Program-made: the position numbers and the translations under genes
Notes under the pieces: model-generated
Databases searched by the model: none
The model's input: only the letters and a program-made list of their open reading frames with translations
What the model was told of the DNA's origin: nothing
Shown: one piece after another, positions 1 to 64,000 of the stretch
Position numbering within the stretch: position 1 is the stretch's first letter
Layout of the letters: the number at the start of each line of letters is the position of its first letter
Origin: Spirosoma luteum DSM 19990
GTDB lineage: Bacteria > Bacteroidota > Bacteroidia > Cytophagales > Spirosomataceae
Assembly (NCBI RefSeq): GCF_000374065.1
Contig: NZ_KB893245.1
Coordinates: 248,001 to 312,000 of the forward strand
Direction of reading: 5' to 3'
DNA: 64,000 bases

Positions 1-2
1 CA

Positions 3-875
3 CTGGATCATGAATTGTCGGTACTGGTGCAGCGGTTGTTCGATACGCTGGCTCAACTGTTTGATACCGAAACCATTGCCGGTGCCCGCATGGGTGTTGG
101 GCATCCCGCCCGCGAACGCCGGGCTAACGCCCTCGAAATGCTGGATAACCTGATTCCCCGGGCTACGTACCAGACATTGCAGGTACTGGTGGACGACTTG
201 CCCCGCCCGGAAAAAGTCCGTATCCTGGATAGTGAACTGGGACCGTTTCGCGAATCGGAACCGATCCGGTCGTTTATTCTTCGAACGGGTGAAACGGTCT
301 TTTCGGCCTGGACTGTGAGTACTGCGCTACGTGGTTTACCCGAGACGGAAGCATCTGCCATCCGCGACGCATTGACCGCTCAATTTCCTGATTTATCCCC
401 GTTGCTTATGCCCCACACGAGTCATTCAACCAGTCAGATTTCCGCGTATGACCGGGTTTTGCTGCTGGCCCAAACCAGTTTGTTTGCCCAAACGCCCGAA
501 AACGTACTGGCCAGTGTAACGCCCATCATGAAGGAGGAAGACTATGTTGCCGGTGATCTGATTTTCCGCAAAGGGGACCTGGGTTCGGGCATGTATATCA
601 TCTACACGGGCGAAGTAGCCATTCTGGATGGTGATACCGAACTGGCCCGGTTTGGCCGGGGCGATTTTTTTGGCGAACTGGCCCTGCTGGACACTGAATC
701 CCGCTCGGCCACGGCCGAGGCAATCACCGATGTGCGACTGCTGCGCATCGATCAGGACGATTTTTATGACCTGATGGAGGAGCGGGGCGAAGTATTGCGT
801 AGTATTGTCAGAAGCCTGTCGGGCCGTATCCGGCGACAAAACGAGGTATTGGCAAACCGTGCAAGCGCCACGTAG
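3..875 (+). CDS. Cyclic-nucleotide-binding domain protein, C-terminal part (truncated by window edge)
   Basis: The reading frame is open to the left edge, so the start lies outside the window; the first possible start codon inside is a TTG at 15, which I do not believe. The first 90 or so visible residues are helical and HEAT-like. From about residue 145 there is a cNMP-binding fold with the phosphate-cassette words GDFFGELALL and SRSATA, including the conserved Glu and Arg. In Cytophagales such C-termini commonly follow a membrane transporter and HEAT repeats in one long protein, but that N-terminal part is not visible here. A role as nucleotide-sensing regulatory domain is inferred. The histidine kinase starts 26 bp after the stop on the same strand, so the two may be co-transcribed. 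Confidence 0.8.
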   Translation: MDHELSVLVQRLFDTLAQLFDTETIAGARMGVGHPARERRANALEMLDNLIPRATYQTLQVLVDDLPRPEKVRILDSELGPFRESEPIRSFILRTGETVFSAWTVSTALRGLPETEASAIRDALTAQFPDLSPLLMPHTSHSTSQISAYDRVLLLAQTSLFAQTPENVLASVTPIMKEEDYVAGDLIFRKGDLGSGMYIIYTGEVAILDGDTELARFGRGDFFGELALLDTESRSATAEAITDVRLLRIDQDDFYDLMEERGEVLRSIVRSLSGRIRRQNEVLANRASAT

Positions 876-901
876 TCGTTAACCCCCACCCCTCTACGAA
901 C

Positions 902-2275
902 ATGAGTCTACCAACACCCGATGGCATTGGAACCGTAGTACTGGCAACGGCAGCCTTTCAGTTTGCTAATCGTTTTCTGGGCATAAAAACCCGGCTGCCC
1001 GCCTGGGAACCTCATATAAAGCGAATTTGGGCCTACGCCGGTGTCCTGATTGGGCTTGGTTTCGTTTTACGACTCGATTTTTCGACCGGCTGGTTTGCCC
1101 TGGCAGCGGGGCTGTTATTCAGTTACATGCTATGGCGGGTGTATGATTACCGGCCCGCCCGAACTGCACTGCTGGCAGCTGCCCCTTTCCTGCTCCTGAC
1201 AGTAGTGGATAATTTTATGGAGCACTACGCCCCGGCTTTCTATAAGACAAGTGATAACTTTCTGGACAGTGCTATCGGCTTTTCGACCATTTGGGCCGTT
1301 ACGTTCCTGATAATCGCCAATCGTCAGAAAAAGGCGTTGGTTGAAGAAGAACAGCAGCGATTACTGGAAGCGGAAGAGCGCCGAAAAATTGAAGCCAAAA
1401 AACAGGAACTGGAGTACCTGGTATCCGAACGAACTGCTGAAATAATGCGCCAGAAAGAGGAACTGGAACATACAGTAGAAGAACTAAAAGCCACGCAAAC
1501 CCAACTGATTCAGAGTGAAAAAATGGCCTCTCTGGGCGAACTGACAGCCGGTATCGCGCACGAAATTCAGAACCCCCTCAACTTTGTTAACAACTTCTCC
1601 GAAGTCAGCATCGAGCTAATCGATGAGTTAGCCGAAGAGCAGCGCAAAGCCAACCGCGATGCAGACCTTGAAGCCGACCTACTTAATGATTTAAAACAGA
1701 ACCTTCAGAAAATAACCCATCACGGTGGTCGTGCTTCCAGTATTGTGAAGGGAATGCTGCAACATTCGCGTACCAGTACCGGACAGCGTGAACCAACGGA
1801 CCTGAACGGGCTGGCCGACGAATACCTGCGGCTTGCCTATCACGGACTGCGAGCTAAAGATAAAACCTTCAATGCCCAGCTTAAAACGGACTTTGACCCA
1901 GCCCTCGGAGACATTAGTATGGTTCCTCAGGACATGGGTCGTGTGTTGCTGAATTTATTCACCAATGCCTTCTACGCTGTTCACAAACGCCAGAAACAAG
2001 CTGCTGACTCTGGTTACCAACCTACGGTAAGCGTGAGCACCCGCTGCAAAGATGGAGAGGCCGTGATAGTAGTTAGTGATAATGGTGTCGGTATTCCCGA
2101 CGACCTGAAGCGTAAGATATTTCAGCCCTTTTTTACCACCAAACCCACGGGAGAAGGTACCGGCCTAGGTTTATCACTGGCATACGATATTGTGGTGAAA
2201 GGGCACACCGGCACGCTGACGGTGGACAGCACAGAAGGGCAGGGTACCACATTTACCATAACGTTACCTGCCTGA
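902..2275 (+). CDS. Membrane-bound sensor histidine kinase
   Basis: Two-component sensor kinase of 457 residues. Several hydrophobic segments (about residues 10-140) form an N-terminal membrane region, followed by a long Glu/Arg-rich coiled coil (about 143-205). The HisKA H-box has His220 in GIAHEIQNPLNF. The ATPase domain shows an N-box (NLFTNAFYAV), a G1 box (DNGVGIP), an F-box (FQPFFTTK) and a G2 box (GEGTGLGLSL). All catalytic boxes look intact, so it should autophosphorylate. No recognisable periplasmic sensor domain is present and no response regulator is encoded nearby, so the partner and signal are unknown. It follows the cNMP-binding gene closely and ends just before a long hairpin shared with the convergent susD gene. 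Confidence 0.93.
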   Translation: MSLPTPDGIGTVVLATAAFQFANRFLGIKTRLPAWEPHIKRIWAYAGVLIGLGFVLRLDFSTGWFALAAGLLFSYMLWRVYDYRPARTALLAAAPFLLLTVVDNFMEHYAPAFYKTSDNFLDSAIGFSTIWAVTFLIIANRQKKALVEEEQQRLLEAEERRKIEAKKQELEYLVSERTAEIMRQKEELEHTVEELKATQTQLIQSEKMASLGELTAGIAHEIQNPLNFVNNFSEVSIELIDELAEEQRKANRDADLEADLLNDLKQNLQKITHHGGRASSIVKGMLQHSRTSTGQREPTDLNGLADEYLRLAYHGLRAKDKTFNAQLKTDFDPALGDISMVPQDMGRVLLNLFTNAFYAVHKRQKQAADSGYQPTVSVSTRCKDGEAVIVVSDNGVGIPDDLKRKIFQPFFTTKPTGEGTGLGLSLAYDIVVKGHTGTLTVDSTEGQGTTFTITLPA

Positions 2276-2294
2276 GATGGGTTACGGTTTGAGA

Positions 2295-2353
2295 TTTATA
2301 GTTTTCGGTGGCTGACGCGTGAGTGTAGTGCGTCAGCCACCGAAAACTATAAA
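2295..2353. terminator. Perfect 24-bp hairpin between convergent genes, GCGTCAGCCA repeat family
   Basis: Arms 2295-2318 and 2330-2353 are perfect reverse complements around an 11-base loop. It sits between the stops of the histidine kinase (2275) and susD (2373), so it could end both transcripts. The inner arm word GCGTCAGCCACC reappears in hairpins near 25.6 and 57.4 kb. Confidence 0.75.
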
Positions 2354-2372
2354 CCATATACCTCAAGCTACA

Positions 2373-3905
2373 TTACTGTTTATCCCACCAAACGCGGGTG
2401 TCCTGGTTGTCGGCCCCCTGCCGGGTAACCGCTTCCTGTCGGTTTGCCGTATTGACTGAAATCTCCGAATCTGGGTAAGACAGGCGATTGATAAAGTTGC
2501 CTTTGATTTCTTTACCGGGATAGGGGTTTGGTGTCAGCGCAGGAAAGCCACTCCGCCGGAAGTTGGCAAACGCTTCGGGGCCATTTAGGAACGAGGCTAC
2601 CCAGTACTGCGTATTAATCTGCTCCAGCCCTTTAGCCGCCACGTAGGGGTTAGCCTGTAGGTAGGCCGTAACAGCCGCCGGTGCAATGGCCGAACCTGCA
2701 TCTACCAGGCCCAGTTGCGCCATATGGCCCGTTACGCCTGCGTTGTAAAAATCAGCCGCATTGCCGGTAATCCAGCCCCGCTGGGCTGCTTCTGCCAGGA
2801 GTAGTTGGGTCTGGCCGTAGGTGACCAAAAAGGTAGGGACATCGAAACGCCCTAAACGGTTGCGGTCCAGTTGCGAATAATCGTAAAAACTAGCCAGGCC
2901 GTCTTTCGTTGCCTGAGCAGGAATAGTACCATTGTCGAAGCCAAGGGGCATACCAATCTGCTGAGCCGGGTCGCGGATGGCCCGGGCGGGTGTTTGTTCC
3001 GGACCACTCTTGGCTCCTACGTAGCGCACGGCAATGGACATGAGCCGGGGGTCGTTGTTGGCCTTCAGGTAGTTGACAAAGTACCGGGTGAGGTAATAGT
3101 TGGCGGCTTCGGTGGCGTTCAGCGTGTTGCCCACCGGGTTTCGGTAATTGGCATTGTTCAGAACGGCCATATTGTCGGCATTGCTTTGCATGATGCCACC
3201 GGCAAAGGCTTTTTGCGCGGTTGACTGAGCCAGCGTGGGGTTTACTTTCGATAGCCGCATGCCAACCCGGAGCAGAAGGGAGTTGCCCGCCCGCTTCCAT
3301 TTGCCAATGTCACCCCCATACGTAATCTCACCCGCTTCGGTTGGTTTGGTGGCATCGAGGGCGGCAGTGGCCTCGGTTAGCTCTTTTATCAGATCAGTAT
3401 AGATACTTTCCTGCGTGTCGTACTTGGGCAATATGTTGCTGTTAATATAGCCCAGACCAGCCTGGCTGTAAGGAATATCGCCGTACGAGTCGGTCAATAC
3501 CTGGAACACGTAGGCTTTCCAGATGCGGGTCATATTATACAGATTAGCCCGGGCAGGATCGGCTTTGGTTTGATTGATTACATCAACCAGATACCGAACC
3601 ACATTCTGGTAGTAGCCCTGCCAGATAGCCGCATTGGGCCCCGTGGGCCCCCGGTTGTCGATGTTGAAATTACCCCCTGCCAGTACGCCGGAGTTGGGCG
3701 AAAACATCTGCTGCACAATCGCTTCCTCAAATACCAGCGTCGATGCCGGGTAGGCGGTGTTGATCATGGCATTATTGAACGTGAAAACGGGATTGAGCGC
3801 CGTGGCCGCCGTTGGATTCACATTCAGTGTATCAAAGCCTTTATCGCAACTGCTGGCAACGGTCAGGAGGACGGCCAGACTCAAAATAAGGTGTATCTTT
3901 TTCAT
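2373..3905 (-). CDS. SusD/RagB-family nutrient-binding outer-membrane lipoprotein
   Basis: Surface lipoprotein that lids the partner SusC barrel and captures a nutrient, typically a glycan or peptide. The 510-residue protein begins with a lipoprotein signal peptide ending in VASSC, then DKGFDTLNVNPT, the usual opening of SusD-like_2 family members, followed by an all-helical TPR-like body. It is the second gene of a susC-susD pair, 81 bp after susC, with a hairpin in the gap. No glycoside hydrolase, sulfatase, sigma/anti-sigma pair or hybrid sensor is adjacent, so the substrate cannot be deduced. The peptidase gene upstream of susC may hint at peptides, but this is weak. Confidence 0.92.
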   Translation of the reverse strand: MKKIHLILSLAVLLTVASSCDKGFDTLNVNPTAATALNPVFTFNNAMINTAYPASTLVFEEAIVQQMFSPNSGVLAGGNFNIDNRGPTGPNAAIWQGYYQNVVRYLVDVINQTKADPARANLYNMTRIWKAYVFQVLTDSYGDIPYSQAGLGYINSNILPKYDTQESIYTDLIKELTEATAALDATKPTEAGEITYGGDIGKWKRAGNSLLLRVGMRLSKVNPTLAQSTAQKAFAGGIMQSNADNMAVLNNANYRNPVGNTLNATEAANYYLTRYFVNYLKANNDPRLMSIAVRYVGAKSGPEQTPARAIRDPAQQIGMPLGFDNGTIPAQATKDGLASFYDYSQLDRNRLGRFDVPTFLVTYGQTQLLLAEAAQRGWITGNAADFYNAGVTGHMAQLGLVDAGSAIAPAAVTAYLQANPYVAAKGLEQINTQYWVASFLNGPEAFANFRRSGFPALTPNPYPGKEIKGNFINRLSYPDSEISVNTANRQEAVTRQGADNQDTRVWWDKQ

Positions 3906-3927
3906 GTATGGTAAGGTTTATAGTAGT

Positions 3928-3984
3928 CAGTTTACGGTATTCGGTTTGTTTGACCGTAAACCATAAACAGAATACCGTAAACTG
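3928..3984. repeat. 15-bp inverted repeat in the susC-susD gap
   Basis: Arms 3928-3942 and 3970-3984 are perfect reverse complements; an inner GGTTT/AAACC pair (3943-3947, 3958-3962) can extend the fold. It fills most of the 81-bp gap between susC and susD, so it may trim or attenuate the transcript and set the ratio of the two products. A related short palindrome, GTTTACCGTAAAC, lies near 25654. Confidence 0.6.
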
Positions 3985-3986
3985 TT

Positions 3987-6900
3987 TTAGAATTTAACGT
4001 TCAGGTTGAAACCAATACTTCGGGTGGTGGGTAAGCCGGTTGATTCCAGCCCAATCAGGTTATCAGAACTGAAGCCAAATTGCTCGGGATCCAGGTTGGG
4101 CAACCATTTTTTCAGAATAGCTACGTTGTTGGCGACCGCGCTGATGCGAATGGCTTTGATGAACAGGTCTTTGGGCAAAAGCTTCGTGAAGTCGTAGCCC
4201 AGGCTGATCTGACGGAGTTTCCAGAAGCCAGCATCGTAAACAACCTGCTCGCCTAGGCTCTTTGACCGGCCAACGGAGTAGTAATCCTGCACAAAGGCCC
4301 GCACCGCATTGGCTTCGCCATTCGTATTTACCCCTACGCCCACCATTTTATTATCGGCATCGCCCCGGCCCACCAGTGTTTCCTTTTGCAGACCGTGCCG
4401 GAACAGGTTCAGGTTTGTACCCGAAATCATCTTGCCACCTAATTTAAAATCAATCAGGAATGACAGGTTAAGACCCTTGTAATTGACCGTATTGGTGATA
4501 CCGCCAATGTATTTAGGCAGTGCCGACCCGAACGAGATAGGAGCGGGTGTACGGTTGGGTATCCCGTCGCCCCCGTGAACGATACGTCCCTGGGCATCGC
4601 GGGCGTAACCAAAACTGTACAACTGCCCCAACTCTTCGCCAACTACCTGCCGAAGATCACCGACGTAAACGCCATTCCCCACTACAATCTGTTCAGGAAC
4701 TTTTGGAGCCGTAGGGTTTGAGTTAGGAACAAAACCATCTGCTGATATTAATTTGAGCAGTTTCGTTTTGTTGTACGAACCATTCAGGGTTACATCCCAG
4801 TAAAAATTCTTGGTACGGATAGGCGAGAGATTCAATAACACTTCTACGCCCCGGTTGCGGCTCTGACCATTGTTGATCAGGGTACTGGTGTAGCCCGACG
4901 CATCAGAGGATTGTGCCTGTACAATCTGGTCGCTGGTAACTTTCTCATAAACCGCTATATCCAAACCAACCCGGCTATTGAACATTTTCAATTCCAGACC
5001 CGCTTCGGCTTCGGCCACCCGGCTGGGTTTTAGGGTGGCACTTGGTACGGTACTGGACGTAATGAACCCAACAGGTTGCCCCTGCCCGGTCGGGTTAGGA
5101 AACAGGTTGGCATTCACGCCGTAAAATAAGTTGTTGGAGTACGGAGACACGTCGCCATCGCTACCCACTTCGGCGTAGGCAGCCCGCAGTTTTCCGAAGT
5201 TCAGCCAGCCCGGCAGGTTGTCGAACGCCTGCGAGAAAACGAAACTAGCAGTAACGGAGGGGTACAGGATGCTGCGGTTGGCCGGGGCCAGCGTTGAGAA
5301 CCAGTCATTCCGAACGGTTCCGTTCAGGTATAGGAAATCCTTGTACGACAATTCTGCCGCGCCATACAGGGAATTCACTTTTCGTTCACTGAGGCCATAC
5401 AACGGGTCTTTCACGCGTCCGTTTTGTGGTACGTACAAGCCCCGTACAATGAAATCGGTTACCAGAACGCTGTTCAGGTCGCTCCGGCGGTAGAGCTGGT
5501 TACCACCCGCCGTAACGTCGATACCAAACACACCAAATTTGCGATTAGCCCCGATGAGGAAGTCCGAATTGAGCTCGCGAAACCGGCGGGCGTCCTGCAC
5601 GTATGAGCCGTTGACAAAACCAGCGGGAGCCGCAGATAGCGAAGCCTGCCCCGTTGGGAAGTTGTAATCCTGATCCCGTGACCAGTAATCCTGCCCAACC
5701 CGGCCCTGAAGGTACAGCCAGTCGGTGAAGTTATAGCGAACGGCGATGTTACCGAACAGACGATCCCGGCGGATGTTCTCAAATTTGTTGCTGAGCACGA
5801 AGTAGGGATTCGTCCGGTTCATAAACCGCGAATAAATAAACTCATTCCCCGTGGCTGGGTTGATCTGGTTAGCTTCCAGCACGTCGAGCGGGATGGAGTT
5901 CGCCAGTGTATAAACGACCGTTGGCGTACTATTATCCTGCTGGGCTATCTGGGGCGGGTTTTTGTTATACTCATTCGAGTAGTTCATCGTACCCGTAACC
6001 GATAGTTTCGGCGACAGATTGTAACTGAAACCGAGGTTAATCGTTTTGCGGCTGTAGGTGTTGTTTCGGGTAATACCTTTATTATCCAGATTAGAGAGCG
6101 ACAGGTTGAACCCGCCTTTCTCACTCCCCGACGAGAGAGCTACTGAGTTGGTCCAGGTGGAGCCAACCCGATAGAAGGTATTGATCCGGTTGTAAACAGG
6201 GGCGTAAGGGAGGGTAACACCACCAAATAACACCTGGGTCTGCCCCGCAAATTTCTCCCCGAAACTCCACACGCCCGATGTGGGGTTGGGCGCCGTTGGC
6301 CGAACGCCGTACTCACCCTGCCCGTATTCATATTGAAAATCGGTGTAGTCGAGTGGCTGGTCGGTCGTGAAGTTCGTATTGTATACTACGCCAATACCCT
6401 GGCTGGTACCTTTCGTTTTGGTTGTAATCAGAATAGCCCCGTCTTTGGCCCGTGAGCCATACAAAGCAGCTGCTGTACCCCCTTTCAAAACCGTCATCCC
6501 TTCAATATCGTCGGGATTAATGGATGAAAGGCCATCGCCCCCGTCGGAGTAGTTATTGCCGCTTCGGCTACCAACGGAGTTATCACCCCCGGTATTCCCG
6601 GTGTTCTGCCCGAAGTTAGAGTTGTCGATAGGAACGCCGTTAACAACGATAAGGGGGCTATTCTGTCCCGAAAAGGATGACTGACCCCGGATACGAATCT
6701 TGCTGGTACCAGCGGCACCCGTACCCAGATTGGAAATGTTTACCCCGGCAATTTTACCCTGCAGGGCGTTCATGAAGTTAACCGTTCGGTTGGTCGTAAC
6801 CTGCTCGGGATTGACAACGGCGGTGGCATACCCCAGTCGTTTCGCTTCCTTTTTGATACCCAGCGCCGTAACGACAACTTCGCCCAAACTCTGTTCGGCT

Positions 6901-7211
6901 TCCTGGAGCGTGACGGTCAGTTGGGTTTGGTTGCCGATGGAAACCGTCTGACCCGTGAAGCCAATCGAGCTAAAAACCAGCGTAGCTCCGGCGGGGGCAT
7001 TTAACGTGAAATTTCCATCGCCGTCCGTTGTGGTGCCCAACTCCGTGTTCCGGACCAATATATTTACTCCCGGAATGGGTTGCTTGTCCTTGCTGGATAT
7101 CACTTTGCCTGTTACCCGGCGATCCTGGGCCTGGGCAACCTGCACCATCAGGAAAGTAACCAAAAGCAGGAAGCACCAGGCACTAATCCTTTTTCGTAAA
7201 TTGTGTTTCAT
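3987..7211 (-). CDS. SusC/RagA-family TonB-linked outer-membrane transporter
   Basis: TonB-dependent outer-membrane barrel of 1074 residues that imports the nutrient bound by its SusD partner. After a signal peptide (cut near AQA-Q, residue 28) come a carboxypeptidase-regulatory-like domain (about 32-110, GKVISSKDKQPIPGVNI), a plug domain (about 115-265, with LYGSRAKDGAILITTK near its end) and a long beta-barrel ending in aromatic Phe, as expected for BAM-dependent insertion. The length is normal for the family. It is the first gene of the pair. The upstream 296 bp hold a 16-bp direct repeat and a small palindrome that are candidate control sites. Confidence 0.95.
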   Translation of the reverse strand: MKHNLRKRISAWCFLLLVTFLMVQVAQAQDRRVTGKVISSKDKQPIPGVNILVRNTELGTTTDGDGNFTLNAPAGATLVFSSIGFTGQTVSIGNQTQLTVTLQEAEQSLGEVVVTALGIKKEAKRLGYATAVVNPEQVTTNRTVNFMNALQGKIAGVNISNLGTGAAGTSKIRIRGQSSFSGQNSPLIVVNGVPIDNSNFGQNTGNTGGDNSVGSRSGNNYSDGGDGLSSINPDDIEGMTVLKGGTAAALYGSRAKDGAILITTKTKGTSQGIGVVYNTNFTTDQPLDYTDFQYEYGQGEYGVRPTAPNPTSGVWSFGEKFAGQTQVLFGGVTLPYAPVYNRINTFYRVGSTWTNSVALSSGSEKGGFNLSLSNLDNKGITRNNTYSRKTINLGFSYNLSPKLSVTGTMNYSNEYNKNPPQIAQQDNSTPTVVYTLANSIPLDVLEANQINPATGNEFIYSRFMNRTNPYFVLSNKFENIRRDRLFGNIAVRYNFTDWLYLQGRVGQDYWSRDQDYNFPTGQASLSAAPAGFVNGSYVQDARRFRELNSDFLIGANRKFGVFGIDVTAGGNQLYRRSDLNSVLVTDFIVRGLYVPQNGRVKDPLYGLSERKVNSLYGAAELSYKDFLYLNGTVRNDWFSTLAPANRSILYPSVTASFVFSQAFDNLPGWLNFGKLRAAYAEVGSDGDVSPYSNNLFYGVNANLFPNPTGQGQPVGFITSSTVPSATLKPSRVAEAEAGLELKMFNSRVGLDIAVYEKVTSDQIVQAQSSDASGYTSTLINNGQSRNRGVEVLLNLSPIRTKNFYWDVTLNGSYNKTKLLKLISADGFVPNSNPTAPKVPEQIVVGNGVYVGDLRQVVGEELGQLYSFGYARDAQGRIVHGGDGIPNRTPAPISFGSALPKYIGGITNTVNYKGLNLSFLIDFKLGGKMISGTNLNLFRHGLQKETLVGRGDADNKMVGVGVNTNGEANAVRAFVQDYYSVGRSKSLGEQVVYDAGFWKLRQISLGYDFTKLLPKDLFIKAIRISAVANNVAILKKWLPNLDPEQFGFSSDNLIGLESTGLPTTRSIGFNLNVKF

Positions 7212-7272
7212 CGGGAATAGGGGTTATTTGTAACATCAATTAATAAGATAAATTAATCTTCTTTAGATTAAA

Positions 7273-7335
7273 TTTCAAAAGTAGGTACAAATACCTATCT
7301 ACTCTGATTTTCAGGCAATTTTCAAAAGTAAGTAC
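7273..7335 (-). promoter_or_regulatory. Candidate susC promoter/operator with a 16-bp direct repeat
   Basis: Two copies of TTTCAAAAGTARGTAC (7273-7288 and 7320-7335) differ at one base and lie 47 bp apart. Read on the minus strand each contains TACTTTTG, which fits the Bacteroidota -7 box TAnnTTTG. Between them TAGGTA-CAAA-TACCTA (7282-7297) is a perfect palindrome. The placement upstream of susC suggests a promoter plus a regulator site; no transcription start is known. Confidence 0.35.
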
Positions 7336-7507
7336 CGGGCATATACGTCGAAGTTTTTTTACAGGAAACAGGATGCTGTGGGGAGTTGGTAAGGGGTAGC
7401 CAACCTGCTTGATACCGCTACTGGCACCCGTCACACACCCATGAAGTTGCCGATCCCGGATGAGGTCATACGGTCTACTTCCTTAAACGCAACAACTGGA
7501 AATGGAT

Positions 7508-8626
7508 TTACCGGATCTGCCCCGCCTTCTTCAACAGGTCAACTACTTTGTCTACCGGTAGTTGCTCTACCGTATGCCCCTGGTCGCCGGTGGTCGTTTG
7601 GGCGGCAAACAGCGAGTTGATAATCGCTTCTTCGGTGGCTTCTATAGCGGCCATAAACAAGGGAGAGACATTATCATTCCGCAACACGTTCGTTGAATCC
7701 AGCGTCCGATTGGACTCGTGGGGAATGCGGTAAGCGGTAGATGCGGCAATAACATAATCGCCACTACCATTCGATGCGATACCACCCGTGTGCGCCAGAC
7801 CCATAAAAGCGCGTTTTGCCAGCCGTTTGAGGTTACGGGCATCCAGTGGTGCATCAGTCAGTACAACCATCATGCAGGACCCGTCCAGGTTTTCTTTGAA
7901 GCTGTATTTCCCCAGTTCAACCCCAACGGGTATGCCTGCTATTTGCAGAACGCCCCCGAAGTTTGTTTGTACCAGTACCCCAACGGTATAACCGCCTAGT
8001 GAGGCAGGTAAGGTACGTGACGATGTGCCAATGCCACCTTTAAAGCCAAAACAGACGGTGCCAGTACCAGACCCTGCGTTGCCCTCCTCGACCGGACCGG
8101 ATTTAGCCTGTTGAATAGCCTCCAGCACGTGCTGTTTCGTTACGTGTCGTCCGCGAATGTCGTTTAGAAAGCCGTCGTTGGTTTCGCCGATTACCGGGTT
8201 TACAGAGCGCACCTGTTCATTACCAGGCTGGGACAGTGTGTAGTCAATCAGGGCATCGGCAGCGGTGGGTACGCTTAGCGTATTGGTCAAAATGATGGGT
8301 GTTTCGAGCGTGCCGAGTTCCTCTACCTGACTGTAACCGGTTAGTTTTCCAAACCCATTGCCGATGTAAATAGCCGCCGGGCTTTTTTGCTGAAACTGAT
8401 TCCCCGCGTGAGGCAGGATGGCCGTAACCCCCGTGCGAACGTTCTGCCCCTGTTTTATTGTCATTTGACCGACCCGAACGCCCGGCACATCTGTGATGGC
8501 GTTGAGGGGACCAGGCTTAAGCACACCGAAACGGATTCCGTACGCACGCGGCCGTTTGGCTGGCTGGGCGAGGGTAGCCTGAACCGACAGCAGGAGTGAA
8601 AGAGTCAGAAGTTGGGCGATGGACAT
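7508..8626 (-). CDS. P1-family (S58, DmpA-like) aminopeptidase, secreted
   Basis: N-terminal-nucleophile peptidase of the DmpA/BapA type, which cleaves itself into two chains and releases N-terminal residues from small peptides. I start at the ATG at 8626 because it gives a clean signal peptide (MSIAQLLTLSLLLSVQATLAQ, cut after AQ); the longer frame from 8671 only adds an unlikely prefix. Family words include TDVPGVRVGQ, a GTVCFGFKGGIGTSSR loop, DGSCMMVVLTDAPL and NGSGDYVIA. By family precedent the Gly-Ser in DGSCMMVV is the likely self-cleavage site and its Ser the nucleophile. The substrate is unknown. Confidence 0.9.
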   Translation of the reverse strand: MSIAQLLTLSLLLSVQATLAQPAKRPRAYGIRFGVLKPGPLNAITDVPGVRVGQMTIKQGQNVRTGVTAILPHAGNQFQQKSPAAIYIGNGFGKLTGYSQVEELGTLETPIILTNTLSVPTAADALIDYTLSQPGNEQVRSVNPVIGETNDGFLNDIRGRHVTKQHVLEAIQQAKSGPVEEGNAGSGTGTVCFGFKGGIGTSSRTLPASLGGYTVGVLVQTNFGGVLQIAGIPVGVELGKYSFKENLDGSCMMVVLTDAPLDARNLKRLAKRAFMGLAHTGGIASNGSGDYVIAASTAYRIPHESNRTLDSTNVLRNDNVSPLFMAAIEATEEAIINSLFAAQTTTGDQGHTVEQLPVDKVVDLLKKAGQIR

Positions 8627-8677
8627 CGGGAAGGACGAGGTTAAAACCGTGGTGAGCCAAAATTCGTCCATTTTCTG

Positions 8678-8977
8678 TCAACTACCAGACGGTTCATAAA
8701 AAACCAGCCGATTTTGCAAATGCGTTACCCGCTGCTGCATGTATTCCAGCCGTTCCAGCAGTTCGTTCACCACGTCGAGGTCGTCGGGGTGGATGGCTAA
8801 GTCCTGATGCAGCCGGACAAATTTCTCCAGTTGGGGTAACTGTTCGGGTTGCACATAAGTCGCTTGCTGAATCGTTTGCGTTTCAATGAGTCCACGCTGC
8901 TCCAGCAATTGAACAAACTCGACTTCGACGTGGTGATACACGCAGAATTCGTTGATGAGGATGAGGTTGGGTTGCAT
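8678..8977 (-). CDS. cbpM: Chaperone modulatory protein CbpM
   Basis: Small 99-residue MerR-like protein that in E. coli binds the J domain of CbpA and blocks its DnaK-stimulating activity. The sequence shows the typical short helical domain (CVYHHVEVEFVQLLEQRGLI) followed by a C-terminal coiled coil (about 58-93, ELLERLEYMQQRVTHLQNRL). It starts 11 bp after the stop of the cbpA-like gene on the same strand, the standard cbpA-cbpM order, which strengthens the call. Confidence 0.88.
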   Translation of the reverse strand: MQPNLILINEFCVYHHVEVEFVQLLEQRGLIETQTIQQATYVQPEQLPQLEKFVRLHQDLAIHPDDLDVVNELLERLEYMQQRVTHLQNRLVFYEPSGS

Positions 8978-8988
8978 ATGGTAAAACG

Positions 8989-9894
8989 TTACATGGCAGC
9001 TACTTGCCGGATTAGTTCTCTCTGCTCTTCAGTCAGGTTGGTGGGTAGTTTAATCTGCCACTGCACGTACAAATCACCGAACGTACCTTCCTGCTTGTAT
9101 ACCGGGAAACCCTTGCCTTTCAGCCGAACTTTTGCCCCGTTCTGGGTTTCGGGTGGTACGGTTAGCTTGACTTTACTGTCCAGTGTTTCAATAATTTTTT
9201 CGCCACCCAGTAATGCCGTATAGAGGTCAATTTCTTCATCTACGTAGAGGTCATTGCCTTTGCGTTTGTACCGGCTATCGTCGGCAATGACGAACGTGAT
9301 GTATAAATCGCCGTTGGGGCCACCATTTACACCCGGCGAACCATAGCCACTCAGCTTTATTTTCTGTCCGTTATCAATGCCGGCCGGTACGGTAATGCGG
9401 ATGTTTTTTCCGTCAACGTTCATGGTTTGCTTATGCGTCGTGTACGCATCGCGCAGGTTCAGATGCAGTTCGGCCTGGTAGTCCTGCCCCCTGAATTTGG
9501 CCTGCCGTCGGCCACCACCCGTACCTGCATCCTGCCCAAACATGGAGGAAAAGAAATCCGAGAAGTCGGCACCACCAAAACCACCCGAAAAATCGTCTCC
9601 GCCCGCGTACTGTCGGCGCGATTGCTGTTGTTGTCCCGCGTTGCGCCGGGCTTCGTCAAACTGGTCGGCGTGTTGCCAGTCTTTGCCGTACTGATCGTAC
9701 TTCTTCCGCTTCCCGGGGTCGCTCAGAACCTCGTTAGCCTCGTTTATTTGCTGAAATTTTTTCTTGGCTTCCGCATCATCCGGGTTTAAGTCCGGGTGAT
9801 GTTTACGGGCCAATTTGCGGTACGCCTTCTTTATATCGTCGTCTGACGCGGTTTTGGGTACGCCCAGCACACTATAGTAGTCGATGAAATCCAT
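8989..9894 (-). CDS. cbpA: CbpA-type DnaJ co-chaperone
   Basis: Hsp40 co-chaperone of 301 residues that stimulates DnaK. The J domain occupies residues 4-68 with the essential HPD at 33-35. A Gly/Phe/Asp-rich linker (about 75-130, repeated [17 protein letters not shown] character) follows, then the two beta-sandwich client-binding domains. The zinc-finger region of true DnaJ is missing, which is why I call it CbpA-type. It is the first gene of a two-gene operon with cbpM. Confidence 0.93.
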
Positions 9895-10028
9895 ACGGGA
9901 GGGATGTTACGTGTAGTTCCGTATAAACTCGGATGAGGCAGGGAAGGTTGTGAACAGATAGAGTTTACATCGCCAAAAGCGGGAGGATTTCTCTATCTTG
10001 CTGCCCTCAAAACTTAGCACTAATCCCT

Positions 10029-10524
10029 ATGAAAATTATTCGTTTAATTTCGTTTTTTTTCCTGGTAACCGCTTCTCTTTACGCTCAAACGGCGGCCAAA
10101 AAAGGTTCACTAGCCGATGTTAGTTTTATGGAAGGTCGCTGGTCAGGTTGTCCCCAACGGTGGCCCCATTGAGGCTAGCTGGATTGCCCCCGTTGGGGAC
10201 AACCTGACCGGGTTTATGCGCATGATGAGAGATAATAAAGTTACCATGTATGAAATGTTGATCTTTGAACAAACCGAACTGGGACCAATCGTACTGGTGA
10301 AACACTTTAAGCCCGGGTTGATCGGCCAGGAAGAAAAAGACAAATCAGACCGCTACCGATTTATCGAAGCAGGCAGCGACAAGGCAATTTTTGAGAAAGA
10401 AGACGGCTCTATTCGGATTATCTACGAAAAACGGTCGCCGGATCAATTGGCGATTCAGCGGGGCATGCAGAAAGACGGTAAGTGGGCATTCAATGATTTG
10501 TTCGTCTTCAACCGCGTTCGATAA
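10029..10524 (+). pseudogene. DUF6265-like secreted protein gene, broken by a frameshift
   Basis: An ATG at 10029 opens a frame with a good signal peptide (MKIIRLISFFFLVTASLYAQ) and the family opening FMEGRWSG, but it stops at 10172 after 47 residues. The rest of the protein (GGPIEASWIAPVGDNLTGFMRMM through FNDLFVFNRVR) continues one base out of frame to 10524. The two halves join well if a single base is skipped between about 10139 and 10155. That point lies inside a perfect 20-bp inverted repeat (10141-10160 with 10190-10209). The right arm encodes family-like sequence while the left arm does not, so the left arm seems to be an inverted copy. A sequencing error or programmed frameshift is possible but less likely. 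Confidence 0.7.
10141..10209. repeat. Perfect 20-bp inverted repeat at the frameshift site
   Basis: Arms 10141-10160 and 10190-10209 are exact reverse complements with a 29-base spacer, inside the coding region of the broken DUF6265-like gene. The right arm encodes PVGDNLT in the good frame; the left arm coincides with the lost frame. Confidence 0.85.
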
Positions 10525-10540
10525 TGATTCGCCTGCTGTT

Positions 10541-11326
10541 CTAGGGCCGCTCTGCCAACCGTTGAACTTCCTGCCGCAGTGCCCGTACTTCGTTGGTTAG
10601 TTCCTGAATAGCCTGTGCTCCGGCTACTTCTCCCTCGGTACTCTCAGCATCGCGGCCAACAAAGTAGGTGGCCAGTGTAGCGGTCACGTAGCCGAAAACG
10701 GCAAAGGCATACAGGGCCAGTAGCATACACAAAGCCCGGCCTTCGGGGGTTTTGGGCCAGTATTCTGATCCCATCGTAGTCATCAGCATGGCCGTCCACC
10801 ATACTGCTTCGCCGTAGGAATTAAGGGAAGTGCCGGGTGCATCGCGTTCGAACGTGTACATGCCGGCAGCACCGGCAAAGGTCATCAGTAGCGTTAGCAG
10901 GACGACGTAACCAAACCCCCGCCGACTCATGCTGGCTCCCAATGCCCGCATTCCCCGGTTTATGGAGCCAACTACCCGTACCAGTCGTACGCCCCGCGCT
11001 ACGCGCAAAAATCGCAGGACGCGTACGATTCTGAACACGCGCAACGCCGGCAGAAACAGGGAAATGACCGTTAGCCAGTTGTGTTTCAGAAACGGAATTT
11101 TTTCGGGTGCCAGGGTAAACCGAAGAAGGAAATCGAGGATGAAAATGATCCAGATTACGGTACCCAACTGTTCCCAGAAGGGTGTCAGATCGTAGGCCAG
11201 TTCCTGAACAAGCAGGCCCAGCCAAACGAAACCCAGCACCAGCATGGGTGTATCGAGCCAGTTGCTCAGGCGTTCGAGTAATTCGTGTCGTTGGCTGGTG
11301 AGTTCTTGCTGAGTCGGTTTTTTCAC
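10541..11326 (-). CDS. Voltage-sensor ion channel with an unusual selectivity filter
   Basis: Six-transmembrane ion channel of 261 residues. The S4 voltage sensor is clear: an Arg every third residue from 96 to about 118 (RVFRIVRVLRFLRVARGVR). The pore region WWTAMLMTTMGSEYWP (about 176-191) holds TTMGSEYWP where a potassium channel would have TVGYGD, so ion preference is uncertain. A soluble C-terminal coiled coil (about 233-260, Glu/Arg/Gln rich) could assemble a tetramer. The end is 16 bp from the end of the convergent DUF6265 remnant. The closest label is ion transporter, Ion_trans family. Confidence 0.85.
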   Translation of the reverse strand: MKKPTQQELTSQRHELLERLSNWLDTPMLVLGFVWLGLLVQELAYDLTPFWEQLGTVIWIIFILDFLLRFTLAPEKIPFLKHNWLTVISLFLPALRVFRIVRVLRFLRVARGVRLVRVVGSINRGMRALGASMSRRGFGYVVLLTLLMTFAGAAGMYTFERDAPGTSLNSYGEAVWWTAMLMTTMGSEYWPKTPEGRALCMLLALYAFAVFGYVTATLATYFVGRDAESTEGEVAGAQAIQELTNEVRALRQEVQRLAERP

Positions 11327-11449
11327 GGAGTTAGTCGATTGAGGGGTACTAATCTAACCCAGCAGCAGCAAAGTGGTTTACAACTACTGCCATGAACCGA
11401 CTACGCACAAGTGCGGAACAAACGTGTACTAATGATGGAATGGTTTCAG

Positions 11450-11499
11450 CGTGGTGTCGGTTTTCGGCATTAGCCAGCCCGGCCAAAACCGACACCACG
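11450..11499. repeat. 15-bp inverted repeat between the channel and protease genes
   Basis: Arms 11450-11464 and 11485-11499 are perfect reverse complements, with an inner GGC/GCC extension. It lies in the 234-bp gap upstream of the channel gene and downstream of no stop codon except that of the protease-like gene's neighbour to the right, all on the minus strand. It may be a dispersed palindrome rather than a terminator, since no T-run follows on either strand. Confidence 0.5.
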
Positions 11500-11560
11500 T
11501 TAAAAAGATACCCATGTATAAGGCCACGTACAAAACTGTACCTTGAATCAGACATTACTC

Positions 11561-14500
11561 CTACTTCCCACCACTCAGCTTAGACGCTTTGGCTTCGTCC
11601 AGCTCCTGTAGTAATGCCCCAACGGCTTTATCTAACTGCACGTTTTTGTCGGTATAGCTTTCCCCAATAGGCCTCGAAACGGCAATGTCGACCGGGCGGG
11701 GATTCAGTTCCATGTTCTTGCCCGCATTGTCTGTCACCTTGATAAATGGCAGCCGCAGGTTCGAGCCATCGATGAGCTGGGCGGCTGAGGTGTAAATAAT
11801 CCAGCCCGCCGTTGGTTCACCCACTACTTTACCCACTTTGAGTGCCCGATAGCCTTCCGCGAAATCCTCCGCATCGGACAACGAGTGCTGATTGGTGACT
11901 AAAATCGTAGGCGTTTCCAGTGAGCGTTGCCCCAGTTGAGTTCGTGCCGGGGCTGATGGTAGCCCGCGTGGCGTCATGGTCAAATAACCTTTGCGGGTAA
12001 ACACATCCAGGGCGTAGGCGTTCACAAAACCACCATTGTTGTTCCGAACATCGATTACTACCCCTTCGCGGGCGTGGTTGTCGGCATCCAGATCAATATT
12101 CAACTGGGCCAGTGATTCTGCCGACATATCATACAAATGAACATAACCCAGTCTGCCGCCACTGGCTTTATCGACGTATTGCCGCTGTTGCTCCACCCAC
12201 TGTTTATACAGCAAACCTTTTTCCGTTGCTAGATTAACGGGACGAATAACCACGTCGCGGGGCGTGCCGGTGGGTGAAGAGGCTACGCTAAGGGAAACGC
12301 GTCGGTTAATCTGATTCTCCAGCAACTGGTCGAGGTTGGTGGTCGGGGTGATTTTGGTATCGTCAATGGCCAGCAAATAATCACCGGGTTTAATTGTACC
12401 CGACAAAGCCGCCGGACTGAGCGTGATGACTTCCGTAATTTTCAGCTTTCCATTGTTTTCATATTCCGCCCGGTCAAACCGCAGTCCAGTACGCCCCGTA
12501 TTCGTCTGAACAGAACCGGCTGGCGCCGAAATGCCGGAGTGCGAGGCATTCAACTCGCCCAGCATCAGGCTAATCAACCGGCGCAGTTCGTCGGGGGTAC
12601 GGGCACCGGCAGCCATCGGCTCGTAGGTGGCCCGAATGGCTTTCCAGTCGGCACCGTGATAGGTTGAATCATAGAATCCTTTAGACTGAATGTCCCAGGC
12701 CTGCCGAAAAACCTGCACTTTTTCCTCGCTAAAGTCAACATCCATTTCGGCGGTTACGCTCAGTGGTTTTGGCTCGCGCTTGTCCAACGCCACAGACTGA
12801 ATTTTGCCCTGCTCCAGGTAAAAAACTTCTTTGCTATCGGCCGAAAACTGAGCACCACTTTTACTGCCCGCCGTTGCCGTCAACTGCTTCGCTACGGGCT
12901 GGTCGCGCCCTAACTCATCGAGGGAGTAGGTGTACAGGTTTTCCTGCCCCGCTACGGTAGCAATCAACAACAGCGTTTTACCGTCCTTACTAATGGTTTG
13001 CGCATCCACATCAACCCCAACCGGTAACAGGCTCAACCGCTGACGAATACCGTCGAACACGATTTTTGTGGGCTGATTTTTCGATTTGGCTGCTGTATCT
13101 CCCAGTGCCAGCGCGGTTGTGTCGCGGGGCGTAACTTTTTTGGTAGCCGGTGCCGCCGGAGCGAGGGTCTTCGGGATTTCTTCGTTGAATAGCTCCCGGA
13201 ACTGATCTTCCCGGAATTTGGGCGGACGGGGTATTAAGTCGATGCGGGCAATCTGAGCGGTTTCGGTTCGCTGGTTGGTGATGAACAGCATATATTTCCC
13301 GTCGGGGCTCCAGCTCAGGTTTCCGCCGAACGTATTGGCCAGAAAACTAATTGGCTTACTCTCGCCACCAGCCGCCGGAACAACCGAAATATTCCGGAAC
13401 GTTTTGGTTCCGTAAGACGTGAAAGCTACCCATTTATTATCCGGCGACCAAACGACTGAACCACTCGTAGCAAACGGCGGACGACCCAGATAGGCTTTTT
13501 TCAGGAGTCGCTCTTTTTTAGTGGCCAGGTCCAGAATGCGAAGTTCCTGCCCGTTTCGGACGAAGGCCAGCGATTTTCCATCGGGTGAGAAAACGGGTGA
13601 ACCGTCGTCCAGTCCGTTGTCCGTCAGGCGTGTTTCGTCGCGGGTCGCAAAATTGTATTGGTATAGATTCGCGGCTCCGTCGCGGGTTGACACGTACACA
13701 AGGCTCCGGCTGTTGGGTGCCCAAACGGGCTGCGATTCATTGGCCGGGCTATGGCTAATCCGCGTGGCATCGCCCCCATCTTTAGCCGACGCGGCAAATA
13801 CTTCTCCGTGAGCGATGAAGGCTACTTTCTTACCATCTGGCGACAAAGCCAATTCCCGAAACTGGTTGGTCAGTTTCAGGTGGTCAACGGCCGGACTGGC
13901 AGCCACGCCCCGTAACCGAACCGGAATGGGCGTTGCCTGTTTGGTGGCTATATCGTATTTCCAGAGTTGGAAATCGCGCTCGAACACAATAGCCCGGCCA
14001 TCGTAGCCAATGGAAGGCCAGAGAACCCGGCCATTGGTAAAACTGGTCAGCATTGCCGCCTGACCACCCGGGGTTTTTGTCCACAGATTTTGGGTTTTGT
14101 TCCGGTCTGAAACGTAGTAGAGCGTTTTTCCATCCTGACTCCACATGGGCCACAGCTCTTTGGCACCTCCTTCGGTAACCCGCTCATACTGGTCGGCTTT
14201 TTTAGCCTCCGGACGATAGAGCCATAGTTCCGTTTCGTCGAGGTGACTGCGTCCCTTGCGCCACCACTGATTAGAGGCAATGCCCCGTGCCGAAAACGCC
14301 AGTGTTTTGCCATCGGGTGATGGGGCTCCGTAAAATTCATTGGCATACCGGTCGGCAGTGACGGGCATGGGCGTACCACCGGTAATGGCCACCCGATAAA
14401 TATCGTTCATACCGGAAATGTCCCGGCTGGTGGATTGGAAGTACACCATTTTGCCATCCCTCGACCAGGCATTAAGTACCTCATTGCCATCATCATACGT

Positions 14501-14836
14501 CAACCGTTTTATGGCTCCCGTTTCAATGGTGAGCAGGTAAATATCCCCGTTACCGGTGCGGGATGAAGCAAAAGCCAGGTATTTTCCGTCCGGCGAATAA
14601 ATTGGTCGGGATTCATTGTCCGGGTGTGACACCAGCAGCCGGGCGTCTCCCCCCGTTGTGGGCACCGTCCAGATATCACCACCCGATACAAACGCTACTT
14701 CGGCACCGTCGGGCGAAAGGCTGGGTTCGGCGAAGGCAAAGGTGGGCGTTGGGGGTTTCGTTTGCCCCTGTGTGGGGTTAATGGCGGTAGTAACGACAGC
14801 AAAGCAGAGGAGTGCAGAAAACGTACAGGTGCGCAT
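11561..14836 (-). CDS. Tricorn-like S41 protease with N-terminal PD40 propellers
   Basis: Secreted or periplasmic protease of 1091 residues related to archaeal tricorn, which trims peptides. After a signal peptide (cut near TQGQ, residue 25) come many PD40 beta-propeller repeats of the form SPDGKxLAFxS (about 35-560), then a helical domain, a PDZ-like segment (about 770-850, LSPAALSGTIKPGDYLLAIDD) and a C-terminal S41 domain. Family-like catalytic elements are NASHSGI (the likely His) and NQHSLSDAEDF, whose Ser987 is the likely nucleophile. The length matches bacterial tricorn homologues. It is divergent from the VOC gene across a 94-bp promoter region. Confidence 0.9.
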   Translation of the reverse strand: MRTCTFSALLCFAVVTTAINPTQGQTKPPTPTFAFAEPSLSPDGAEVAFVSGGDIWTVPTTGGDARLLVSHPDNESRPIYSPDGKYLAFASSRTGNGDIYLLTIETGAIKRLTYDDGNEVLNAWSRDGKMVYFQSTSRDISGMNDIYRVAITGGTPMPVTADRYANEFYGAPSPDGKTLAFSARGIASNQWWRKGRSHLDETELWLYRPEAKKADQYERVTEGGAKELWPMWSQDGKTLYYVSDRNKTQNLWTKTPGGQAAMLTSFTNGRVLWPSIGYDGRAIVFERDFQLWKYDIATKQATPIPVRLRGVAASPAVDHLKLTNQFRELALSPDGKKVAFIAHGEVFAASAKDGGDATRISHSPANESQPVWAPNSRSLVYVSTRDGAANLYQYNFATRDETRLTDNGLDDGSPVFSPDGKSLAFVRNGQELRILDLATKKERLLKKAYLGRPPFATSGSVVWSPDNKWVAFTSYGTKTFRNISVVPAAGGESKPISFLANTFGGNLSWSPDGKYMLFITNQRTETAQIARIDLIPRPPKFREDQFRELFNEEIPKTLAPAAPATKKVTPRDTTALALGDTAAKSKNQPTKIVFDGIRQRLSLLPVGVDVDAQTISKDGKTLLLIATVAGQENLYTYSLDELGRDQPVAKQLTATAGSKSGAQFSADSKEVFYLEQGKIQSVALDKREPKPLSVTAEMDVDFSEEKVQVFRQAWDIQSKGFYDSTYHGADWKAIRATYEPMAAGARTPDELRRLISLMLGELNASHSGISAPAGSVQTNTGRTGLRFDRAEYENNGKLKITEVITLSPAALSGTIKPGDYLLAIDDTKITPTTNLDQLLENQINRRVSLSVASSPTGTPRDVVIRPVNLATEKGLLYKQWVEQQRQYVDKASGGRLGYVHLYDMSAESLAQLNIDLDADNHAREGVVIDVRNNNGGFVNAYALDVFTRKGYLTMTPRGLPSAPARTQLGQRSLETPTILVTNQHSLSDAEDFAEGYRALKVGKVVGEPTAGWIIYTSAAQLIDGSNLRLPFIKVTDNAGKNMELNPRPVDIAVSRPIGESYTDKNVQLDKAVGALLQELDEAKASKLSGGK

Positions 14837-14930
14837 TGCGATGAAGGATTTATTTTCAGGTCGATCTCGTTAGCAGTAACGATCTTATCACGGTAAAAAT
14901 AGCGTTTAATTTAACAGCGTCCAGATTATC

Positions 14931-15422
14931 ATGACCGTACCGTCTTATACCATTCCCGACCAGACCCGCATTGGGCATATTCACCTGAAAGTCGCCGATT
15001 TAAACCGGGCGCTGGCCTTTTACCGCGACCTGCTGGGGTTCTCGCTGGTAACGATGTATGGCAACGATGCCGCCTTTATTTCAGCCGGTGGCTACCACCA
15101 TCATATTGGCTTAAATACATGGTATAGCAAAGATGGTCCACCGGCTCCTGTCCGTTCGGCGGGGTTATTTCATACCGCCATCGTATACCCTACGCGACGG
15201 GATCTGGCCGTAGCCCTACAGCGACTCATTGATGCAAAATATCCCATCACCGGCGCATCGGATCATGGCGTATCGGAAGCTATTTACCTGAATGACCCTG
15301 ACCAGAATGGCGTTGAGTTATACTGGGACCGACCACGGGAGCAGTGGCCGCGCAAGGCAGACGGCTCCATCGAGATGTACACCCATGCGCTGGACCTGGA
15401 GGGATTGCTGGGAGAGATATAG
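14931..15422 (+). CDS. VOC-family dioxygenase/glyoxalase-like metalloenzyme
   Basis: Vicinal-oxygen-chelate protein of 163 residues, best matching the catechol-2,3-dioxygenase (CatE-like) branch. Two beta-alpha-beta-beta-beta units are visible: IGHIHLKVADLNRALAFYRDLLGF at residues 14-37 and GLFHTAIVYPTRRDLAVAL at about 78-96. Candidate metal ligands are the His residues in GHIHLKV and LFHTAIV and the Glu in NGVELYWDRP. The substrate is unknown. It stands alone; the next 310 bp hold no gene. Confidence 0.85.
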   Translation: MTVPSYTIPDQTRIGHIHLKVADLNRALAFYRDLLGFSLVTMYGNDAAFISAGGYHHHIGLNTWYSKDGPPAPVRSAGLFHTAIVYPTRRDLAVALQRLIDAKYPITGASDHGVSEAIYLNDPDQNGVELYWDRPREQWPRKADGSIEMYTHALDLEGLLGEI

Positions 15423-15733
15423 GGTGAAGTAAGGAGTGCATCGCACGATGAATATACGAGAGCAGACCAAAGACACGTTGTTCAAGGGAAGAAAGATTGA
15501 GCAATTAGAGAGACTGAAAATTCATAGGATTTAGCACAATGATAGTGTAGGCAACGCACAACTTCTGTAATAATCGGGGTTGTGCGTTTTAAGTATATAA
15601 CACTTAAACGATCGGAACGGAGTTGTGCTCAGAATCAGAAAAGTACGATAAGGCCAGTTAGATCCATTCACGGATTCTATACATGCTATGATTGGTTGGC
15701 ACACGGTAGCAAATCTGTTTTAAGAGATTCGTA
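15423..15733. other. Gene-free AT-rich stretch before the DUF5677-like gene
   Basis: No convincing gene on either strand. Base composition drops here compared with the left flank. The one structured element is a 10-bp stem (15553-15562 with 15579-15588) followed by TTTT on the plus strand. It could end the VOC transcript, although it lies 130 bp past the stop. Confidence 0.5.
15553..15590 (+). terminator. Possible terminator hairpin downstream of the VOC gene
   Basis: AACGCACAAC at 15553-15562 pairs perfectly with GTTGTGCGTT at 15579-15588 across a 16-base loop and runs into a short T-tract. The distance from the VOC stop makes the assignment uncertain. Confidence 0.45.
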
Positions 15734-16678
15734 TCAAGTAAAGTTTATCTTACGATGCTCTAATGGTGTGCGATATTCCACCTTATATTTCAAGAACCAT
15801 TCTGAGATCTGCCTTCTGTGTTCAGGAATTACCTTAACTGCAATTAACTCCATATACAGAATAGATGTTAACATTACTGTTTGAGTTGTCACATCATGGG
15901 CTTCTCCCATATTCCTGATCTGATTCATTGCTCCTAAGCCATCTTTACCTCTTACTAGCACGTTAGTAGACAAATCTGTTCCATGAGTTGGATTAGACCA
16001 AGATTTATAGAAAAATTCGTACAAGTCTAACTTTTTGAGACGAGTAGCCAGCCACAAAACAGAGGAGGGTCCTTCATAAAGCGAATACCATTTGATGTCT
16101 GCATTGGGCTTCTTTTTCACTACTCTCAAATATTCTTCCCGAGCATCCTTATATATTGGTAGATTGACTAATTTCTCTTGATTTTCAAGCATGTGAGCGG
16201 CTCCTGGAACTGTGGATAAGCCAGTAAAAAACGAACCATACTGCTTGAGGTCTAACTTAAGTTTTTCGTTTTCCTTCGTGCCAGATGTCAGCTTTCTGTA
16301 TATGTTTAATTTTCTGTAATGATCAACTATCATAAAACAGGTAGCCCGGCGCTCTCGATCTTTTGCTAGCATATATTCCAAGCTTAAGTAAGCTTCAAGT
16401 AAAGCTCTGAGTTGAATCTTGCAGGGCACTGCAATGCCTGCTTTTATTTGTACAGAAATTGCATCGACCAACTCTAAAATATGGCGGAATAATAGCAGAG
16501 CAGCTAAATCTACTTCTGAACCTATTTCCGTTTTAGGTTTATTTTGCTCTAAGGACCATTTAAGCATATGGGTACCAAAACAGACAAGTTCATGTAAAGC
16601 ATCATGGTAAAAATCCATATACTGCTGAACTTTAGTATCTATTGGCAAGGGTAATAGGTCGTCAATTGGCTTAGTCAT
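15734..16678 (-). CDS. DUF5677-like protein in AT-rich, probably acquired DNA
   Basis: A 314-residue mostly helical cytoplasmic protein with no signal peptide. The segment IQLRALLEAYLSLEYML and the later YKSWSNPTHG fit DUF5677, a family of unknown function, and His/Glu conservation there is suggestive of a nucleotide- or metal-binding fold. Base and codon use is clearly more AT-rich than in all flanking genes, and the gene lies about 235 bp from the 3' end of a tRNA-Pro gene, a common integration site. No integrase or transposase is visible. Function unknown; recent transfer is inferred. Confidence 0.75.
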   Translation of the reverse strand: MTKPIDDLLPLPIDTKVQQYMDFYHDALHELVCFGTHMLKWSLEQNKPKTEIGSEVDLAALLLFRHILELVDAISVQIKAGIAVPCKIQLRALLEAYLSLEYMLAKDRERRATCFMIVDHYRKLNIYRKLTSGTKENEKLKLDLKQYGSFFTGLSTVPGAAHMLENQEKLVNLPIYKDAREEYLRVVKKKPNADIKWYSLYEGPSSVLWLATRLKKLDLYEFFYKSWSNPTHGTDLSTNVLVRGKDGLGAMNQIRNMGEAHDVTTQTVMLTSILYMELIAVKVIPEHRRQISEWFLKYKVEYRTPLEHRKINFT

Positions 16679-16870
16679 ATAAAATACTCAAAAATTAAGC
16701 TTAAACTACTTTATCAAACGACACGACGCATTATAGAGAGTTGTAAAATACCCCAGCAAAACTGGGACTCAGCTATTCAGCAATTGATGATTTTGTTGAA
16801 GATTGTGGTCGAAATCACACCATGATCTGAGGAAATGACATATTTCATTGAATATTGCCCACATATAAAC

Positions 16871-16907
16871 AAATGAGCCACTTACATAAATTGTAAGTGG
16901 CTCATTT
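16871..16907 (-). terminator. Terminator of the tRNA-Pro transcript
   Basis: A perfect 16-bp stem (16871-16886 with 16892-16907) and 5-base loop begin 7 bp past the tRNA 3' end. On the minus strand the stem is followed by TTTGTTTATAT. Confidence 0.8.
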
Positions 16908-16913
16908 CAACTG

Positions 16914-16987
16914 TCGGGAAGGCGGGATTCGAACCCACGACCTCTTGCACCCCATGCAAGCACGCTACCGGACTGCGCTACATCCCG
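16914..16987 (-). tRNA. tRNA-Pro (anticodon GGG)
   Basis: The minus strand reads as a full 74-nt cloverleaf starting CGGGATG and ending CTTCCCG-A. The anticodon stem CTTGC/GCAAG holds the loop ATGGGGT, giving GGG for proline. The T arm is GTGGG-TTCGAAT-CCCGC. One T-T mismatch sits in the acceptor stem. CCA is not encoded. A terminator hairpin follows, and a GIY-YIG gene plus a second 5' copy of this tRNA precede it. Confidence 0.95.
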
Positions 16988-16997
16988 AAGATATTTT

Positions 16998-17240
16998 TTA
17001 CAGGTTATTGTCCTGTAAATATCGTTTAATTCCCCGGCTTTTAATCGTTTTCTCTGATCGAACTGCTTCAACTCTATCAGTACAATCAAAACAATTTATC
17101 AACCTCCAGGGAGCACCTTTCGATGTGTAATTTCCTTTGCCCGAATTGTGTTCCAATAGTCTTCGGTCAATATTGACGGTTTGTCCAGCGTAATACCTTG
17201 ATAGTGAATCGCTAAAAATTATGTACACTACATATTTCAT
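16998..17240 (-). CDS. Small GIY-YIG nuclease lodged in a tRNA-Pro duplication
   Basis: An 80-residue single-domain GIY-YIG endonuclease. Motif residues are visible: YIIFSDSLSRYYAGQT (the GIY/YIG pair, residues 6-21), Arg27, His31 and the metal-binding Glu63. Length matches stand-alone UPF0213/YhbQ-like proteins, which lack an extra DNA-recognition domain. The start codon is 3 bp from the end of a broken 5' copy of tRNA-Pro, and the stop is 10 bp from the start of the intact tRNA-Pro, so the gene exactly fills the space between them. Transcription probably comes from the tRNA promoter upstream of the broken copy. A homing-like mobile role is inferred. Confidence 0.85.
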   Translation of the reverse strand: MKYVVYIIFSDSLSRYYAGQTVNIDRRLLEHNSGKGNYTSKGAPWRLINCFDCTDRVEAVRSEKTIKSRGIKRYLQDNNL

Positions 17241-17243
17241 AAA

Positions 17244-17293
17244 CGACCTTCCCGCTGCAAGCGGGCCACGCTACCGGACTGCGCTACATCCCG
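17244..17293 (-). pseudogene. Truncated 5' copy of tRNA-Pro
   Basis: The first 27 nt (17293 down to 17267) are identical to those of the intact tRNA-Pro. The next 17 nt, the anticodon arm, differ completely but have the same length and can still form a stem. The variable-loop word AGGTCG follows, and then similarity stops 3 bp before the GIY-YIG start codon. The T arm and 3' acceptor strand are missing, so it cannot be a working tRNA. Confidence 0.85.
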
Positions 17294-17303
17294 AATTGGA
17301 CTG

Positions 17304-17334
17304 CAAATGTAGCGAAGTGTCGGTAATTGTCAAA
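17304..17334 (-). promoter_or_regulatory. Bacteroidota-type promoter of the tRNA/GIY-YIG transcript
   Basis: On the minus strand TTTG (17331-17334), also part of TTGACA, is followed 19 bases later by TACATTTG (17304-17311), matching the -33 TTTG / -7 TAnnTTTG consensus. It ends 11 bp before the 5' end of the broken tRNA copy. Confidence 0.7.
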
Positions 17335-17358
17335 AGATTTAGCGTGATAAAATGGCTA

Positions 17359-19950
17359 TTAACCACGTCTGGGGTTTAAGGCGTTGTCGATGCGCGCTAA
17401 TACGTCGCTTAGATGATACCGGCTCATCTTGTCGGTTTGACGCGGAATAGCCACCTTTATACTGCCTTTTAGACTAACCAACTGGGCGCGCACTTCCGAC
17501 ATGATGTCGGATTTGCGAACATCGGCAATGGGGCCGGCATTGTAGCGGAAACCATTACCCGAAAAGCCCGCGGCAGGCGCAACGGGTGGAGTTGGCGTCA
17601 ACATCGAAATTAACTTCTCCGCGTATACTTTCTGAAGGTTACGGCGATACACATCAATGGAATGACCCGCTTTTAATTCTCTCCAGATTGATGATTGAAG
17701 ATCGGTCATGAATTCATCCAGGCTGTAGGACTTAGCCGGACGGCTGCTGTTTTCAATCAGGCGCGACAGGCGACCAATATCCATCAGGCTGTTTAGAGTG
17801 GTTTCCTGTAAAGTTCGCAGGTAATCAACACCCTGGTCAGGCCGGACAAGCTGCATGATTTTAGCGTCCAGCAGCCAGGTTGGTGTTTGAAACAGTTGCT
17901 GATTCAGGAAAGTTACCGCGCTTTTTTGTAATGCATGGGGCGTTGGTTCATAAACGATACCCAACTGATCGTATGTGTGAGGGGTTTCATAAACACCACC
18001 AACGTACTTCGTTACGTGGCCCATGTACCGTCGGTATTGCCCGGCAATCTCCCCATACATCTCCCGTAGCTTATCGTAATCTTCGGCTTCTTCGCCCGTC
18101 CATTTGGTAAGATTAGGTAAAATTCGCTTAAGGTTTTTGATGCCGTATGTACTGGCAATCATGGCATTATCGCCTAGGTCTTCGCTTTGCGAACGGGGGT
18201 CAAGCGGGTTCGTTTCGGTGCCGAACCAATAACGTGGATCACCAACGTGTTTTTTTACCCACCCGTTCAACACTAACTTATCTGCCTCAGGTGTTGGTGT
18301 GTCGTAGATAGGCTTATAGCCCCACTCAATAGCCCAGATATCGTAGGTGCCAATACGCGGAAAGAGGTCTGTGATGTTGTCTTCAGGCTGCGCTACATAG
18401 TTGAAACGGGCGTAATCCATAATGGAGGCCGTGTGGCCGTATTGTTTGATAAATTCTTTGTCCCGTAACTTTTCAACGGGCGTAGCGTGGCTTGAACCGT
18501 AATTATGCCGCAACCCGAGTGTATGTCCTACCTCATGCGATGAAACAAACCGCACCAGCTGCCCCATTAATTCGTCGTCAAACTTTGGTTTACGTGCCCG
18601 GACATCGACGGCAGCTCCCTGCACCATGTACCACTTCCGTAGCAGGTTCATGACGTTGTGGTACCAGCCGATATGACTTTCGATGATTTCACCCGAACGG
18701 GGGTCGTGGACGTTGGGGCCATACGCATTTTCGATGTCCGATGCGAAATAGCGAATCACCGAATAGCGGGCATCTTCCAGACTCAATGTGCTGTCTTTGC
18801 TATCCCAGTCTTTCGCCATAATGGCATTTTTCCAGCCCGCTTTTTCAAACGCTACCTGCCAGTCGGCAACGCCTAGTTTTAGGGATTTACGCCATTTGAG
18901 GGGTGTTGCCGGATCGATGTAATAAACAATGGGTTTGCGGGGTTCAATGAGTTCACCCGCTTTCTGGCGTTGGGCGTCGGCTGCATTTTTGGGTTCCAGC
19001 TTCCAGTGTACGGCAAAGGTCTCATCCTCAGTTCGCTGTGAGGCATCATTATACACCGTGTAACCATTGGCGAAATAGCCAACCCGGCTGTCGAACAATC
19101 GTTTCCGCATGGGTGTGCGCGGTAACAGAATCATGGATGTGTTTATCTCCATTGTTACTGCACCTGCTTCGGTACCAACGGGTAACGCTACGGTAGGTAA
19201 GGGCGATGGTACGGGCGACGGTACGACCGGTGTTGTGTTGACGGTGAAGGTTTTTGTTACCATCACTTCCGTGTTGATTGGATACGATTTGATGCGTTGT
19301 ACATATGACCGTTCCGGCGCCAAAGCCGTTAGCCGGTAACGAAATTTGGTGACTGGATTAATGGATACAACCTGATTGTCTCCCCTGAAAAAGTCCGTTA
19401 CTTCGATCACCGACGCGAGTACGCTGTCTTTCCGAATGGCTCGCAGGTCGAACGCAAAGGCAATCGGTTCGACATTAGAGTTGCGGACGGCCTGCGAAAT
19501 GGGCAGCGTGTCGCTCCCGACGTTGATGTAGCTCACAACCCGCAAGAGTAGTTTCTTTTCGGGGCCACGCTCCCAACGCAACACCTGTCGGTTGGCTAAT
19601 TCACCGCCGTAGCCGGCACCGGTTGGCGCTTTGGCAATCCGCGTGATGGCCATGAACTCGCGGCCTAGCAAACTGTCAGGAATTTCGAGGTAAAATTTAT
19701 CATCAATCCGGTGCGCGGTAAACAGGCCCCGGCTGGTTTGGGCCGCTGCCGTAATTACGTCACGGTAGGGTTTAATGGGTACTTTTGGGGCCGCAACAAC
19801 GGTTGTTGCCGTGGGTGTCGCTGTAGCCGTTATGGGTAGCGTCATTGTTGGTGACGTTGGCAAGGTGGGTTTTGGGGCTTGTGCCCGTATCCCTTGAACC
19901 GTAAGCCCGAGCAGCGTCAGGAATGCAAAAAATAGTGTAGAAATTTTCAT
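17359..19950 (-). CDS. Secreted zinc metalloprotease, DUF5117/DUF5118 type
   Basis: Zinc-dependent protease of 863 residues from the chosen start. I use the ATG at 19950 because it gives a clean signal peptide (MKISTLFFAFLTLLG ... IRAQ); the frame open to 20013 adds an unlikely leader. A Pro/Thr/Ala-rich stretch follows the signal. The catalytic motif is SHEVGHTLGLRH with zinc ligands His472, His476 and His482 and catalytic Glu473, the extended HExxHxxGxxH of metzincin-like enzymes. The domain order, DUF5118 then DUF5117 then the catalytic part, is typical of Bacteroidota homologues. It follows the M1 pair but a terminator separates them. Confidence 0.9.
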   Translation of the reverse strand: MKISTLFFAFLTLLGLTVQGIRAQAPKPTLPTSPTMTLPITATATPTATTVVAAPKVPIKPYRDVITAAAQTSRGLFTAHRIDDKFYLEIPDSLLGREFMAITRIAKAPTGAGYGGELANRQVLRWERGPEKKLLLRVVSYINVGSDTLPISQAVRNSNVEPIAFAFDLRAIRKDSVLASVIEVTDFFRGDNQVVSINPVTKFRYRLTALAPERSYVQRIKSYPINTEVMVTKTFTVNTTPVVPSPVPSPLPTVALPVGTEAGAVTMEINTSMILLPRTPMRKRLFDSRVGYFANGYTVYNDASQRTEDETFAVHWKLEPKNAADAQRQKAGELIEPRKPIVYYIDPATPLKWRKSLKLGVADWQVAFEKAGWKNAIMAKDWDSKDSTLSLEDARYSVIRYFASDIENAYGPNVHDPRSGEIIESHIGWYHNVMNLLRKWYMVQGAAVDVRARKPKFDDELMGQLVRFVSSHEVGHTLGLRHNYGSSHATPVEKLRDKEFIKQYGHTASIMDYARFNYVAQPEDNITDLFPRIGTYDIWAIEWGYKPIYDTPTPEADKLVLNGWVKKHVGDPRYWFGTETNPLDPRSQSEDLGDNAMIASTYGIKNLKRILPNLTKWTGEEAEDYDKLREMYGEIAGQYRRYMGHVTKYVGGVYETPHTYDQLGIVYEPTPHALQKSAVTFLNQQLFQTPTWLLDAKIMQLVRPDQGVDYLRTLQETTLNSLMDIGRLSRLIENSSRPAKSYSLDEFMTDLQSSIWRELKAGHSIDVYRRNLQKVYAEKLISMLTPTPPVAPAAGFSGNGFRYNAGPIADVRKSDIMSEVRAQLVSLKGSIKVAIPRQTDKMSRYHLSDVLARIDNALNPRRG

Positions 19951-19994
19951 TTGATTCTGGAGGTGAATGTAAGTAGAGTAAGTCTGATTCAATA

Positions 19995-20031
19995 AAAAAC
20001 GGTCTTTAACCAATCGTTAAAGACCGTTTTT
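19995..20031 (-). terminator. Terminator after the M1 peptidase pair
   Basis: A perfect stem AAAAACGGTCTTTAAC / GTTAAAGACCGTTTTT with a 5-base loop lies between the stop of the M1 gene (20060) and the start of the metalloprotease gene. A/T runs on both sides allow it to work in either direction. Confidence 0.85.
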
Positions 20032-20059
20032 GTGTACTGGTATTCGTATTTAGAACCGC

Positions 20060-22456
20060 TTAATTTTTGCCACTACCCTGCGTGGCCGGGGGCGGTGTGG
20101 GGCGTTTCTGTTGCTGCATGGGGTTTTGCCCCTGCCCACCGCGTTGCTGCTGTTTAAACAGCTGGAAGCGGGTTGGCTCGGCAACGCGGGGAAATGCGTT
20201 GTTCTCCGTGTCGATGTCCGCTATTTCCTGGAATGGGTCGAGCGTCCACTGCTTCACTTTTTTATTGGTGGCAATCACTTTCTTGATCGACACATCGTTG
20301 AAGCGCCAGATTTCGGCCGGGAAGCGGGCAACCGAATCCGTGCCGTCTTCAAACTCCATGCGTATGATGACCGGCATGGGCAGACCGCCCTTATTTTTCA
20401 GGGCCAGCGTATAGAAATTTTGCTTGTCAGCTGCTTCAATAGCTTTTCGCTCATCGTCATTCAACGAAGCCAGGTAATCCTGGTACTTCTTCTTATCAGC
20501 GTCGGTAACCGCGTACGGGTCGTAGCTATTATAGAAATCTTTCATGGTCGAATCCTGGGCCACAACGGTTTCGGCCTGCGTAGCGGCATCGCGCTGCTTG
20601 CTGATGGTACCGGCTTTGCGTTTTGCTTCGGCGCGGGCGGACGCTTTCGTTATTTCAGGATTACCCGAATCGACCTGGAACCAGTCGACTTCCACCAAAT
20701 CCTGATCGACGGGTTCAACTCCGTAGAACCAACCTTTCCAAAACCAGTCCAGGTCAACGCCTGAGGCATCTTCCATCGTCCGGAAAAAGTCAGCCGGTTC
20801 GGGCGATTTAAACGCCCACCGACGAGCGTATTCTTTAAACGCATAATCGAATAACTCCCGGCCCATCACCGTTTCGCGCAGAATATTCAGAGCCGTAGCG
20901 GGTTTTGCGTAGGCATTGGGTCCAAGACCGATTACGTTGTCGGATGAGGTCATGATGGGGGATAACACCGCTTTGTCTGACTTCATGTAGTCAACAATGT
21001 ATTGCGGCTCACCCCGACGGCTAGGGAAATTATAATCCCAGTCTTTTTCGGCCAGATACTGGCAGAACGTATTCAGGCCCTCGTCCATCCAGGTCCACTG
21101 ACGCTCATCGGAGTTGACAATCATGGGGAAGAAGTTATGCCCTACCTCGTGAATGATAACCCCAATCATACCCGCTTTTACCTGCGGGGAGTACGTACCA
21201 TCGGCTTCCGGACGGCCACCGTTAAACGAAATCATGGGGTATTCCATACCGCCACCAGCCGTAGCGTGGCAGGAGATAGCCACGGGGTACGGATACTTGA
21301 TGGTCCGGTTACCGTACGATTTCAGCGTGTGCTCTACCACCCGGGTTGAATACTGCTCCCAAAGAGGATTACCTTCTTTGGCGTAGAAAGACATGCTCCA
21401 GATTTTGTGGCCATCACCGTACACATCGGTTTGCATGGCATCCCAAATAAACCGGCGGCTGCTGGCGAAAGCAAAATCACGTACGTTCTGCGCCGTATAC
21501 ACCCAGGTTTTCTTGCCGTTTGCTGCACCAGGTTTGGCTTTCAGCGCTTCTTCGGCTTCGGCCTGTGTAACGATAACCACCGGTTTTTTCGAGGTACTAG
21601 CCTGCGCCATGCGCTTCTGCTGGGTAGCCGATAATACCTGCTTGTAGTTCTGGCACTCACCCGTAGCCCCCACAACGTGGTCATTGGGTACGGTGATGGC
21701 TACTTTGTAATTGCCAAAAATGAGGGTAAACTCGCCCTGACCCAGAAACTGCTTGTTCTGCCAGCCATTCACATCGTTATAAGCGCATAAACGTGGAAAC
21801 CAGTGGGCAATAAAGTAGTTGTAATTACCATCTTTCGGGAAAAACTCCATACCACTCCGGCCGTAATATTCCGTGACGAAGTAGTTCCAGTCCACATTGA
21901 AGGAGTAGCTGCCACCCGGTTTGAGCGGGGCTGGCAAGTCAATCCGCATCATGGTCTGGTTGATGGTGTACTTCAGCGCAGTGCCTGACTTGGTATCTTT
22001 AACGGATGTGATATTGTACCCGTATTTGTCCGTCGCCTGCTGACTGCTCCGCTCGCGAACGGAGGTCAGGTTTTGCAACTGCCCGAAACTCATGCCGTTT
22101 TCGTTGACGCTCCCCGTGCGGGTGACGCTACCGATGGAGCCTTTTGCAAATAAATTCTGGTCGAGTTGAAGCCAGATATAGGGCAATGCATCCGTCGAGT
22201 TATTATGGTACGTAACCGTTTCCGAACCAATAATTTTTTGGTTCGCATCGTCCAGCTCGACTTTTATGTCGTAGTCGGCCTGGTTCTGGAAATAGTCCTT
22301 ACCGGGGGCACCGGCCGCCGTCCGGAAGGTGTTGGGCGTGGGCAGATTGGGGCCGAGTTGCTCAAAACGCGTGTTCGCATTTTGCGTCGGGGCTTGTTGA
22401 GCGAATACGACTGCTGACCATAGTGTAAGGCCAGCCATTAACATACTTTTTCTCAT
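20060..22456 (-). CDS. M1-family metallopeptidase, tandem paralogue A
   Basis: Secreted M1 (aminopeptidase N-like) peptidase of 798 residues. The signal peptide ends near AVVFAQ (residue 20). The N-terminal beta-saddle shows VELDDANQKIIGSETVTYHN; the zinc motif is IHEVGHNFFPMIVNSDERQWTW (His436, Glu437, His440), with the third ligand in WMDEGLNTF. The canonical GAMEN exopeptidase motif appears as GGMEYPM, so true aminopeptidase activity is uncertain. The C-terminus is Gln-rich and disordered. It follows its paralogue by 26 bp, so the two form an operon. A roughly 117-bp tract is almost identical between the paralogues. Confidence 0.92.
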   Translation of the reverse strand: MRKSMLMAGLTLWSAVVFAQQAPTQNANTRFEQLGPNLPTPNTFRTAAGAPGKDYFQNQADYDIKVELDDANQKIIGSETVTYHNNSTDALPYIWLQLDQNLFAKGSIGSVTRTGSVNENGMSFGQLQNLTSVRERSSQQATDKYGYNITSVKDTKSGTALKYTINQTMMRIDLPAPLKPGGSYSFNVDWNYFVTEYYGRSGMEFFPKDGNYNYFIAHWFPRLCAYNDVNGWQNKQFLGQGEFTLIFGNYKVAITVPNDHVVGATGECQNYKQVLSATQQKRMAQASTSKKPVVIVTQAEAEEALKAKPGAANGKKTWVYTAQNVRDFAFASSRRFIWDAMQTDVYGDGHKIWSMSFYAKEGNPLWEQYSTRVVEHTLKSYGNRTIKYPYPVAISCHATAGGGMEYPMISFNGGRPEADGTYSPQVKAGMIGVIIHEVGHNFFPMIVNSDERQWTWMDEGLNTFCQYLAEKDWDYNFPSRRGEPQYIVDYMKSDKAVLSPIMTSSDNVIGLGPNAYAKPATALNILRETVMGRELFDYAFKEYARRWAFKSPEPADFFRTMEDASGVDLDWFWKGWFYGVEPVDQDLVEVDWFQVDSGNPEITKASARAEAKRKAGTISKQRDAATQAETVVAQDSTMKDFYNSYDPYAVTDADKKKYQDYLASLNDDERKAIEAADKQNFYTLALKNKGGLPMPVIIRMEFEDGTDSVARFPAEIWRFNDVSIKKVIATNKKVKQWTLDPFQEIADIDTENNAFPRVAEPTRFQLFKQQQRGGQGQNPMQQQKRPTPPPATQGSGKN

Positions 22457-22482
22457 CGTTTATTTCTCATTTTAGGTTGTCG

Positions 22483-24858
22483 TTAATTTTTGCCACTTCC
22501 CTGCCGGGCGGGTGCTGGCTGCTGTTTCTGTTGTTGCATGGGGTTTTGGCCCTGCCCACCCCGCTGCTGTTGCTTGAATAGCTGAAACCGGGTGGGTTGG
22601 GCTACCGGTGGAAAGGAGTTATCCTCTGTATTAATGTCGGCAATTTCGTAGAATGGGTCGAGTGTCCACTGCTTCACCTTCTTGTTGGTGGCAATCACTT
22701 TGTTAATGGACACATCATTGAAGCGCCAGATTTCGGCCGGGAAGCGGGCAACTGAATCCGTACCGTCTTCAAATTCCATGCGTACAATGACCGGCATCGG
22801 AATGCCGCCTTTATTCTTGAGCGACAGCGTATAGAAGTTAGTGCCCGCTTCGGTCAGCAACTTTTCTTCAGCGGATAGAGAATTCAAATAGGCCTGGTAC
22901 TGCTGACGGTCTCCTTCCGTCACGGCGTAGGGGTCGTAGCTGTTATAGAAGTCTTTCATGGTGGAATCCTGCGCTACCACGGTTTCGTCTTTGCTGAGTG
23001 CATCCCGTTGCTTGCTGATGGTATTCATCTTTTTCTGAGCAGCGGCACGGGCTTCCACTTTCGAGATGTCGGGATTCTGGGAACCCGCCTGGAACCAGTT
23101 GACTTTCACCAATGACTGATCGACGGGTTGTACACCGTAGAACCAGCCTTTCCAGAACCAGTCTAGGTCGACGCCCGAGGCATCTTCCATCGTCCGGAAA
23201 AAGTCAGCCGGTTCGGGCGATTTAAACGCCCACCGACGAGCGTATTCTTTAAACGCATAGTCGAATAACTCCCGGCCCATCACCGTTTCGCGCAAAATAT
23301 TCAACGCCGTAGCGGGTTTACTGTACGCGTTGGGACCAAAGGTGTTGCGCGGAATATTATCCGAACTGCTCATAATGGGCACCTGCTTGCTGGAATCCAT
23401 CTGCATGTAGGGTACAATTGATTGTGGCTCGATGCCCCGCGCCGGGAAGTTAGCATCCCATTCCAGACAGGCCAGTCCTTCCAGAAAACTGTTCAGGCCT
23501 TCGTCCATCCACGACCACTGCCGCTCGTCGGAGTTGACAATCATGGGAAAGAAATTATGCCCTACTTCATGAATGACCACCAGAATCAGAAAATTTTTGG
23601 TGCCCTGCGAATAGGTGCCATCAGCCTCCGGGCGGGCACCGTTGAAGCACATCATTGGGTATTCCATGCCCCCAACCGGCCCGTGTACGGAGTAGGCCAC
23701 CGGGTAGGGATACCCGAACGTACGTTTCGAGTAGGAGCGCAGCGTGTGGGCAACTAGGCGGGTTGAATACTGGCCCCAGAGCGGGTTAGCTTCTTTTGGA
23801 TAGAGGGACATGGCCCACACCCGCTTGCCTTCCACACTGGGTTGCAACGCATCCCAGATGAATTTACGGCTGCTGGAAAACGCAAAGTCGCGCACGTTTT
23901 CGGCTTTGTATACCCAGGTTTTGGTACCCGTTGGCTTGCCTTTCTCGGCGGCTTCGGCTTCGGCCTGCGTTACGATGACCACTGGGTTTTCGCCGGGCTT
24001 ATCGCCCTTGCCTTTCGCTTCGTTCCAGCGTTTCTGCTGTGTGGCGGTTAATACCTGCCCCGGATTTTGTAGCTCACCGGTTGCGCCTACAACGTGATCA
24101 TTCGGGGCGGTGATGGCTACTTTGTAGTTACCAAAAATGAGGGTGAACTCACCCTGACCCAGAAACTGCTTGTTTTGCCAGCCATTTACATCATCGTAGG
24201 CACACATGCGCGGGAACCACTGGGCCATCTCGTAAATGTAATTACCATCTTTCGGGAAAAACTCGTAGCCGGAGCGGGCATGGGTAGAGGTGGCATCGAC
24301 AATGTGGAAATTCCAGTCGATTGAGAAAGCGACGGACTTGCCGGGAAGTACAGGTTGGGGCAGGTCAATCCGCATCATTGTTTCATTGATGGTGTATTTG
24401 ATTGCCTTACCGGCCTGGTCGCGCACGGCGGTAATTTTATAGCCGTAATCTTTTCCAATCAAAGCGGCATCGGGATTGAGCTGGGCGAGACTGGCCCGTT
24501 CCGGGTTGAGGCTGTTTGTGGTTGCGGTATTGCCGGTGGCATCGGGGCGAAAAACGTTCTGGTCAAGCTGAATCCAGAGGTAAGGCAGGGCGTCCGACGA
24601 GGTGTTATGGTACGTAATCGTTTCGGAGCCGGTAAGTCGCTGTTTAGTATCGTCCAGCGTTGCTTTGATATCGTAGTCGGCCCGGTTCTGGTAGTAGTCT
24701 TTTCCGGGGGCACCCGATGCCGTGCGAAATGTATTGGGGGTGGGCAGTTTGGGGCCAAGTTGCTCAAAACGTGTATTGGCCTGCTGAGTAGGTGCCTGAG
24801 CAAGCATAGTCCCCATTTGAACGGCCAAACTCGTTACCAGCAAAATTATCTTTTGCAT
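22483..24858 (-). CDS. M1-family metallopeptidase, tandem paralogue B
   Basis: Secreted M1-like peptidase of 791 residues, a close paralogue of the next gene: same signal-peptide architecture, same opening (NTRFEQLGP.LPTPNTFRTA), same zinc motif VIHEVGHNFFPMIVNSDERQW with His430 as first ligand, GGMEYPM, and a Gln-rich tail. Differences are concentrated in the region before the zinc site and in the segment between residues 100 and 190. As the first gene of the tandem pair it may be co-expressed with paralogue A. Substrate unknown. Confidence 0.92.
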   Translation of the reverse strand: MQKIILLVTSLAVQMGTMLAQAPTQQANTRFEQLGPKLPTPNTFRTASGAPGKDYYQNRADYDIKATLDDTKQRLTGSETITYHNTSSDALPYLWIQLDQNVFRPDATGNTATTNSLNPERASLAQLNPDAALIGKDYGYKITAVRDQAGKAIKYTINETMMRIDLPQPVLPGKSVAFSIDWNFHIVDATSTHARSGYEFFPKDGNYIYEMAQWFPRMCAYDDVNGWQNKQFLGQGEFTLIFGNYKVAITAPNDHVVGATGELQNPGQVLTATQQKRWNEAKGKGDKPGENPVVIVTQAEAEAAEKGKPTGTKTWVYKAENVRDFAFSSSRKFIWDALQPSVEGKRVWAMSLYPKEANPLWGQYSTRLVAHTLRSYSKRTFGYPYPVAYSVHGPVGGMEYPMMCFNGARPEADGTYSQGTKNFLILVVIHEVGHNFFPMIVNSDERQWSWMDEGLNSFLEGLACLEWDANFPARGIEPQSIVPYMQMDSSKQVPIMSSSDNIPRNTFGPNAYSKPATALNILRETVMGRELFDYAFKEYARRWAFKSPEPADFFRTMEDASGVDLDWFWKGWFYGVQPVDQSLVKVNWFQAGSQNPDISKVEARAAAQKKMNTISKQRDALSKDETVVAQDSTMKDFYNSYDPYAVTEGDRQQYQAYLNSLSAEEKLLTEAGTNFYTLSLKNKGGIPMPVIVRMEFEDGTDSVARFPAEIWRFNDVSINKVIATNKKVKQWTLDPFYEIADINTEDNSFPPVAQPTRFQLFKQQQRGGQGQNPMQQQKQQPAPARQGSGKN

Positions 24859-24897
24859 AAAATGGATTGTAGTTGTTGATGAAAAAGCTAAAAATAC

Positions 24898-24939
24898 AAA
24901 AAAAAGAGTTTTGCTGACTTTTGATTTTGATGAAAACTC
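24898..24939 (-). terminator. Terminator after the HupE-like gene
   Basis: GAGTTTT (24906-24912) pairs with AAAACTC (24933-24939). On the minus strand the stem runs into a long T-tract. It lies 26 bp past the HupE-like stop. Confidence 0.6.
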
Positions 24940-24964
24940 AGAATGGCCGGAGGAACGGTAGGCT

Positions 24965-25582
24965 TTACTTCAGTAAGTCACTCAAATACGTATTGTTGAT
25001 AATCAGGGACAGCGCCATTCCGGCAACGATACCCGATATAATAAGCGTCCAGCGAAGACGGCTGGTTTTGAGGATATCGAGCAGCCCATAAGCGATTAAA
25101 AGAATCAGTATTACAATAACCAACTGCCCTATTTCCAGACCGATATTAAAAGCCAGCAGTGGCCCGATAATATCGGCCTCCCGGCCCAGCAGGCTCCGCA
25201 GGTAATTAGAAAAACCCATGCCGTGAATCAACCCGAAGGATAGTGCCAGTCCATAGCGCCAGGAACGACCGGAGAGTTTGCGAGATGTAAATTTCCGTTG
25301 CTTCGTGTCCCGAAAGAAGAAATTGGAAATAGCGGTAATTAGTATCGTAACTGGAATGAGCAGTTCAACAAGGGCTGTTTTATAGTGAATGAGTTGCAGC
25401 GTAGCCAGGGCCAGTGTAATGGAATGCCCAATGGTGAAGGCCGTAACCAGAATCAGTACCTGCCGCCACTCCCGAATGATGTAGACTGCACACAGCGCAA
25501 TAACGAACAGAATATGGTCGTATCCCCTTGGGTCGGTAATGTGGTCGAACCCTAAGCGTAAGTAAATAAGAAAATCGTCCAT
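24965..25582 (-). CDS. HupE/UreJ-family membrane protein
   Basis: Integral membrane protein of 205 residues with six or seven hydrophobic helices. The family words GYDHILFVIAL and AFTIGHSITLALA, with conserved His/Asp positions, and LIHGMGFSNYL place it in HupE/UreJ_2. Members in other bacteria accompany hydrogenase or urease and are proposed to move nickel or another metal, but no such enzyme is nearby here. The neighbour upstream is a gamma-carbonic anhydrase, itself a metalloenzyme, although a hairpin separates them. Transported substrate unknown. Confidence 0.85.
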   Translation of the reverse strand: MDDFLIYLRLGFDHITDPRGYDHILFVIALCAVYIIREWRQVLILVTAFTIGHSITLALATLQLIHYKTALVELLIPVTILITAISNFFFRDTKQRKFTSRKLSGRSWRYGLALSFGLIHGMGFSNYLRSLLGREADIIGPLLAFNIGLEIGQLVIVILILLIAYGLLDILKTSRLRWTLIISGIVAGMALSLIINNTYLSDLLK

Positions 25583-25595
25583 AAGCGAAAGAAGT

Positions 25596-25645
25596 GTTCA
25601 CGGCTGGCTGCCACGGGAACGGCTTCGCGTCAGCCAGCCGTGAAC
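25596..25645. repeat. 15-bp hairpin, GCGTCAGCCA repeat family
   Basis: Arms 25596-25610 and 25631-25645 are perfect reverse complements with a 20-base loop. The word GCGTCAGCCA (25627-25636) is shared with the hairpins at 2295-2353 and 57353-57430. Nearby at about 25654 lies the palindrome GTTTACCGTAAAC. It sits between the carbonic anhydrase and HupE-like genes, both on the minus strand. Confidence 0.7.
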
Positions 25646-25666
25646 CAAAAACTGTTTACCGTAAAC

Positions 25667-26176
25667 TTATTTAAACCACTTAGCATACATTACATAATTA
25701 TCGGCGGTTCGGTCAAATATGTCGGCCTGTTCCAGCGAAACCGCTTTTAAAAAACGGGCCGGATTACCGGCGTAGATGCTACCGGGTGGTACTATCGTAT
25801 GCTGCGTAACAATGGCCCCGGCCGCTATGATGCTACCTGTACCAACAACGGCACCATCCATAACAATGGCTCCCATGCCAACAAGCACGCTGTCTTCCAG
25901 CGTGCAACCGTGAACAACGGCGTTATGGGCGATGGAAACCGAACTGCCAATGGTGGTTTTAAACCGTTGGTAGGTGCAGTGGATAACGGCTCCATCCTGA
26001 ATATTGGTCCGGTCGCCGATGGTGATGGCATTAACGTCGCCCCGGATAACGGCATTGAACCACACCGTGCAGTCCTGCCCCATGGTTACGTCGCCCACAA
26101 TGGTAGCGTTCTCCGCAAACCAGCAGTTTTCGCCAAACCGGGGATGATTGCCCCGAACAGATTTGATTAGTGCCAT
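25667..26176 (-). CDS. Gamma-carbonic anhydrase family protein
   Basis: Left-handed beta-helix protein of 169 residues. I start at the ATG at 26176 (MALIKSVRGNHPRFGENCW), the usual family start; the longer frame to 26221 overlaps a terminator. Hexapeptide repeats run through the whole chain. Three His residues at the metal positions are present: His66 (VIHCTY), His84 and His89 (IAHNAVVHG). This supports a bound metal and trimer, but many family members have no measured carbonic anhydrase activity. It is preceded by the terminator of the Asn-rich lipoprotein gene, so it has its own promoter. Confidence 0.9.
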   Translation of the reverse strand: MALIKSVRGNHPRFGENCWFAENATIVGDVTMGQDCTVWFNAVIRGDVNAITIGDRTNIQDGAVIHCTYQRFKTTIGSSVSIAHNAVVHGCTLEDSVLVGMGAIVMDGAVVGTGSIIAAGAIVTQHTIVPPGSIYAGNPARFLKAVSLEQADIFDRTADNYVMYAKWFK

Positions 26177-26216
26177 ACTGCAAAGATAGATAGCGAACTC
26201 CTTTTTTGACTGGTCC

Positions 26217-26252
26217 AACAAAAAGGGGTTGATTCGCTCGAATCAACCCCTT
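26217..26252 (-). terminator. Terminator of the Asn-rich lipoprotein gene
   Basis: A 14-bp perfect stem (26223-26236 with 26239-26252) is followed on the minus strand by a run of T. It begins 20 bp past the stop at 26273. Confidence 0.85.
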
Positions 26253-26272
26253 CTTCCAACTGGAAATGGTAC

Positions 26273-27670
26273 TTATTTGGTTACCTTATCGGCGGTCTTG
26301 CTAAACCAGTCGCCGATGTCGTCAACAACTTTACTGGTTTCTTTCTTCACATCATCGAATGTATTGGAAGTAGCCCGCTGCACCTTGTAGTAAGCGTCGG
26401 ACAACTGGCTGCGCTTATCCTGTAGGTCTTTAACCATGTCTTCACGCTTTTTCTTGTCCCGACGGCTTTCGTCTTTTACATCCTGCTTTACTTCGGACAG
26501 TTTTTGATCAATCTTGTCCATCTGAGACGAGATTTTGTCGCCTAAATCACGACGGTCCCGGTCAGATGACTGGTTGTTGGATTGATTACCAGTGTTGCTA
26601 TTATTCTGACGGTAGTTCTGATTCGAGTTATCGTTCCGGTCGTTGTTGTCCCGACGGCTACCCGACATGTTGCTGTAATCACCCTGACGGCTGTTATCGC
26701 GGCTGTCGGAAGAGTAATTATTCTGGCTGTTAGTACGATTGGATGAATTGTCCCGGTTATCCATCTGACGATTGTTCCGGTCGTTGTTCATGTTCCGGTT
26801 ATCGCGATTGTTGTTCCGGTCGTTGTTCATGTTCTGGTCATCACGACTACTGTTCTGGTTTGAATCGTAACTACGATTGTCACGGTTGTCCATCTGCCGG
26901 TTATCGTTCATGCTGCCACTGTTGCGGTTAGAATAACCATCATTACGGTAGGAATCCCGATTGTTGTTAGACTGATTATCGTACCGGTTGTTGTACGAAT
27001 TCTGGTCGTTGTTCATGTTCCGGTCATTGTACGAGCGGTCATTGCTGTACGAATTCCGGGAGTCCCGATCATTATATTGGCTGTTCTGACTGTTGTTCGA
27101 GTACCGATCATTGGACTGGCGATCATCGTACGAACGGTTGCTGTTGTTAGACGAATTGCGGCTGTTGTCGTACCGGTCGTTATATGAATTTCGCTGATCG
27201 TACGACTGGTTATCGTAGCGGTCGGTGTTCATGCTACGGTCGTCGTAATACCGGCTATCATACGACCGGCTGGTATTGCTGTACCGATCACTATTGTAAT
27301 AAGGATTCTGACGATCACCCGACCGGTAGGGGTTATTGTAGGTACCACTCCGATAACTCATCCGGCTCCCCTGGTCACCCGAGTTGCTATAAGGGTTCCG
27401 GTACGAACTGCTGTTGCGTGAGTTATTACTGTTATACCGCGAGTTGTTACTACTCATTCGCTCGTCATCGTCGGTACGATTTCGACGGTTGAATATCCTG
27501 TCCGCCTGATTATCGGCCGTGTTGCGTGATTCGCTGTTGCGATCCCGCTGTACAATGTCTTCCCTGCTGTTCTGTGAGTTTCCGTACAGCCAGCGCTCTG
27601 TTGATGCGCAGGATGATAAACTGGCCATTGCTGCCAGTAAAGCGCCTGCTGCCCATATTTTCCTTTTCAT
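26273..27670 (-). CDS. Asn/Ser/Arg/Asp/Tyr-rich lipoprotein with a coiled-coil end
   Basis: A 465-residue lipoprotein of unusual composition. The signal peptide ends in the lipobox LSSC (Cys21). From about residue 28 to 365 the chain is almost only Asn, Ser, Arg, Asp, Tyr and Gln, in irregular short units such as NNDRNNRDNRN and YDNQSYDQR, with hardly any hydrophobic residue apart from Tyr and Met. About 95 charged, helical residues follow (DKISSQMDKIDQKLSEVKQD to the end), which look like a coiled coil. I do not recognise a family. An anchored, disordered, possibly adhesive or condensate-forming surface chain is inferred. It has its own terminator. Antisense Cys-rich frames are artefacts of its codon repeats. 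Confidence 0.8.
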   Translation of the reverse strand: MKRKIWAAGALLAAMASLSSCASTERWLYGNSQNSREDIVQRDRNSESRNTADNQADRIFNRRNRTDDDERMSSNNSRYNSNNSRNSSSYRNPYSNSGDQGSRMSYRSGTYNNPYRSGDRQNPYYNSDRYSNTSRSYDSRYYDDRSMNTDRYDNQSYDQRNSYNDRYDNSRNSSNNSNRSYDDRQSNDRYSNNSQNSQYNDRDSRNSYSNDRSYNDRNMNNDQNSYNNRYDNQSNNNRDSYRNDGYSNRNSGSMNDNRQMDNRDNRSYDSNQNSSRDDQNMNNDRNNNRDNRNMNNDRNNRQMDNRDNSSNRTNSQNNYSSDSRDNSRQGDYSNMSGSRRDNNDRNDNSNQNYRQNNSNTGNQSNNQSSDRDRRDLGDKISSQMDKIDQKLSEVKQDVKDESRRDKKKREDMVKDLQDKRSQLSDAYYKVQRATSNTFDDVKKETSKVVDDIGDWFSKTADKVTK

Positions 27671-27799
27671 AACGTTGTATAATTTAATGATAAACTAACT
27701 TGTTTGTCAAAGTTGCTTTAGCCTATATAACTAATGAAGTAAGGCAAATGTTAGTATTTTATCCGTAAAGGAAGGGGGTTTTACTGTTGGTCTTACCGG

Positions 27800-28420
27800 T
27801 CAATGATAGAACGGATAAGCAGGGTGAGCGATGCTAAAAGCACCGTAATGACCATGATGGCTAATGCTGATAGGTAGGCTGACGGTTTCCTGTAACGAGT
27901 TTTTAATGACCAGAGCAGGGAGGCCATTTTTATCGCTGAAAACCTGCAATTCCTTATCTGCAACGGACGAAACCGCAGCGTAGTGTTCCAGAAGGCTAGT
28001 ACGAAGCTGGGTAGACTGGTGCTGATTATCAGCACGTTCAAATAGAATAACTACTTGTTCGGGAATGGGGAGTTGGTTTGCAGGAAAGGCTACACTGGCA
28101 ATGTAATTCGGCGTAATCAACGATCTGGTCCGGTATTCTTCTTCATACACCACGAATCCTTCGGCGGCTTCATCGGACCACGTTGTGAGGGTACAGCTTA
28201 TTTTTTTTGGGTTGAAAACGCGCTTCCCCGTTTTCCGGGTGGTTGCTTTGTAGGCACTTTCCTTCATACTCCATAGTAGCCAAACCAGGCATTCCGGGTC
28301 AATGGCGCTCTGGATAAGCTGCTGTTCGGACGGGGTAAATAACTTATTCAGAAACCCTTTCCGCTGCCAGTTACTTTCCCGTTTTGCCTGCGCCCGATCA
28401 ACAATGTCGTTGCCAATCAT
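27800..28420 (-). CDS. 4'-phosphopantetheinyl transferase (cluster-specific)
   Basis: Transfers the phosphopantetheine arm from CoA to a carrier protein. The 206-residue protein shows the family motifs GNDIVD (Mg-binding Asp residues) at the start and WSMKESAYKA at about residue 49-58, whose Glu and Lys are catalytic. It is the last gene of the eight-gene polyketide operon and overlaps the ACP gene by 4 bp, so the adjacent ACP is its obvious substrate. The C-terminal third (about 120-206) is poorly conserved. Confidence 0.88.
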   Translation of the reverse strand: MIGNDIVDRAQAKRESNWQRKGFLNKLFTPSEQQLIQSAIDPECLVWLLWSMKESAYKATTRKTGKRVFNPKKISCTLTTWSDEAAEGFVVYEEEYRTRSLITPNYIASVAFPANQLPIPEQVVILFERADNQHQSTQLRTSLLEHYAAVSSVADKELQVFSDKNGLPALVIKNSLQETVSLPISISHHGHYGAFSIAHPAYPFYH

Positions 28421-28674
28421 TTGGCCGCTAACTTTTCCTGGATAATATCAATGGCGGTTCCTACTGTGAGCATCTTCTCCATCGACTCATTGTCAATTTC
28501 GATGTCGTAGGCTTCCTCCACATCCAGGGCAATGTCGACCAGGTTAGCCGAGTTAATCTTTAAATCCCGGATAAAATCGGTTGCTTCTGTTACGTGCTCA
28601 AATGCCTGCTCATCCTGAACGTAGGGTTTCACAATTGTTTTGAGGGCAGTAATCAATTCGTCTTTTGTCTGCAT
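28417..28674 (-). CDS. Acyl carrier protein of the polyketide operon
   Basis: An 85-residue acyl carrier protein distinct from the housekeeping AcpP at 49.5 kb. The attachment serine is Ser42 in INSANLVDI; the usual DSL is NSA here, which may mark recognition by its own partner enzymes. Four helices are predicted from the pattern of hydrophobic residues. It lies 7 bp after the ketosynthase stop and overlaps the phosphopantetheinyl transferase gene. Its job is probably to carry the growing acyl chain before handover to the type III PKS. Confidence 0.9.
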   Translation of the reverse strand: MQTKDELITALKTIVKPYVQDEQAFEHVTEATDFIRDLKINSANLVDIALDVEEAYDIEIDNESMEKMLTVGTAIDIIQEKLAAK

Positions 28675-28681
28675 TGTCTGT

Positions 28682-29953
28682 TTAGGCTAGAAACTTTTTT
28701 AAAAGTATACACGCATTTACGTCGCCAAAACCAAAGTTGGCTTTTGCTATGATCGTAATTTCTTTTCGAATGGATTGCTGAGGAATCCGGCTGACATCAA
28801 TTTGAGCGGAAATATCCGGGTGACTGTCTTCCGAATTGATGGACGGATAAATAAACCCGTTATACAATTCCAGCACCGAAGCCACGCACTCGATACTGCC
28901 GGCGGCACTCAGGCAATGGCCCACCATTGATTTGAGCGAGTTAACATAAGGAAAATCGCCACCCTGGCGCTGCAGAGCTTCGCACCAGGCAGTCACTTCG
29001 GCCGGGTCTTTTATCGTTGCCGTCAAATGACCGTCTATTACATCAACTTCGTCGGCCCGGACGCCTGCCTGCACCAAAGCTGTTTCGATGCATTTTCTGA
29101 CGGCCACCGGGTTGGGTGCGGTCATGGTTCCGCCTGCCCGCTGACCACCGGAGTTCATATGCCCGCCCAGTACTTCAGCATAAATGGTTGCCTTCCGTTC
29201 CTGCGCACTTTCCAGCGATTCCAGCACCAGCGCACCCGCACCACTGCCGGGTACAAAGCCGCTGGCGCTGGCACTAAGCGGCCTCGATGCCCGTTCGGGG
29301 TCCTCGTTGTACTGATAGGGAAGTACGCGCATGGCATCGAATCCACCCCAGATGTATGGGCCGTGGTCGCTGCAACTACCGGCCAGCATCCGTTTGGCCG
29401 AGCCGCTGGCTATTCGTTCGTAAGCCAAAAGTAGGGCTTCGGTACCCGTAGCGCAGGCGGAAGAGTTGGCACTAATCTGGTTACCGCAGCCGGTCATACC
29501 GGTCAGGTAGGCACTTACCCCACTGGTCATGATTTGAAGCACCACCGTACTGCCCAGCCGCCGAACCTGCCCCTCATCGACCTTGTAAATAGATTCCCGA
29601 AATTTATCGACGCTCAACATACCGGTCCCGAAAATAATGCCCGAATCCCAGTCCGGCTCATCGGTGGCCGTTGGAAGGCCAGCGTTATGCCAGGCCTCCA
29701 TACCCGCCATAACCCCGTAGATTATGCCACTACTGTTGAGTCCTCTGAGCTGTAAATCAGTGAAGTATTGCTGCTTGTGCGCTTCGGTAACGGGGGGGAT
29801 ACCGCCTACCTGACAGGCGAATTTTAAATCGGCTAATTCCTGATGAAAGGTAATACCACTCTTTCCGGTTTCGATAGCCTCCAGGAAGGCGGGAACGCCT
29901 ACACCATTGGGCGATACGACGCCCAGACCGGTAACAACAACCCGATTACGCAT
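28682..29953 (-). CDS. Beta-ketoacyl-ACP synthase of the polyketide operon
   Basis: Condensing enzyme of the KAS I/II type, 423 residues. The triad is complete: Cys167 in SSACATG, His309 in IDGHLTATIKDP and His346 in KSMVGHCLSAAG. The stretch around His309 departs from the common NTHGT motif, which marks it as a specialised enzyme rather than FabF, which is encoded at 49.9 kb. Its start overlaps the dehydratase gene by 8 bp. It probably elongates the acyl-ACP starter for the type III PKS. Confidence 0.92.
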   Translation of the reverse strand: MRNRVVVTGLGVVSPNGVGVPAFLEAIETGKSGITFHQELADLKFACQVGGIPPVTEAHKQQYFTDLQLRGLNSSGIIYGVMAGMEAWHNAGLPTATDEPDWDSGIIFGTGMLSVDKFRESIYKVDEGQVRRLGSTVVLQIMTSGVSAYLTGMTGCGNQISANSSACATGTEALLLAYERIASGSAKRMLAGSCSDHGPYIWGGFDAMRVLPYQYNEDPERASRPLSASASGFVPGSGAGALVLESLESAQERKATIYAEVLGGHMNSGGQRAGGTMTAPNPVAVRKCIETALVQAGVRADEVDVIDGHLTATIKDPAEVTAWCEALQRQGGDFPYVNSLKSMVGHCLSAAGSIECVASVLELYNGFIYPSINSEDSHPDISAQIDVSRIPQQSIRKEITIIAKANFGFGDVNACILLKKFLA

Positions 29954-30419
29954 GTGATTTCGACTTCATCATACCGGCAATGGTGCCCCGGCATACCAGC
30001 TCATCCTTATCGTTTAGCATCTCTACTCTACATTTCAACTTATGAAACCGGAAAAAGTCTTTCGTTGACCGAACCGTAACGGTTTCGCCGGGGAAAACGG
30101 GCTTGTAGAAATCAATCTGCGTGGCGGTCAGGGCGATTTCCAGTTCGTCGGTTGGGGCGTCATTCAGCAAAAAAATACCCAGACAAACGACACCAATTTG
30201 CGCCATTACCTCCGTCAGGATAACACCGGGTGTAACGGGCATTTGGCTAAAGTGCCCGGCATAAAAAGACGAATCGGCTGGAAAAGTATACTGTCCTTCC
30301 ACGCCATTCTCTGTAACAGATTGCAGGGAGTCAACAAACAAAAAAGGTTTGCCGTAGGGTAATTTCGAGAGGATATGGTCAAATGGCTGCACGTATAGTT
30401 TATTGGAGATGCTCGCCAC
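29946..30419 (-). CDS. FabZ-like 3-hydroxyacyl-ACP dehydratase
   Basis: Hot-dog-fold dehydratase of 157 residues. The active-site pair is His56 (AGHFSQMPVTPG) and Glu70 (ILTEVMAQ), both present and properly spaced for FabZ. It overlaps the enoyl reductase gene by 20 bp and the ketosynthase gene by 8 bp. It should dehydrate 3-hydroxyacyl chains on the cluster ACP. No ketoreductase is encoded in the operon, so a housekeeping FabG must supply its substrate. Confidence 0.9.
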   Translation of the reverse strand: MASISNKLYVQPFDHILSKLPYGKPFLFVDSLQSVTENGVEGQYTFPADSSFYAGHFSQMPVTPGVILTEVMAQIGVVCLGIFLLNDAPTDELEIALTATQIDFYKPVFPGETVTVRSTKDFFRFHKLKCRVEMLNDKDELVCRGTIAGMMKSKSHA

Positions 30420-31197
30420 CGTTGACCGGAATTACGGTACCGTTAATCCAGGCGGCTTCGTCTTTACAGAGTAAATAAACGACGTTCGCCACATCGTCGG
30501 GTGTGGTTAGGCGAGCCATTGGGTTTCGTTGCCGACTGTGCGCCAGCAACGTATCGTGACCCGGAATCATGCGTAGCGAATCTGTATTGGTAACCCCTGC
30601 CATGATGCAGTTTGCTCGAATACCTAAAGGAGCCATCTCCAGCGCAATACTCCTTGAAATAGCTTCTAGGGCCGCTTTAGCCGCCGAAACGGCTGCGTAG
30701 TTCTTCCAGGCTTTCGTGCTTCCCTCACTGGTGAAGCTAATAATACGGGCGTCGGGGGCAAACATATGTTCCATTACCAGCGCTTTTGTCCAATCGTACA
30801 AACTAATGGCCATCGCGTCGATGGTTAACTGAAAATCGTCGTGCTGGAGGCTCGGTTTCTCCTGGGCCAGCATTGGTTTCAAATTACCCTTGGCGATGCT
30901 GTGAATTAACGCCCTAATTTTCCCCTGCTCCCCCATCCGGTTGCGCAAATCGGCCATGATGGCAGTCCGCTTATCGGCATTGGTCGCATCCACGTTGACA
31001 TCAATGCATTGAATACCTTCCGCTGCCATCTGACTGAATGCCCTTTCTACGTCGGGGAGGTCCGCTTTTCGGGTTCGGTGCACGATGCACAGATTCATGC
31101 CGTGCCGTGCCAGCTTCTGCGCCGTTGCAAGGCCCAATCCTTTACTACCGCCCAGGATAATGGCCCAATAATTGTGTTGACCAAATTCGGTTACCAT
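30400..31197 (-). CDS. FabL/FabI-type enoyl-ACP reductase (SDR)
   Basis: Short-chain dehydrogenase of 265 residues with enoyl-reductase features. The nucleotide site is LGGSKGLGLA (15-24). HSIAKG (99-104) resembles the FabI HSIA word. The catalytic pair Tyr167-x6-Lys174 (NYAAVSAAKAALEA) has the spacing of enoyl reductases rather than the Yx3K of FabG. The C-terminal part (GVTNTDSLR, NPMARLTTPDDVANVVYLLC) recalls Bacillus FabL. I choose the ATG at 31197 because it overlaps the PKS stop (ATGGTAA). A ketoreductase role cannot be excluded without assay. Confidence 0.85.
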   Translation of the reverse strand: MVTEFGQHNYWAIILGGSKGLGLATAQKLARHGMNLCIVHRTRKADLPDVERAFSQMAAEGIQCIDVNVDATNADKRTAIMADLRNRMGEQGKIRALIHSIAKGNLKPMLAQEKPSLQHDDFQLTIDAMAISLYDWTKALVMEHMFAPDARIISFTSEGSTKAWKNYAAVSAAKAALEAISRSIALEMAPLGIRANCIMAGVTNTDSLRMIPGHDTLLAHSRQRNPMARLTTPDDVANVVYLLCKDEAAWINGTVIPVNGGEHLQ

Positions 31198-32243
31198 CGT
31201 AGCAAAACGCGCTGTGCCGAAAAGCCCGGCCCAAAACTGAGCATAAGCCCGTACGTATCGGTAGGACATCCTTTGTCCATGAATTGTTCTAACACATACA
31301 GGACTGTTGCGCTGGACATATTGCCGTATTTTCGTAAAACATCCTTCGTTTCGTCAATGTTCTTGCCCATTTTGCCAAAAATGTCCTGTACTACTTCTAC
31401 GATCTTCCGCCCGCCGGGGTGGAAAATAAGGTGATCAATGGATTCGATGGTGAGCTGGTTTTTTTCCAGAAAAGGATAAATAATAGCCGGGAAATGTTCG
31501 GCAATGGTATCCGTCACGGCTTTGTCCAGAATCATCTGCAAGCCGGTGTTACTGAGGCCAAAACCCATCATGTGGGTAGCCTCGTAAAAGTGGTACATAT
31601 CTTCGGCTACCACTTCCGGTCCGGCATCCTCTTCATGCGATGACAGGAGAACACAGGCGGCACCGTCGCCAAATATGGCTGCGCTCACGACGTTGGCCAT
31701 CGAATAATCGTCCAGTTGGAAGGTGGCCGTTGGGGACTCGACCGCTATCAATGCAGCCCGCTTGCCGGGATTGGCTTTCAGGAAATTCTTGGCGTAAATA
31801 ATCCCCGACACTCCAGCCGCGCACCCCATTTCGGTAACGGGAAGCCGGACCACATCCTGCCGCATCTGTAAGTTGTTAATCAGGTACGCATCCAGCGATG
31901 GAATCATAATGCCGGTACAGCTGACGGTAATCAGGTAATCGATATCCGTCAGTTTCCACGTCGTTTTTGCCAGCGCACTTTTCAGTGCTTCCTCGCCCAG
32001 TTTAATGGCTTCACGGGCGTAAATGGCGTTTTTCTCGGCGAACGTGGTTTGGGAAAAAACCTCTTCCGGGCTCATGACCGAATACCGCCGGTCGACAGCC
32101 GCATTTTCAAATATCTTCTTTACTTTCCGCTGAAACCGGCTGTCCTGCCCGGCTAGCCAAACATCCAGAAAGGGTAAAATATCACTTGTATCCCGCCAAT
32201 GTTGAGGTAATGCTTTCGCTACTGCTGTAATTCGTACACTCAT
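31191..32243 (-). CDS. Type III polyketide synthase (chalcone/stilbene synthase family)
   Basis: Homodimeric ketosynthase of 350 residues that extends an acyl starter with malonyl-CoA and cyclises it without a carrier protein. The triad is intact: Cys141 (MGCAAGVSG), His275 (IFHPGGRK) and Asn308 (YGNMSSAT). The C-terminal GFGPG-like loop is SFGPGFS. The ATG at 32243 is chosen because it overlaps the methyltransferase stop (ATGA); the longer frame adds 14 doubtful residues. Its place beside fatty-acid-type enzymes suggests a fatty acyl starter and an alkylresorcinol, alkylpyrone or related product. Confidence 0.95.
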   Translation of the reverse strand: MSVRITAVAKALPQHWRDTSDILPFLDVWLAGQDSRFQRKVKKIFENAAVDRRYSVMSPEEVFSQTTFAEKNAIYAREAIKLGEEALKSALAKTTWKLTDIDYLITVSCTGIMIPSLDAYLINNLQMRQDVVRLPVTEMGCAAGVSGIIYAKNFLKANPGKRAALIAVESPTATFQLDDYSMANVVSAAIFGDGAACVLLSSHEEDAGPEVVAEDMYHFYEATHMMGFGLSNTGLQMILDKAVTDTIAEHFPAIIYPFLEKNQLTIESIDHLIFHPGGRKIVEVVQDIFGKMGKNIDETKDVLRKYGNMSSATVLYVLEQFMDKGCPTDTYGLMLSFGPGFSAQRVLLRW

Positions 32244-32953
32244 AGGTTTTTTATAATCCATTGATAGCGAAACGCCCATCGCCAATTGATACTGTACTCG
32301 TTCAGATGCAGTTGTCTGGAATAGTTCTCTAAGTCCGCCCGCTTGAACCCCCGAAGAATTGATGTTAGTCCGTCTTCTCTGGACATTCTATTTAGTCCAA
32401 AAACGAAGCAGATGAGTTGAAATAATCGGTACGGAATCGGACTCCGTTGCAGGTCATTGATAACTACGCCCAGCGTAGCTTGTTCCGACAATAATTTCAT
32501 CAGGGCCAAAATAGCATCGTCCGAAAAATGGTGCAGGGTCAGGGTACATACGGCAATGTCATACTGTACCGCTGTAAAGGCTTCGCTGAAAACGTCCTGC
32601 ACCCGGTAGGTTATCGAGGGGTACTCGGTAGAACAGGCTTCGGCATGGCGGATTGTAAACGGATTAGCATCGATGCCCAAAACCGATACAGTCCGGTTTT
32701 CCTTCCGGGCAAAGTCCGCAATAGCGCGGCACATATCTCCATTGCCACAACCGATATCCAGGATAGAAACGGGTTTATCGTTCGGCTGGTTTTTGAGCAG
32801 GACCTTTATGCCATCCAGCGTAATTTTGTTGCCACCCAGCCATTGGTTAATCTCGGCAATTTTATCCAGAGCCTCCTTCAGTTCGTTGCCTTCCATCGAG
32901 AAATCATCCATTATTTCTTCTCTGGACGTGCGGTGTGCGGTATTCAATGCCAT
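32240..32953 (-). CDS. Class I SAM methyltransferase of the polyketide operon
   Basis: S-adenosylmethionine-dependent methyltransferase of 237 residues. SAM motif I is ILDIGCGNGDMCRAIADF (about 71-88), followed by an acidic motif II region (VLGIDANPF) and CTLTLHHFSDD. A second ATG 14 codons in (MDDFSMEGN) is an alternative start. It overlaps the PKS gene by 4 bp. By analogy with Streptomyces srs and Bacillus bps operons it probably methylates the phenolic or pyrone hydroxyl of the PKS product, although those enzymes belong to another methyltransferase family. Confidence 0.88.
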   Translation of the reverse strand: MALNTAHRTSREEIMDDFSMEGNELKEALDKIAEINQWLGGNKITLDGIKVLLKNQPNDKPVSILDIGCGNGDMCRAIADFARKENRTVSVLGIDANPFTIRHAEACSTEYPSITYRVQDVFSEAFTAVQYDIAVCTLTLHHFSDDAILALMKLLSEQATLGVVINDLQRSPIPYRLFQLICFVFGLNRMSREDGLTSILRGFKRADLENYSRQLHLNEYSINWRWAFRYQWIIKNL

Positions 32954-32994
32954 TCGATTCGTCTAAATAATGAGCTAATGTTCATCGCGGCTTA

Positions 32995-34140
32995 CTAAGC
33001 GGCCACCAGTGGATTTCCGTGCGTTTGTTTAATAATAAGCGGTAATATTCCCGGCGTTAGCTGCACCCCCTTCATCACGAGTGACGTAGCGAAAGGCGAC
33101 TGTAATACATATTGTAGGGCCCGCCCGGCGGTTAGTCGTTTATTAAATTCATGCGTCCAGGCAAGGGTATATTGTTTCTCCAGCGTTGCCCGGTCAATCG
33201 TGACCCAGTCAAAGGAATGGGGCTGGTAATGCATTTCAATCAATTCGGCCAGGATTTTGGCACTGTGAATGGCCATTGCCATGCCATTCCCGCAAAGCGG
33301 ATGGATTAGCCCGGCAGTGTCGCCACTCATCAGCACGTGGTTTTCGACGGGCTGTTTTTTGGCAAACGAAAGCTGACTGATGACCAGTGGCTTGTCAAAC
33401 AGCGGGGTAGCACTGGCGAAAAAACGATTCAGAAAAGGATTTTTTCGGAGTACCCGCTCCTGGAATTCGGCTACATTTTTATACTGCTTAAAACTGCTGT
33501 AGTGGGCCAGATAACAGGCATTCACGATGCCCTCTTCCACCTGACTCAATCCGCAGTACCCACCCTCGAAATTATGGAGCGATACCTGATCATTGGGAAT
33601 ATCAGCCCGGTAGTGGGCTTTAACGCCCAGCCAGGGCGAGGCCTGGTGCATGAATGCCCGGTTTAACTGCTTATCCAGCAATGACCGTTTTCCGTAGGCC
33701 CCGATAACCAGATTTGCCGTGTAGGTTTCATTACCTGATGTAGTGACGGTAAACTGATTATCCTCAAACTGAACGGCTTCTGCCTGAGTCTGCAAAACTC
33801 GTACACCCGAAAGAAGCGCCTTTTGGTACAAAAAATCATCAAGCCGATACCGGCTCACACCGAATCCGCCCAGAGGTAGTTTACTTTCTACTGATTTCCC
33901 GGAGACCGTGCTCAATTGAAAGCGATTGATTCGGGAAGGGCCGAGTTCATCGACTGATACACCTAACTGCTCAAGATAAGGAAGTACCTCGTTAGAGACG
34001 TATTCGCCACAGACTTTATGATGCGGATAGGCCTGCTTCTCGACCAGGATTACCCGAAATTTCTTTTGGGAAAGATGAATACCCGCTACCAGTCCCGCCA
34101 GTCCACCACCAATAATAATAACGTCGGCATTACACGGCAT
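32995..34140 (-). CDS. FAD-dependent monooxygenase/reductase of the polyketide operon
   Basis: Flavoprotein of 381 residues, first gene of the operon. The Rossmann motif is IIIGGGLAGLVAGIHL (8-23), with a KVCGEYVS word like geranylgeranyl-reductase-type flavoproteins and the FAD ribityl motif MSGDTAGLIHPLCGNGMAMA near residue 280. Its likely task is ring hydroxylation to a quinone or reduction of a side chain. It lies 41 bp before the methyltransferase, the only real gap in the first seven genes, so a common promoter upstream of 34140 is likely. Confidence 0.88.
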   Translation of the reverse strand: MPCNADVIIIGGGLAGLVAGIHLSQKKFRVILVEKQAYPHHKVCGEYVSNEVLPYLEQLGVSVDELGPSRINRFQLSTVSGKSVESKLPLGGFGVSRYRLDDFLYQKALLSGVRVLQTQAEAVQFEDNQFTVTTSGNETYTANLVIGAYGKRSLLDKQLNRAFMHQASPWLGVKAHYRADIPNDQVSLHNFEGGYCGLSQVEEGIVNACYLAHYSSFKQYKNVAEFQERVLRKNPFLNRFFASATPLFDKPLVISQLSFAKKQPVENHVLMSGDTAGLIHPLCGNGMAMAIHSAKILAELIEMHYQPHSFDWVTIDRATLEKQYTLAWTHEFNKRLTAGRALQYVLQSPFATSLVMKGVQLTPGILPLIIKQTHGNPLVAA

Positions 34141-34251
34141 CAGCGGGTGGCTTTATAGAGTAAAGTCTGGTTTTGCTGCTAACAAACTGTCAAGGTAACA
34201 TGTTCAGGTGATTCTTTCGGCAGCTATGAAAAAGCAGAACCGATAAATTCC

Positions 34252-37200
34252 TTATTTTATCGTTAGTGTACGCGCCCCATTGTAGCTGCGGTATTCCCCG
34301 TTGTACATAGCATCGGCCGAGACGGGTCCCACTACAAACCGCCCTCGCGAAACGGCCCGCGCCAGATAGTAGAACGATTTTTCGGTGCCCGTAGCAGTCA
34401 TATAGAAATTAATCCGGTCGTCGCGCAGGTCGAAATAATCAGGCGTGGCGGGTTTCTGAATCCAGGGCATATCGCGCGGTTCATTAAGACGCGGGTTTTC
34501 CACTTCCAGCCCCGCCGGTAGTAAATCCGTGACGACTATGTTCTGCACATCAAGCCCATTAGTACTGGTCAGCGTGATTTTTACAACGACCAGATTATTC
34601 TGCTTAATAGCTTCGAGCGGATTTCCATCCCGACTGAGGTAGGTACGGCGAACCCGCAGTCCGTTGTCTTCTTCGGCAATTTTCCCGTTTGCCGGTATCC
34701 CTTCGCTCTGGGCAAAATAATATACGTTGCCAGTACCTTTGGCTATCAGGTTGAGCGGAGCATTCGTCGGAATTCGCTTAATGGTTAGGAATGGACCATT
34801 CAGGGCACCAATCACCGTCTTATTAGCGGTAACGGTCGCCGTGGCCGTGCTGTTGGCCGATTGCCGGGCTAGCTTACCAAGTGCCAGAAACGCAAAGGAG
34901 GCTTCCTGCGTGTTGAGGTAAGTTGCCTGTTTCAGCGCCCCGGCCAGCTGCCGGGCAAGGGTCGGAATCTGAATGTTGTTACCATCCGTTTCCACCAGTA
35001 CATCCAGCACCAGGGCCAAGTTTCGTATGGGCGATGCATAACTGCCCGCCGTTTGCCGCCCCGTTGTGTTATCAGTGAATTTTTTGGGTAGCAGAGCCGA
35101 AAAGCTACGGGAATCACCCACGCGAAAGAAGGTCGACGCCAGCAGATACCGGCTGTCGGACGTGAGTAAGCCGCTGTTCTGCTTATAATAATTCATGGCC
35201 GACCGGTTAGGTTTACCCGCAATTGCCAACGCGTAGAGCGCGTAAATAGTGGTACGACTGGCCACTTTGCGGAAGGTGCGGCCACCGGCCTCATCAAACG
35301 TGACGTCGGTTTCGGTGGCTGGCCGGTTGGTGAGCGTGGTCAAAAAGTCAATGGCCTGACTTGTCACCGCTGGTCGCACTTCATACCCTGCCTCCTGGGC
35401 TTCGGCCAGAAAATGCAGCGCATAAGCCGTGGCCCAACTATCCACATTCGTTCGGCCCGCTACCACAGCCATGCCCGGCCACATGCTAAACCCACCGCCG
35501 GGCGTTTGCAAACTTTCAACCGTTTGAATGGCCTGCCGGACATTGGTAGCCGGATTTAAATCGCTCTCGCCCGCCCGTACAAAATACGTGTTGGTGTTCA
35601 GTTGCTTGGCTAAATCGGCGAAGTACAACTGCGGAAAGGCTTTCGAAATCGTTTGTTCAATGCACCCGTGCGGGTACCCCAGCAGGTATGACAGTTCCCG
35701 TCCGTACTGCGCCACCGGCGACCGGCTGAGGATCAGACTCGCTTTTGTCGTGCCGGACAGGAAAGAACCCGCCAGTTGAAGCGTTTGCAATTGTCCACCG
35801 GCCACGGCACCTGATACAGTCGTTTTTTGCAGGGAAGCTGCCGGACGAACGGTAATATCCGTCTTTTCGGTGAACGTCTCGTTCAGCCCATTGGCCGTTA
35901 TGGTAATGGTTCCGGCCCCGATGGCCTGCTTCGCCGATAACCGGAACAGGGCCCGACTCTCGCGACCGGGTTGAATGGTTAGCTTCTGCGTGCTGATGCT
36001 ATCGGCTACTAATGGGCCCGTCAGGCTCAGTTTAGCTGTAACCGTCGCTACCTGTTTGGTAGTATTGCTCAGATTGACGGGTAATTCGAGCTGGTCGCCG
36101 GGTGTCAGGAAGCGGGGAACGCCGGAACTGATCACAATGGGGTCGGCTACTTTCATGTTTGTGTTGGCCGACCCAAAGGCATTGTCTTTGTAAGCAACGG
36201 CCATCACGCGTAAATCGCCCGAAAACTGCGGAATATCTACAGCGAATGTCGCTTCCCCATCCGAGCCGGTTTCCAGAATGCCACTCCACAGGGCAACCAA
36301 CTGAATACGGCCATTGCTGAGCGGGTTGACGCGCTTCTCCAAATCATAGCCATCCCCCCCAACACTTGATGTCGATTTCAGCGATAGTTCCGGGTAGAGC
36401 AGGGCGTAGAGGTCGTGACTACCGACTTCCAATGCCCGTTTCTGGTAGAAAAATCCGTGCGGGTCGGGCGTTTTAAAGTTTTTGAGTTGCAGAATTCCTT
36501 CATCGACTACGGCCACCGTTATCTGAGCGTTCTTCGCCGTTTTGACGGTGATTGTCTGCTTTGTTTTTGAGCGGGATTGCAGGGAGGCCGTGATGGTTAC
36601 GGGCATTTTGGTATCGATATCCTGCACGGGTACGGGCGCAAAGCCGTGGGCCACCGTTAGCGGCAGGTTTGTATTGTCAATGGCCCGAATCAGGGTGGCG
36701 GTCACGTACACATTGGGCAGATGGGTAGCCCCCACCGAAAAATTCCACTCGGCGGATTTATTGGTGGTTTTCAGCCAAACCTGTTCCAAAACGCTGTTTC
36801 GCTCGATGGTCACCAGCAGTTTGCCATCGAAGGGAGCTTTGAAGAGTACTTTCGCTTTGTCGCCGGTTTGATAAACGGATTTATCGAGGGTCATCAGCAC
36901 CTGCCCTTCCTGACTTACGTCAAAGGAAGAGGCCGATGTGCTGCCGTAGCCATAGGCATAGAAGCCGGTGGCTGCGTAGTTAACAGCGTCCGGTCGGCGG
37001 ATCCGGATCTCGTACTCGCCCGAAACGGTGGGCACGTATCGGAAACTGGCTTTGCCACCTTTGACCGTCAGCAGGTTACTGTAAACCGGCTTTTCGCGCC
37101 GTTTAGTTGTGTATTTTATCTGCCCGCCGTTGCTTTCTTTTTCGATAACCGTCTGGTAATCATAGCGTACAACGTCAACGGTCGCTTGGGCCGAGGCCCG

Positions 37201-39744
37201 TACCGTCCCGGCTGGGTCGAGGGCTACTATTTCCGGGCTAAGAGGGGTATTGGTCGCTACGTATCGGTCAGGCAGGCGGGTGCCGAAGAACGTGTCCTGC
37301 GTGAGGACATCCAACCGGCGAAGGCGGTTAACGGGGCGCCCGTTCTCGTCAAATACCGTGACGAACAGTTTCGCTTCGAGCAATCCAATATCTTGGTACA
37401 AGGCGGGGATGGGGAATTTTTCGGTCACCTGCCCATTGGCATTGGTGCGCCCCTGCCGGACTTCTTTTGGAAAAACATCATTCTTCCCGGCATTGGCCCC
37501 CGACTGACTGTTGGCTATATCGAAGTCGTAGTCCTCAAAGCCTTTTGGCGCGAAGGCTTTCCGCTTCAGTTGCAACTCCATCTCGTATGACCGGTCGGCG
37601 GCCGGGGGGCCAAACAGGTTCGTTGCCGTAGCAGAGAGAGTAATCGTCTGGCCTGATTTATAACTCGCTTTATCCGTCAGCACATCAACCTTAATCCGGT
37701 CCGGTACGAACTCCTCCACACTAACCAACTGCGATGTCAGCAGCACATTGTTGGCGTTTAACACCTCAATCGAATAACTCCCGGTTACAGCCGCCGGGCT
37801 AAGTGGGACATCCGTCGTGACGGCCCCCTGTGCATTCGTCGTTTTGCGAAACACCTGTAATTCGCGCCCGTTGGGTGTCAACACTCGAATCAAAACGGGG
37901 ATTGCGCCCACACTTTTCCAGGTTTGTGACCGGATGATGGTGTTAAAATGAATCGTTTCGGCGGGGCGATAAATGTCGCGGTCGCCGTACACGAACGCGT
38001 CGAAACCCGATTCGTTATCGTATTTCCCGGCCACATCGAAGCGCGACGTTTCAACCTGCGTGTCGGGCAAAAACAGAAAATTAAAGTCATCGCTGGTACG
38101 GGCGGTGAGCATGGCTATCTTGAAACCGGGTGCTTTTTCGGCTACCTTGTCGAACCTGACAAAGCCGCTGCCGTCGGTTTTGAGCGTGTAAACCGACTGA
38201 TTGTTGTTGCTGACAAGCGTTATATCGACGCCTTGCAGGGGTTCTGCGGTATGGATGGAATTTGCCCAGACGAACACCTCATTTTTAGTCTGGTGCGCCA
38301 CCAAGCCAATGTCCGACAGGGATACCAGTTGGTTTGCCTGCAAATAAGCTTCATCCTTTGAGTCGACCGAAACCAGATACACACCCCTGAACTCATTATT
38401 GGCATCGGGCAGGGCCAGGTTCAAGGCCGACACACCCCGGACTTTGGGGAGGTCGGCGGTTTCAACGGTTTTGTTGACCAGTACGGTACTTAAGTCACCC
38501 TGTTCATCGTCGCTGTAGTTGAACGTGCCCGACGGTCCCCAATCGCCACTGGCGTTCTCCCGGTAATCTTCGTAGCGGTTATTACGGAAATAACTCAGGA
38601 GGTTGTTTTCGTACACCTTCGCAATTTTCACCTGCACGTTGGGTACGTTAACAATGTTCAGACCAATGTTATGCGCTCCCTTCGAGGACAGATAGAGTGC
38701 CTTTTTGTTGGCAAACTGAATGCTGGCGGGCATTTTTCCGAAAAACAGATCACGGGTTACCGGCTCCTCCAGTTTGGTGCCCAATTCTCCCCGAATCTGG
38801 TCAGTCAGTGTCAGCACGTAGGTATCGGCCTCGTTGAAATTACCCCGGATTGTGAAACCGTTTTCGGTCAGTTCGGCCGTCGTTTCAACGGCGGGCTGGA
38901 TGGTGTAAAACGCGCTCAACCGACCATCAGCCTGCAACGTTTGCGTCGTGATGACCCGAATTACACCCTGTGCGTTTTCGTAGCTTGTTTGTACATCGGC
39001 AATGTCGATCTTGAAACGCGAGGGCAGGGTACTGGTTTCTTCAATTACTTCTTTGCTTACATAAGCCGTGTTTGGCACTTTCACCCCCTTGTCGACCCTA
39101 ACAAGCAGGGGTTGTCCATTTTTCTGAGCCGGAGCATTCGTAAGGGTCAGGGCAACCGCGTTTGGTGAGTCGCCGGGGGTGGTTTGCAGGGTGAGGGGTT
39201 TCTCGTCGGCAGTAGCTGTTACCTTGCTGGCCACCTCTGCTGATGAAATGGGGTAGTTGAAGTTTAAGCGGGTTCTGGCTACCGGTTGCCCCGTTTCGCG
39301 GGAACGTGTCCACCAATTTTCGACACTCGCCAGTTGCAGGTAAGGCGTGTGAAAGGCAATAGCATCGCCCGATACGTTCAAGTCTTTTTTATCGGACCGC
39401 TTCAATAAATTATCCGTCAGCTCGGCCTGGTAATCGGTAGCGGGGTCTAAAGATTTGGTGGGCGAGAAAACCAGCTCATTCGGGGCTGTCCACCTGAATT
39501 TACCTTGAATGGCGGGTATGAAGCGTATATACTGGGTTGAATCCCATTCGTTGACCTGTTTCGCCGGACCAACATTTTTATTAAAGGTGAAGGTCAGATT
39601 CTGGGTTTGCTGAACAACATCCCCAAAATTGCTCCCAATTACCGCTACTTCGTTGAACGGCAGTCGGGAGCACTGGAAAAGCAGTAAAGAGAGGGTAATG
39701 GAAAGCAGCAGGAAACGCGCGTAGAACGAAAAGAGATTTTGCAT
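34252..39744 (-). CDS. Bacterial alpha-2-macroglobulin lipoprotein (YfhM-like)
   Basis: Very large (1830 residues) envelope lipoprotein that traps attacking proteases. The lipobox is LLLFQC (Cys25). MG-type beta domains fill the first 1200 residues. The thioester motif is intact: Cys1361 in PHGCIEQTISKAF, the CxEQ that forms the reactive bond. After it comes an alpha-alpha toroid (TED) and a C-terminal receptor-like domain. The typical partner, penicillin-binding protein 1C, lies upstream on the same strand, although a broken small gene and a terminator lie between. In E. coli the pair is thought to defend and repair the envelope. Confidence 0.94.
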   Translation of the reverse strand: MQNLFSFYARFLLLSITLSLLLFQCSRLPFNEVAVIGSNFGDVVQQTQNLTFTFNKNVGPAKQVNEWDSTQYIRFIPAIQGKFRWTAPNELVFSPTKSLDPATDYQAELTDNLLKRSDKKDLNVSGDAIAFHTPYLQLASVENWWTRSRETGQPVARTRLNFNYPISSAEVASKVTATADEKPLTLQTTPGDSPNAVALTLTNAPAQKNGQPLLVRVDKGVKVPNTAYVSKEVIEETSTLPSRFKIDIADVQTSYENAQGVIRVITTQTLQADGRLSAFYTIQPAVETTAELTENGFTIRGNFNEADTYVLTLTDQIRGELGTKLEEPVTRDLFFGKMPASIQFANKKALYLSSKGAHNIGLNIVNVPNVQVKIAKVYENNLLSYFRNNRYEDYRENASGDWGPSGTFNYSDDEQGDLSTVLVNKTVETADLPKVRGVSALNLALPDANNEFRGVYLVSVDSKDEAYLQANQLVSLSDIGLVAHQTKNEVFVWANSIHTAEPLQGVDITLVSNNNQSVYTLKTDGSGFVRFDKVAEKAPGFKIAMLTARTSDDFNFLFLPDTQVETSRFDVAGKYDNESGFDAFVYGDRDIYRPAETIHFNTIIRSQTWKSVGAIPVLIRVLTPNGRELQVFRKTTNAQGAVTTDVPLSPAAVTGSYSIEVLNANNVLLTSQLVSVEEFVPDRIKVDVLTDKASYKSGQTITLSATATNLFGPPAADRSYEMELQLKRKAFAPKGFEDYDFDIANSQSGANAGKNDVFPKEVRQGRTNANGQVTEKFPIPALYQDIGLLEAKLFVTVFDENGRPVNRLRRLDVLTQDTFFGTRLPDRYVATNTPLSPEIVALDPAGTVRASAQATVDVVRYDYQTVIEKESNGGQIKYTTKRREKPVYSNLLTVKGGKASFRYVPTVSGEYEIRIRRPDAVNYAATGFYAYGYGSTSASSFDVSQEGQVLMTLDKSVYQTGDKAKVLFKAPFDGKLLVTIERNSVLEQVWLKTTNKSAEWNFSVGATHLPNVYVTATLIRAIDNTNLPLTVAHGFAPVPVQDIDTKMPVTITASLQSRSKTKQTITVKTAKNAQITVAVVDEGILQLKNFKTPDPHGFFYQKRALEVGSHDLYALLYPELSLKSTSSVGGDGYDLEKRVNPLSNGRIQLVALWSGILETGSDGEATFAVDIPQFSGDLRVMAVAYKDNAFGSANTNMKVADPIVISSGVPRFLTPGDQLELPVNLSNTTKQVATVTAKLSLTGPLVADSISTQKLTIQPGRESRALFRLSAKQAIGAGTITITANGLNETFTEKTDITVRPAASLQKTTVSGAVAGGQLQTLQLAGSFLSGTTKASLILSRSPVAQYGRELSYLLGYPHGCIEQTISKAFPQLYFADLAKQLNTNTYFVRAGESDLNPATNVRQAIQTVESLQTPGGGFSMWPGMAVVAGRTNVDSWATAYALHFLAEAQEAGYEVRPAVTSQAIDFLTTLTNRPATETDVTFDEAGGRTFRKVASRTTIYALYALAIAGKPNRSAMNYYKQNSGLLTSDSRYLLASTFFRVGDSRSFSALLPKKFTDNTTGRQTAGSYASPIRNLALVLDVLVETDGNNIQIPTLARQLAGALKQATYLNTQEASFAFLALGKLARQSANSTATATVTANKTVIGALNGPFLTIKRIPTNAPLNLIAKGTGNVYYFAQSEGIPANGKIAEEDNGLRVRRTYLSRDGNPLEAIKQNNLVVVKITLTSTNGLDVQNIVVTDLLPAGLEVENPRLNEPRDMPWIQKPATPDYFDLRDDRINFYMTATGTEKSFYYLARAVSRGRFVVGPVSADAMYNGEYRSYNGARTLTIK

Positions 39745-39774
39745 GATGGTAGGAGTGAAAACCGAATTTTGACG

Positions 39775-39806
39775 AAAAAACCCACTCGTAGTTTAGGGAG
39801 TGGGTT
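39775..39806 (-). terminator. Terminator between the small broken gene and the macroglobulin gene
   Basis: AACCCACTC (39779-39787) pairs with GAGTGGGTT (39798-39806). On the minus strand the stem runs into TTTTTT. It lies 28 bp past the stop of the frameshifted gene and would separate transcription of the macroglobulin gene from that of pbpC. Confidence 0.75.
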
Positions 39807-39834
39807 CACGTTTGCCGGACAAGTTACTAAGCGG

Positions 39835-40276
39835 TCATTGTAGTGCGGGCGTGAACTGAGCGGTAACAATTTTCCAGGAATTACGCTGCCTGATACACAT
39901 AACGGAGAAGGTAACAGTGCTATCAAAGGGCTGGCCCTGTACGTTGCCCTTCGCTTTCCATTTGCCGGTTACTACGGCGGCATCACTGTTATACTGGCGG
40001 GTACGCGTATCCGTACTGGCAGCCGTTTCGATGACGATAAAACCACCCCCAACGCCCTGCACCATCAAATCGCCATCCACCACGATTACCGTCGAAACTG
40101 ACCAGACTGAAATCGCCGGATATTGTCTTGCTAATCGCATTGCTGTCTTCATCGAGTAGGGCTTTGAAGAACGCGTTGGTCAGGATGAGCGGGTCCTGAC
40201 TGGGGTCGGTGGCCGACTGGGCGAAGGTGGCCGTCGCGCATAGGCACGAGATAAGAAGGGCAAGGACTATTTTCAC
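39835..40276 (-). pseudogene. DUF4440/SnoaL-like secreted protein gene with a frameshift
   Basis: The first part (from 40276) has a signal peptide (MKIVLALLISCLCATATFAQ) and the DUF4440-like text LTNAFFKALLDEDSNAISKTISGDFSLVSFDG. The frame is then lost and the matching end (VDGDLMVQGVGGGFIVIE through WKIVTAQFTP) is found one base out of frame down to 39835. The shift lies at about 40085-40105. Together they make a normal cystatin-like fold of about 145 residues. It may be a true pseudogene or a base error in the assembly. It sits between pbpC and the macroglobulin gene. Confidence 0.65.
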
Positions 40277-40344
40277 GAATCGGCGAATGGCTTCTGTCCT
40301 GTAAATGAACGGATAACAGGGAGAAAAGCAAAATAAACAACGGG

Positions 40345-42711
40345 TTACTCATTTTTTACCAGTACCCGTATATCGCTGTTCCTGCCTTTGTCGTCGGCGC
40401 ACGAAATCTTCAGGGTGCCTGGCGTTGGCTTAAAAAAGATGGCTTCACTTGGTTTCGCCCGTCGGTACAGTTTATCGTTCAAATACCAGAATACCAGTTG
40501 TACATCATTAGGTGCCTGACAGCTCAATTCCATCTCTGCCGGTTGGGCTGGGTTGATGAAATACTCACTACCATCGTTCAGGCTGGTGATGTGGGGCCCC
40601 GTTTGTCCCTCGTTGCCGAATACCCGTTCACAAGCCGGATTGTGCGGGGGAATTGACTCAAACGGAACATGACGGCTTTGATAAAAGGATGCCAGCTCCG
40701 GCGATAAATTGGGATAAGAACGGCGGATAAAGCTCGAATCAGGACGGCACTGCACACAGTACGAAACCGTAGCCGATGGATTGGTCAAAACGGCTTTCCG
40801 GTGCTGACAGATCCGGTATCGCGAAACGCCCGTAATATAGTAGTCCGTCGTTGGGTTCGGGCAAAATTCACCCGGGATATCACCCGTTTCAGGGCAAATG
40901 ACGCGCATCGAAAGGGTGCTGGCTTCTTTGGGTGTCCGAAACCAGCCCGTTGGCGAGTTATAATCGAGGACGTTGAAGAGTTGAAACAGGAGTGGGGTGG
41001 CGGTATTGGCCCCGCTCAATTCGGGCACTCCAACGCCCGAAAAATTACCAACCCAAACCCCAATGGTATAGCGTTGATTATAGCCGATGCTCCACGCATC
41101 CCGACGGCCGTAGGAGGTGCCGGTTTTCCAGGCGATGCGGGGCAGGTGGTAGCTGTTGTCGAAGTTATTGGGCAGGTCAGGGCGTGTAATCTGGGTTAGG
41201 GTGTGCGTAACCAGGTAAGCTGCTTCGGGCGAGAGCAGGCTGACCCCATCGGGTTGCTTCGATACGCTGGTTTGCGGTACTGATGGAAGGGTAAAGTTCA
41301 GCATAGCCCATCGGCCCCCGTTGGCTAATCCAGCGTACAGGCGCGTCATCTCTTCCAGCGTAACGCCACAACCGCCCAGAATCATGGAAAGTCCCAGTTG
41401 GTTAGCCTGCTGCTTTATGGCCGAAAATCGGGCATTTTTCAGCGTGGTTACCAGCGTTGATGTCCCCATTTCCTTCAGCAAAGCCACTGCCGGGATGTTC
41501 AGCGAGTTGGCTAATGCGAATTCTGCCGTAACCGGACCATTGAACCGCCGGTCGTAATTATCCGGTTCGTAACCACCGAAGTTGGTCGGCACGTCGGTGA
41601 GTTTTGTTTTCGGTGTAATGACGCCCGCGTCGAAAGCAAGGCCGTATAGAATTGGTTTCAGCGCACTCCCCGGCGACCGTATTGCCCGGATGCCATCCAC
41701 CTGACCGCCATCGAATGAGTTAGTAAAATCGGCCGAGCCAACATACGCAACCACTTCCCGCGTCTGATTATCCACAACGAGCACGGCTGAATTATGAATG
41801 TTAAACGCCCGGATTCGATTGGCATATCGCTCCACCACCTGTTCGGCCGTGGTCTGTATGGTTAGGTTCAGGGTAGCGTGAATAACAGGGACGTTCGGGT
41901 TTTCGGTGCGGAGCCGGTACGCCAGGTGGGGTGCCCGCTGTGGTGCTTCCCGTCGGTAGGCGTCAAGCGGTTCATTCCGGGCATCCTGAATGGTTTGTTC
42001 ATTGAAAAGACTAGCCTGTTGGAAGCGCACGAGCCAGCGATTTCGTTCTCGTTTTACCAATTCGTTATGCACGCCCAGGCGCAGGCTTGATGGGCGATTG
42101 GGGATAATGGTGAGTGTCGTTAGTTCGGCCAGGCTAAGTAACACGGGCAGTTTTCCAAAGTAAAGGAGAGAGGCCGATTTTAGCCCCTCAATATTGCCGC
42201 CGTAGGGGAGCAGGTTCAGATACAGTTGCAGAATTTCATTCTTCGAGTAATGAACTTCTAACTGTACCGCCCGGAATAACTCGATAAGTTTGTTCGTATA
42301 GGTTCGGTCGCGGGGTTTCAGCAACCGGACGGTTTGCATGGTTATGGTCGACGCGCCCGAGGTTCGTCGACCCGTCAGCAGGTTTCGGGCGGCCGCCCGC
42401 AGCATGGCAATAGGATTGAAACCGGGATGATAGTAAAAGTATTTGTCCTCTTTGAACAGAATGGCATCACGCAACGGGGGTGTAATCTCATCCAGCTCCG
42501 CGTACATCCGCCACTTATCGTCGCGACTCAAAAAAGCGTGCAGAACGGAGCCATCGCGTGCCGTAATCAGGGTTGAATAAGGAACAGTGGTGTTGGTGGG
42601 GAAGAAAAAATCCAGGCCAAAAAAAACCAACAAAGCCGCTAACCCGGTTTTGATTACGGGCGATTTCCACAAATGCTTCGTGATGATTTTACTTTTTTCA
42701 ACAGACAACAT
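40345..42711 (-). CDS. pbpC: Penicillin-binding protein 1C
   Basis: Bifunctional peptidoglycan synthase of 788 residues. I start at the ATG at 42711 (MLSVEKSKII), which places the single membrane anchor at about 18-38. The glycosyltransferase domain (GT51) has catalytic Glu88 in FKEDKYFYYHPG and the NIEG and STITMQ words. The transpeptidase domain has Ser349 in SPGSALKP (SxxK), SLN and KTGTS. A C-terminal domain of the PBP1C type (BiPBP_C) completes it. This architecture, plus a nearby alpha-2-macroglobulin gene, identifies PBP1C. Its promoter region shares a 104-bp gap with a divergent RNase-like gene. Confidence 0.94.
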   Translation of the reverse strand: MLSVEKSKIITKHLWKSPVIKTGLAALLVFFGLDFFFPTNTTVPYSTLITARDGSVLHAFLSRDDKWRMYAELDEITPPLRDAILFKEDKYFYYHPGFNPIAMLRAAARNLLTGRRTSGASTITMQTVRLLKPRDRTYTNKLIELFRAVQLEVHYSKNEILQLYLNLLPYGGNIEGLKSASLLYFGKLPVLLSLAELTTLTIIPNRPSSLRLGVHNELVKRERNRWLVRFQQASLFNEQTIQDARNEPLDAYRREAPQRAPHLAYRLRTENPNVPVIHATLNLTIQTTAEQVVERYANRIRAFNIHNSAVLVVDNQTREVVAYVGSADFTNSFDGGQVDGIRAIRSPGSALKPILYGLAFDAGVITPKTKLTDVPTNFGGYEPDNYDRRFNGPVTAEFALANSLNIPAVALLKEMGTSTLVTTLKNARFSAIKQQANQLGLSMILGGCGVTLEEMTRLYAGLANGGRWAMLNFTLPSVPQTSVSKQPDGVSLLSPEAAYLVTHTLTQITRPDLPNNFDNSYHLPRIAWKTGTSYGRRDAWSIGYNQRYTIGVWVGNFSGVGVPELSGANTATPLLFQLFNVLDYNSPTGWFRTPKEASTLSMRVICPETGDIPGEFCPNPTTDYYITGVSRYRICQHRKAVLTNPSATVSYCVQCRPDSSFIRRSYPNLSPELASFYQSRHVPFESIPPHNPACERVFGNEGQTGPHITSLNDGSEYFINPAQPAEMELSCQAPNDVQLVFWYLNDKLYRRAKPSEAIFFKPTPGTLKISCADDKGRNSDIRVLVKNE

Positions 42712-42729
42712 GACGAATCCGTGTAACTC

Positions 42730-42788
42730 TCCGTTTATTTGTGCGGCCCAGGAGCTACGCAAAACGGAGTGCTACACAAATAAACGGA
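42730..42788. promoter_or_regulatory. Competing inverted repeats in the pbpC/beta-CASP divergent promoter
   Basis: Arms 42730-42743 and 42775-42788 are perfect 14-bp reverse complements. The left arm's CTCCGTTT (42729-42736) can instead pair with AAACGGAG (42762-42769). The two folds exclude each other. The position between two divergent starts suggests regulation, but no regulator is known. Confidence 0.45.
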
Positions 42789-42815
42789 TAGATTCACCGA
42801 GAACATACCTAAATC

Positions 42816-44213
42816 ATGACCATTCAATTTTTTGGCGCAGCCCGAACCGTAACGGGCAGTAAACATCTGCTTACGACGGCCAGCGGCAAACAAATCCTGC
42901 TCGATTGCGGACTATTTCAGGGTATCAATACCGATGAACTGAATCAGCAGTTCGGCTTCGACCCGAAGCTGGTTGATTATATGGTCCTTTCCCACGCGCA
43001 CATCGACCATACCGGATTGATTCCCGGATTGGTGCGGCAGGGCTTCCGTGGACCCATTTATACCACCGCTGCTACCATTGACCTTTGCGAAGTGATGCTG
43101 ATGGATAGCGCCCGGATTCAGGAAAAAGACCTTGAACGCGTCAATAAGCGTCGTGCCCGCCGGGGTGACCCGGAGCTGGAAGCTCTGTATGATGAGACGG
43201 ATGTAAAACAGGCACTGGGTCAGATGCAGCCAGTTGATTACCGAACACCGTTTGTTATCTGCGATGAGGTGACCGGGCTCCTGACCGATGCCGGACACTT
43301 GCTCGGCAGTGCCGCCGTTAGTCTGACGATAAAAGAAAATGGCACCGAAAAGCACCTCTTTTTTAGTGGCGATATTGGCCGCCCCAACGACAAGATTCTT
43401 CGCTCGCCCGACCCCTTCCCCCAGGCCGATTATATCATCTGTGAATCGACCTATGGCGACCGGTTGCACGAAGCTGAGCCGGATATGAAAGCGCACTTGC
43501 TGCGCATTGTACAGGAAACCTGCGTGGAAGGCCGGGGTAAGCTCATCATTCCTGCCTTCGCCGTTGACCGGACGCAGGAGTTGATTTTCGCGCTCGACCA
43601 ACTATCGAGTGAGGGGCGGCTACCCCAAAAATTTCCAGTCTACATAGATAGCCCCATGGCCGTGCTGGCAACGAAGGTGATGAGTGACCACGAGGATGAC
43701 TTCAACCCCGAAATTTTGGCGTATATCAAAAAAGACGGAGATGCCTTCGACTTTCCTAACCTGCATTACGTAACGGACGTGAACGAGTCGAAAGCCATTA
43801 ATGACAGCAATGAGCCCTGTATCATCATATCCGCATCGGGTATGGCCGAAGCGGGGCGGATTAAGCACCACATAAAAAACAACATCACCAAACCGAATAC
43901 AACCATCCTGTTGGTGGGCTATGCGTCGCCCAGTAGTCTGGGAGGTGCTTTAAAGCGGGGCGATAAAGAAGTGACGATTTTCGGAGAGCGGTACCCGGTT
44001 ATTGCCCGCGTGGCTGTTATGGATTCATTTTCAGCCCACGGGGATTATAAAGAAATGCTGCATTTTTTAAGTTGCCAGAATGCCGGTCAGGTAAAAACCG
44101 TATTTCTGGTTCATGGTGAATACGATAAGCAGCTAATCTGGAAAGAACACTTGCTGGAGGCCGGATTTCAAACGGTTGAGATACCGGAGAAAGGACAAAA
44201 AATGACGTTGTGA
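42816..44213 (+). CDS. Beta-CASP metallo-beta-lactamase RNase
   Basis: Cytoplasmic zinc nuclease of 465 residues in the CPSF73/YSH1-like family that acts on RNA. The metallo-beta-lactamase motifs are SHAHIDHTG, then a His in DAGHLLGS and an Asp in SGDIGRP. The beta-CASP motifs follow: the Asp/Glu region STYGDR, ASGMAEAGRIKHH and the C-terminal FSAHGDY. It is divergent from pbpC and ends at a strong bidirectional terminator. The target RNAs are unknown. The call is firm at family level. Confidence 0.93.
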   Translation: MTIQFFGAARTVTGSKHLLTTASGKQILLDCGLFQGINTDELNQQFGFDPKLVDYMVLSHAHIDHTGLIPGLVRQGFRGPIYTTAATIDLCEVMLMDSARIQEKDLERVNKRRARRGDPELEALYDETDVKQALGQMQPVDYRTPFVICDEVTGLLTDAGHLLGSAAVSLTIKENGTEKHLFFSGDIGRPNDKILRSPDPFPQADYIICESTYGDRLHEAEPDMKAHLLRIVQETCVEGRGKLIIPAFAVDRTQELIFALDQLSSEGRLPQKFPVYIDSPMAVLATKVMSDHEDDFNPEILAYIKKDGDAFDFPNLHYVTDVNESKAINDSNEPCIIISASGMAEAGRIKHHIKNNITKPNTTILLVGYASPSSLGGALKRGDKEVTIFGERYPVIARVAVMDSFSAHGDYKEMLHFLSCQNAGQVKTVFLVHGEYDKQLIWKEHLLEAGFQTVEIPEKGQKMTL

Positions 44214-44220
44214 ACCAACT

Positions 44221-44258
44221 AAAAACGCCCCCGGCTTTTCAGAATCGGGGGCGTTTTT
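44221..44258. terminator. Strong bidirectional terminator
   Basis: AAAAACGCCCCCG (44221-44233) pairs perfectly with CGGGGGCGTTTTT (44246-44258). It serves the beta-CASP gene on the plus strand and the small gene at 44278-44484 on the minus strand. Confidence 0.92.
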
Positions 44259-44277
44259 AGTTATACTGGTCTAGAAC

Positions 44278-44484
44278 TTAGGTAAAACGTACCCGGCCGG
44301 CGAAACAGCGGTTCAGCACGACGCGATATACTTTGCCAAATTGGTGGTAGCACCAGCGCTTGAGCTGCTTAACTTCTTTAGGGATGAGTAACTTGATGGC
44401 CTTCGCCAATTCTTTTTGAAACAAAGAGCGGTCAAAACTTACCTTCTGAAGGATAGTTTTGATATATTCGAGCATAGAGAGCAT
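44278..44484 (-). CDS. Small basic conserved-looking protein of unknown function
   Basis: A 68-residue basic protein rich in Lys, Leu and Arg (MLEYIKTILQKVSFDRSLFQKEL ... WCYHQFGKVYRVVLNRCF). A second ATG three codons in is an equally good start. It has no signal peptide or membrane helix. I do not recognise a named family, but helical amphipathic periodicity, placement 20 bp from its own terminator and divergence from the BatD gene support a real gene. Confidence 0.65.
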   Translation of the reverse strand: MLSMLEYIKTILQKVSFDRSLFQKELAKAIKLLIPKEVKQLKRWCYHQFGKVYRVVLNRCFAGRVRFT

Positions 44485-44569
44485 AGGATAATAATGTTTA
44501 GGAAGCTTACAGGATGCTAAAGAAGTGTACAGGATTTACCCCTGTAGCCGTAACGATATGTTCTAGAAT

Positions 44570-46024
44570 TTGTTGTTCAAAATAACGATGTTAGTTGCAA
44601 TATTCCGCAATTTTTTTGCATTATTTTTCTTAAGTACACTCACCAATTTTGGTCAAGTACCTGATAATACATTATCTATCGAATTAGGTGTACTTACGTT
44701 TCCGCTTGAGCGACCTTTCACTATTTCAGTCACTATTCCAAACGCAGAGAAACGGGTAAGCGTTTCCTTTCCTGACATTAATGGGTTCGATAAAAAAGGA
44801 ATATCGACCAGCGTAGCACCAGCCGAGATAGATGGAAAAACGGTCACCAGCCAGATTATTACCCAAACGTATCAGGCACGGGCCACTGGGCGTTTCCGCT
44901 TATTACCATTTACCATAGCGATTGACGGGGAAAGTATTTACTCTGACGGAGCAACACTTGTTGTGCAGCCCTCGGAATCAACGACTGCTCCTCAAAATAA
45001 CACCCTTGCTCTGGCCGAAGCGGCTTCCGGCAATGCCGCTTTTCTATCGCTGCGTACTTCGCAGTCAACTATTTATGCGGGTGAGGGCGTTGCGCTCACG
45101 CTGTCCTTCTTTGTATCCGACAATTACCCGTATGAGCTAAGCTTTACGGCACTAGACCGTCAGTTACAGGCCATTACGAAAAGAATCCGCCCAGCCAACT
45201 CATGGGAAGAAAACATGGCGATAACGGAGCTAAAGCCGATTCCGGTCCTCATCAGAGGAAAAAAGTTTAGAGAGTACCGCATTTTTCAGTCGGTGTTTTT
45301 TCCGTTATCAAATCAAAACCTGAAACTGCCAGCGGTGTCTCTTCACTTGGCGCGTCCGAAACCTGTTATCGGGCCACCGACATCACAGCCGGAAACGGTC
45401 GTATTCACCAGCCGACCGATGGCAATAGTAGTAAAGCCTTTACCAGCACACCCATTGAGTGGCCGGGTGCCGGTGGGGTCGTTTCAGTTGGAGGAAGGAC
45501 TGGAACGGCAGGAAGTAAATGTCGGGCAGAGCGTTCGGTACACATTCACCATTACGGGTGAGGGTAATATTGCTACCCTGCCAGCTCCGGCTCTTGTAAA
45601 CCAGGTACCTGATTTTGATGTTTTCCCTCCCGAAGAACGGCATACCGTTGTACAGAATGGTAACCAGGTTACGGGCCATAAAACCTTCACCTATTTTATT
45701 GTGCCTCACCAGAATGGGCTTATTTCGTTGGCAAATCACTTCCAATGGATTTACTTCGACCCGCGAACTGCCCGGTACGATACCATTCAGCCGCATGTTG
45801 ACCTATTGGTCGGCGGTAAAAAAACAACAACCGGAACAATGGTATTGATACCCGGTACCCAGGCGGATGCAGACGCCCCGGCCGCCAACTCGTTGTATAC
45901 GGGCATTGAGGCTATGGACAGTACCCAGCAGCCAGTTAGTATCTCGACGCTGGTTCGCTCCATTGCCAATGTGCTGATTCTGGTTATGTTGCTGGGGATA
46001 CTGGTCGTGTTTTTTAAAAAATAG
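44570..46024 (+). CDS. batD: BatD-family oxygen-tolerance protein
   Basis: Envelope protein of 484 residues resembling BatD of the Bacteroides aerotolerance operon. A signal peptide (about residues 10-27) precedes repeated immunoglobulin-like beta domains such as LRTSQSTIYAGEGVALTLSFFVS at about 155-177. A single transmembrane helix (about 458-480) and a short FKK tail anchor it. The true start may be the ATG at 44588. Other Bat genes (batA, batB, batC) and the MoxR ATPase are not adjacent, so it may act alone or with partners elsewhere. aroC follows 62 bp downstream. Confidence 0.85.
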   Translation: MLFKITMLVAIFRNFFALFFLSTLTNFGQVPDNTLSIELGVLTFPLERPFTISVTIPNAEKRVSVSFPDINGFDKKGISTSVAPAEIDGKTVTSQIITQTYQARATGRFRLLPFTIAIDGESIYSDGATLVVQPSESTTAPQNNTLALAEAASGNAAFLSLRTSQSTIYAGEGVALTLSFFVSDNYPYELSFTALDRQLQAITKRIRPANSWEENMAITELKPIPVLIRGKKFREYRIFQSVFFPLSNQNLKLPAVSLHLARPKPVIGPPTSQPETVVFTSRPMAIVVKPLPAHPLSGRVPVGSFQLEEGLERQEVNVGQSVRYTFTITGEGNIATLPAPALVNQVPDFDVFPPEERHTVVQNGNQVTGHKTFTYFIVPHQNGLISLANHFQWIYFDPRTARYDTIQPHVDLLVGGKKTTTGTMVLIPGTQADADAPAANSLYTGIEAMDSTQQPVSISTLVRSIANVLILVMLLGILVVFFKK

Positions 46025-46086
46025 GATACCGAACGATGTACGGTCGAAACCGGTTCTTTCATCCAATATTGATTAGATAAATACGC

Positions 46087-47166
46087 ATGGGTAGTACGTA
46101 CGGTAAACTATTTAAAATTTCCACCTTTGGTGAATCCCATGGGCCGGGTATCGGCGTTATCATTGATGGATGCCCCGCCGGATTATCGGTCGATACCGAA
46201 TTCATCCAGCACGAACTGGACCGGCGTAAACCAGGGCAGTCGCGTATTACGACGCAACGGCGAGAAGCTGATGAGTTCGAGGTCTTATCGGGCCTGTTTG
46301 ACGGCCGAACGCAGGGAACCCCTATCGCACTGCTCATCCGCAATACCGACCAGCGCAGTAAAGACTACGGCCATATCGCCGAACAGTTCCGTCCTTCGCA
46401 CGCTGATTATACCTATCAAACAAAATACGGCTCACGCGACTACCGCGGAGGGGGGCGCTCGTCGGCCCGCGAAACGGCCGCTCGTGTTGCCGCCGGAGCC
46501 ATTGCCAAACTGCTGCTTCAGCAACAGGGTGTTCAGATAAATGCCTACGTGTCGCAGGTGGGTACGCTTAAGCTGGAGAAGCCTTACACAGAACTGAATC
46601 TGGCTCTTGCCGAAGAAAACGCCGTTCGTTGCCCTGACCCTGACATGGCCGAACAGATGTTTCAGTATATCGATGAAATCCGTAAGCGGGGTGACTCCGT
46701 TGGTGGTGTAGTTGATTGCGTAATGACAGGTGTACCAGCGGGCTGGGGCGAACCCGTTTTCGATAAACTCCACGCCGAACTGGGTAAAGCCATGCTAAGC
46801 ATCAACGCCGTGAAAGGGTTTGAGTACGGTAGCGGATTTGCCGGGGCGGAGTTATTTGGCTCACAGCACAACGACGAATTCTATACTGATACCGAAGGCC
46901 GCGTGCGTACAAAGACCAACCATTCGGGTGGTATTCAGGGAGGGATTAGCAATGGGGAGACGATCTATTTTCGAACGGCCTTCAAGCCAGTGGCTACCAT
47001 TATGCAGGACCAGGATAGTGTGGATGTGCACGGGCAACCCGTAATAGTTTCGGGCAAGGGTCGGCATGACCCCTGTGTGGTGCCCCGTGCAGTGCCCATT
47101 GTGGAAGCCATGGCCGCCCTGGTGCTGGCTGATATGCACCTGCGCAACAAGGTGGCGCGGGTGTAA
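46087..47166 (+). CDS. aroC: Chorismate synthase
   Basis: Makes chorismate from 5-enolpyruvylshikimate-3-phosphate, the last step of the shikimate pathway, using reduced FMN. The 359-residue protein shows the family signatures [18 protein letters not shown] (16-33), [20 protein letters not shown] (about 119-138) and [12 protein letters not shown] near the end. Length and ends are normal. It stands alone between BatD and a small membrane protein gene. Confidence 0.97.
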
Positions 47167-47175
47167 AGACGCCTG

Positions 47176-47382
47176 CTATTTTTTCTTTGAAAAAACTGTC
47201 TGCATGATTACGTACCCCAGAAAACCAAAGCCAGTGGCCTGCGCCAGAATACCAGTTGTAAACAGCGTTGGTGTTGCGTCCCATCCGGCACTGCGTCCGT
47301 AGGCACCCAGCACAATTAGTATAATACCCACTAGCCAGAATATGGCGGCCAGTACCATGAATTTGTTACGGATAGTAACCAT
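47176..47382 (-). CDS. Small two-helix membrane protein
   Basis: A 68-residue protein with two hydrophobic helices (about 8-27 and 42-62) and a basic KKK tail. The pattern IFWLVGIILIVLGAYGR followed by TGILAQATGFGFLGYV gives a helical hairpin. I do not recognise a family. It is convergent with aroC (9-bp gap) and divergent from the ApbE gene. Confidence 0.7.
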   Translation of the reverse strand: MVTIRNKFMVLAAIFWLVGIILIVLGAYGRSAGWDATPTLFTTGILAQATGFGFLGYVIMQTVFSKKK

Positions 47383-47438
47383 ATATGACGAGATTTAATG
47401 TTCAACCCTGCTAAACCAAACACGTTCTGACGGGCTCT

Positions 47439-48431
47439 TTGTTCATCCGATTAGTCATTCTGTTCCTGCTGTGGCCTGTTGATACTATATCCGCCCAATC
47501 GGAATCATTACTGCGTTTTACGTTTCAGCGCGGGCTGATGGGAACACAGTTTAATGTCATTTTCTACGCGCCCGATAGCCTGATTGCTCAACGGGCTTAT
47601 GCTGCCGTTTCGGGTCGGATGGATTCGCTGAACTACGTCATGAGCGATTACTTGGATGATTCCGAGATAAACCGGCTGTCGGCAACGGCAGGAAGCGGGC
47701 GGTATGTACCGGTTTCTTACGACTTATTCAATGTGTTACAGAAAGCTAAAACGATTGCAAAAAAGTCTGATGGGTTATATGACCCAACCATCGGGCCTTT
47801 ATCGCAACTGTGGCGCAGGGCCGTTCGGCGGCAAATATTCCCGTCGGTCAGGCAGCGTCGCCGGGCAAGGCGGGCCGTTGGGTATCGGTTGATGGACCTG
47901 GATAGTGCAACCCGTTCTGTGAAGTTAAACCGGAGTGGAATGCGGCTGGATCTGGGTGGTATTGGGCAGGGATTTGCTCTGGACGAGGCAATGGCTGTTT
48001 TGCATCGGTTTGATATTTTTGCGGCATTGGTTGATATTGGTGGAGATATTTTGGCCGATGAGGCTCCACCGGGTACTGTAGGCTGGTGCGTTGGAATTGG
48101 GTCGGGTAAGGCAGACGGTAGCGACACGACTACAATGTTGCTTGCCAAAGCGGCCATCACTACATCGGGCGACGCTTATCGTTTTCTGGAACATAATGGC
48201 CATCGATACTCGCACATTATGAACCCTCGTTCGGGACTGGGCCTTAAGCATTTTGTTCGGGTAACGGTCCTGGCCCCGGACGGCTACCGGGCCGACGCAT
48301 TAACAAAAGTGTTCAGCGTGGCTGGTTGGCGTAAAAGTCGCCGATTGATAAAGCAATTTCCGGCCGTAACCGTGTTGATAGTGGAGAAAAAAAAGGGTCG
48401 GTCACAGCAGTGGCAATCAGCCCCATTTTGA
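47439..48431 (+). CDS. ApbE-family FAD:protein FMN transferase
   Basis: Attaches FMN covalently to a Thr or Ser of target flavoproteins, for example the Na-translocating NADH-quinone reductase. The frame has no ATG upstream of the mature domain; the TTG at 47439 gives a good signal peptide (FIRLVILFLLWPVDTISAQ), so I choose it. Family motifs are GTQFNVIFY, DLGGIGQGFALDEA, GDILADE and HIMNPRSG, with Asp and Thr near DALTKVFSVAG for the metal site. Length 330 is normal. No flavoprotein target is adjacent. Confidence 0.9.
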   Translation: MFIRLVILFLLWPVDTISAQSESLLRFTFQRGLMGTQFNVIFYAPDSLIAQRAYAAVSGRMDSLNYVMSDYLDDSEINRLSATAGSGRYVPVSYDLFNVLQKAKTIAKKSDGLYDPTIGPLSQLWRRAVRRQIFPSVRQRRRARRAVGYRLMDLDSATRSVKLNRSGMRLDLGGIGQGFALDEAMAVLHRFDIFAALVDIGGDILADEAPPGTVGWCVGIGSGKADGSDTTTMLLAKAAITTSGDAYRFLEHNGHRYSHIMNPRSGLGLKHFVRVTVLAPDGYRADALTKVFSVAGWRKSRRLIKQFPAVTVLIVEKKKGRSQQWQSAPF

Positions 48432-48475
48432 CCCATTCATTGCTTTTTGGCCGCTTGTCATTAACTTGTTCCCCC

Positions 48476-49324
48476 ATGCAGCTCTCCGATTTTAAAACCG
48501 TAGCAACTAATTACAAAGTACTATTTTTCGATGCCTTCGGGGTTCTCAAAAACTCCGAAGGCATACTTCCGGGACTTGCATCTACCTTCGAGTGGTTACG
48601 GGAAACAGGCAAAGATTTTTATATTTTAACGAATGATGCCTCCCGAGGGCCAAAGGAACTGGCGGCATCGTATAATAACCAGGGATTATCGGCCGTCACC
48701 GCTAATCGAATTATATCGTCGGGTATGCTGGCGCGGGAGTATCTGGACCTGAAGGTTCATAACGGTACGGTAGCGTATTTGGGGACGGAGAAATCCGCTC
48801 ATTACCTCGAAACGACGGGCGTTAAAACGTTGCCTATCAGCCAGGTTGATTTGAAAGATGTATCGGATATCAATGCGCTGGTTTTGCTGGACGACGAAGG
48901 CTTCGACTGGAATACGGACCTGACCAAAACCGTCAACTTACTTAGGAAGCGGAATATACCAGTCATCGTGGCTAATACAGATGCTACCTATCCGGTATCG
49001 AAAACCCGTATTTCCATTGCAATCGGTGCCGTGGCTAAAATGATTGAAACAATTGTTGGGAAGCAATTTATCCGTTTCGGAAAGCCGGATGCCCAGCTTT
49101 TTATGTTTGCTTATGAACGATTGGAAAATGCAGCGCATATCAGCAAGCGGGATATACTGATGGTTGGAGACACGCTGAAAACCGATATTTTGGGGGGTAA
49201 TAAATTTGGTCTGGATACCGCTCTTGTTCTGACCGGTAACACGCAGGCTCAGGATGCCGAGGTACTAATTCGAAGCACAGGTATCATTCCCACCTATGTT
49301 TGTAAATCAGTTGTAATACGCTAA
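48476..49324 (+). CDS. HAD-IIA family hydrolase
   Basis: Haloacid-dehalogenase phosphatase of 282 residues. I start at the ATG at 48476 (MQLSDFKTV); the longer frame overlaps the ApbE gene. Motif I is FFDAFGVLKN with nucleophile Asp19; the usual second Asp of DxD is Phe here, as in the TIGR01459-like subgroup. Motif II is ILTNDASRG, and the C-terminal metal motif is GDTLKTDILGGNKFG. Substrate unknown; a sugar phosphate is plausible. It ends 155 bp before acpP. Confidence 0.88.
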   Translation: MQLSDFKTVATNYKVLFFDAFGVLKNSEGILPGLASTFEWLRETGKDFYILTNDASRGPKELAASYNNQGLSAVTANRIISSGMLAREYLDLKVHNGTVAYLGTEKSAHYLETTGVKTLPISQVDLKDVSDINALVLLDDEGFDWNTDLTKTVNLLRKRNIPVIVANTDATYPVSKTRISIAIGAVAKMIETIVGKQFIRFGKPDAQLFMFAYERLENAAHISKRDILMVGDTLKTDILGGNKFGLDTALVLTGNTQAQDAEVLIRSTGIIPTYVCKSVVIR

Positions 49325-49479
49325 AATAGTTACCATTCAGTCGTTAATGCGCTGAAAAATAGCTGGTTATGTATAATTGGTGGGTATGAAATAGCGATTT
49401 TTCCCCTAAAAAATTGTTTGATAATACAAACGTAAATACGTTTCTTTGCGCAGTTTTTTAACTACAACGGACTACTAAA

Positions 49480-49719
49480 ATGTCGGACATTGCACAAAAA
49501 GTTAAGAATATCATTGTTGAAAAATTGGGTGTCGAAGAATCAGAAGTGACCCCAGAAGCAAGTTTCACAAATGACCTGGGTGCCGATTCGCTCGATACCG
49601 TCGAGTTAATTATGGAATTTGAAAAAGAATTCAATTTACCTATTCCTGATGACGAGGCTGAGAAAATCTCAACGGTTGGTTTGGCTATCGAATACCTGGA
49701 AAAACACATTGGTAAATAA
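49480..49719 (+). CDS. acpP: Housekeeping acyl carrier protein
   Basis: Carries acyl chains in fatty-acid synthesis. The 79-residue acidic protein has the attachment serine Ser37 in [12 protein letters not shown]. Sequence and length are typical of AcpP. fabF follows on the same strand after 154 bp with a hairpin between them, and rnc follows fabF. It is clearly different from the cluster ACP at 28.4 kb. Confidence 0.97.
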
Positions 49720-49731
49720 ATGGTAGTAGTA

Positions 49732-49790
49732 CCTCTGAACGATTATTTCGCTAGTAGGTCCAATCTGCAAACGCACTAATCGTTCAGGGG
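49732..49790 (+). promoter_or_regulatory. Hairpin between acpP and fabF, possible attenuator
   Basis: CCTCTGAACGATTA (49732-49745) pairs with TAATCGTTCAGGGG (49777-49790) with one mismatch across a 31-base loop, just past the acpP stop. No T-run follows, so it may be an RNA-processing or stability element that lets acpP be expressed above fabF. Confidence 0.5.
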
Positions 49791-49873
49791 AATTAGTAAG
49801 TGGCTGAAAAGTCAGTGCCAGTCAGTAGAAAATTGGCATTAGCTTTTCGTTAATCATGACGCAGTAAAGCTGT

Positions 49874-51124
49874 ATGGCGTTCAAAAGAGTAGTAGTGACC
49901 GGCCTTGGTGCCTTGACACCCATTGGCAACGATGTACCCACGTATTGGAGTAACTTAGCCGCTGGAATGAGCGGTGCCGGCCTCATTACAAAATTCGATG
50001 CCAGTAAATTTCGTACGCATTTCGCCTGCGAATTAAAAGGGGTAGATGTTACCCAGTATATTCCCCGTCAGGAAGCGCGCAAAATGGATGCTTTTACCCA
50101 TTATGCCCTGATTGCTACGGAAGAGGCGGTGAAGGATGCGGAACTGAATCTTGATGCTATCGACAAAAATAAGGTCGGTGTCATCTGGGGGTCGGGTATC
50201 GGTGGACTCAAGTCGTTTGAGGATGAAATGATTGATTATGCCAAAGGTGACGGTACACCCCGAATCAATCCCTTTTTCATCGTCCGCATGATTGCTGATA
50301 GTGCATCGGGTCAAATTTCGATGCGATACGGATTTCGGGGAACAAACTACGTTACCGTTTCGGCCTGTGCCTCCACGAACAATGCGATTATTGATGCATT
50401 GAACTATATTCGTTTAGGGCGCCTGAACATGTGTGTGGTGGGCGGTTCCGAAGCTGCCGTGACAAAAGCCGGTATTGGTGGTTTTAATGCCAACCGGGCT
50501 TTGTCGGAGCGCAATGACTCCCCGGAAACCGCTTCCCGCCCTTATGATAAAGACCGGGATGGATTTGTTATGGGCGAAGGAGCAGGTGCCCTTATTCTGG
50601 AAGAATACGAACATGCTCAATCCCGTGGAGCCAAGATTTATGCGGAGTTAATTGGGGGTGGGATGTCGTCGGATGCCTATCATATCACCGCACCACACCC
50701 CGATGGATTAGGCGCATTTCTGGGCATGCAGGACGCCCTCAACGATGCGGGAATTGCCCCCGAAGAAATCGACTACATTAACACGCACGGTACGTCTACA
50801 CCGATAGGTGACCCGCAGGAGCTCAAAGCTATTTATCAGTTGTTTGGTGAGCATTCATTCAAGATGAATATTAGCTCGACCAAGTCAATGACCGGGCATT
50901 TGCTCGGAGCTGCCGGAGCCGTTGAAGCAATTGCCTGTATTAAAGCGATGGAACACCAACTGGTGCCACCAACCATAAATCATTTCACCGACGACGATGA
51001 AATTGATTCGCGCTTCAATCTAACATTTAATACAGCTCAGGAACGTTCGATAACGACTGTCATGAGCAATGCCTTCGGATTTGGGGGGCACAATGCTATT
51101 GTCATTTTCCGTAAACCTAGCTGA
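49874..51124 (+). CDS. fabF: Beta-ketoacyl-ACP synthase II
   Basis: Elongating condensing enzyme of fatty-acid synthesis, 416 residues. The active-site Cys165 is in VSACASTNN; the two His are in NTHGTSTPIGDP and KSMTGHLLGAAG. It lies between acpP and rnc, the classic order in many bacteria. It is the housekeeping counterpart of the specialised ketosynthase at 28.7 kb, from which it differs most around the first His. Confidence 0.96.
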   Translation: MAFKRVVVTGLGALTPIGNDVPTYWSNLAAGMSGAGLITKFDASKFRTHFACELKGVDVTQYIPRQEARKMDAFTHYALIATEEAVKDAELNLDAIDKNKVGVIWGSGIGGLKSFEDEMIDYAKGDGTPRINPFFIVRMIADSASGQISMRYGFRGTNYVTVSACASTNNAIIDALNYIRLGRLNMCVVGGSEAAVTKAGIGGFNANRALSERNDSPETASRPYDKDRDGFVMGEGAGALILEEYEHAQSRGAKIYAELIGGGMSSDAYHITAPHPDGLGAFLGMQDALNDAGIAPEEIDYINTHGTSTPIGDPQELKAIYQLFGEHSFKMNISSTKSMTGHLLGAAGAVEAIACIKAMEHQLVPPTINHFTDDDEIDSRFNLTFNTAQERSITTVMSNAFGFGGHNAIVIFRKPS

Positions 51125-51127
51125 GCC

Positions 51128-51904
51128 GTGCAAAGCGCTCTGCCTCGTAGTTTGTTTAATCCTTTAGACTGGTTTCGGCGGTCCGGCGATCCGGCTCGTA
51201 ACAATGATCTACGCAAAAACCTGCGTCGCTCCATAGCGCATATTATTGGGTCCAGACCATCTAACCTGGGCCTGTATAATCTCGCGTTACGACACACTTC
51301 TGCATCGAGGGAAACGGCAATTGAAGGATTTCGGGAGTCGAACGAACGATTGGAGTATCTGGGCGATGCCGTCCTTGGCATGGTTATCGCAGAATATCTC
51401 TTTAAAAAATATCCTTACAAAGACGAAGGGTTTCTTACGGAAATCCGCTCCCGAATTGTAAATAGGGAGACATTGAATGGTATAGCTCGTAAAATAGGTC
51501 TTGATCAGCTTATCGAATACGATGGTAGCCGAACACGCAGTATGCCCGCCCGTACATCTATGTACGGCGATGCGCTTGAAGCGCTGGTAGGAGCTGTCTA
51601 CCTGGACAAAGGCTTCCGATTTTCACGCCGGTTTATCCTGAAAGACCTGCTGGCCCACTATGATATTGATTCCGTCGTACAGAATAACGGTAACTACAAA
51701 AGTCGCTTGATTGAGTGGGCGCAGCGAGCCGGGAAAGAAATACGGTTCGAGATCGTTTCCGAAAAAGGAAATAGCCACTTCCGGGAGTTTATTTCTCAGG
51801 TTATGGTCGACGATGAACCTTTTGCCACGGGTAGCGGCTACAGCAAGAAAAAAGCTGAACAGGCTGCTGCCGAGAAAGCCTTCGAGATGCTGACTATCCA
51901 GTAG
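51128..51904 (+). CDS. rnc: Ribonuclease III
   Basis: Cleaves double-stranded RNA in rRNA and mRNA processing. The 258-residue protein begins with GTG, 3 bp after the fabF stop, so it is translated from the fabF message. The catalytic signature is NERLEYLGDAVLGMVIAEYLF, with the downstream acidic residues in GDALEALVGAVYLDKGF. A double-stranded-RNA-binding domain follows from about residue 185 (NYKSRLIEWAQRAGKE ... KKKAEQAAAEKAFEML). The 20-30 residue N-terminal extension is basic. Confidence 0.95.
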   Translation: MQSALPRSLFNPLDWFRRSGDPARNNDLRKNLRRSIAHIIGSRPSNLGLYNLALRHTSASRETAIEGFRESNERLEYLGDAVLGMVIAEYLFKKYPYKDEGFLTEIRSRIVNRETLNGIARKIGLDQLIEYDGSRTRSMPARTSMYGDALEALVGAVYLDKGFRFSRRFILKDLLAHYDIDSVVQNNGNYKSRLIEWAQRAGKEIRFEIVSEKGNSHFREFISQVMVDDEPFATGSGYSKKKAEQAAAEKAFEMLTIQ

Positions 51905-51990
51905 GTTTCTCTTTTCTTCGCCCCAACTCGTACGCAACGGCCTTCTCTCCTTTCCGAATACTCATTTCGGGACAGTGTATTCTTACCAAA

Positions 51991-52051
51991 CAGGTCAAAA
52001 TGACCTGAATCAATCAAGATTTCGGTACAGAAAATGACAAAATGGCTGACA
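51991..52051 (+). promoter_or_regulatory. Candidate operators upstream of the Hsp20 gene
   Basis: CAGGTCAAAATGACCTG (51991-52007) is a perfect palindrome with a 3-base centre. A related word, TGACAAAATGGC followed by TGACA, occurs at 52035-52051. The central AAAA of the two lie 42 bp apart, four helical turns. Both are 90-150 bp before the Hsp20 start. No CIRCE element is present. Regulator unknown. Confidence 0.45.
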
Positions 52052-52087
52052 CAAAGCGTGTCTGGCCGGTTGGCATAAGGTTTGATA

Positions 52088-52120
52088 AATAATGAGTACA
52101 AGTTAATTAACCTCATTATT
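52088..52120 (+). promoter_or_regulatory. AT-rich hairpin in the likely 5' leader of the Hsp20 gene
   Basis: AATAATGAG (52088-52096) pairs with CTCATTATT (52112-52120); the ATG follows at 52143. A weak AT-rich stem near a small heat-shock gene start could act as a thermosensor, but it does not cover the start codon, so this is only a suggestion. Confidence 0.3.
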
Positions 52121-52142
52121 AACATAAAACAAACGAACAGTC

Positions 52143-52589
52143 ATGAATCCGTTAATGCGCACGAGCAACAACTTACCATCGTTGATCGAGAACTTTTTCG
52201 GTCGCGACATGAACGATCTTTTTAACACGAGCGTGTCTTCGTTCAGTAATGTTCCAGCTGTGAACGTTTTAGAAAATGAAGATGGTTTTCAAATTGAAGT
52301 AGCCGCACCTGGTTTGAACAAAGAAAACTTCAAGTTGAACCTGAATCACAATAACCTCACTATTTCAGGCTCGCAGGAAACGGCCAAAGAAGAGTCGGAC
52401 AAAGAAGACAAGCGATACACGCGCCGTGAGTTCAATTATTCATCGTTTCAACGGACGTTCACCTTGCCGACATCAGTAGATGTCGATGCCATCCGGGCTT
52501 CTTATGCCGATGGTTTGCTAACCATTGAACTCCCTAAGCGGGGGGAAGCTAAGGTAAAGCCTCCGCGTCAAATTGAAATTAGTAACTAG
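52143..52589 (+). CDS. Hsp20/alpha-crystallin small heat-shock protein
   Basis: ATP-independent holdase of 148 residues that binds unfolding proteins. The alpha-crystallin domain runs from about residue 38 to 132, with the family words VNVLENEDGFQIEVAAPGL and FTLPTSVDVDAIRASYADGLLTIELPKR. The oligomer-forming C-terminal tail lacks an obvious IxI motif; PRQIEISN is closest. It has a strong terminator and is followed by an htrA gene, so envelope and cytosolic protein quality control lie together. Confidence 0.95.
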   Translation: MNPLMRTSNNLPSLIENFFGRDMNDLFNTSVSSFSNVPAVNVLENEDGFQIEVAAPGLNKENFKLNLNHNNLTISGSQETAKEESDKEDKRYTRREFNYSSFQRTFTLPTSVDVDAIRASYADGLLTIELPKRGEAKVKPPRQIEISN

Positions 52590-52608
52590 GCGGACAACAA
52601 CTTAGTGC

Positions 52609-52641
52609 AAAGCCCGCGAGGGATTTTCTCGCGGGCTTTTT
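52609..52641 (+). terminator. Terminator of the Hsp20 gene
   Basis: AAAGCCCGCGAG (52609-52620) pairs perfectly with CTCGCGGGCTTT (52628-52639) across a 7-base loop and ends in a T-run, 20 bp past the stop. Confidence 0.93.
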
Positions 52642-52773
52642 GTTGGTATTTTTTGGCCCAACAAAGCCTTGTTAAATTTTGTTAAGGATAGATACCCGCC
52701 GAATTTTTAGGAAGCCACTTTCCGTTATACCTATAAATACACAAAAAGTAAATTAGATTTTCCCCATTTAATC

Positions 52774-54300
52774 ATGAAAAGCAACTGGAAACTATTGGCG
52801 TTGATGGCTCTTCTTTCGAGCGTGGTCACGCTGGCCGCTTACAACTTCCTGGGCTTCAATAACCGGGACGTAATTTTTAACGAATCGTCATCAACTCCAA
52901 CGATCATGGGCCGACTGGCCTCTATGCCGAATGGGCCGACTGCTACACCAGGCGATTTTTCCATCGCGGCAGAAGCTGTGACACCAATGGTCGTTCACAT
53001 TCGTACAACCATGACCCGCACCGTTCGTCAGCAGCAGCAGGTACCTGATATTTTTCGGGAGTTCTTCGGCGATGAGTTTGGTGGGCAGCGGCAACAGCCA
53101 CGTCGCCAGCAGGGGCAGGCATCCGGGTCGGGTGTCATTATCAGTAAAGATGGCTACATCGTTACCAACAACCACGTTGTGCAGGATGCCGATGAAGTTG
53201 AGGTCATTATGACCGACAAACGTAGCTTTAAAGCCAAAGTAATTGGCACGGATCCTCTAACAGATCTGGCCGTTATAAAAGTAGATGCTAACAATTTGCC
53301 TGCTATTACATTGGGCGACTCAGATGCGCTGAAATTAGGTGAGTGGGTGCTGGCAGTTGGTTATCCACTCGATTTGGAATCGACGGTTACAGCCGGTATT
53401 GTGAGTGCTAAAGGACGCAAAATTGGTATCCTTGATCAAAACATCAGCAAAACTGATCCAAAACCTGATTCGCCGGTCGAAGCATTTATCCAGACGGACG
53501 CTGCTATTAATCCGGGCAATTCGGGTGGTGCGCTGGTAAATCTGCGTGGTGAACTAATTGGTATCAACTCGGCCATTGCCTCCGCAACAGGTTATTACAG
53601 CGGATATGGTTTTGCCGTGCCAGTATCACTTGTTAAGAAAGTGTCGGCTGATCTGCTCAAGTATGGTAATGTACAGCGGGGCTACATCGGTATTCTCCCC
53701 ATTGAGCTTAACAGTACAGTGGCGAAAGAGAAAAACGTGAAAGTAGGACGCGGAATCTACGTTCAGGAAGCCGTTGAAAAAGGTGCTGCTGAAGCAGCTG
53801 GTTTGAAGAAGGGTGATGTCATCGTGAAAATGGAAGGACAGACGCTCGATTCAGATGCTCAGATGCGTGAAATCATTGGTCGTCGTCGTCCTGGTGACAT
53901 TGTGACCGTGACGGTCAACCGGGACGGTACCGAACGAGACTTTAAAGTAGAACTGCGCAACCGGAATGGTGGTCGTGATGTGATCAAAAAATCAGACGTG
54001 ACGGCTGCTAATACAAGTTCGCTGAGCTCCCTGGGTGCCCAGTTTGAAGAACTATCTGCTCAGGATGCCAAACAAATTGGTATCACCGGTGGCGTTCGGG
54101 TGAAGAAAATTACAGATGGCAAACTGGCTGAAACGGACGTGGAAGAGGGGTTTATCATTGTGAAAGCAAATGGTAAAAGCGTTAAAACGACAAAAGAGCT
54201 TCAGGCAATTATGTCGTCCGTGAAAGAAGGTGAAGGATTGATGCTCATTGGTATGTATCCTAACAGTTCGCGGATGTATTACTACGCAGTGCCTATATAA
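52774..54300 (+). CDS. HtrA/DegP-type serine protease
   Basis: Periplasmic serine protease and chaperone of 508 residues. A signal anchor occupies about residues 6-26. The catalytic triad is His134 (TNNHVVQD), Asp164 (TDLAVIKV) and Ser250 (NPGNSGGAL). Two PDZ domains follow (about 290-385 and 400-500). The Gln-rich LA-loop around residues 84-116 is typical of DegP/DegQ enzymes. It is placed after the Hsp20 gene but has its own upstream region and terminator. Confidence 0.95.
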   Translation: MKSNWKLLALMALLSSVVTLAAYNFLGFNNRDVIFNESSSTPTIMGRLASMPNGPTATPGDFSIAAEAVTPMVVHIRTTMTRTVRQQQQVPDIFREFFGDEFGGQRQQPRRQQGQASGSGVIISKDGYIVTNNHVVQDADEVEVIMTDKRSFKAKVIGTDPLTDLAVIKVDANNLPAITLGDSDALKLGEWVLAVGYPLDLESTVTAGIVSAKGRKIGILDQNISKTDPKPDSPVEAFIQTDAAINPGNSGGALVNLRGELIGINSAIASATGYYSGYGFAVPVSLVKKVSADLLKYGNVQRGYIGILPIELNSTVAKEKNVKVGRGIYVQEAVEKGAAEAAGLKKGDVIVKMEGQTLDSDAQMREIIGRRRPGDIVTVTVNRDGTERDFKVELRNRNGGRDVIKKSDVTAANTSSLSSLGAQFEELSAQDAKQIGITGGVRVKKITDGKLAETDVEEGFIIVKANGKSVKTTKELQAIMSSVKEGEGLMLIGMYPNSSRMYYYAVPI

Positions 54301-54325
54301 CGGATCAATTCATTTCGATCCAACT

Positions 54326-54370
54326 AAACAAAAAAGGGCGGTCAGTTAAACTGACCGCCCTTTTTTGTTT
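54326..54370. terminator. Strong bidirectional terminator between htrA and gmd
   Basis: A perfect 22-bp stem (54326-54347 with 54349-54370) has A-runs on the left and T-runs on the right, so it can end both convergent genes. Confidence 0.93.
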
Positions 54371-54410
54371 GATGTAAAACGACCCTGATTACGTAGGTAA
54401 ACGAGTGAGA

Positions 54411-55523
54411 CTACTCGTAATAGTTCAGAATTTGATGGCCGCTCTTGGACAGAAGCTGGTCGCGCTGGAACAGTGCAATATCGGCAGTCATCATGTCTTT
54501 CACGAGGGCTGCCAAATCATACTTTGGCTTCCAGTTAAGTTGGGTCATTGCTTTGGTTGGATCGCCAAGCAACAAGTCCACTTCTGTTGGGCGGAAATAC
54601 CGTGGGTCGATACAAACGACTGCTTTCCCTATTTCTACGGGGAACTCAGGGTTGGTTGAGCTTGTGACGGTTCCGACCTCCGAAACGCCCTCGCCACTAA
54701 AGCTGAGTTCAACGCCAATCTCGGCAAAGGACATCCGAACAAAATCGCGTACGCTGGTTGTAACGCCGGTTGCAATCACGTAGTCTTCGGGCTTGTCCTG
54801 TTGCAGAATCAGGTACATTGCCTCTACATAATCTTTTGCATGACCCCAGTCGCGCAGGGAGTCGAGATTTCCCAGATAAACCTTGTCCTGTAGCCCCAAC
54901 CCAATACGCGATACGGCCCGGGTAATTTTACGGGTCACGAAGGTTTCTCCCCGAAGTGGCGACTCGTGGTTGAACAGAATCCCATTACAGGCGTACATGT
55001 TATACGCTTCCCGGTAGTTGACCGTAATCCAGTAACCGTACAATTTGGCTACAGCGTAGGGTGAGCGTGGATAGAATGGGGTGGTTTCTGATTGGGCGTG
55101 GCCCTGCACACCGCCGTATAGTTCAGATGTCGAAGCCTGATAAATGCGGGTTTTCTCCGTAAGGCCCAGCAAACGAACAGCCTCCAGAATACGCAACGTT
55201 CCGATACCATCTACCTGAGCAGTATATTCTGGTTCATCGAAACTCACCCGCACATGGGACATAGCACCGAGATTATAAATTTCGTCGGGCTGTACTTCCT
55301 GGATGATGCGGATGATATTGGTCGAATCAGATAAATCGCCGTAGTGGAGAATGAAATGTACGTTTTTTTCGTGCTGGTCTTCGTACATGTGGTCAATACG
55401 CTGCGTATTGAAGAGTGAACTCCGACGTTTGATTCCGTGAACTTCGTATCCTTTTTCCAACAGTAATTCGGCCAGATAGGCGCCATCCTGCCCGGTAATG
55501 CCGGTAATTAGTGCTTTTTTCAT
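54411..55523 (-). CDS. gmd: GDP-mannose 4,6-dehydratase
   Basis: Converts GDP-mannose to GDP-4-keto-6-deoxymannose, the first step towards GDP-fucose and related surface sugars. The 370-residue extended SDR shows the Rossmann motif [13 protein letters not shown], the family word [15 protein letters not shown] and the catalytic pair Tyr-x3-Lys in [12 protein letters not shown]. Length is normal. A GDP-fucose synthetase gene is not in the window, so the final sugar is unknown. Confidence 0.95.
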
Positions 55524-55601
55524 TTATTTAAACAGGTCAATACCAATGCTTTGAATTATCTTAACCAGGCAAAGTTAACGTATACCAGTGGAATTTATAA
55601 A

Positions 55602-56198
55602 CTACTTTATCAATAGGCTGCGTCGAATATCTACTTTATCGGGCTGTAACTGCGCCGACGTAATTAGTCGGCGAATGGCCGAGTAGTAGCGTTCTGCGTC
55701 TAAACGACGCATAAAATCACCCACCTTTAATTTATAGGTTGGTTGATTATAACTCAGGTAAGGGTTCAGTTCGGGGAAATTTTGTGTAATAAGCAACTTG
55801 GCATCTTCAACCTGCTGACGTTGCGTTCCTACATAAACCTGAATACGGTAACCCGGCGCATAGCGGATAGAACGGTTTTCATCAGCTAGCGTATCAAGTG
55901 CCATGTCGAGCTTGCGGTTGATGTGGAGTGCTTCTACGGGGGCCGTCGTTTTACGGGTATCCGGTTTGCGGGGCGTCGTTGCTGGAGCGGGCACGGGTAC
56001 CGGTGGACGATTGACTGCGGGCGGGGCAGGGGGGACTGAGTTATAAACAGGCCTTACCGAAGAGAGATCCTCATTATAACTGTTGTAATCGACAGTAACT
56101 GAGCCACGACCTGAAGATACAGAACGACTGCCTGCACAACCACTAATAAGGAGTACCGTGAGTAGTAAAAATCCGCACAATCTGCCGGTCATAAGCAT
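55602..56198 (-). CDS. SPOR-domain lipoprotein
   Basis: Envelope lipoprotein of 198 residues. The lipobox is LLISGC (Cys21). A Pro/Val-rich linker (about 50-90) leads to a C-terminal SPOR-like domain (about 110-190, with YRIQVYVGTQRQQVEDAKLLI and YKLKVGDFMRRLDAERYYSAIRRL). SPOR domains bind denuded peptidoglycan glycan strands, often at division sites. It is divergent from murB, another wall gene, across 115 bp. Confidence 0.88.
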   Translation of the reverse strand: MLMTGRLCGFLLLTVLLISGCAGSRSVSSGRGSVTVDYNSYNEDLSSVRPVYNSVPPAPPAVNRPPVPVPAPATTPRKPDTRKTTAPVEALHINRKLDMALDTLADENRSIRYAPGYRIQVYVGTQRQQVEDAKLLITQNFPELNPYLSYNQPTYKLKVGDFMRRLDAERYYSAIRRLITSAQLQPDKVDIRRSLLIK

Positions 56199-56285
56199 TA
56201 TTCGATAGCGTACAAAAATAGTCGTTTTGGGATTATAATACGTTAATCTGCTGATTCAACTTATCAGGCCGTTCCAAATTTTGGT

Positions 56286-56293
56286 TAATTTTG
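56286..56293 (+). promoter_or_regulatory. Possible -7 box of the murB promoter
   Basis: TAATTTTG matches TAnnTTTG and lies 20 bp before the murB ATG. No clear TTTG is seen at the -33 position, so the call is weak. Confidence 0.3.
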
Positions 56294-56313
56294 ACTTTCA
56301 TCGTCCATAAGAC

Positions 56314-57339
56314 ATGTTGAACATAGAAAGCCATGTATCACTCAAACCCTATAATACGTTTCGTATTGATGCTAAGGCACGGTACTGGGTTGAGATTACG
56401 TGCGAAGAAGATATCCATACGTTACTCCAGTTGACCGACTTTGTGGATACGCCCAAGCTGATTTTGGGCGGGGGGAGTAATGTTCTTTTGTGCCGGGATT
56501 TTGACGGTTTAGTTATCAACGTTAACATCCAGGGAATTGAGGTAATCCGTGCCGATGATGATCATACCTATATAACGGCTGGAGCCGGTGTGAACTGGCA
56601 TAAACTGGTTATGTTTTGCGTAGAGCATGGTTATGCTGGTATGGAGAATCTATCATTGATTCCAGGAACGGTAGGTGCCGCACCCATGCAGAATATTGGG
56701 GCCTATGGCGTAGAACTGGAACAGGTGTTTGACTCACTAACGGCGATACATATACAGACGGGCGAAAAACGGACTTTCTCCTATGCCGACTGTGCATTTG
56801 GCTACCGGGAAAGCATCTTCAAGCGTGAGCTAAGGGATCAGTATATCATTACCAATGTAACTTTTCGGCTTGATAAGCAGCCTATTTTTCATACTCGCTA
56901 CGGAGCCATTAGAGAAACGCTGGCCGAAATGGGGGTATCGGACGATAATTTATCGATTAAGGCAATCAGCGAAGCCGTTATCCATATCCGGCGCAGCAAA
57001 CTTCCTGACCCTGCCGAAATTGGTAATGCTGGAAGTTTTTTCAAAAATCCTGAGGTGCCAAAACCACAGTTTGAGCGTCTGAAGGCTAAATACCCAGTGT
57101 TGCCAGGGTATCCTATTGGTGATGATGTAGTAAAAATACCGGCGGGATGGCTCATTGAACAGGCAGGCTGGAAAGGATACCGAACCGGCGATACAGGGGT
57201 CCATACAAAACAGGCACTGGTGTTGGTTAACTATGATAATGCTACCGGAAACGAGATTATGACGCTCGCCAGGCAAATACAGCAGTCTGTACTGGAAACC
57301 TTCGGCATTCTGATTTCCCCCGAAGTGAACATTGTTTGA
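56314..57339 (+). CDS. murB: UDP-N-acetylenolpyruvoylglucosamine reductase
   Basis: Makes UDP-N-acetylmuramate for peptidoglycan using NADPH and FAD. The 341-residue protein has FAD-binding words GGGSNVLLCRDFDG and GTVGAAPMQNIGAYG, YRESIFKR with the catalytic Arg, and NAGSFFKNP with the catalytic Ser. The C-terminal part (PAGWLIEQAGWKGYRTGDTGVH) is the type I form as in E. coli. A long hairpin follows its stop. Confidence 0.96.
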   Translation: MLNIESHVSLKPYNTFRIDAKARYWVEITCEEDIHTLLQLTDFVDTPKLILGGGSNVLLCRDFDGLVINVNIQGIEVIRADDDHTYITAGAGVNWHKLVMFCVEHGYAGMENLSLIPGTVGAAPMQNIGAYGVELEQVFDSLTAIHIQTGEKRTFSYADCAFGYRESIFKRELRDQYIITNVTFRLDKQPIFHTRYGAIRETLAEMGVSDDNLSIKAISEAVIHIRRSKLPDPAEIGNAGSFFKNPEVPKPQFERLKAKYPVLPGYPIGDDVVKIPAGWLIEQAGWKGYRTGDTGVHTKQALVLVNYDNATGNEIMTLARQIQQSVLETFGILISPEVNIV

Positions 57340-57352
57340 AAAGTCGTAGTGC

Positions 57353-57430
57353 CACAACAATTAAAAGTCTCCGGTGGCTGACCGAAAGCAATAATAGCGC
57401 GTCAGCCACCGAAGACTTTTAATTGTTGTG
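57353..57430. terminator. 30-bp hairpin between murB and the ROK gene, GCGTCAGCCA repeat family
   Basis: Arms 57353-57382 and 57401-57430 are reverse complements with one mismatch in 30 and an 18-base loop. It lies between convergent stops (57339 and 57443), so it could end both. The core GGTGGCTGAC / GTCAGCCACC is shared with the hairpin at 2295-2353. Confidence 0.75.
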
Positions 57431-57442
57431 AATTATAAGGCT

Positions 57443-58357
57443 TTATTCGAAGCAGAGCGAAGCTGCGCCAAGTAAACCAGCGTCATTCCCAAGGGTAGCC
57501 CGTTTAATGCTCAGGCCATTCTTGTAATAGTCATTGAGCCAGTAATCGAGGGTTTTGTTGACAGAGGGCATAATATAGTCGAAGGAAGCGGATAGTCCAC
57601 CACCAATCAACACCTGCTTTATATCGAGTATTTTAATAAGAGCGGCCAGCCCTTCGCCGAGCATTTCGCCTACCTCGCCCCATACTTGTAAGGCCAGCTC
57701 ATCCCCCTCGGCGGCAGCTGCTACCAGACCTGTTGTGGATATATGCCCGTCATCAGGCAACGACGTTTCACCCTTAAATGCTGTCCGGCGTTCGTTGGCC
57801 AGTTGAAGCAATTCAACCTTGCCAATATTCCGCTCCAGCACCCGGCCATTACGGGATGGGATATGACCCGGTTCCATGGCATTACCATCGCCCCCCGTAA
57901 AAATCTTTTTATTGATAATAGCCGCCCCGCCTATCCCCGTTCCGAGGGTAATGAAGATATAGTTTTCCGTAATCTTTTCTTCGGCAAAGTAATACTCACC
58001 CAAAGCGGCCGCATTCGCATCATTGGCCAGAAAAAATTGAGTACCCGGAAAACGCTTACTAAGTAAGTCGACCATGGGAATATCATTGATTTCCGGAATA
58101 GCCGTAATCTCGAGCGGAATCGTTCGTTCGCGATTGAGCATACCGGGAAGCCCGATACCCACCTGTTTTATATCCTTATGACTCAATAGTTGTAAGGAAA
58201 CCGCATCGCCAAAGCGATCAATAAAATGGCCCGACTCACGCCAACTAATCGTGTCATGACTATAAAAGTTAGATATTTTGCCAGTATTGGCATCGACAAT
58301 ACCCATTTTGACGTTCGTGCCTCCAACGTCAATACCCAGATACTCAACGGAAGCCAT
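57443..58357 (-). CDS. ROK-family sugar kinase without the zinc-site cysteines
   Basis: Sugar kinase of 304 residues in the ROK family, most likely a glucokinase. The ATP motif is LGIDVGGTNVKMGIVD, the catalytic Asp lies in ANDANAAALGE, and TLGTGIGGAAI follows. The usual CxCGxxGC zinc site is missing; the corresponding region reads GHIPSRNGRVLERNIGKVE. Kinases of the ROK family normally keep those cysteines, so the substrate pocket may be altered, although Bacteroidota homologues can also lack them. No sugar operon is adjacent. Confidence 0.88.
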   Translation of the reverse strand: MASVEYLGIDVGGTNVKMGIVDANTGKISNFYSHDTISWRESGHFIDRFGDAVSLQLLSHKDIKQVGIGLPGMLNRERTIPLEITAIPEINDIPMVDLLSKRFPGTQFFLANDANAAALGEYYFAEEKITENYIFITLGTGIGGAAIINKKIFTGGDGNAMEPGHIPSRNGRVLERNIGKVELLQLANERRTAFKGETSLPDDGHISTTGLVAAAAEGDELALQVWGEVGEMLGEGLAALIKILDIKQVLIGGGLSASFDYIMPSVNKTLDYWLNDYYKNGLSIKRATLGNDAGLLGAASLCFE

Positions 58358-58481
58358 TCGTAGTTATAGTCAGTTTAATAATGAAATTTTAGCAGCGTTC
58401 AGGAATAATAAAGCTGGGCGCAAGATACAAAAGAGTCAGTAGTGAATTATCATCAGTCGCTATTCGTGTGGGTAAATACGC

Positions 58482-59159
58482 TTAAATGTCGCCTAGTTGG
58501 GGACGAATGAGGATTTCTTCCACCACGGCACTGCGGGAAAGTGAATAGGCCCCCCATACACTATCGGCCACATCGGCAGGCTTCAGGAACCGCTCTTCCG
58601 GCAAGTCGGTCCCTTCCCAACTGGCAGTGAGCGTAGCACCCGGCAAAACGGCGGTTACTTTCACATCATGGGGCTTTAGCTCCTCACGCAGCACACGACT
58701 CATGCCCAACAGGGCAAATTTGGAGATACAATAAGAGCCGCCATTGGTGTACGGTGTGATACTGGCCGTTGAGCACATCATAAATATATGGCCCTGCCGA
58801 CGGGTAATCATGCCGTTGAGTAAGCCCCGCGTCAGATGGTAGGCACTACCTAAATTGGTATTCATCACTACATCGAACGTTCCCTCTGCTTCATTTTGAA
58901 TTTGGCCGGGCAAGAAGACACCTGTATTGTTGACGAGTACATCAACCGGTCGTTTCAATGAATGAATATAGGCAAGTAACACATCAACTCCCGCGCGGGT
59001 AGAGAGGTCAGCCGCCACGGGGAATATAGCATCCTGTGGGGGTACATCCTCAACGGAACGGGCACAGATAACCGCGTCAAACCCGGCGGCAATGAACCGG
59101 TCTGCTATGGCGCGTCCAATACCTTTAGTGCCTCCCGTTACAATGATTAGTGGATTCAT
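58482..59159 (-). CDS. Short-chain dehydrogenase/reductase
   Basis: SDR oxidoreductase of 225 residues. The cofactor motif is TGGTKGIGRAIADRF, the NNTG word appears as VNNTGVF, and the active site is a Ser in MCSTASI with Tyr-x3-Lys in YCISKFAL. These features match a classical FabG-like SDR, but the sequence does not reveal its substrate. It stands between the ROK gene and mlaE, divergent from mlaE across 156 bp. Confidence 0.9.
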   Translation of the reverse strand: MNPLIIVTGGTKGIGRAIADRFIAAGFDAVICARSVEDVPPQDAIFPVAADLSTRAGVDVLLAYIHSLKRPVDVLVNNTGVFLPGQIQNEAEGTFDVVMNTNLGSAYHLTRGLLNGMITRRQGHIFMMCSTASITPYTNGGSYCISKFALLGMSRVLREELKPHDVKVTAVLPGATLTASWEGTDLPEERFLKPADVADSVWGAYSLSRSAVVEEILIRPQLGDI

Positions 59160-59315
59160 TAAATTGATAGCTGTAGTTATAGAAATCTAAACGGATAGCC
59201 TTCTGCCTGCTGCGCAAGTTACATCAGAAACCATTCTATCTTTCCGGGGGTTCTTCCGAAGGACTATCATCCGCTGTACATCGGCGGGGCGGTCTATCCG
59301 TTTCGCTACCAGTTT

Positions 59316-60047
59316 ATGTCAAGAATAGGCAATTACTTTCTTTTTTTGGGTACTCTCTTCCGCAATCGGGAGAAACTTGGGGTTTACTTGAAACTCATTT
59401 TGGACGAATGCACCTCCATTGGTGTCGGTTCTATTTTTATTGTAGCCCTGGTCAATACGTTTATCGGGGCCGTTACCTGCGTACAAACGGCGTACAACCT
59501 GACAAACCCCTTCGTGCCCCGAAATATCATTGCGCTCATTGTACGGGATAGCTCCATTCTGGAATTGGCGCCGACGTTGTCATGCATCGTTCTGGCGGGA
59601 AAAGTAGGCTCCAATATTGCCAGTGAACTGGGCACTATGCGCATTACCGAGCAGGTCGATGCCCTAGAGGTGATGGGAATTAACTCCAGCTCCTACCTCA
59701 TCTTGCCTAAGGTAATAGCCTCTGTTCTTATGTTTCCACTGCTGGTAATTATGGCAGGCTTTCTGGCCATTCTGGGTGGGTACATTGCGGGTACGCTGGC
59801 GGGGGTAATTACGCCGGAAGAATATGTATCGGGTTTGCGGTTCGAGTACAAGCCGTTTGGCGTTGTGTTTGCACTGATTAAAACGGTCGTGTTTGCCTTT
59901 TTAGTCTCAACGATTTCGGCTTATCAGGGCTATCAGGTTCGGGGTGGGGCGCTGGAAGTTGGTGCTGCTTCAACAGCGGCCGTAACCAATAGCTGTATTG
60001 CTATTGTAGCCGCCGACTTCGTTCTGACACAGATGCTACTAACTTAA
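59316..60047 (+). CDS. mlaE: MlaE-family ABC transporter permease
   Basis: Permease of a lipid transport system that moves phospholipids between the envelope membranes. The 243-residue protein has five or six hydrophobic helices and the family words FIGAVTCVQTAYNLTNPFV, ASELGTMRITEQVDALEVMGI and GVVFALIKTVVFAFLVS. The ATPase gene follows after 84 bp holding a purine/pyrimidine inverted repeat. The substrate-binding MlaD is not adjacent. Confidence 0.93.
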   Translation: MSRIGNYFLFLGTLFRNREKLGVYLKLILDECTSIGVGSIFIVALVNTFIGAVTCVQTAYNLTNPFVPRNIIALIVRDSSILELAPTLSCIVLAGKVGSNIASELGTMRITEQVDALEVMGINSSSYLILPKVIASVLMFPLLVIMAGFLAILGGYIAGTLAGVITPEEYVSGLRFEYKPFGVVFALIKTVVFAFLVSTISAYQGYQVRGGALEVGAASTAAVTNSCIAIVAADFVLTQMLLT

Positions 60048-60126
60048 AGAGCGAAAGAGCGAAAAAGTGACAAAGCGAAAACGGACGCATCTGCCACTCT
60101 TTCACTCTCTCACTTTTTCACTCTTT
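60046..60126. repeat. Purine/pyrimidine inverted repeat between mlaE and mlaF
   Basis: A GAAAGAGCG-rich arm (60046-60077) faces a CTCTTTCACTCT-rich arm (60095-60126). They are reverse complements with about eight differences in 32, nearly all C/T and so still able to pair as G-U in RNA. It may be a degenerate palindrome or a processing site. Confidence 0.55.
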
Positions 60127-60131
60127 ACATT

Positions 60132-60878
60132 ATGATTACGATCAAAAACATAACAAAAGCCTTCGATGACCGTCAAATTCTGTCAGGTATTGAAGGAGAG
60201 TTTAAACCCGGCGAAACGAGCCTGATTATTGGCGGTAGCGGCACGGGGAAAAGTGTTTTATTGAAGTGTATGATTGGTCTGGTCCAACCGGACTCGGGTG
60301 AGGTAATGTACGATGGTCGAAATTTCCTGACCAGTTCGCTGAATGACCAGAAGGCCATCCGGCGGGAAATGGGGGTACTGTTTCAGGGGTCGGCACTATT
60401 CGATTCAAAATCGGTACTGGATAATGTTCGGTTTCCACTCGATATGCTCACCGACCAGCCGGAGAATGAGAAGCTAGACCGGGCAATGGAATGTCTGAAG
60501 CGCGTCGGTCTGGAAAAAGCAAAGGATTCGATGCCATCCGAAATTAGCGGTGGGATGAAAAAACGCGTCGGTATAGCCCGGGCTATCGTACTGAACCCCA
60601 AATACCTATTCTGCGATGAGCCAAACTCCGGACTTGACCCGTTAACATCGGCTAAAATTGACGAACTGATTGGTGAAATTACCGAGGAGTTTAAGATCAC
60701 TACCGTTGTAATTACCCACGACATGAATTCCATGATGGAGATTGGGGAGAAAATCATGTTTCTCTACAAGGGAAAAAAACTCTGGGAGGGTAATAGCGGT
60801 ACACTAACCCATTCTCATATAGACGAATTGAATGAGTTTATCAATGCCAATAAGCTGATTCGGGAAATGGAGAAGTGA
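60132..60878 (+). CDS. mlaF: MlaF-family ABC transporter ATPase
   Basis: ATPase partner of the MlaE permease, 248 residues. Walker A is GGSGTGKSVLLK, the signature motif is ISGGMKKRVGIARAIV, Walker B is LFCDEPNSGLDP and the switch His lies in VITHDMNS. The signature uses GGMKKR, characteristic of MlaF-type lipid exporters and importers. The gene ends 5 bp from the convergent HhH/barrel gene. Confidence 0.94.
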   Translation: MITIKNITKAFDDRQILSGIEGEFKPGETSLIIGGSGTGKSVLLKCMIGLVQPDSGEVMYDGRNFLTSSLNDQKAIRREMGVLFQGSALFDSKSVLDNVRFPLDMLTDQPENEKLDRAMECLKRVGLEKAKDSMPSEISGGMKKRVGIARAIVLNPKYLFCDEPNSGLDPLTSAKIDELIGEITEEFKITTVVITHDMNSMMEIGEKIMFLYKGKKLWEGNSGTLTHSHIDELNEFINANKLIREMEK

Positions 60879-60882
60879 CTGG

Positions 60883-62967
60883 TTAAAAACGCCAGCGTGC
60901 CTGAATCTTTACTTCCGTCTTGTGCGGAGTACTAATCTGGTCGAGGTCAGAACCAACGGTGGTTTGATTGGTCAGGTCCGTTCTGGCCCAGCGTACCCAT
61001 ATATCTAACTGCTGGCTCAGCCTGTATTGCGCCAGTAAATAATGGCGGACACCATGATTGAAGTACGCCGGAAATGAGAACGCGTACAGTACATCCCGCT
61101 CGTATACGTACTGCCTGCTGTCATAGTTATCCGTACCAAACAATGCTACCCGTCCGCTCAAACTCAGTCGCCGGTAATCGAATGTAGCATCCTGCACCAG
61201 TGCAAATCCCTGAGAAGCCGATTGGCCTGCATACCCAAAACTACCCCACTGTACTCGCGAACGCAGCGATAAACCCGGTATGAGTTTATAGTCTGCATTA
61301 AGCGCGTAACTACGGCGCGTTGTACCGACAACATCTTTTACCTTGCCAATGGTCAGATTCTTCTCCTTATGCTCTTCGTGGTAGATTGCGTAGAACGCCG
61401 TTTGGCGGTTGGGGGTATAGCGGCCCTGTAGCAGGTAGTCGAAACCGCCGGATGGTTTGTCAACCAGGTACTTCAACCACGGAAATTTATAGAAATCAAT
61501 GAATCCGCCTACCGTCACTTTTCGATAAACGGTGTATTTCAGGCCAAGATAAGCCCCCGACTCGTTGTTGTTGCGGCTCCCCTCGCTGAATGCATTCCCG
61601 TAAAAACTATGAAAATTGCGGTCGTAATGGCGGAGAAGAAGAGCTATATCTACTTTTTTGGTTATGCTGGCTAAGGCACCTACTACCGCACCAATACCCC
61701 CCGAATTTTTGACGGAGCCACTACTATGGGCTACCTCGCCAAATAGATTCCAGTTGTGCCAGATGTAACTCCCATGCAGGCCGGCAACCAGGTTTTGCCT
61801 TCCGGTAAAGTCGTATTGATTGTAGGCCAGATCCCGCTTCTGGAAATAATTGTTGAACGTTGTTTGCAGTACTGTGAAACCAAGTTGAAACTGATTTTGG
61901 CTGTGATAGAGCACATGCGCACCCAGATTGGTCTCAAGTAAACTCCCCAGATCGTCAATTTCCGATTTTGTTCGATGAAGCCCGGATGTTTGCAGTGAAC
62001 TGAAGAGGGTTCCCTTACCCAGACTATCCGGTACAATATTCGCATCGCGCCGGTTTCGGGATGCCATGAGTGTAATATCCAGCGTCTTGTTAAAAGCATA
62101 CGTTGCCGTAGCACCCCGAAAGTAACCGTACTCGGTCAGGGAGGTATAGGGCCGGGCACCCAGGGTGGGACGACGAACGGTCTGCACCGTTTCGGCACTT
62201 TTCCCCAGCACGAACCCCGCCGACAGCACCAATCCCTGTCCGATTTGCAGTTGATAGTCCCCCAGCAGGATATTCCGCCAGCGCCCCCGGTTTTGAACCT
62301 GAGCATGAAAGGAAATATAATCCGCTCCGTAGCGATTGGCTGAAGGGTTCCAGTTTACCTGTTCGCCAGGATCTTTTTCCAGCGTTAGCCCGATGCTAAA
62401 AGCGCGCGGCCGACTGTATCGGTAGCGGGCGTACCACTGTCCGGCGTCTCCGAGGTAACGCGTTGGCAGGTTCCCTTTTTTGTCGGGCGTGGCTTCCGTA
62501 AATCCTTTCTGGACTTCAGTTACCCGCTCGTAACGCACAATCAGGTAGTTATCCGTTGGGGTTGGTAACGCACCAAATAAACCCGGAGTACCGGTAACCG
62601 TTACAAAAGGGAGCAACCGCCGGATAGTGGGTAAGTCAAAACCGGGTACTGCCTGCAGTTCGTTAACTGATAGTAAATCGCCCAGTTCTGTACGGTAACT
62701 CATTAAATTGCTTAGCTGACGTTCGGAGAGGAGATACGTAGCTTCCAATTCTTCCCGACTTGCCTTATTCAGATCAAGCTTACTGGCGTAGAGTTGGGTC
62801 AGTGCATCATAAACGGCCTGGTAATCAATACCCTCCGTTTGCACGGGAAACAGGTCCTGTAAATACTTACTGATATCGGCATCCCGACGCGAAGGCATAG
62901 TCGTTTGCGACTGAGCGGCAAACGACATAAAGAAGCCAGCCATCGTGAGCAGGTAAACCGTTCGCAA
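60883..62967 (-). CDS. HhH-domain outer-membrane beta-barrel protein
   Basis: A 694-residue exported protein. After the signal peptide (cut near AQSQ, about residue 21) there are ComEA-like helix-hairpin-helix repeats (about 65-125: LDLNKASREELEATYLLSERQL, SVNELQAVPGFDLPTI), a fold usually associated with DNA binding. From about residue 135 to the end alternating beta strands with many aromatic and Tyr residues, ending in RWRF, indicate a barrel. Similar large HhH/barrel proteins exist across Bacteroidota; a role in DNA uptake is a speculation. Confidence 0.85.
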   Translation of the reverse strand: MRTVYLLTMAGFFMSFAAQSQTTMPSRRDADISKYLQDLFPVQTEGIDYQAVYDALTQLYASKLDLNKASREELEATYLLSERQLSNLMSYRTELGDLLSVNELQAVPGFDLPTIRRLLPFVTVTGTPGLFGALPTPTDNYLIVRYERVTEVQKGFTEATPDKKGNLPTRYLGDAGQWYARYRYSRPRAFSIGLTLEKDPGEQVNWNPSANRYGADYISFHAQVQNRGRWRNILLGDYQLQIGQGLVLSAGFVLGKSAETVQTVRRPTLGARPYTSLTEYGYFRGATATYAFNKTLDITLMASRNRRDANIVPDSLGKGTLFSSLQTSGLHRTKSEIDDLGSLLETNLGAHVLYHSQNQFQLGFTVLQTTFNNYFQKRDLAYNQYDFTGRQNLVAGLHGSYIWHNWNLFGEVAHSSGSVKNSGGIGAVVGALASITKKVDIALLLRHYDRNFHSFYGNAFSEGSRNNNESGAYLGLKYTVYRKVTVGGFIDFYKFPWLKYLVDKPSGGFDYLLQGRYTPNRQTAFYAIYHEEHKEKNLTIGKVKDVVGTTRRSYALNADYKLIPGLSLRSRVQWGSFGYAGQSASQGFALVQDATFDYRRLSLSGRVALFGTDNYDSRQYVYERDVLYAFSFPAYFNHGVRHYLLAQYRLSQQLDIWVRWARTDLTNQTTVGSDLDQISTPHKTEVKIQARWRF

Positions 62968-62986
62968 GATCTTGTCTGTCTAAATA

Positions 62987-63041
62987 AAATAGCCGCTTAT
63001 GGCAAGCAGCCTAATCAACTGCATGCCATAAGCGGCTATTT
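62987..63041 (-). terminator. Terminator of the partial gene at the right edge
   Basis: AAATAGCCGCTTATGGCA (62987-63004) pairs perfectly with its complement at 63024-63041 across a 19-base loop. On the minus strand it is followed by TTTTATTTA. It lies 59 bp past the stop at 63100. Confidence 0.85.
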
Positions 63042-63099
63042 GACGGAATCAATACAAAAAGGATACCACCAAAGAGAAAAAAAACGACGAAAGGGGAAA

Positions 63100-64000
63100 C
63101 TAAGCGAACCTTCGCTTCAGAATTTCGACCAATTCACTGACTTCGTCACTGCTCATATCCCACAGATACTGAGAGGCATAGCGGTAAGAAACCAGGTCGA
63201 GCGCCTGCCCGTAGTTATCCAGGGTGTCAATTTCTTCAACGGCCTGATTATAAGCGCTTGAATTGCCGTTGAAAAGCTGATTGATAAACCTAAATTTTTG
63301 ATTCAGCGAAATGCTCCGGGCAACACTCTCGATGGGTGCCCGATGGAATTTTTCGGCAACTGTATCGGAATCCCCGGCACCAGCTTCCCGTAGCGTATCG
63401 TTCAGAACGGGGGGCGAATCAACCACGGCAACGGGCTGTGCTGTTTCTTCTACAACCGGCTGCGAGATAGCACCCGTTTCCAGCTGCGAGGGTTGGCTGA
63501 TTGGAGCGACCGGCTCCGGACCGGAGTGGCCACCCAAAAATTTCGCGCCTGTGACGCTGGAGGTTTCTTCAACCACAGAAGCAGGGGCTAAATCAGCTTT
63601 AGAGGCTATTGTATGCGTGGTAACTGCGGCTGTTGATTCTACTACCAGGGGAGCGGGTGGAATAGCGGTTTCAATCGCAGCATCGAAAAAGGAACGTACC
63701 GGAGACGCTGGAATATTGTCAGGTACATGACTCCGCAACAGGGCCGATACATCCATTGGTAACTTCTCCGAGAACAGCGCAACATACTTATCGTAATGCT
63801 CCAGTTCATGACCTTTCTGCGTTAGTGCTTCATCCAGATAAATAAGCGCCTGATTCACGTAAACGAACGGTTTGCCATTGGTGCGTTGTGTAATGTGAGT
63901 CGGGATAAACTGATTTATTTTTGTGTACCGCGTTATCTGGCGGAGGGCTTCGATTGTGACGGTAAAATCAAGCTGGCTACGAAGTACATCATCAAAATAA
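63100..64000 (-). CDS. Conserved-looking hypothetical protein, partial at right edge
   Basis: The frame is open from 63100 to the right edge of the window. A GTG at 63858 is one possible start, but the frame continues upstream with plausible protein (ALRQITRYTKINQFIP ... GKPFVYVNQALIYLDEAL), so the true start lies outside. The centre (about 85 residues after that GTG) is Pro/Val/Ala/Thr-rich and disordered. The C-terminal 65 residues (FRFINQLFNGNSSAYNQAVEEID ... LKRRFA) form a helical domain that I believe recurs in Bacteroidota but cannot name. Confidence 0.75.
   Translation of the reverse strand, partial: YFDDVLRSQLDFTVTIEALRQITRYTKINQFIPTHITQRTNGKPFVYVNQALIYLDEALTQKGHELEHYDKYVALFSEKLPMDVSALLRSHVPDNIPASPVRSFFDAAIETAIPPAPLVVESTAAVTTHTIASKADLAPASVVEETSSVTGAKFLGGHSGPEPVAPISQPSQLETGAISQPVVEETAQPVAVVDSPPVLNDTLREAGAGDSDTVAEKFHRAPIESVARSISLNQKFRFINQLFNGNSSAYNQAVEEIDTLDNYGQALDLVSYRYASQYLWDMSSDEVSELVEILKRRFA

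Follow-up and report, generated by a model that had tools for sequence, protein, structure and literature searches.

Spirosoma luteum DSM 19990 carries an eight-gene block in which a type III polyketide synthase (PKS) stands beside a private set of chain-building genes, and the block is inherited as one unit among Bacteroidota. Because a ring-making enzyme is paired here with its own chain set, the product is probably a phenolic lipid with modifications and with a tail made separately from ordinary fatty acids.

Gene content of the operon

The block belongs to a 64,000-nt window, the whole stretch of DNA that we analyzed, from the genome of this soil bacterium. All eight genes lie on the minus strand, at positions 27800 to 34140; five of the seven gene junctions overlap by 4 to 20 bp, and the other two are gaps of 41 and 7 bp. 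Families were assigned with Pfam and NCBIfam profiles against curated cutoffs. The first gene (32995..34140) encodes an FAD-dependent oxidoreductase of the geranylgeranyl-reductase/aromatic-hydroxylase superfamily (Pfam FAD_binding_3; TIGR02032), a probable ring hydroxylase. It is followed by genes for a UbiG-related, PRK06202-like SAM-dependent methyltransferase (32240..32953; Pfam Methyltransf_25, NCBIfam PRK06202) and for the type III PKS (31191..32243, with ATG 32243 taken as the start; Pfam Chal_sti_synt_N and Chal_sti_synt_C). The chain set comprises a FabL-like short-chain reductase (SDR), a probable enoyl-ACP reductase with a Y-x6-K motif (30400..31197; the reading frame opens at 31269, and ATG 31197 is the likely start); a FabZ-like hotdog dehydratase (DH) with a GTG start (29946..30419; Pfam FabA, NCBIfam FabZ); a FabF-like ketosynthase (KS) (28682..29953; NCBIfam fabF); a dedicated acyl carrier protein (ACP) (28417..28674; NCBIfam ACP models); and, as the final gene, a 4'-phosphopantetheinyl transferase (PPTase) (27800..28420; Pfam ACPS). 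These coordinates and profile matches bear out the original prediction of eight one-strand genes of these families.

The KS, DH, SDR, and ACP are discrete type II-like proteins, and the block contains no type I FAS subunits. The SDR has FabL as its best NCBIfam model without reaching the cutoff (160.8 bits versus 328), and its closest PDB match is FabL 3oic; among relatives, the catalytic Ser and Tyr are kept in 47/47 and the Lys in 46/47, with one gap. The DH scores 63 bits against FabZ (cutoff, 113) and keeps His56/Glu70 in all 79 relatives. The KS is divergent from housekeeping FabF: it scores 270 bits against fabF (cutoff, 494) and is 33% identical to the genome's other fabF; its Cys is present in 78/78 relatives and both His residues in 77/78, with one gap. 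The ACP reaches at most 43 bits with NCBIfam ACP models, under the cutoff, and has no Pfam match at 1e-3; its phosphopantetheine Ser42 sits within an NSANL context, and the Ser is kept in 75/75 relatives. The PPTase passes Pfam ACPS (53.5 bits; cutoff, 25).

Within the eight genes, Pfam and NCBIfam revealed no ketoreductase besides the FabL-like SDR, as had been predicted, so the operon is an incomplete chain builder. A single FabG exceeds its cutoff elsewhere in the genome.

The block is inherited as a unit

To describe conservation, we used 80 named loci, assigned to Bacteroidota by title, from a scan that reaches close relatives only. All but two of the loci (78 of 80) are collinear for the genes they contain, so the predicted gene order is kept in relatives. 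The seven core genes are complete in 65 of the 70 loci that are not cut by a contig end; ACP, PPTase, or FAD is missing in the other five. In a phylum sample of 296 genomes, a close PKS (at least 64%) and a close KS (at least 58%) occur in the identical 25 genomes, always on a single contig and less than 1.6 kb apart (coordinates compared by eye), and the FAD, methyltransferase, and DH genes flank the PKS in all 25. Thus, as proposed, the dedicated type II-like set travels side by side with the type III PKS, and the two are found together well beyond the window. Across the eight proteins, pairwise divergence is correlated (r of 0.56 to 0.90), and an empty site is visible in two Spirosoma genomes. 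Gene order and co-occurrence are far above chance; the 80 named loci and the 25/296 genomes rule out a chance cluster or a misannotation.

The enoyl reductase, predicted as an operon member, is present here and is an optional part of the operon family: homologs at E values up to 1e-40 are absent genome-wide from 16 of the 25 carriers.

An operon longer than eight genes was rejected. Neighbors common to at least four loci are confined to groups of related genera, the largest being 23 loci, mostly Pedobacter (neighbors judged by eye); since outer neighbors are shared just within related genera, the eight-gene block looks like the unit. Likewise, we discarded a role for the alpha-2-macroglobulin gene: of the 18 Spirosoma carriers, 9 have the block next to that gene, and the remaining 9 have it at some other place or on a separate contig. 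In PLSDB, 100 plasmid records matched the PKS, all at less than 60% identity; within 6 kb, the one annotated example examined, from Rhizobium, lists neither a methyltransferase nor an FAD nor a KS gene, in tables that are incomplete, and the Streptomyces record is unannotated at that place.

The FAD enzyme and the methyltransferase

The structural model of the FAD enzyme (14-row alignment; mean pLDDT, 83.9) points to an aromatic hydroxylase/halogenase fold, and the protein is a probable ring hydroxylase. It might instead halogenate or reduce, giving a halogenated or saturated phenolic lipid, which we regard as unlikely. In fold, the halogenase PltA, which depends on FADH2, ranks first (Z, 35.5; rmsd, 2.8; 360 aligned), the three best PDB profile matches are halogenases at no more than 62 bits, and TIGR02032, for the geranylgeranyl reductase superfamily, is the strongest NCBIfam match, under its cutoff (110 bits versus 158.8). 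However, the F.P.S.G pattern, a halogenase motif, occurs in 0/78 relatives, and aromatic hydroxylases that share the fold come within 3 Z units of the top match, among them 3-hydroxybenzoate 6-hydroxylase (Z, 33.0; rmsd, 3.1; 362 aligned). Hydroxylation also agrees with hierridin B, which PMC10896814 describes as an alkylresorcinol bearing a hydroxyl at position 4 and O-methyl groups at positions 1 and 3. The methyltransferase scores 127 bits against PRK06202 (cutoff, 243).

The type III PKS and its starter

By domains, triad, and fold, the window protein is a type III PKS. It passes both Pfam chalcone/stilbene synthase domains (81.7 bits for N and 62.9 for C; cutoff, 27), and the triad Cys141-His275-Asn308, numbered exactly if ATG 32243 is the start, is kept in 80/80 relatives. 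The predicted intactness of the PKS, ketosynthase, and reductase catalytic motifs therefore holds, and it extends to relatives. The top-scoring solved relatives, by sequence and by fold, are Pks11 and then CylI: the model (14-row alignment; mean pLDDT, 82.9) gave a Z of 43.1 with the former and 41.1 with the latter, each with an rmsd of 2.2 over 336 aligned residues. In our tree, the clade of the window does not join Pks11 and CylI, which group with 23 other Bacteroidota PKSs from loci without FAD and methyltransferase genes. Both placements are unsure, given the long reference branches (three reference rows, two of them joined) and the simple model of a quick search.

These results bear on a quite unlikely alternative in which the ring comes first. 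Using malonyl-CoA alone, the PKS would make a head that is a small aromatic acid or of phloroglucinol type; this head would then be loaded onto the ACP for extension by the KS, the DH, and the reductase, or else be acylated by the chain. DpgA, which uses malonyl-CoA alone, is the best NCBIfam model for the PKS, the tree sets the PKS clade apart from Pks11 and CylI, and in arylpolyenes and flexirubins of the same phylum the aryl head comes first. Yet the DpgA score (183 bits) is far under the cutoff of 425, no ligase gene was found in the block with Pfam or NCBIfam, and Pks11 uses long acyl starters. So does CylI of the [7.7]paracyclophane (cyl) pathway, which, according to PMC8086630, receives a chain begun on a free-standing ACP. 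The cyl system differs from the window block in elongating with type I PKSs and in a later dimerization, for which the block has no genes.

A proposed pathway

We consider it reasonably likely that the PKS is primed with a private type II chain carried on the operon's ACP, and that hydroxylation and methylation of the resulting resorcinol-type (or pyrone) ring follow in the manner of hierridin. The PPTase would activate the private ACP, on which the KS and DH, joined by the FabL-like reductase in carriers that have one, would build or extend an acyl chain, with the ketoreductase step borrowed from the general pool. The type III PKS would take this chain as a starter, add malonyl units, and close a resorcinol-type or pyrone ring. 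By analogy with hierridin, the FAD enzyme would hydroxylate the ring before the methyltransferase methylates it, yielding a methylated alkyl-hydroquinone or quinone-type lipid. We infer the acyl-ACP handover, the tailoring order, and the product, and the special starter chain of the original prediction is likewise putative; the evidence fits the product class predicted with it (phenolic lipid, alkylpyrone, or quinone). Counted against the pathway were DpgA as the best NCBIfam PKS model, DH-KS-ACP sets beside genes that do not look resorcinol related, the reductase missing in 16/25 carriers, the lack of a ketoreductase in the block, the tree position of the PKS clade apart from Pks11 and CylI (unsure), and the 5/70 uncut loci missing ACP, PPTase, or FAD.

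Two known systems resemble parts of this arrangement. The hid operon of cyanobacteria, with a counterpart in Planctomycetota, likewise unites a methyltransferase, an FAD oxidoreductase, and a type III PKS, and PMC8086630 describes HidC as starting from acyl-ACP. The likeness rests on gene content, however: the window operon has another gene order and is not matched by a three-gene core without private chain genes, to which it adds five (KS, DH, SDR, ACP, and PPTase). In Azotobacter, the ars type III PKS genes are flanked by their own fatty-chain genes, according to PMC3098273. That system consists of a multidomain type I FAS/PKS with two type III PKSs, whereas the window has discrete type II-like proteins, one PKS, its own PPTase, and tailoring genes.

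That the operon is an ordinary hierridin-type cluster, whose PKS draws starters from the general fatty acid pathway and whose KS-DH-ACP genes are merely linked or serve a different lipid, is improbable: FAD-methyltransferase-type III PKS triads without FAS genes are common in Bacteroidota and known from cyanobacteria and Planctomycetota (PMC10896814 and PMC8086630), and the handover on ACP is a proposal, but the close KS and PKS share the same 25 genomes with constant order across families, and the PKSs of FAS-set loci form one long-stemmed clade in the tree, apart from those of the triads.

Each half of the operon also occurs with other gene sets

Separately, the two halves of the operon are each associated with further gene sets of the resorcinol type or with a type III PKS. 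As a control, we examined 56 loci whose type III PKS is distant, in two analyses with different thresholds; none has KS, DH, or ACP, with several of the stretches reaching contig ends (e.g., L157, L161, L174, and L195), and one locus, L189, has an SDR match. FAD and methyltransferase homologs stand beside 25 of 60 distant PKSs, 13 of them with a strong FAD score (related FAD enzyme, 31 to 47%; methyltransferase, 26 to 40%). Because this pair also accompanies distant PKSs, it fits a shared ring. UbiA is found in 9 of these 13 loci and in 0/80 named FAS-set loci. The UbiA-linked sets are thus like the window operon in having related FAD and methyltransferase genes beside a type III PKS and unlike it in having a PKS of another clade and no KS-DH-ACP.

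The chain set, for its part, has a homologous SDR-DH-KS-ACP-PPTase counterpart in genome G099, opposite DarB, DarG, and DarH genes, all over cutoffs. In such dar/flexirubin systems the ring is made by a DarB-type synthase and not by a type III PKS; the window's genome has no DarB over the cutoff (best match, 34.9 bits versus 550). In three genomes, a DH-KS-ACP set (KS, 49 to 50%) has neighbors with no apparent link to resorcinols, glycosyltransferase-like and GNAT-like genes (the latter by eye, with a weak match), and in one genome, G077, a BioF/serine-palmitoyltransferase-like gene lies near the set.

Among 36 Spirosoma genomes, 15 have only the first of two PKS types, 16 only the second, 3 both, and 2 neither, the last two being 82% and 71% complete. 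On a one-gene tree of 31 Spirosoma genomes, the first type changes at least two times and the second three, with one independent pair on supported branches. Mutual exclusion as proof of interchangeability was therefore rejected, for too few independent switches.

A tentative idea, and one we doubt more than we believe, is that Bacteroidota possess a portable tail cassette (KS, DH, ACP, PPTase, and an optional enoyl reductase) that docks to unrelated head-forming enzymes, namely, a type III PKS, DarB in G099, and whatever serves in the BioF/serine-palmitoyltransferase-like neighborhood in G077, while a related FAD-methyltransferase head-tailoring pair is alternatively served by a UbiA prenyl tail. 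If so, the operon would yield a quinone-like lipid whose tail is kept separate from membrane fatty acids, tails would be unsaturated or polyenic where the reductase is absent, and the window lipid would be interchangeable with a prenylated version.

Implications

We found no published description of the eight-gene operon, and no paper joining Spirosoma with type III polyketide synthase, in the open-licence PMC literature. In a survey that covered 2,680 genomes from Flavobacteriaceae and related groups, type III PKSs make up 10.74% of biosynthetic clusters, and "type III" appears once in the main text (PMC10734526). In the surveys consulted, Bacteroidota type III PKSs figure just as a cluster class. 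A discrete PKS family accompanied by a conserved type II chain set of its own provides a defined target for finding the lipid. The operon may offer a natural setting in which to study how acyl-ACP primes a type III PKS, and it would present a case of head and tail module exchange between phenolic-lipid pathways.

Organization of the operon in Spirosoma luteum

The reverse-strand block running from 34140 to 27800 encodes, in order, an FAD oxidoreductase, a methyltransferase, a type III polyketide synthase (PKS), a FabL-like probable enoyl reductase (SDR), a FabZ-like dehydratase (DH), a FabF-like ketosynthase (KS), an ACP, and a PPTase. The original prediction described this operon family well: the eight genes have the families that it claimed and share one strand, its PKS numbering (Cys141, His275, and Asn308) is exact with a start at 32243, and the catalytic residues of PKS, KS, DH, SDR, and ACP are kept among relatives. 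By the gene coordinates, neighbouring genes overlap at five of the seven junctions, by 4 to 20 bp, and are separated by 41 and 7 bp at the other two. All eight proteins score under the cut-offs of their respective best NCBIfam models (for instance, 270 versus 494 bits for KS, 63 versus 113 for DH, 161 versus 328 for SDR, and 183 versus 425 for the PKS, against DpgA); they are therefore divergent members rather than housekeeping copies. Outside the block, the window carries an acpP-like gene (49480-49719) and a fabF-like gene (49874-51124), the product of which is 33% identical to the block KS.

Next to the block lies a gene (26273-27670, reverse strand) for a 465-aa protein with a very high content of Asn, Ser, Asp, Arg, and Tyr, for which a Pfam search returned nothing at 1e-5; it adjoins a hexapeptide-repeat gene in five Spirosoma loci (41-76% identity). 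Further along the same strand are an M1-family peptidase gene assigned by Pfam (22483-24858), which has two tandem matches in loci L196 and L201, and, following it, another long open reading frame (20060-22456). Elsewhere in this genome, contigs C16, C66, and C22 hold three probable type I PKSs, read from frames of 2233-2303 aa in which ketosynthase-like stretches occur.

Inheritance of the block as a unit

A PKS scan of an 84,980-species collection yielded 81 relatives, of which 80 were retained, all Bacteroidota by title and 66-97% identical; the closest named relative is S. spitsbergense, with a PKS identity of 97%. Gene order is conserved: the genes present are collinear in 78 of the 80 loci, the exceptions being two Dyadobacter loci in which the chain set is inverted and no FAD gene was seen. 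Among the 70 loci uncut by contig ends, 65 have the full seven-gene core, 38 with and 27 without SDR; the other five lack PPTase (L011), ACP and PPTase (L015 and L029), or FAD (L030 and L044). In L015 (10972-13305), from a Saprospiraceae MAG, the SDR and DH genes are separated by two intervening genes, one of which has an eCIS core domain.

In a separate sample of 296 genomes of the phylum, 132 encode some type III PKS (E up to 1e-20), and only 25 have the close kind (at least 64% identity, the next being 38%). A close KS (at least 58%) was found in these 25 genomes and no others, sharing a contig with the PKS and lying less than 1.6 kb from it when coordinates were compared by eye. FAD, methyltransferase, and DH genes flank the PKS in all 25. 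Pairwise divergences of the eight proteins are correlated across loci (r of 0.56 to 0.90). The flanking genes are joined directly in two block-free Spirosoma genomes, which shows an empty site, and four other Spirosoma genomes carry the entire block at a different location. The operon family is real, widespread, and coherent.

A close SDR homolog occurs in nine of the 25 carrier genomes, always within the block, and none was found at E up to 1e-40 anywhere in the other 16. These 16 either rely on a different enoyl reductase or make unsaturated tails.

A second type III PKS system and other chain sets

As a control, the 296 genomes supplied 56 loci with distant type III PKSs, some on stretches that end at contig ends; family HMMs detected KS, DH, or ACP near none of them at either 1e-3 or 1e-5. 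With four Spirosoma loci carrying a second PKS type added, FAD and methyltransferase homologs are both present in 25 of 60 distant loci, 13 with a strong and 12 with a weak FAD score. A UbiA prenyltransferase gene accompanies nine of the 13 strong-FAD loci (L133, L134, L177, L178, L184, L186, L187, L190, and L194; Pfam matches for two) versus none of the 80 named loci of the window's type. Bacteroidota have a second type III PKS system, consisting of PKS, methyltransferase, FAD enzyme, and UbiA prenyltransferase. The second PKS type of Spirosoma (L118-L121, L142, L236, and L237) shows 28-31% identity, with a UbiA gene nearby in seven of the 10 stretches examined. Across 36 Spirosoma genomes, 18 have the window type, 19 the second, three both, and two (incomplete genomes) neither; the two types look complementary, but few independent changes underlie the pattern.

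KS homologs at 49-52% identity occur in four further genomes, each on a different contig from that genome's own PKS. Genome G099 carries an SDR-DH-KS-ACP-PPTase set (KS 52%) opposite genes exceeding the cut-offs for DarB, DarG, and DarH of dialkylresorcinol/flexirubin clusters. Genomes G077, G127, and G046 have DH-KS-ACP sets (L139-L141, with L141 at 1851-12246; KS 49-50%) adjoining GT2 glycosyltransferase-like and GNAT-like genes, the latter recognized by eye from one weak match, and in G077/L141 a BioF/serine-palmitoyltransferase-like gene is nearby. These three sets suggest an unknown lipid.

Proposed pathway and its alternatives

From family knowledge, the PPTase would prime the ACP; KS, DH, and, if present, SDR would lengthen the chain with a shared ketoreductase (the genome has 52 FabG-family matches, one above the cut-off); and the PKS would accept this chain as starter, with ring hydroxylation and methylation following. 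The modeled FAD enzyme aligns with the flavin halogenase PltA (Z 35.5, rmsd 2.8, 360 aligned) and with aromatic hydroxylases (Z 33.0, rmsd 3.1, 362 aligned). The halogenase pattern F.P.S.G is absent from all 78 of its relatives. Given a fold among halogenases and hydroxylases and the absence of that pattern, ring hydroxylase is the favoured candidate role.

The alternatives weighed include a DpgA-like route in which the ring is made first, and an ordinary hierridin-type cluster with starters from general fatty acid synthesis. The 30 PKSs that accompany the chain set form a single clade (SH-aLRT 100, stem 1.08) in a 93-PKS tree. In the same tree, built by a quick search under a simple model and with long reference branches, PKSs accompanied by FAD and methyltransferase sit in a different large clade, and the solved PKSs Pks11 and CylI cluster with 23 other Bacteroidota PKSs, outside the window's clade. 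Pks11 and CylI are the top-scoring solved relatives of the window PKS by sequence and by fold. Because the tree does not join it to them, we lowered our confidence in a privately made chain priming the ring slightly, leaving that account fairly likely as a whole, and raised each of these two alternatives by a very small amount.

CylI belongs to a pathway whose first steps take place on a free-standing ACP, and HidC, the PKS of the hierridin (hid) cluster, is described as using a C14 acyl-ACP starter (PMC8086630). Hierridin B is an alkylresorcinol with a hydroxyl at position 4 and O-methyl at 1 and 3; in Gimesia, the methyltransferase probably methylates carbon, and what the FAD enzyme does is unsettled (PMC10896814). 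In gene content, the FAD and methyltransferase pair of the block resembles the one that accompanies HidC. Type III PKS clusters of Flavobacteriaceae are tallied in two surveys, the consulted passages of which contain no description of the window-type operon (PMC10734526, PMC7440613); searches of the open-licence literature found none either. The operon probably functions in the manner of a hierridin-type phenolic-lipid pathway, with a type II chain set of its own as the supplier.
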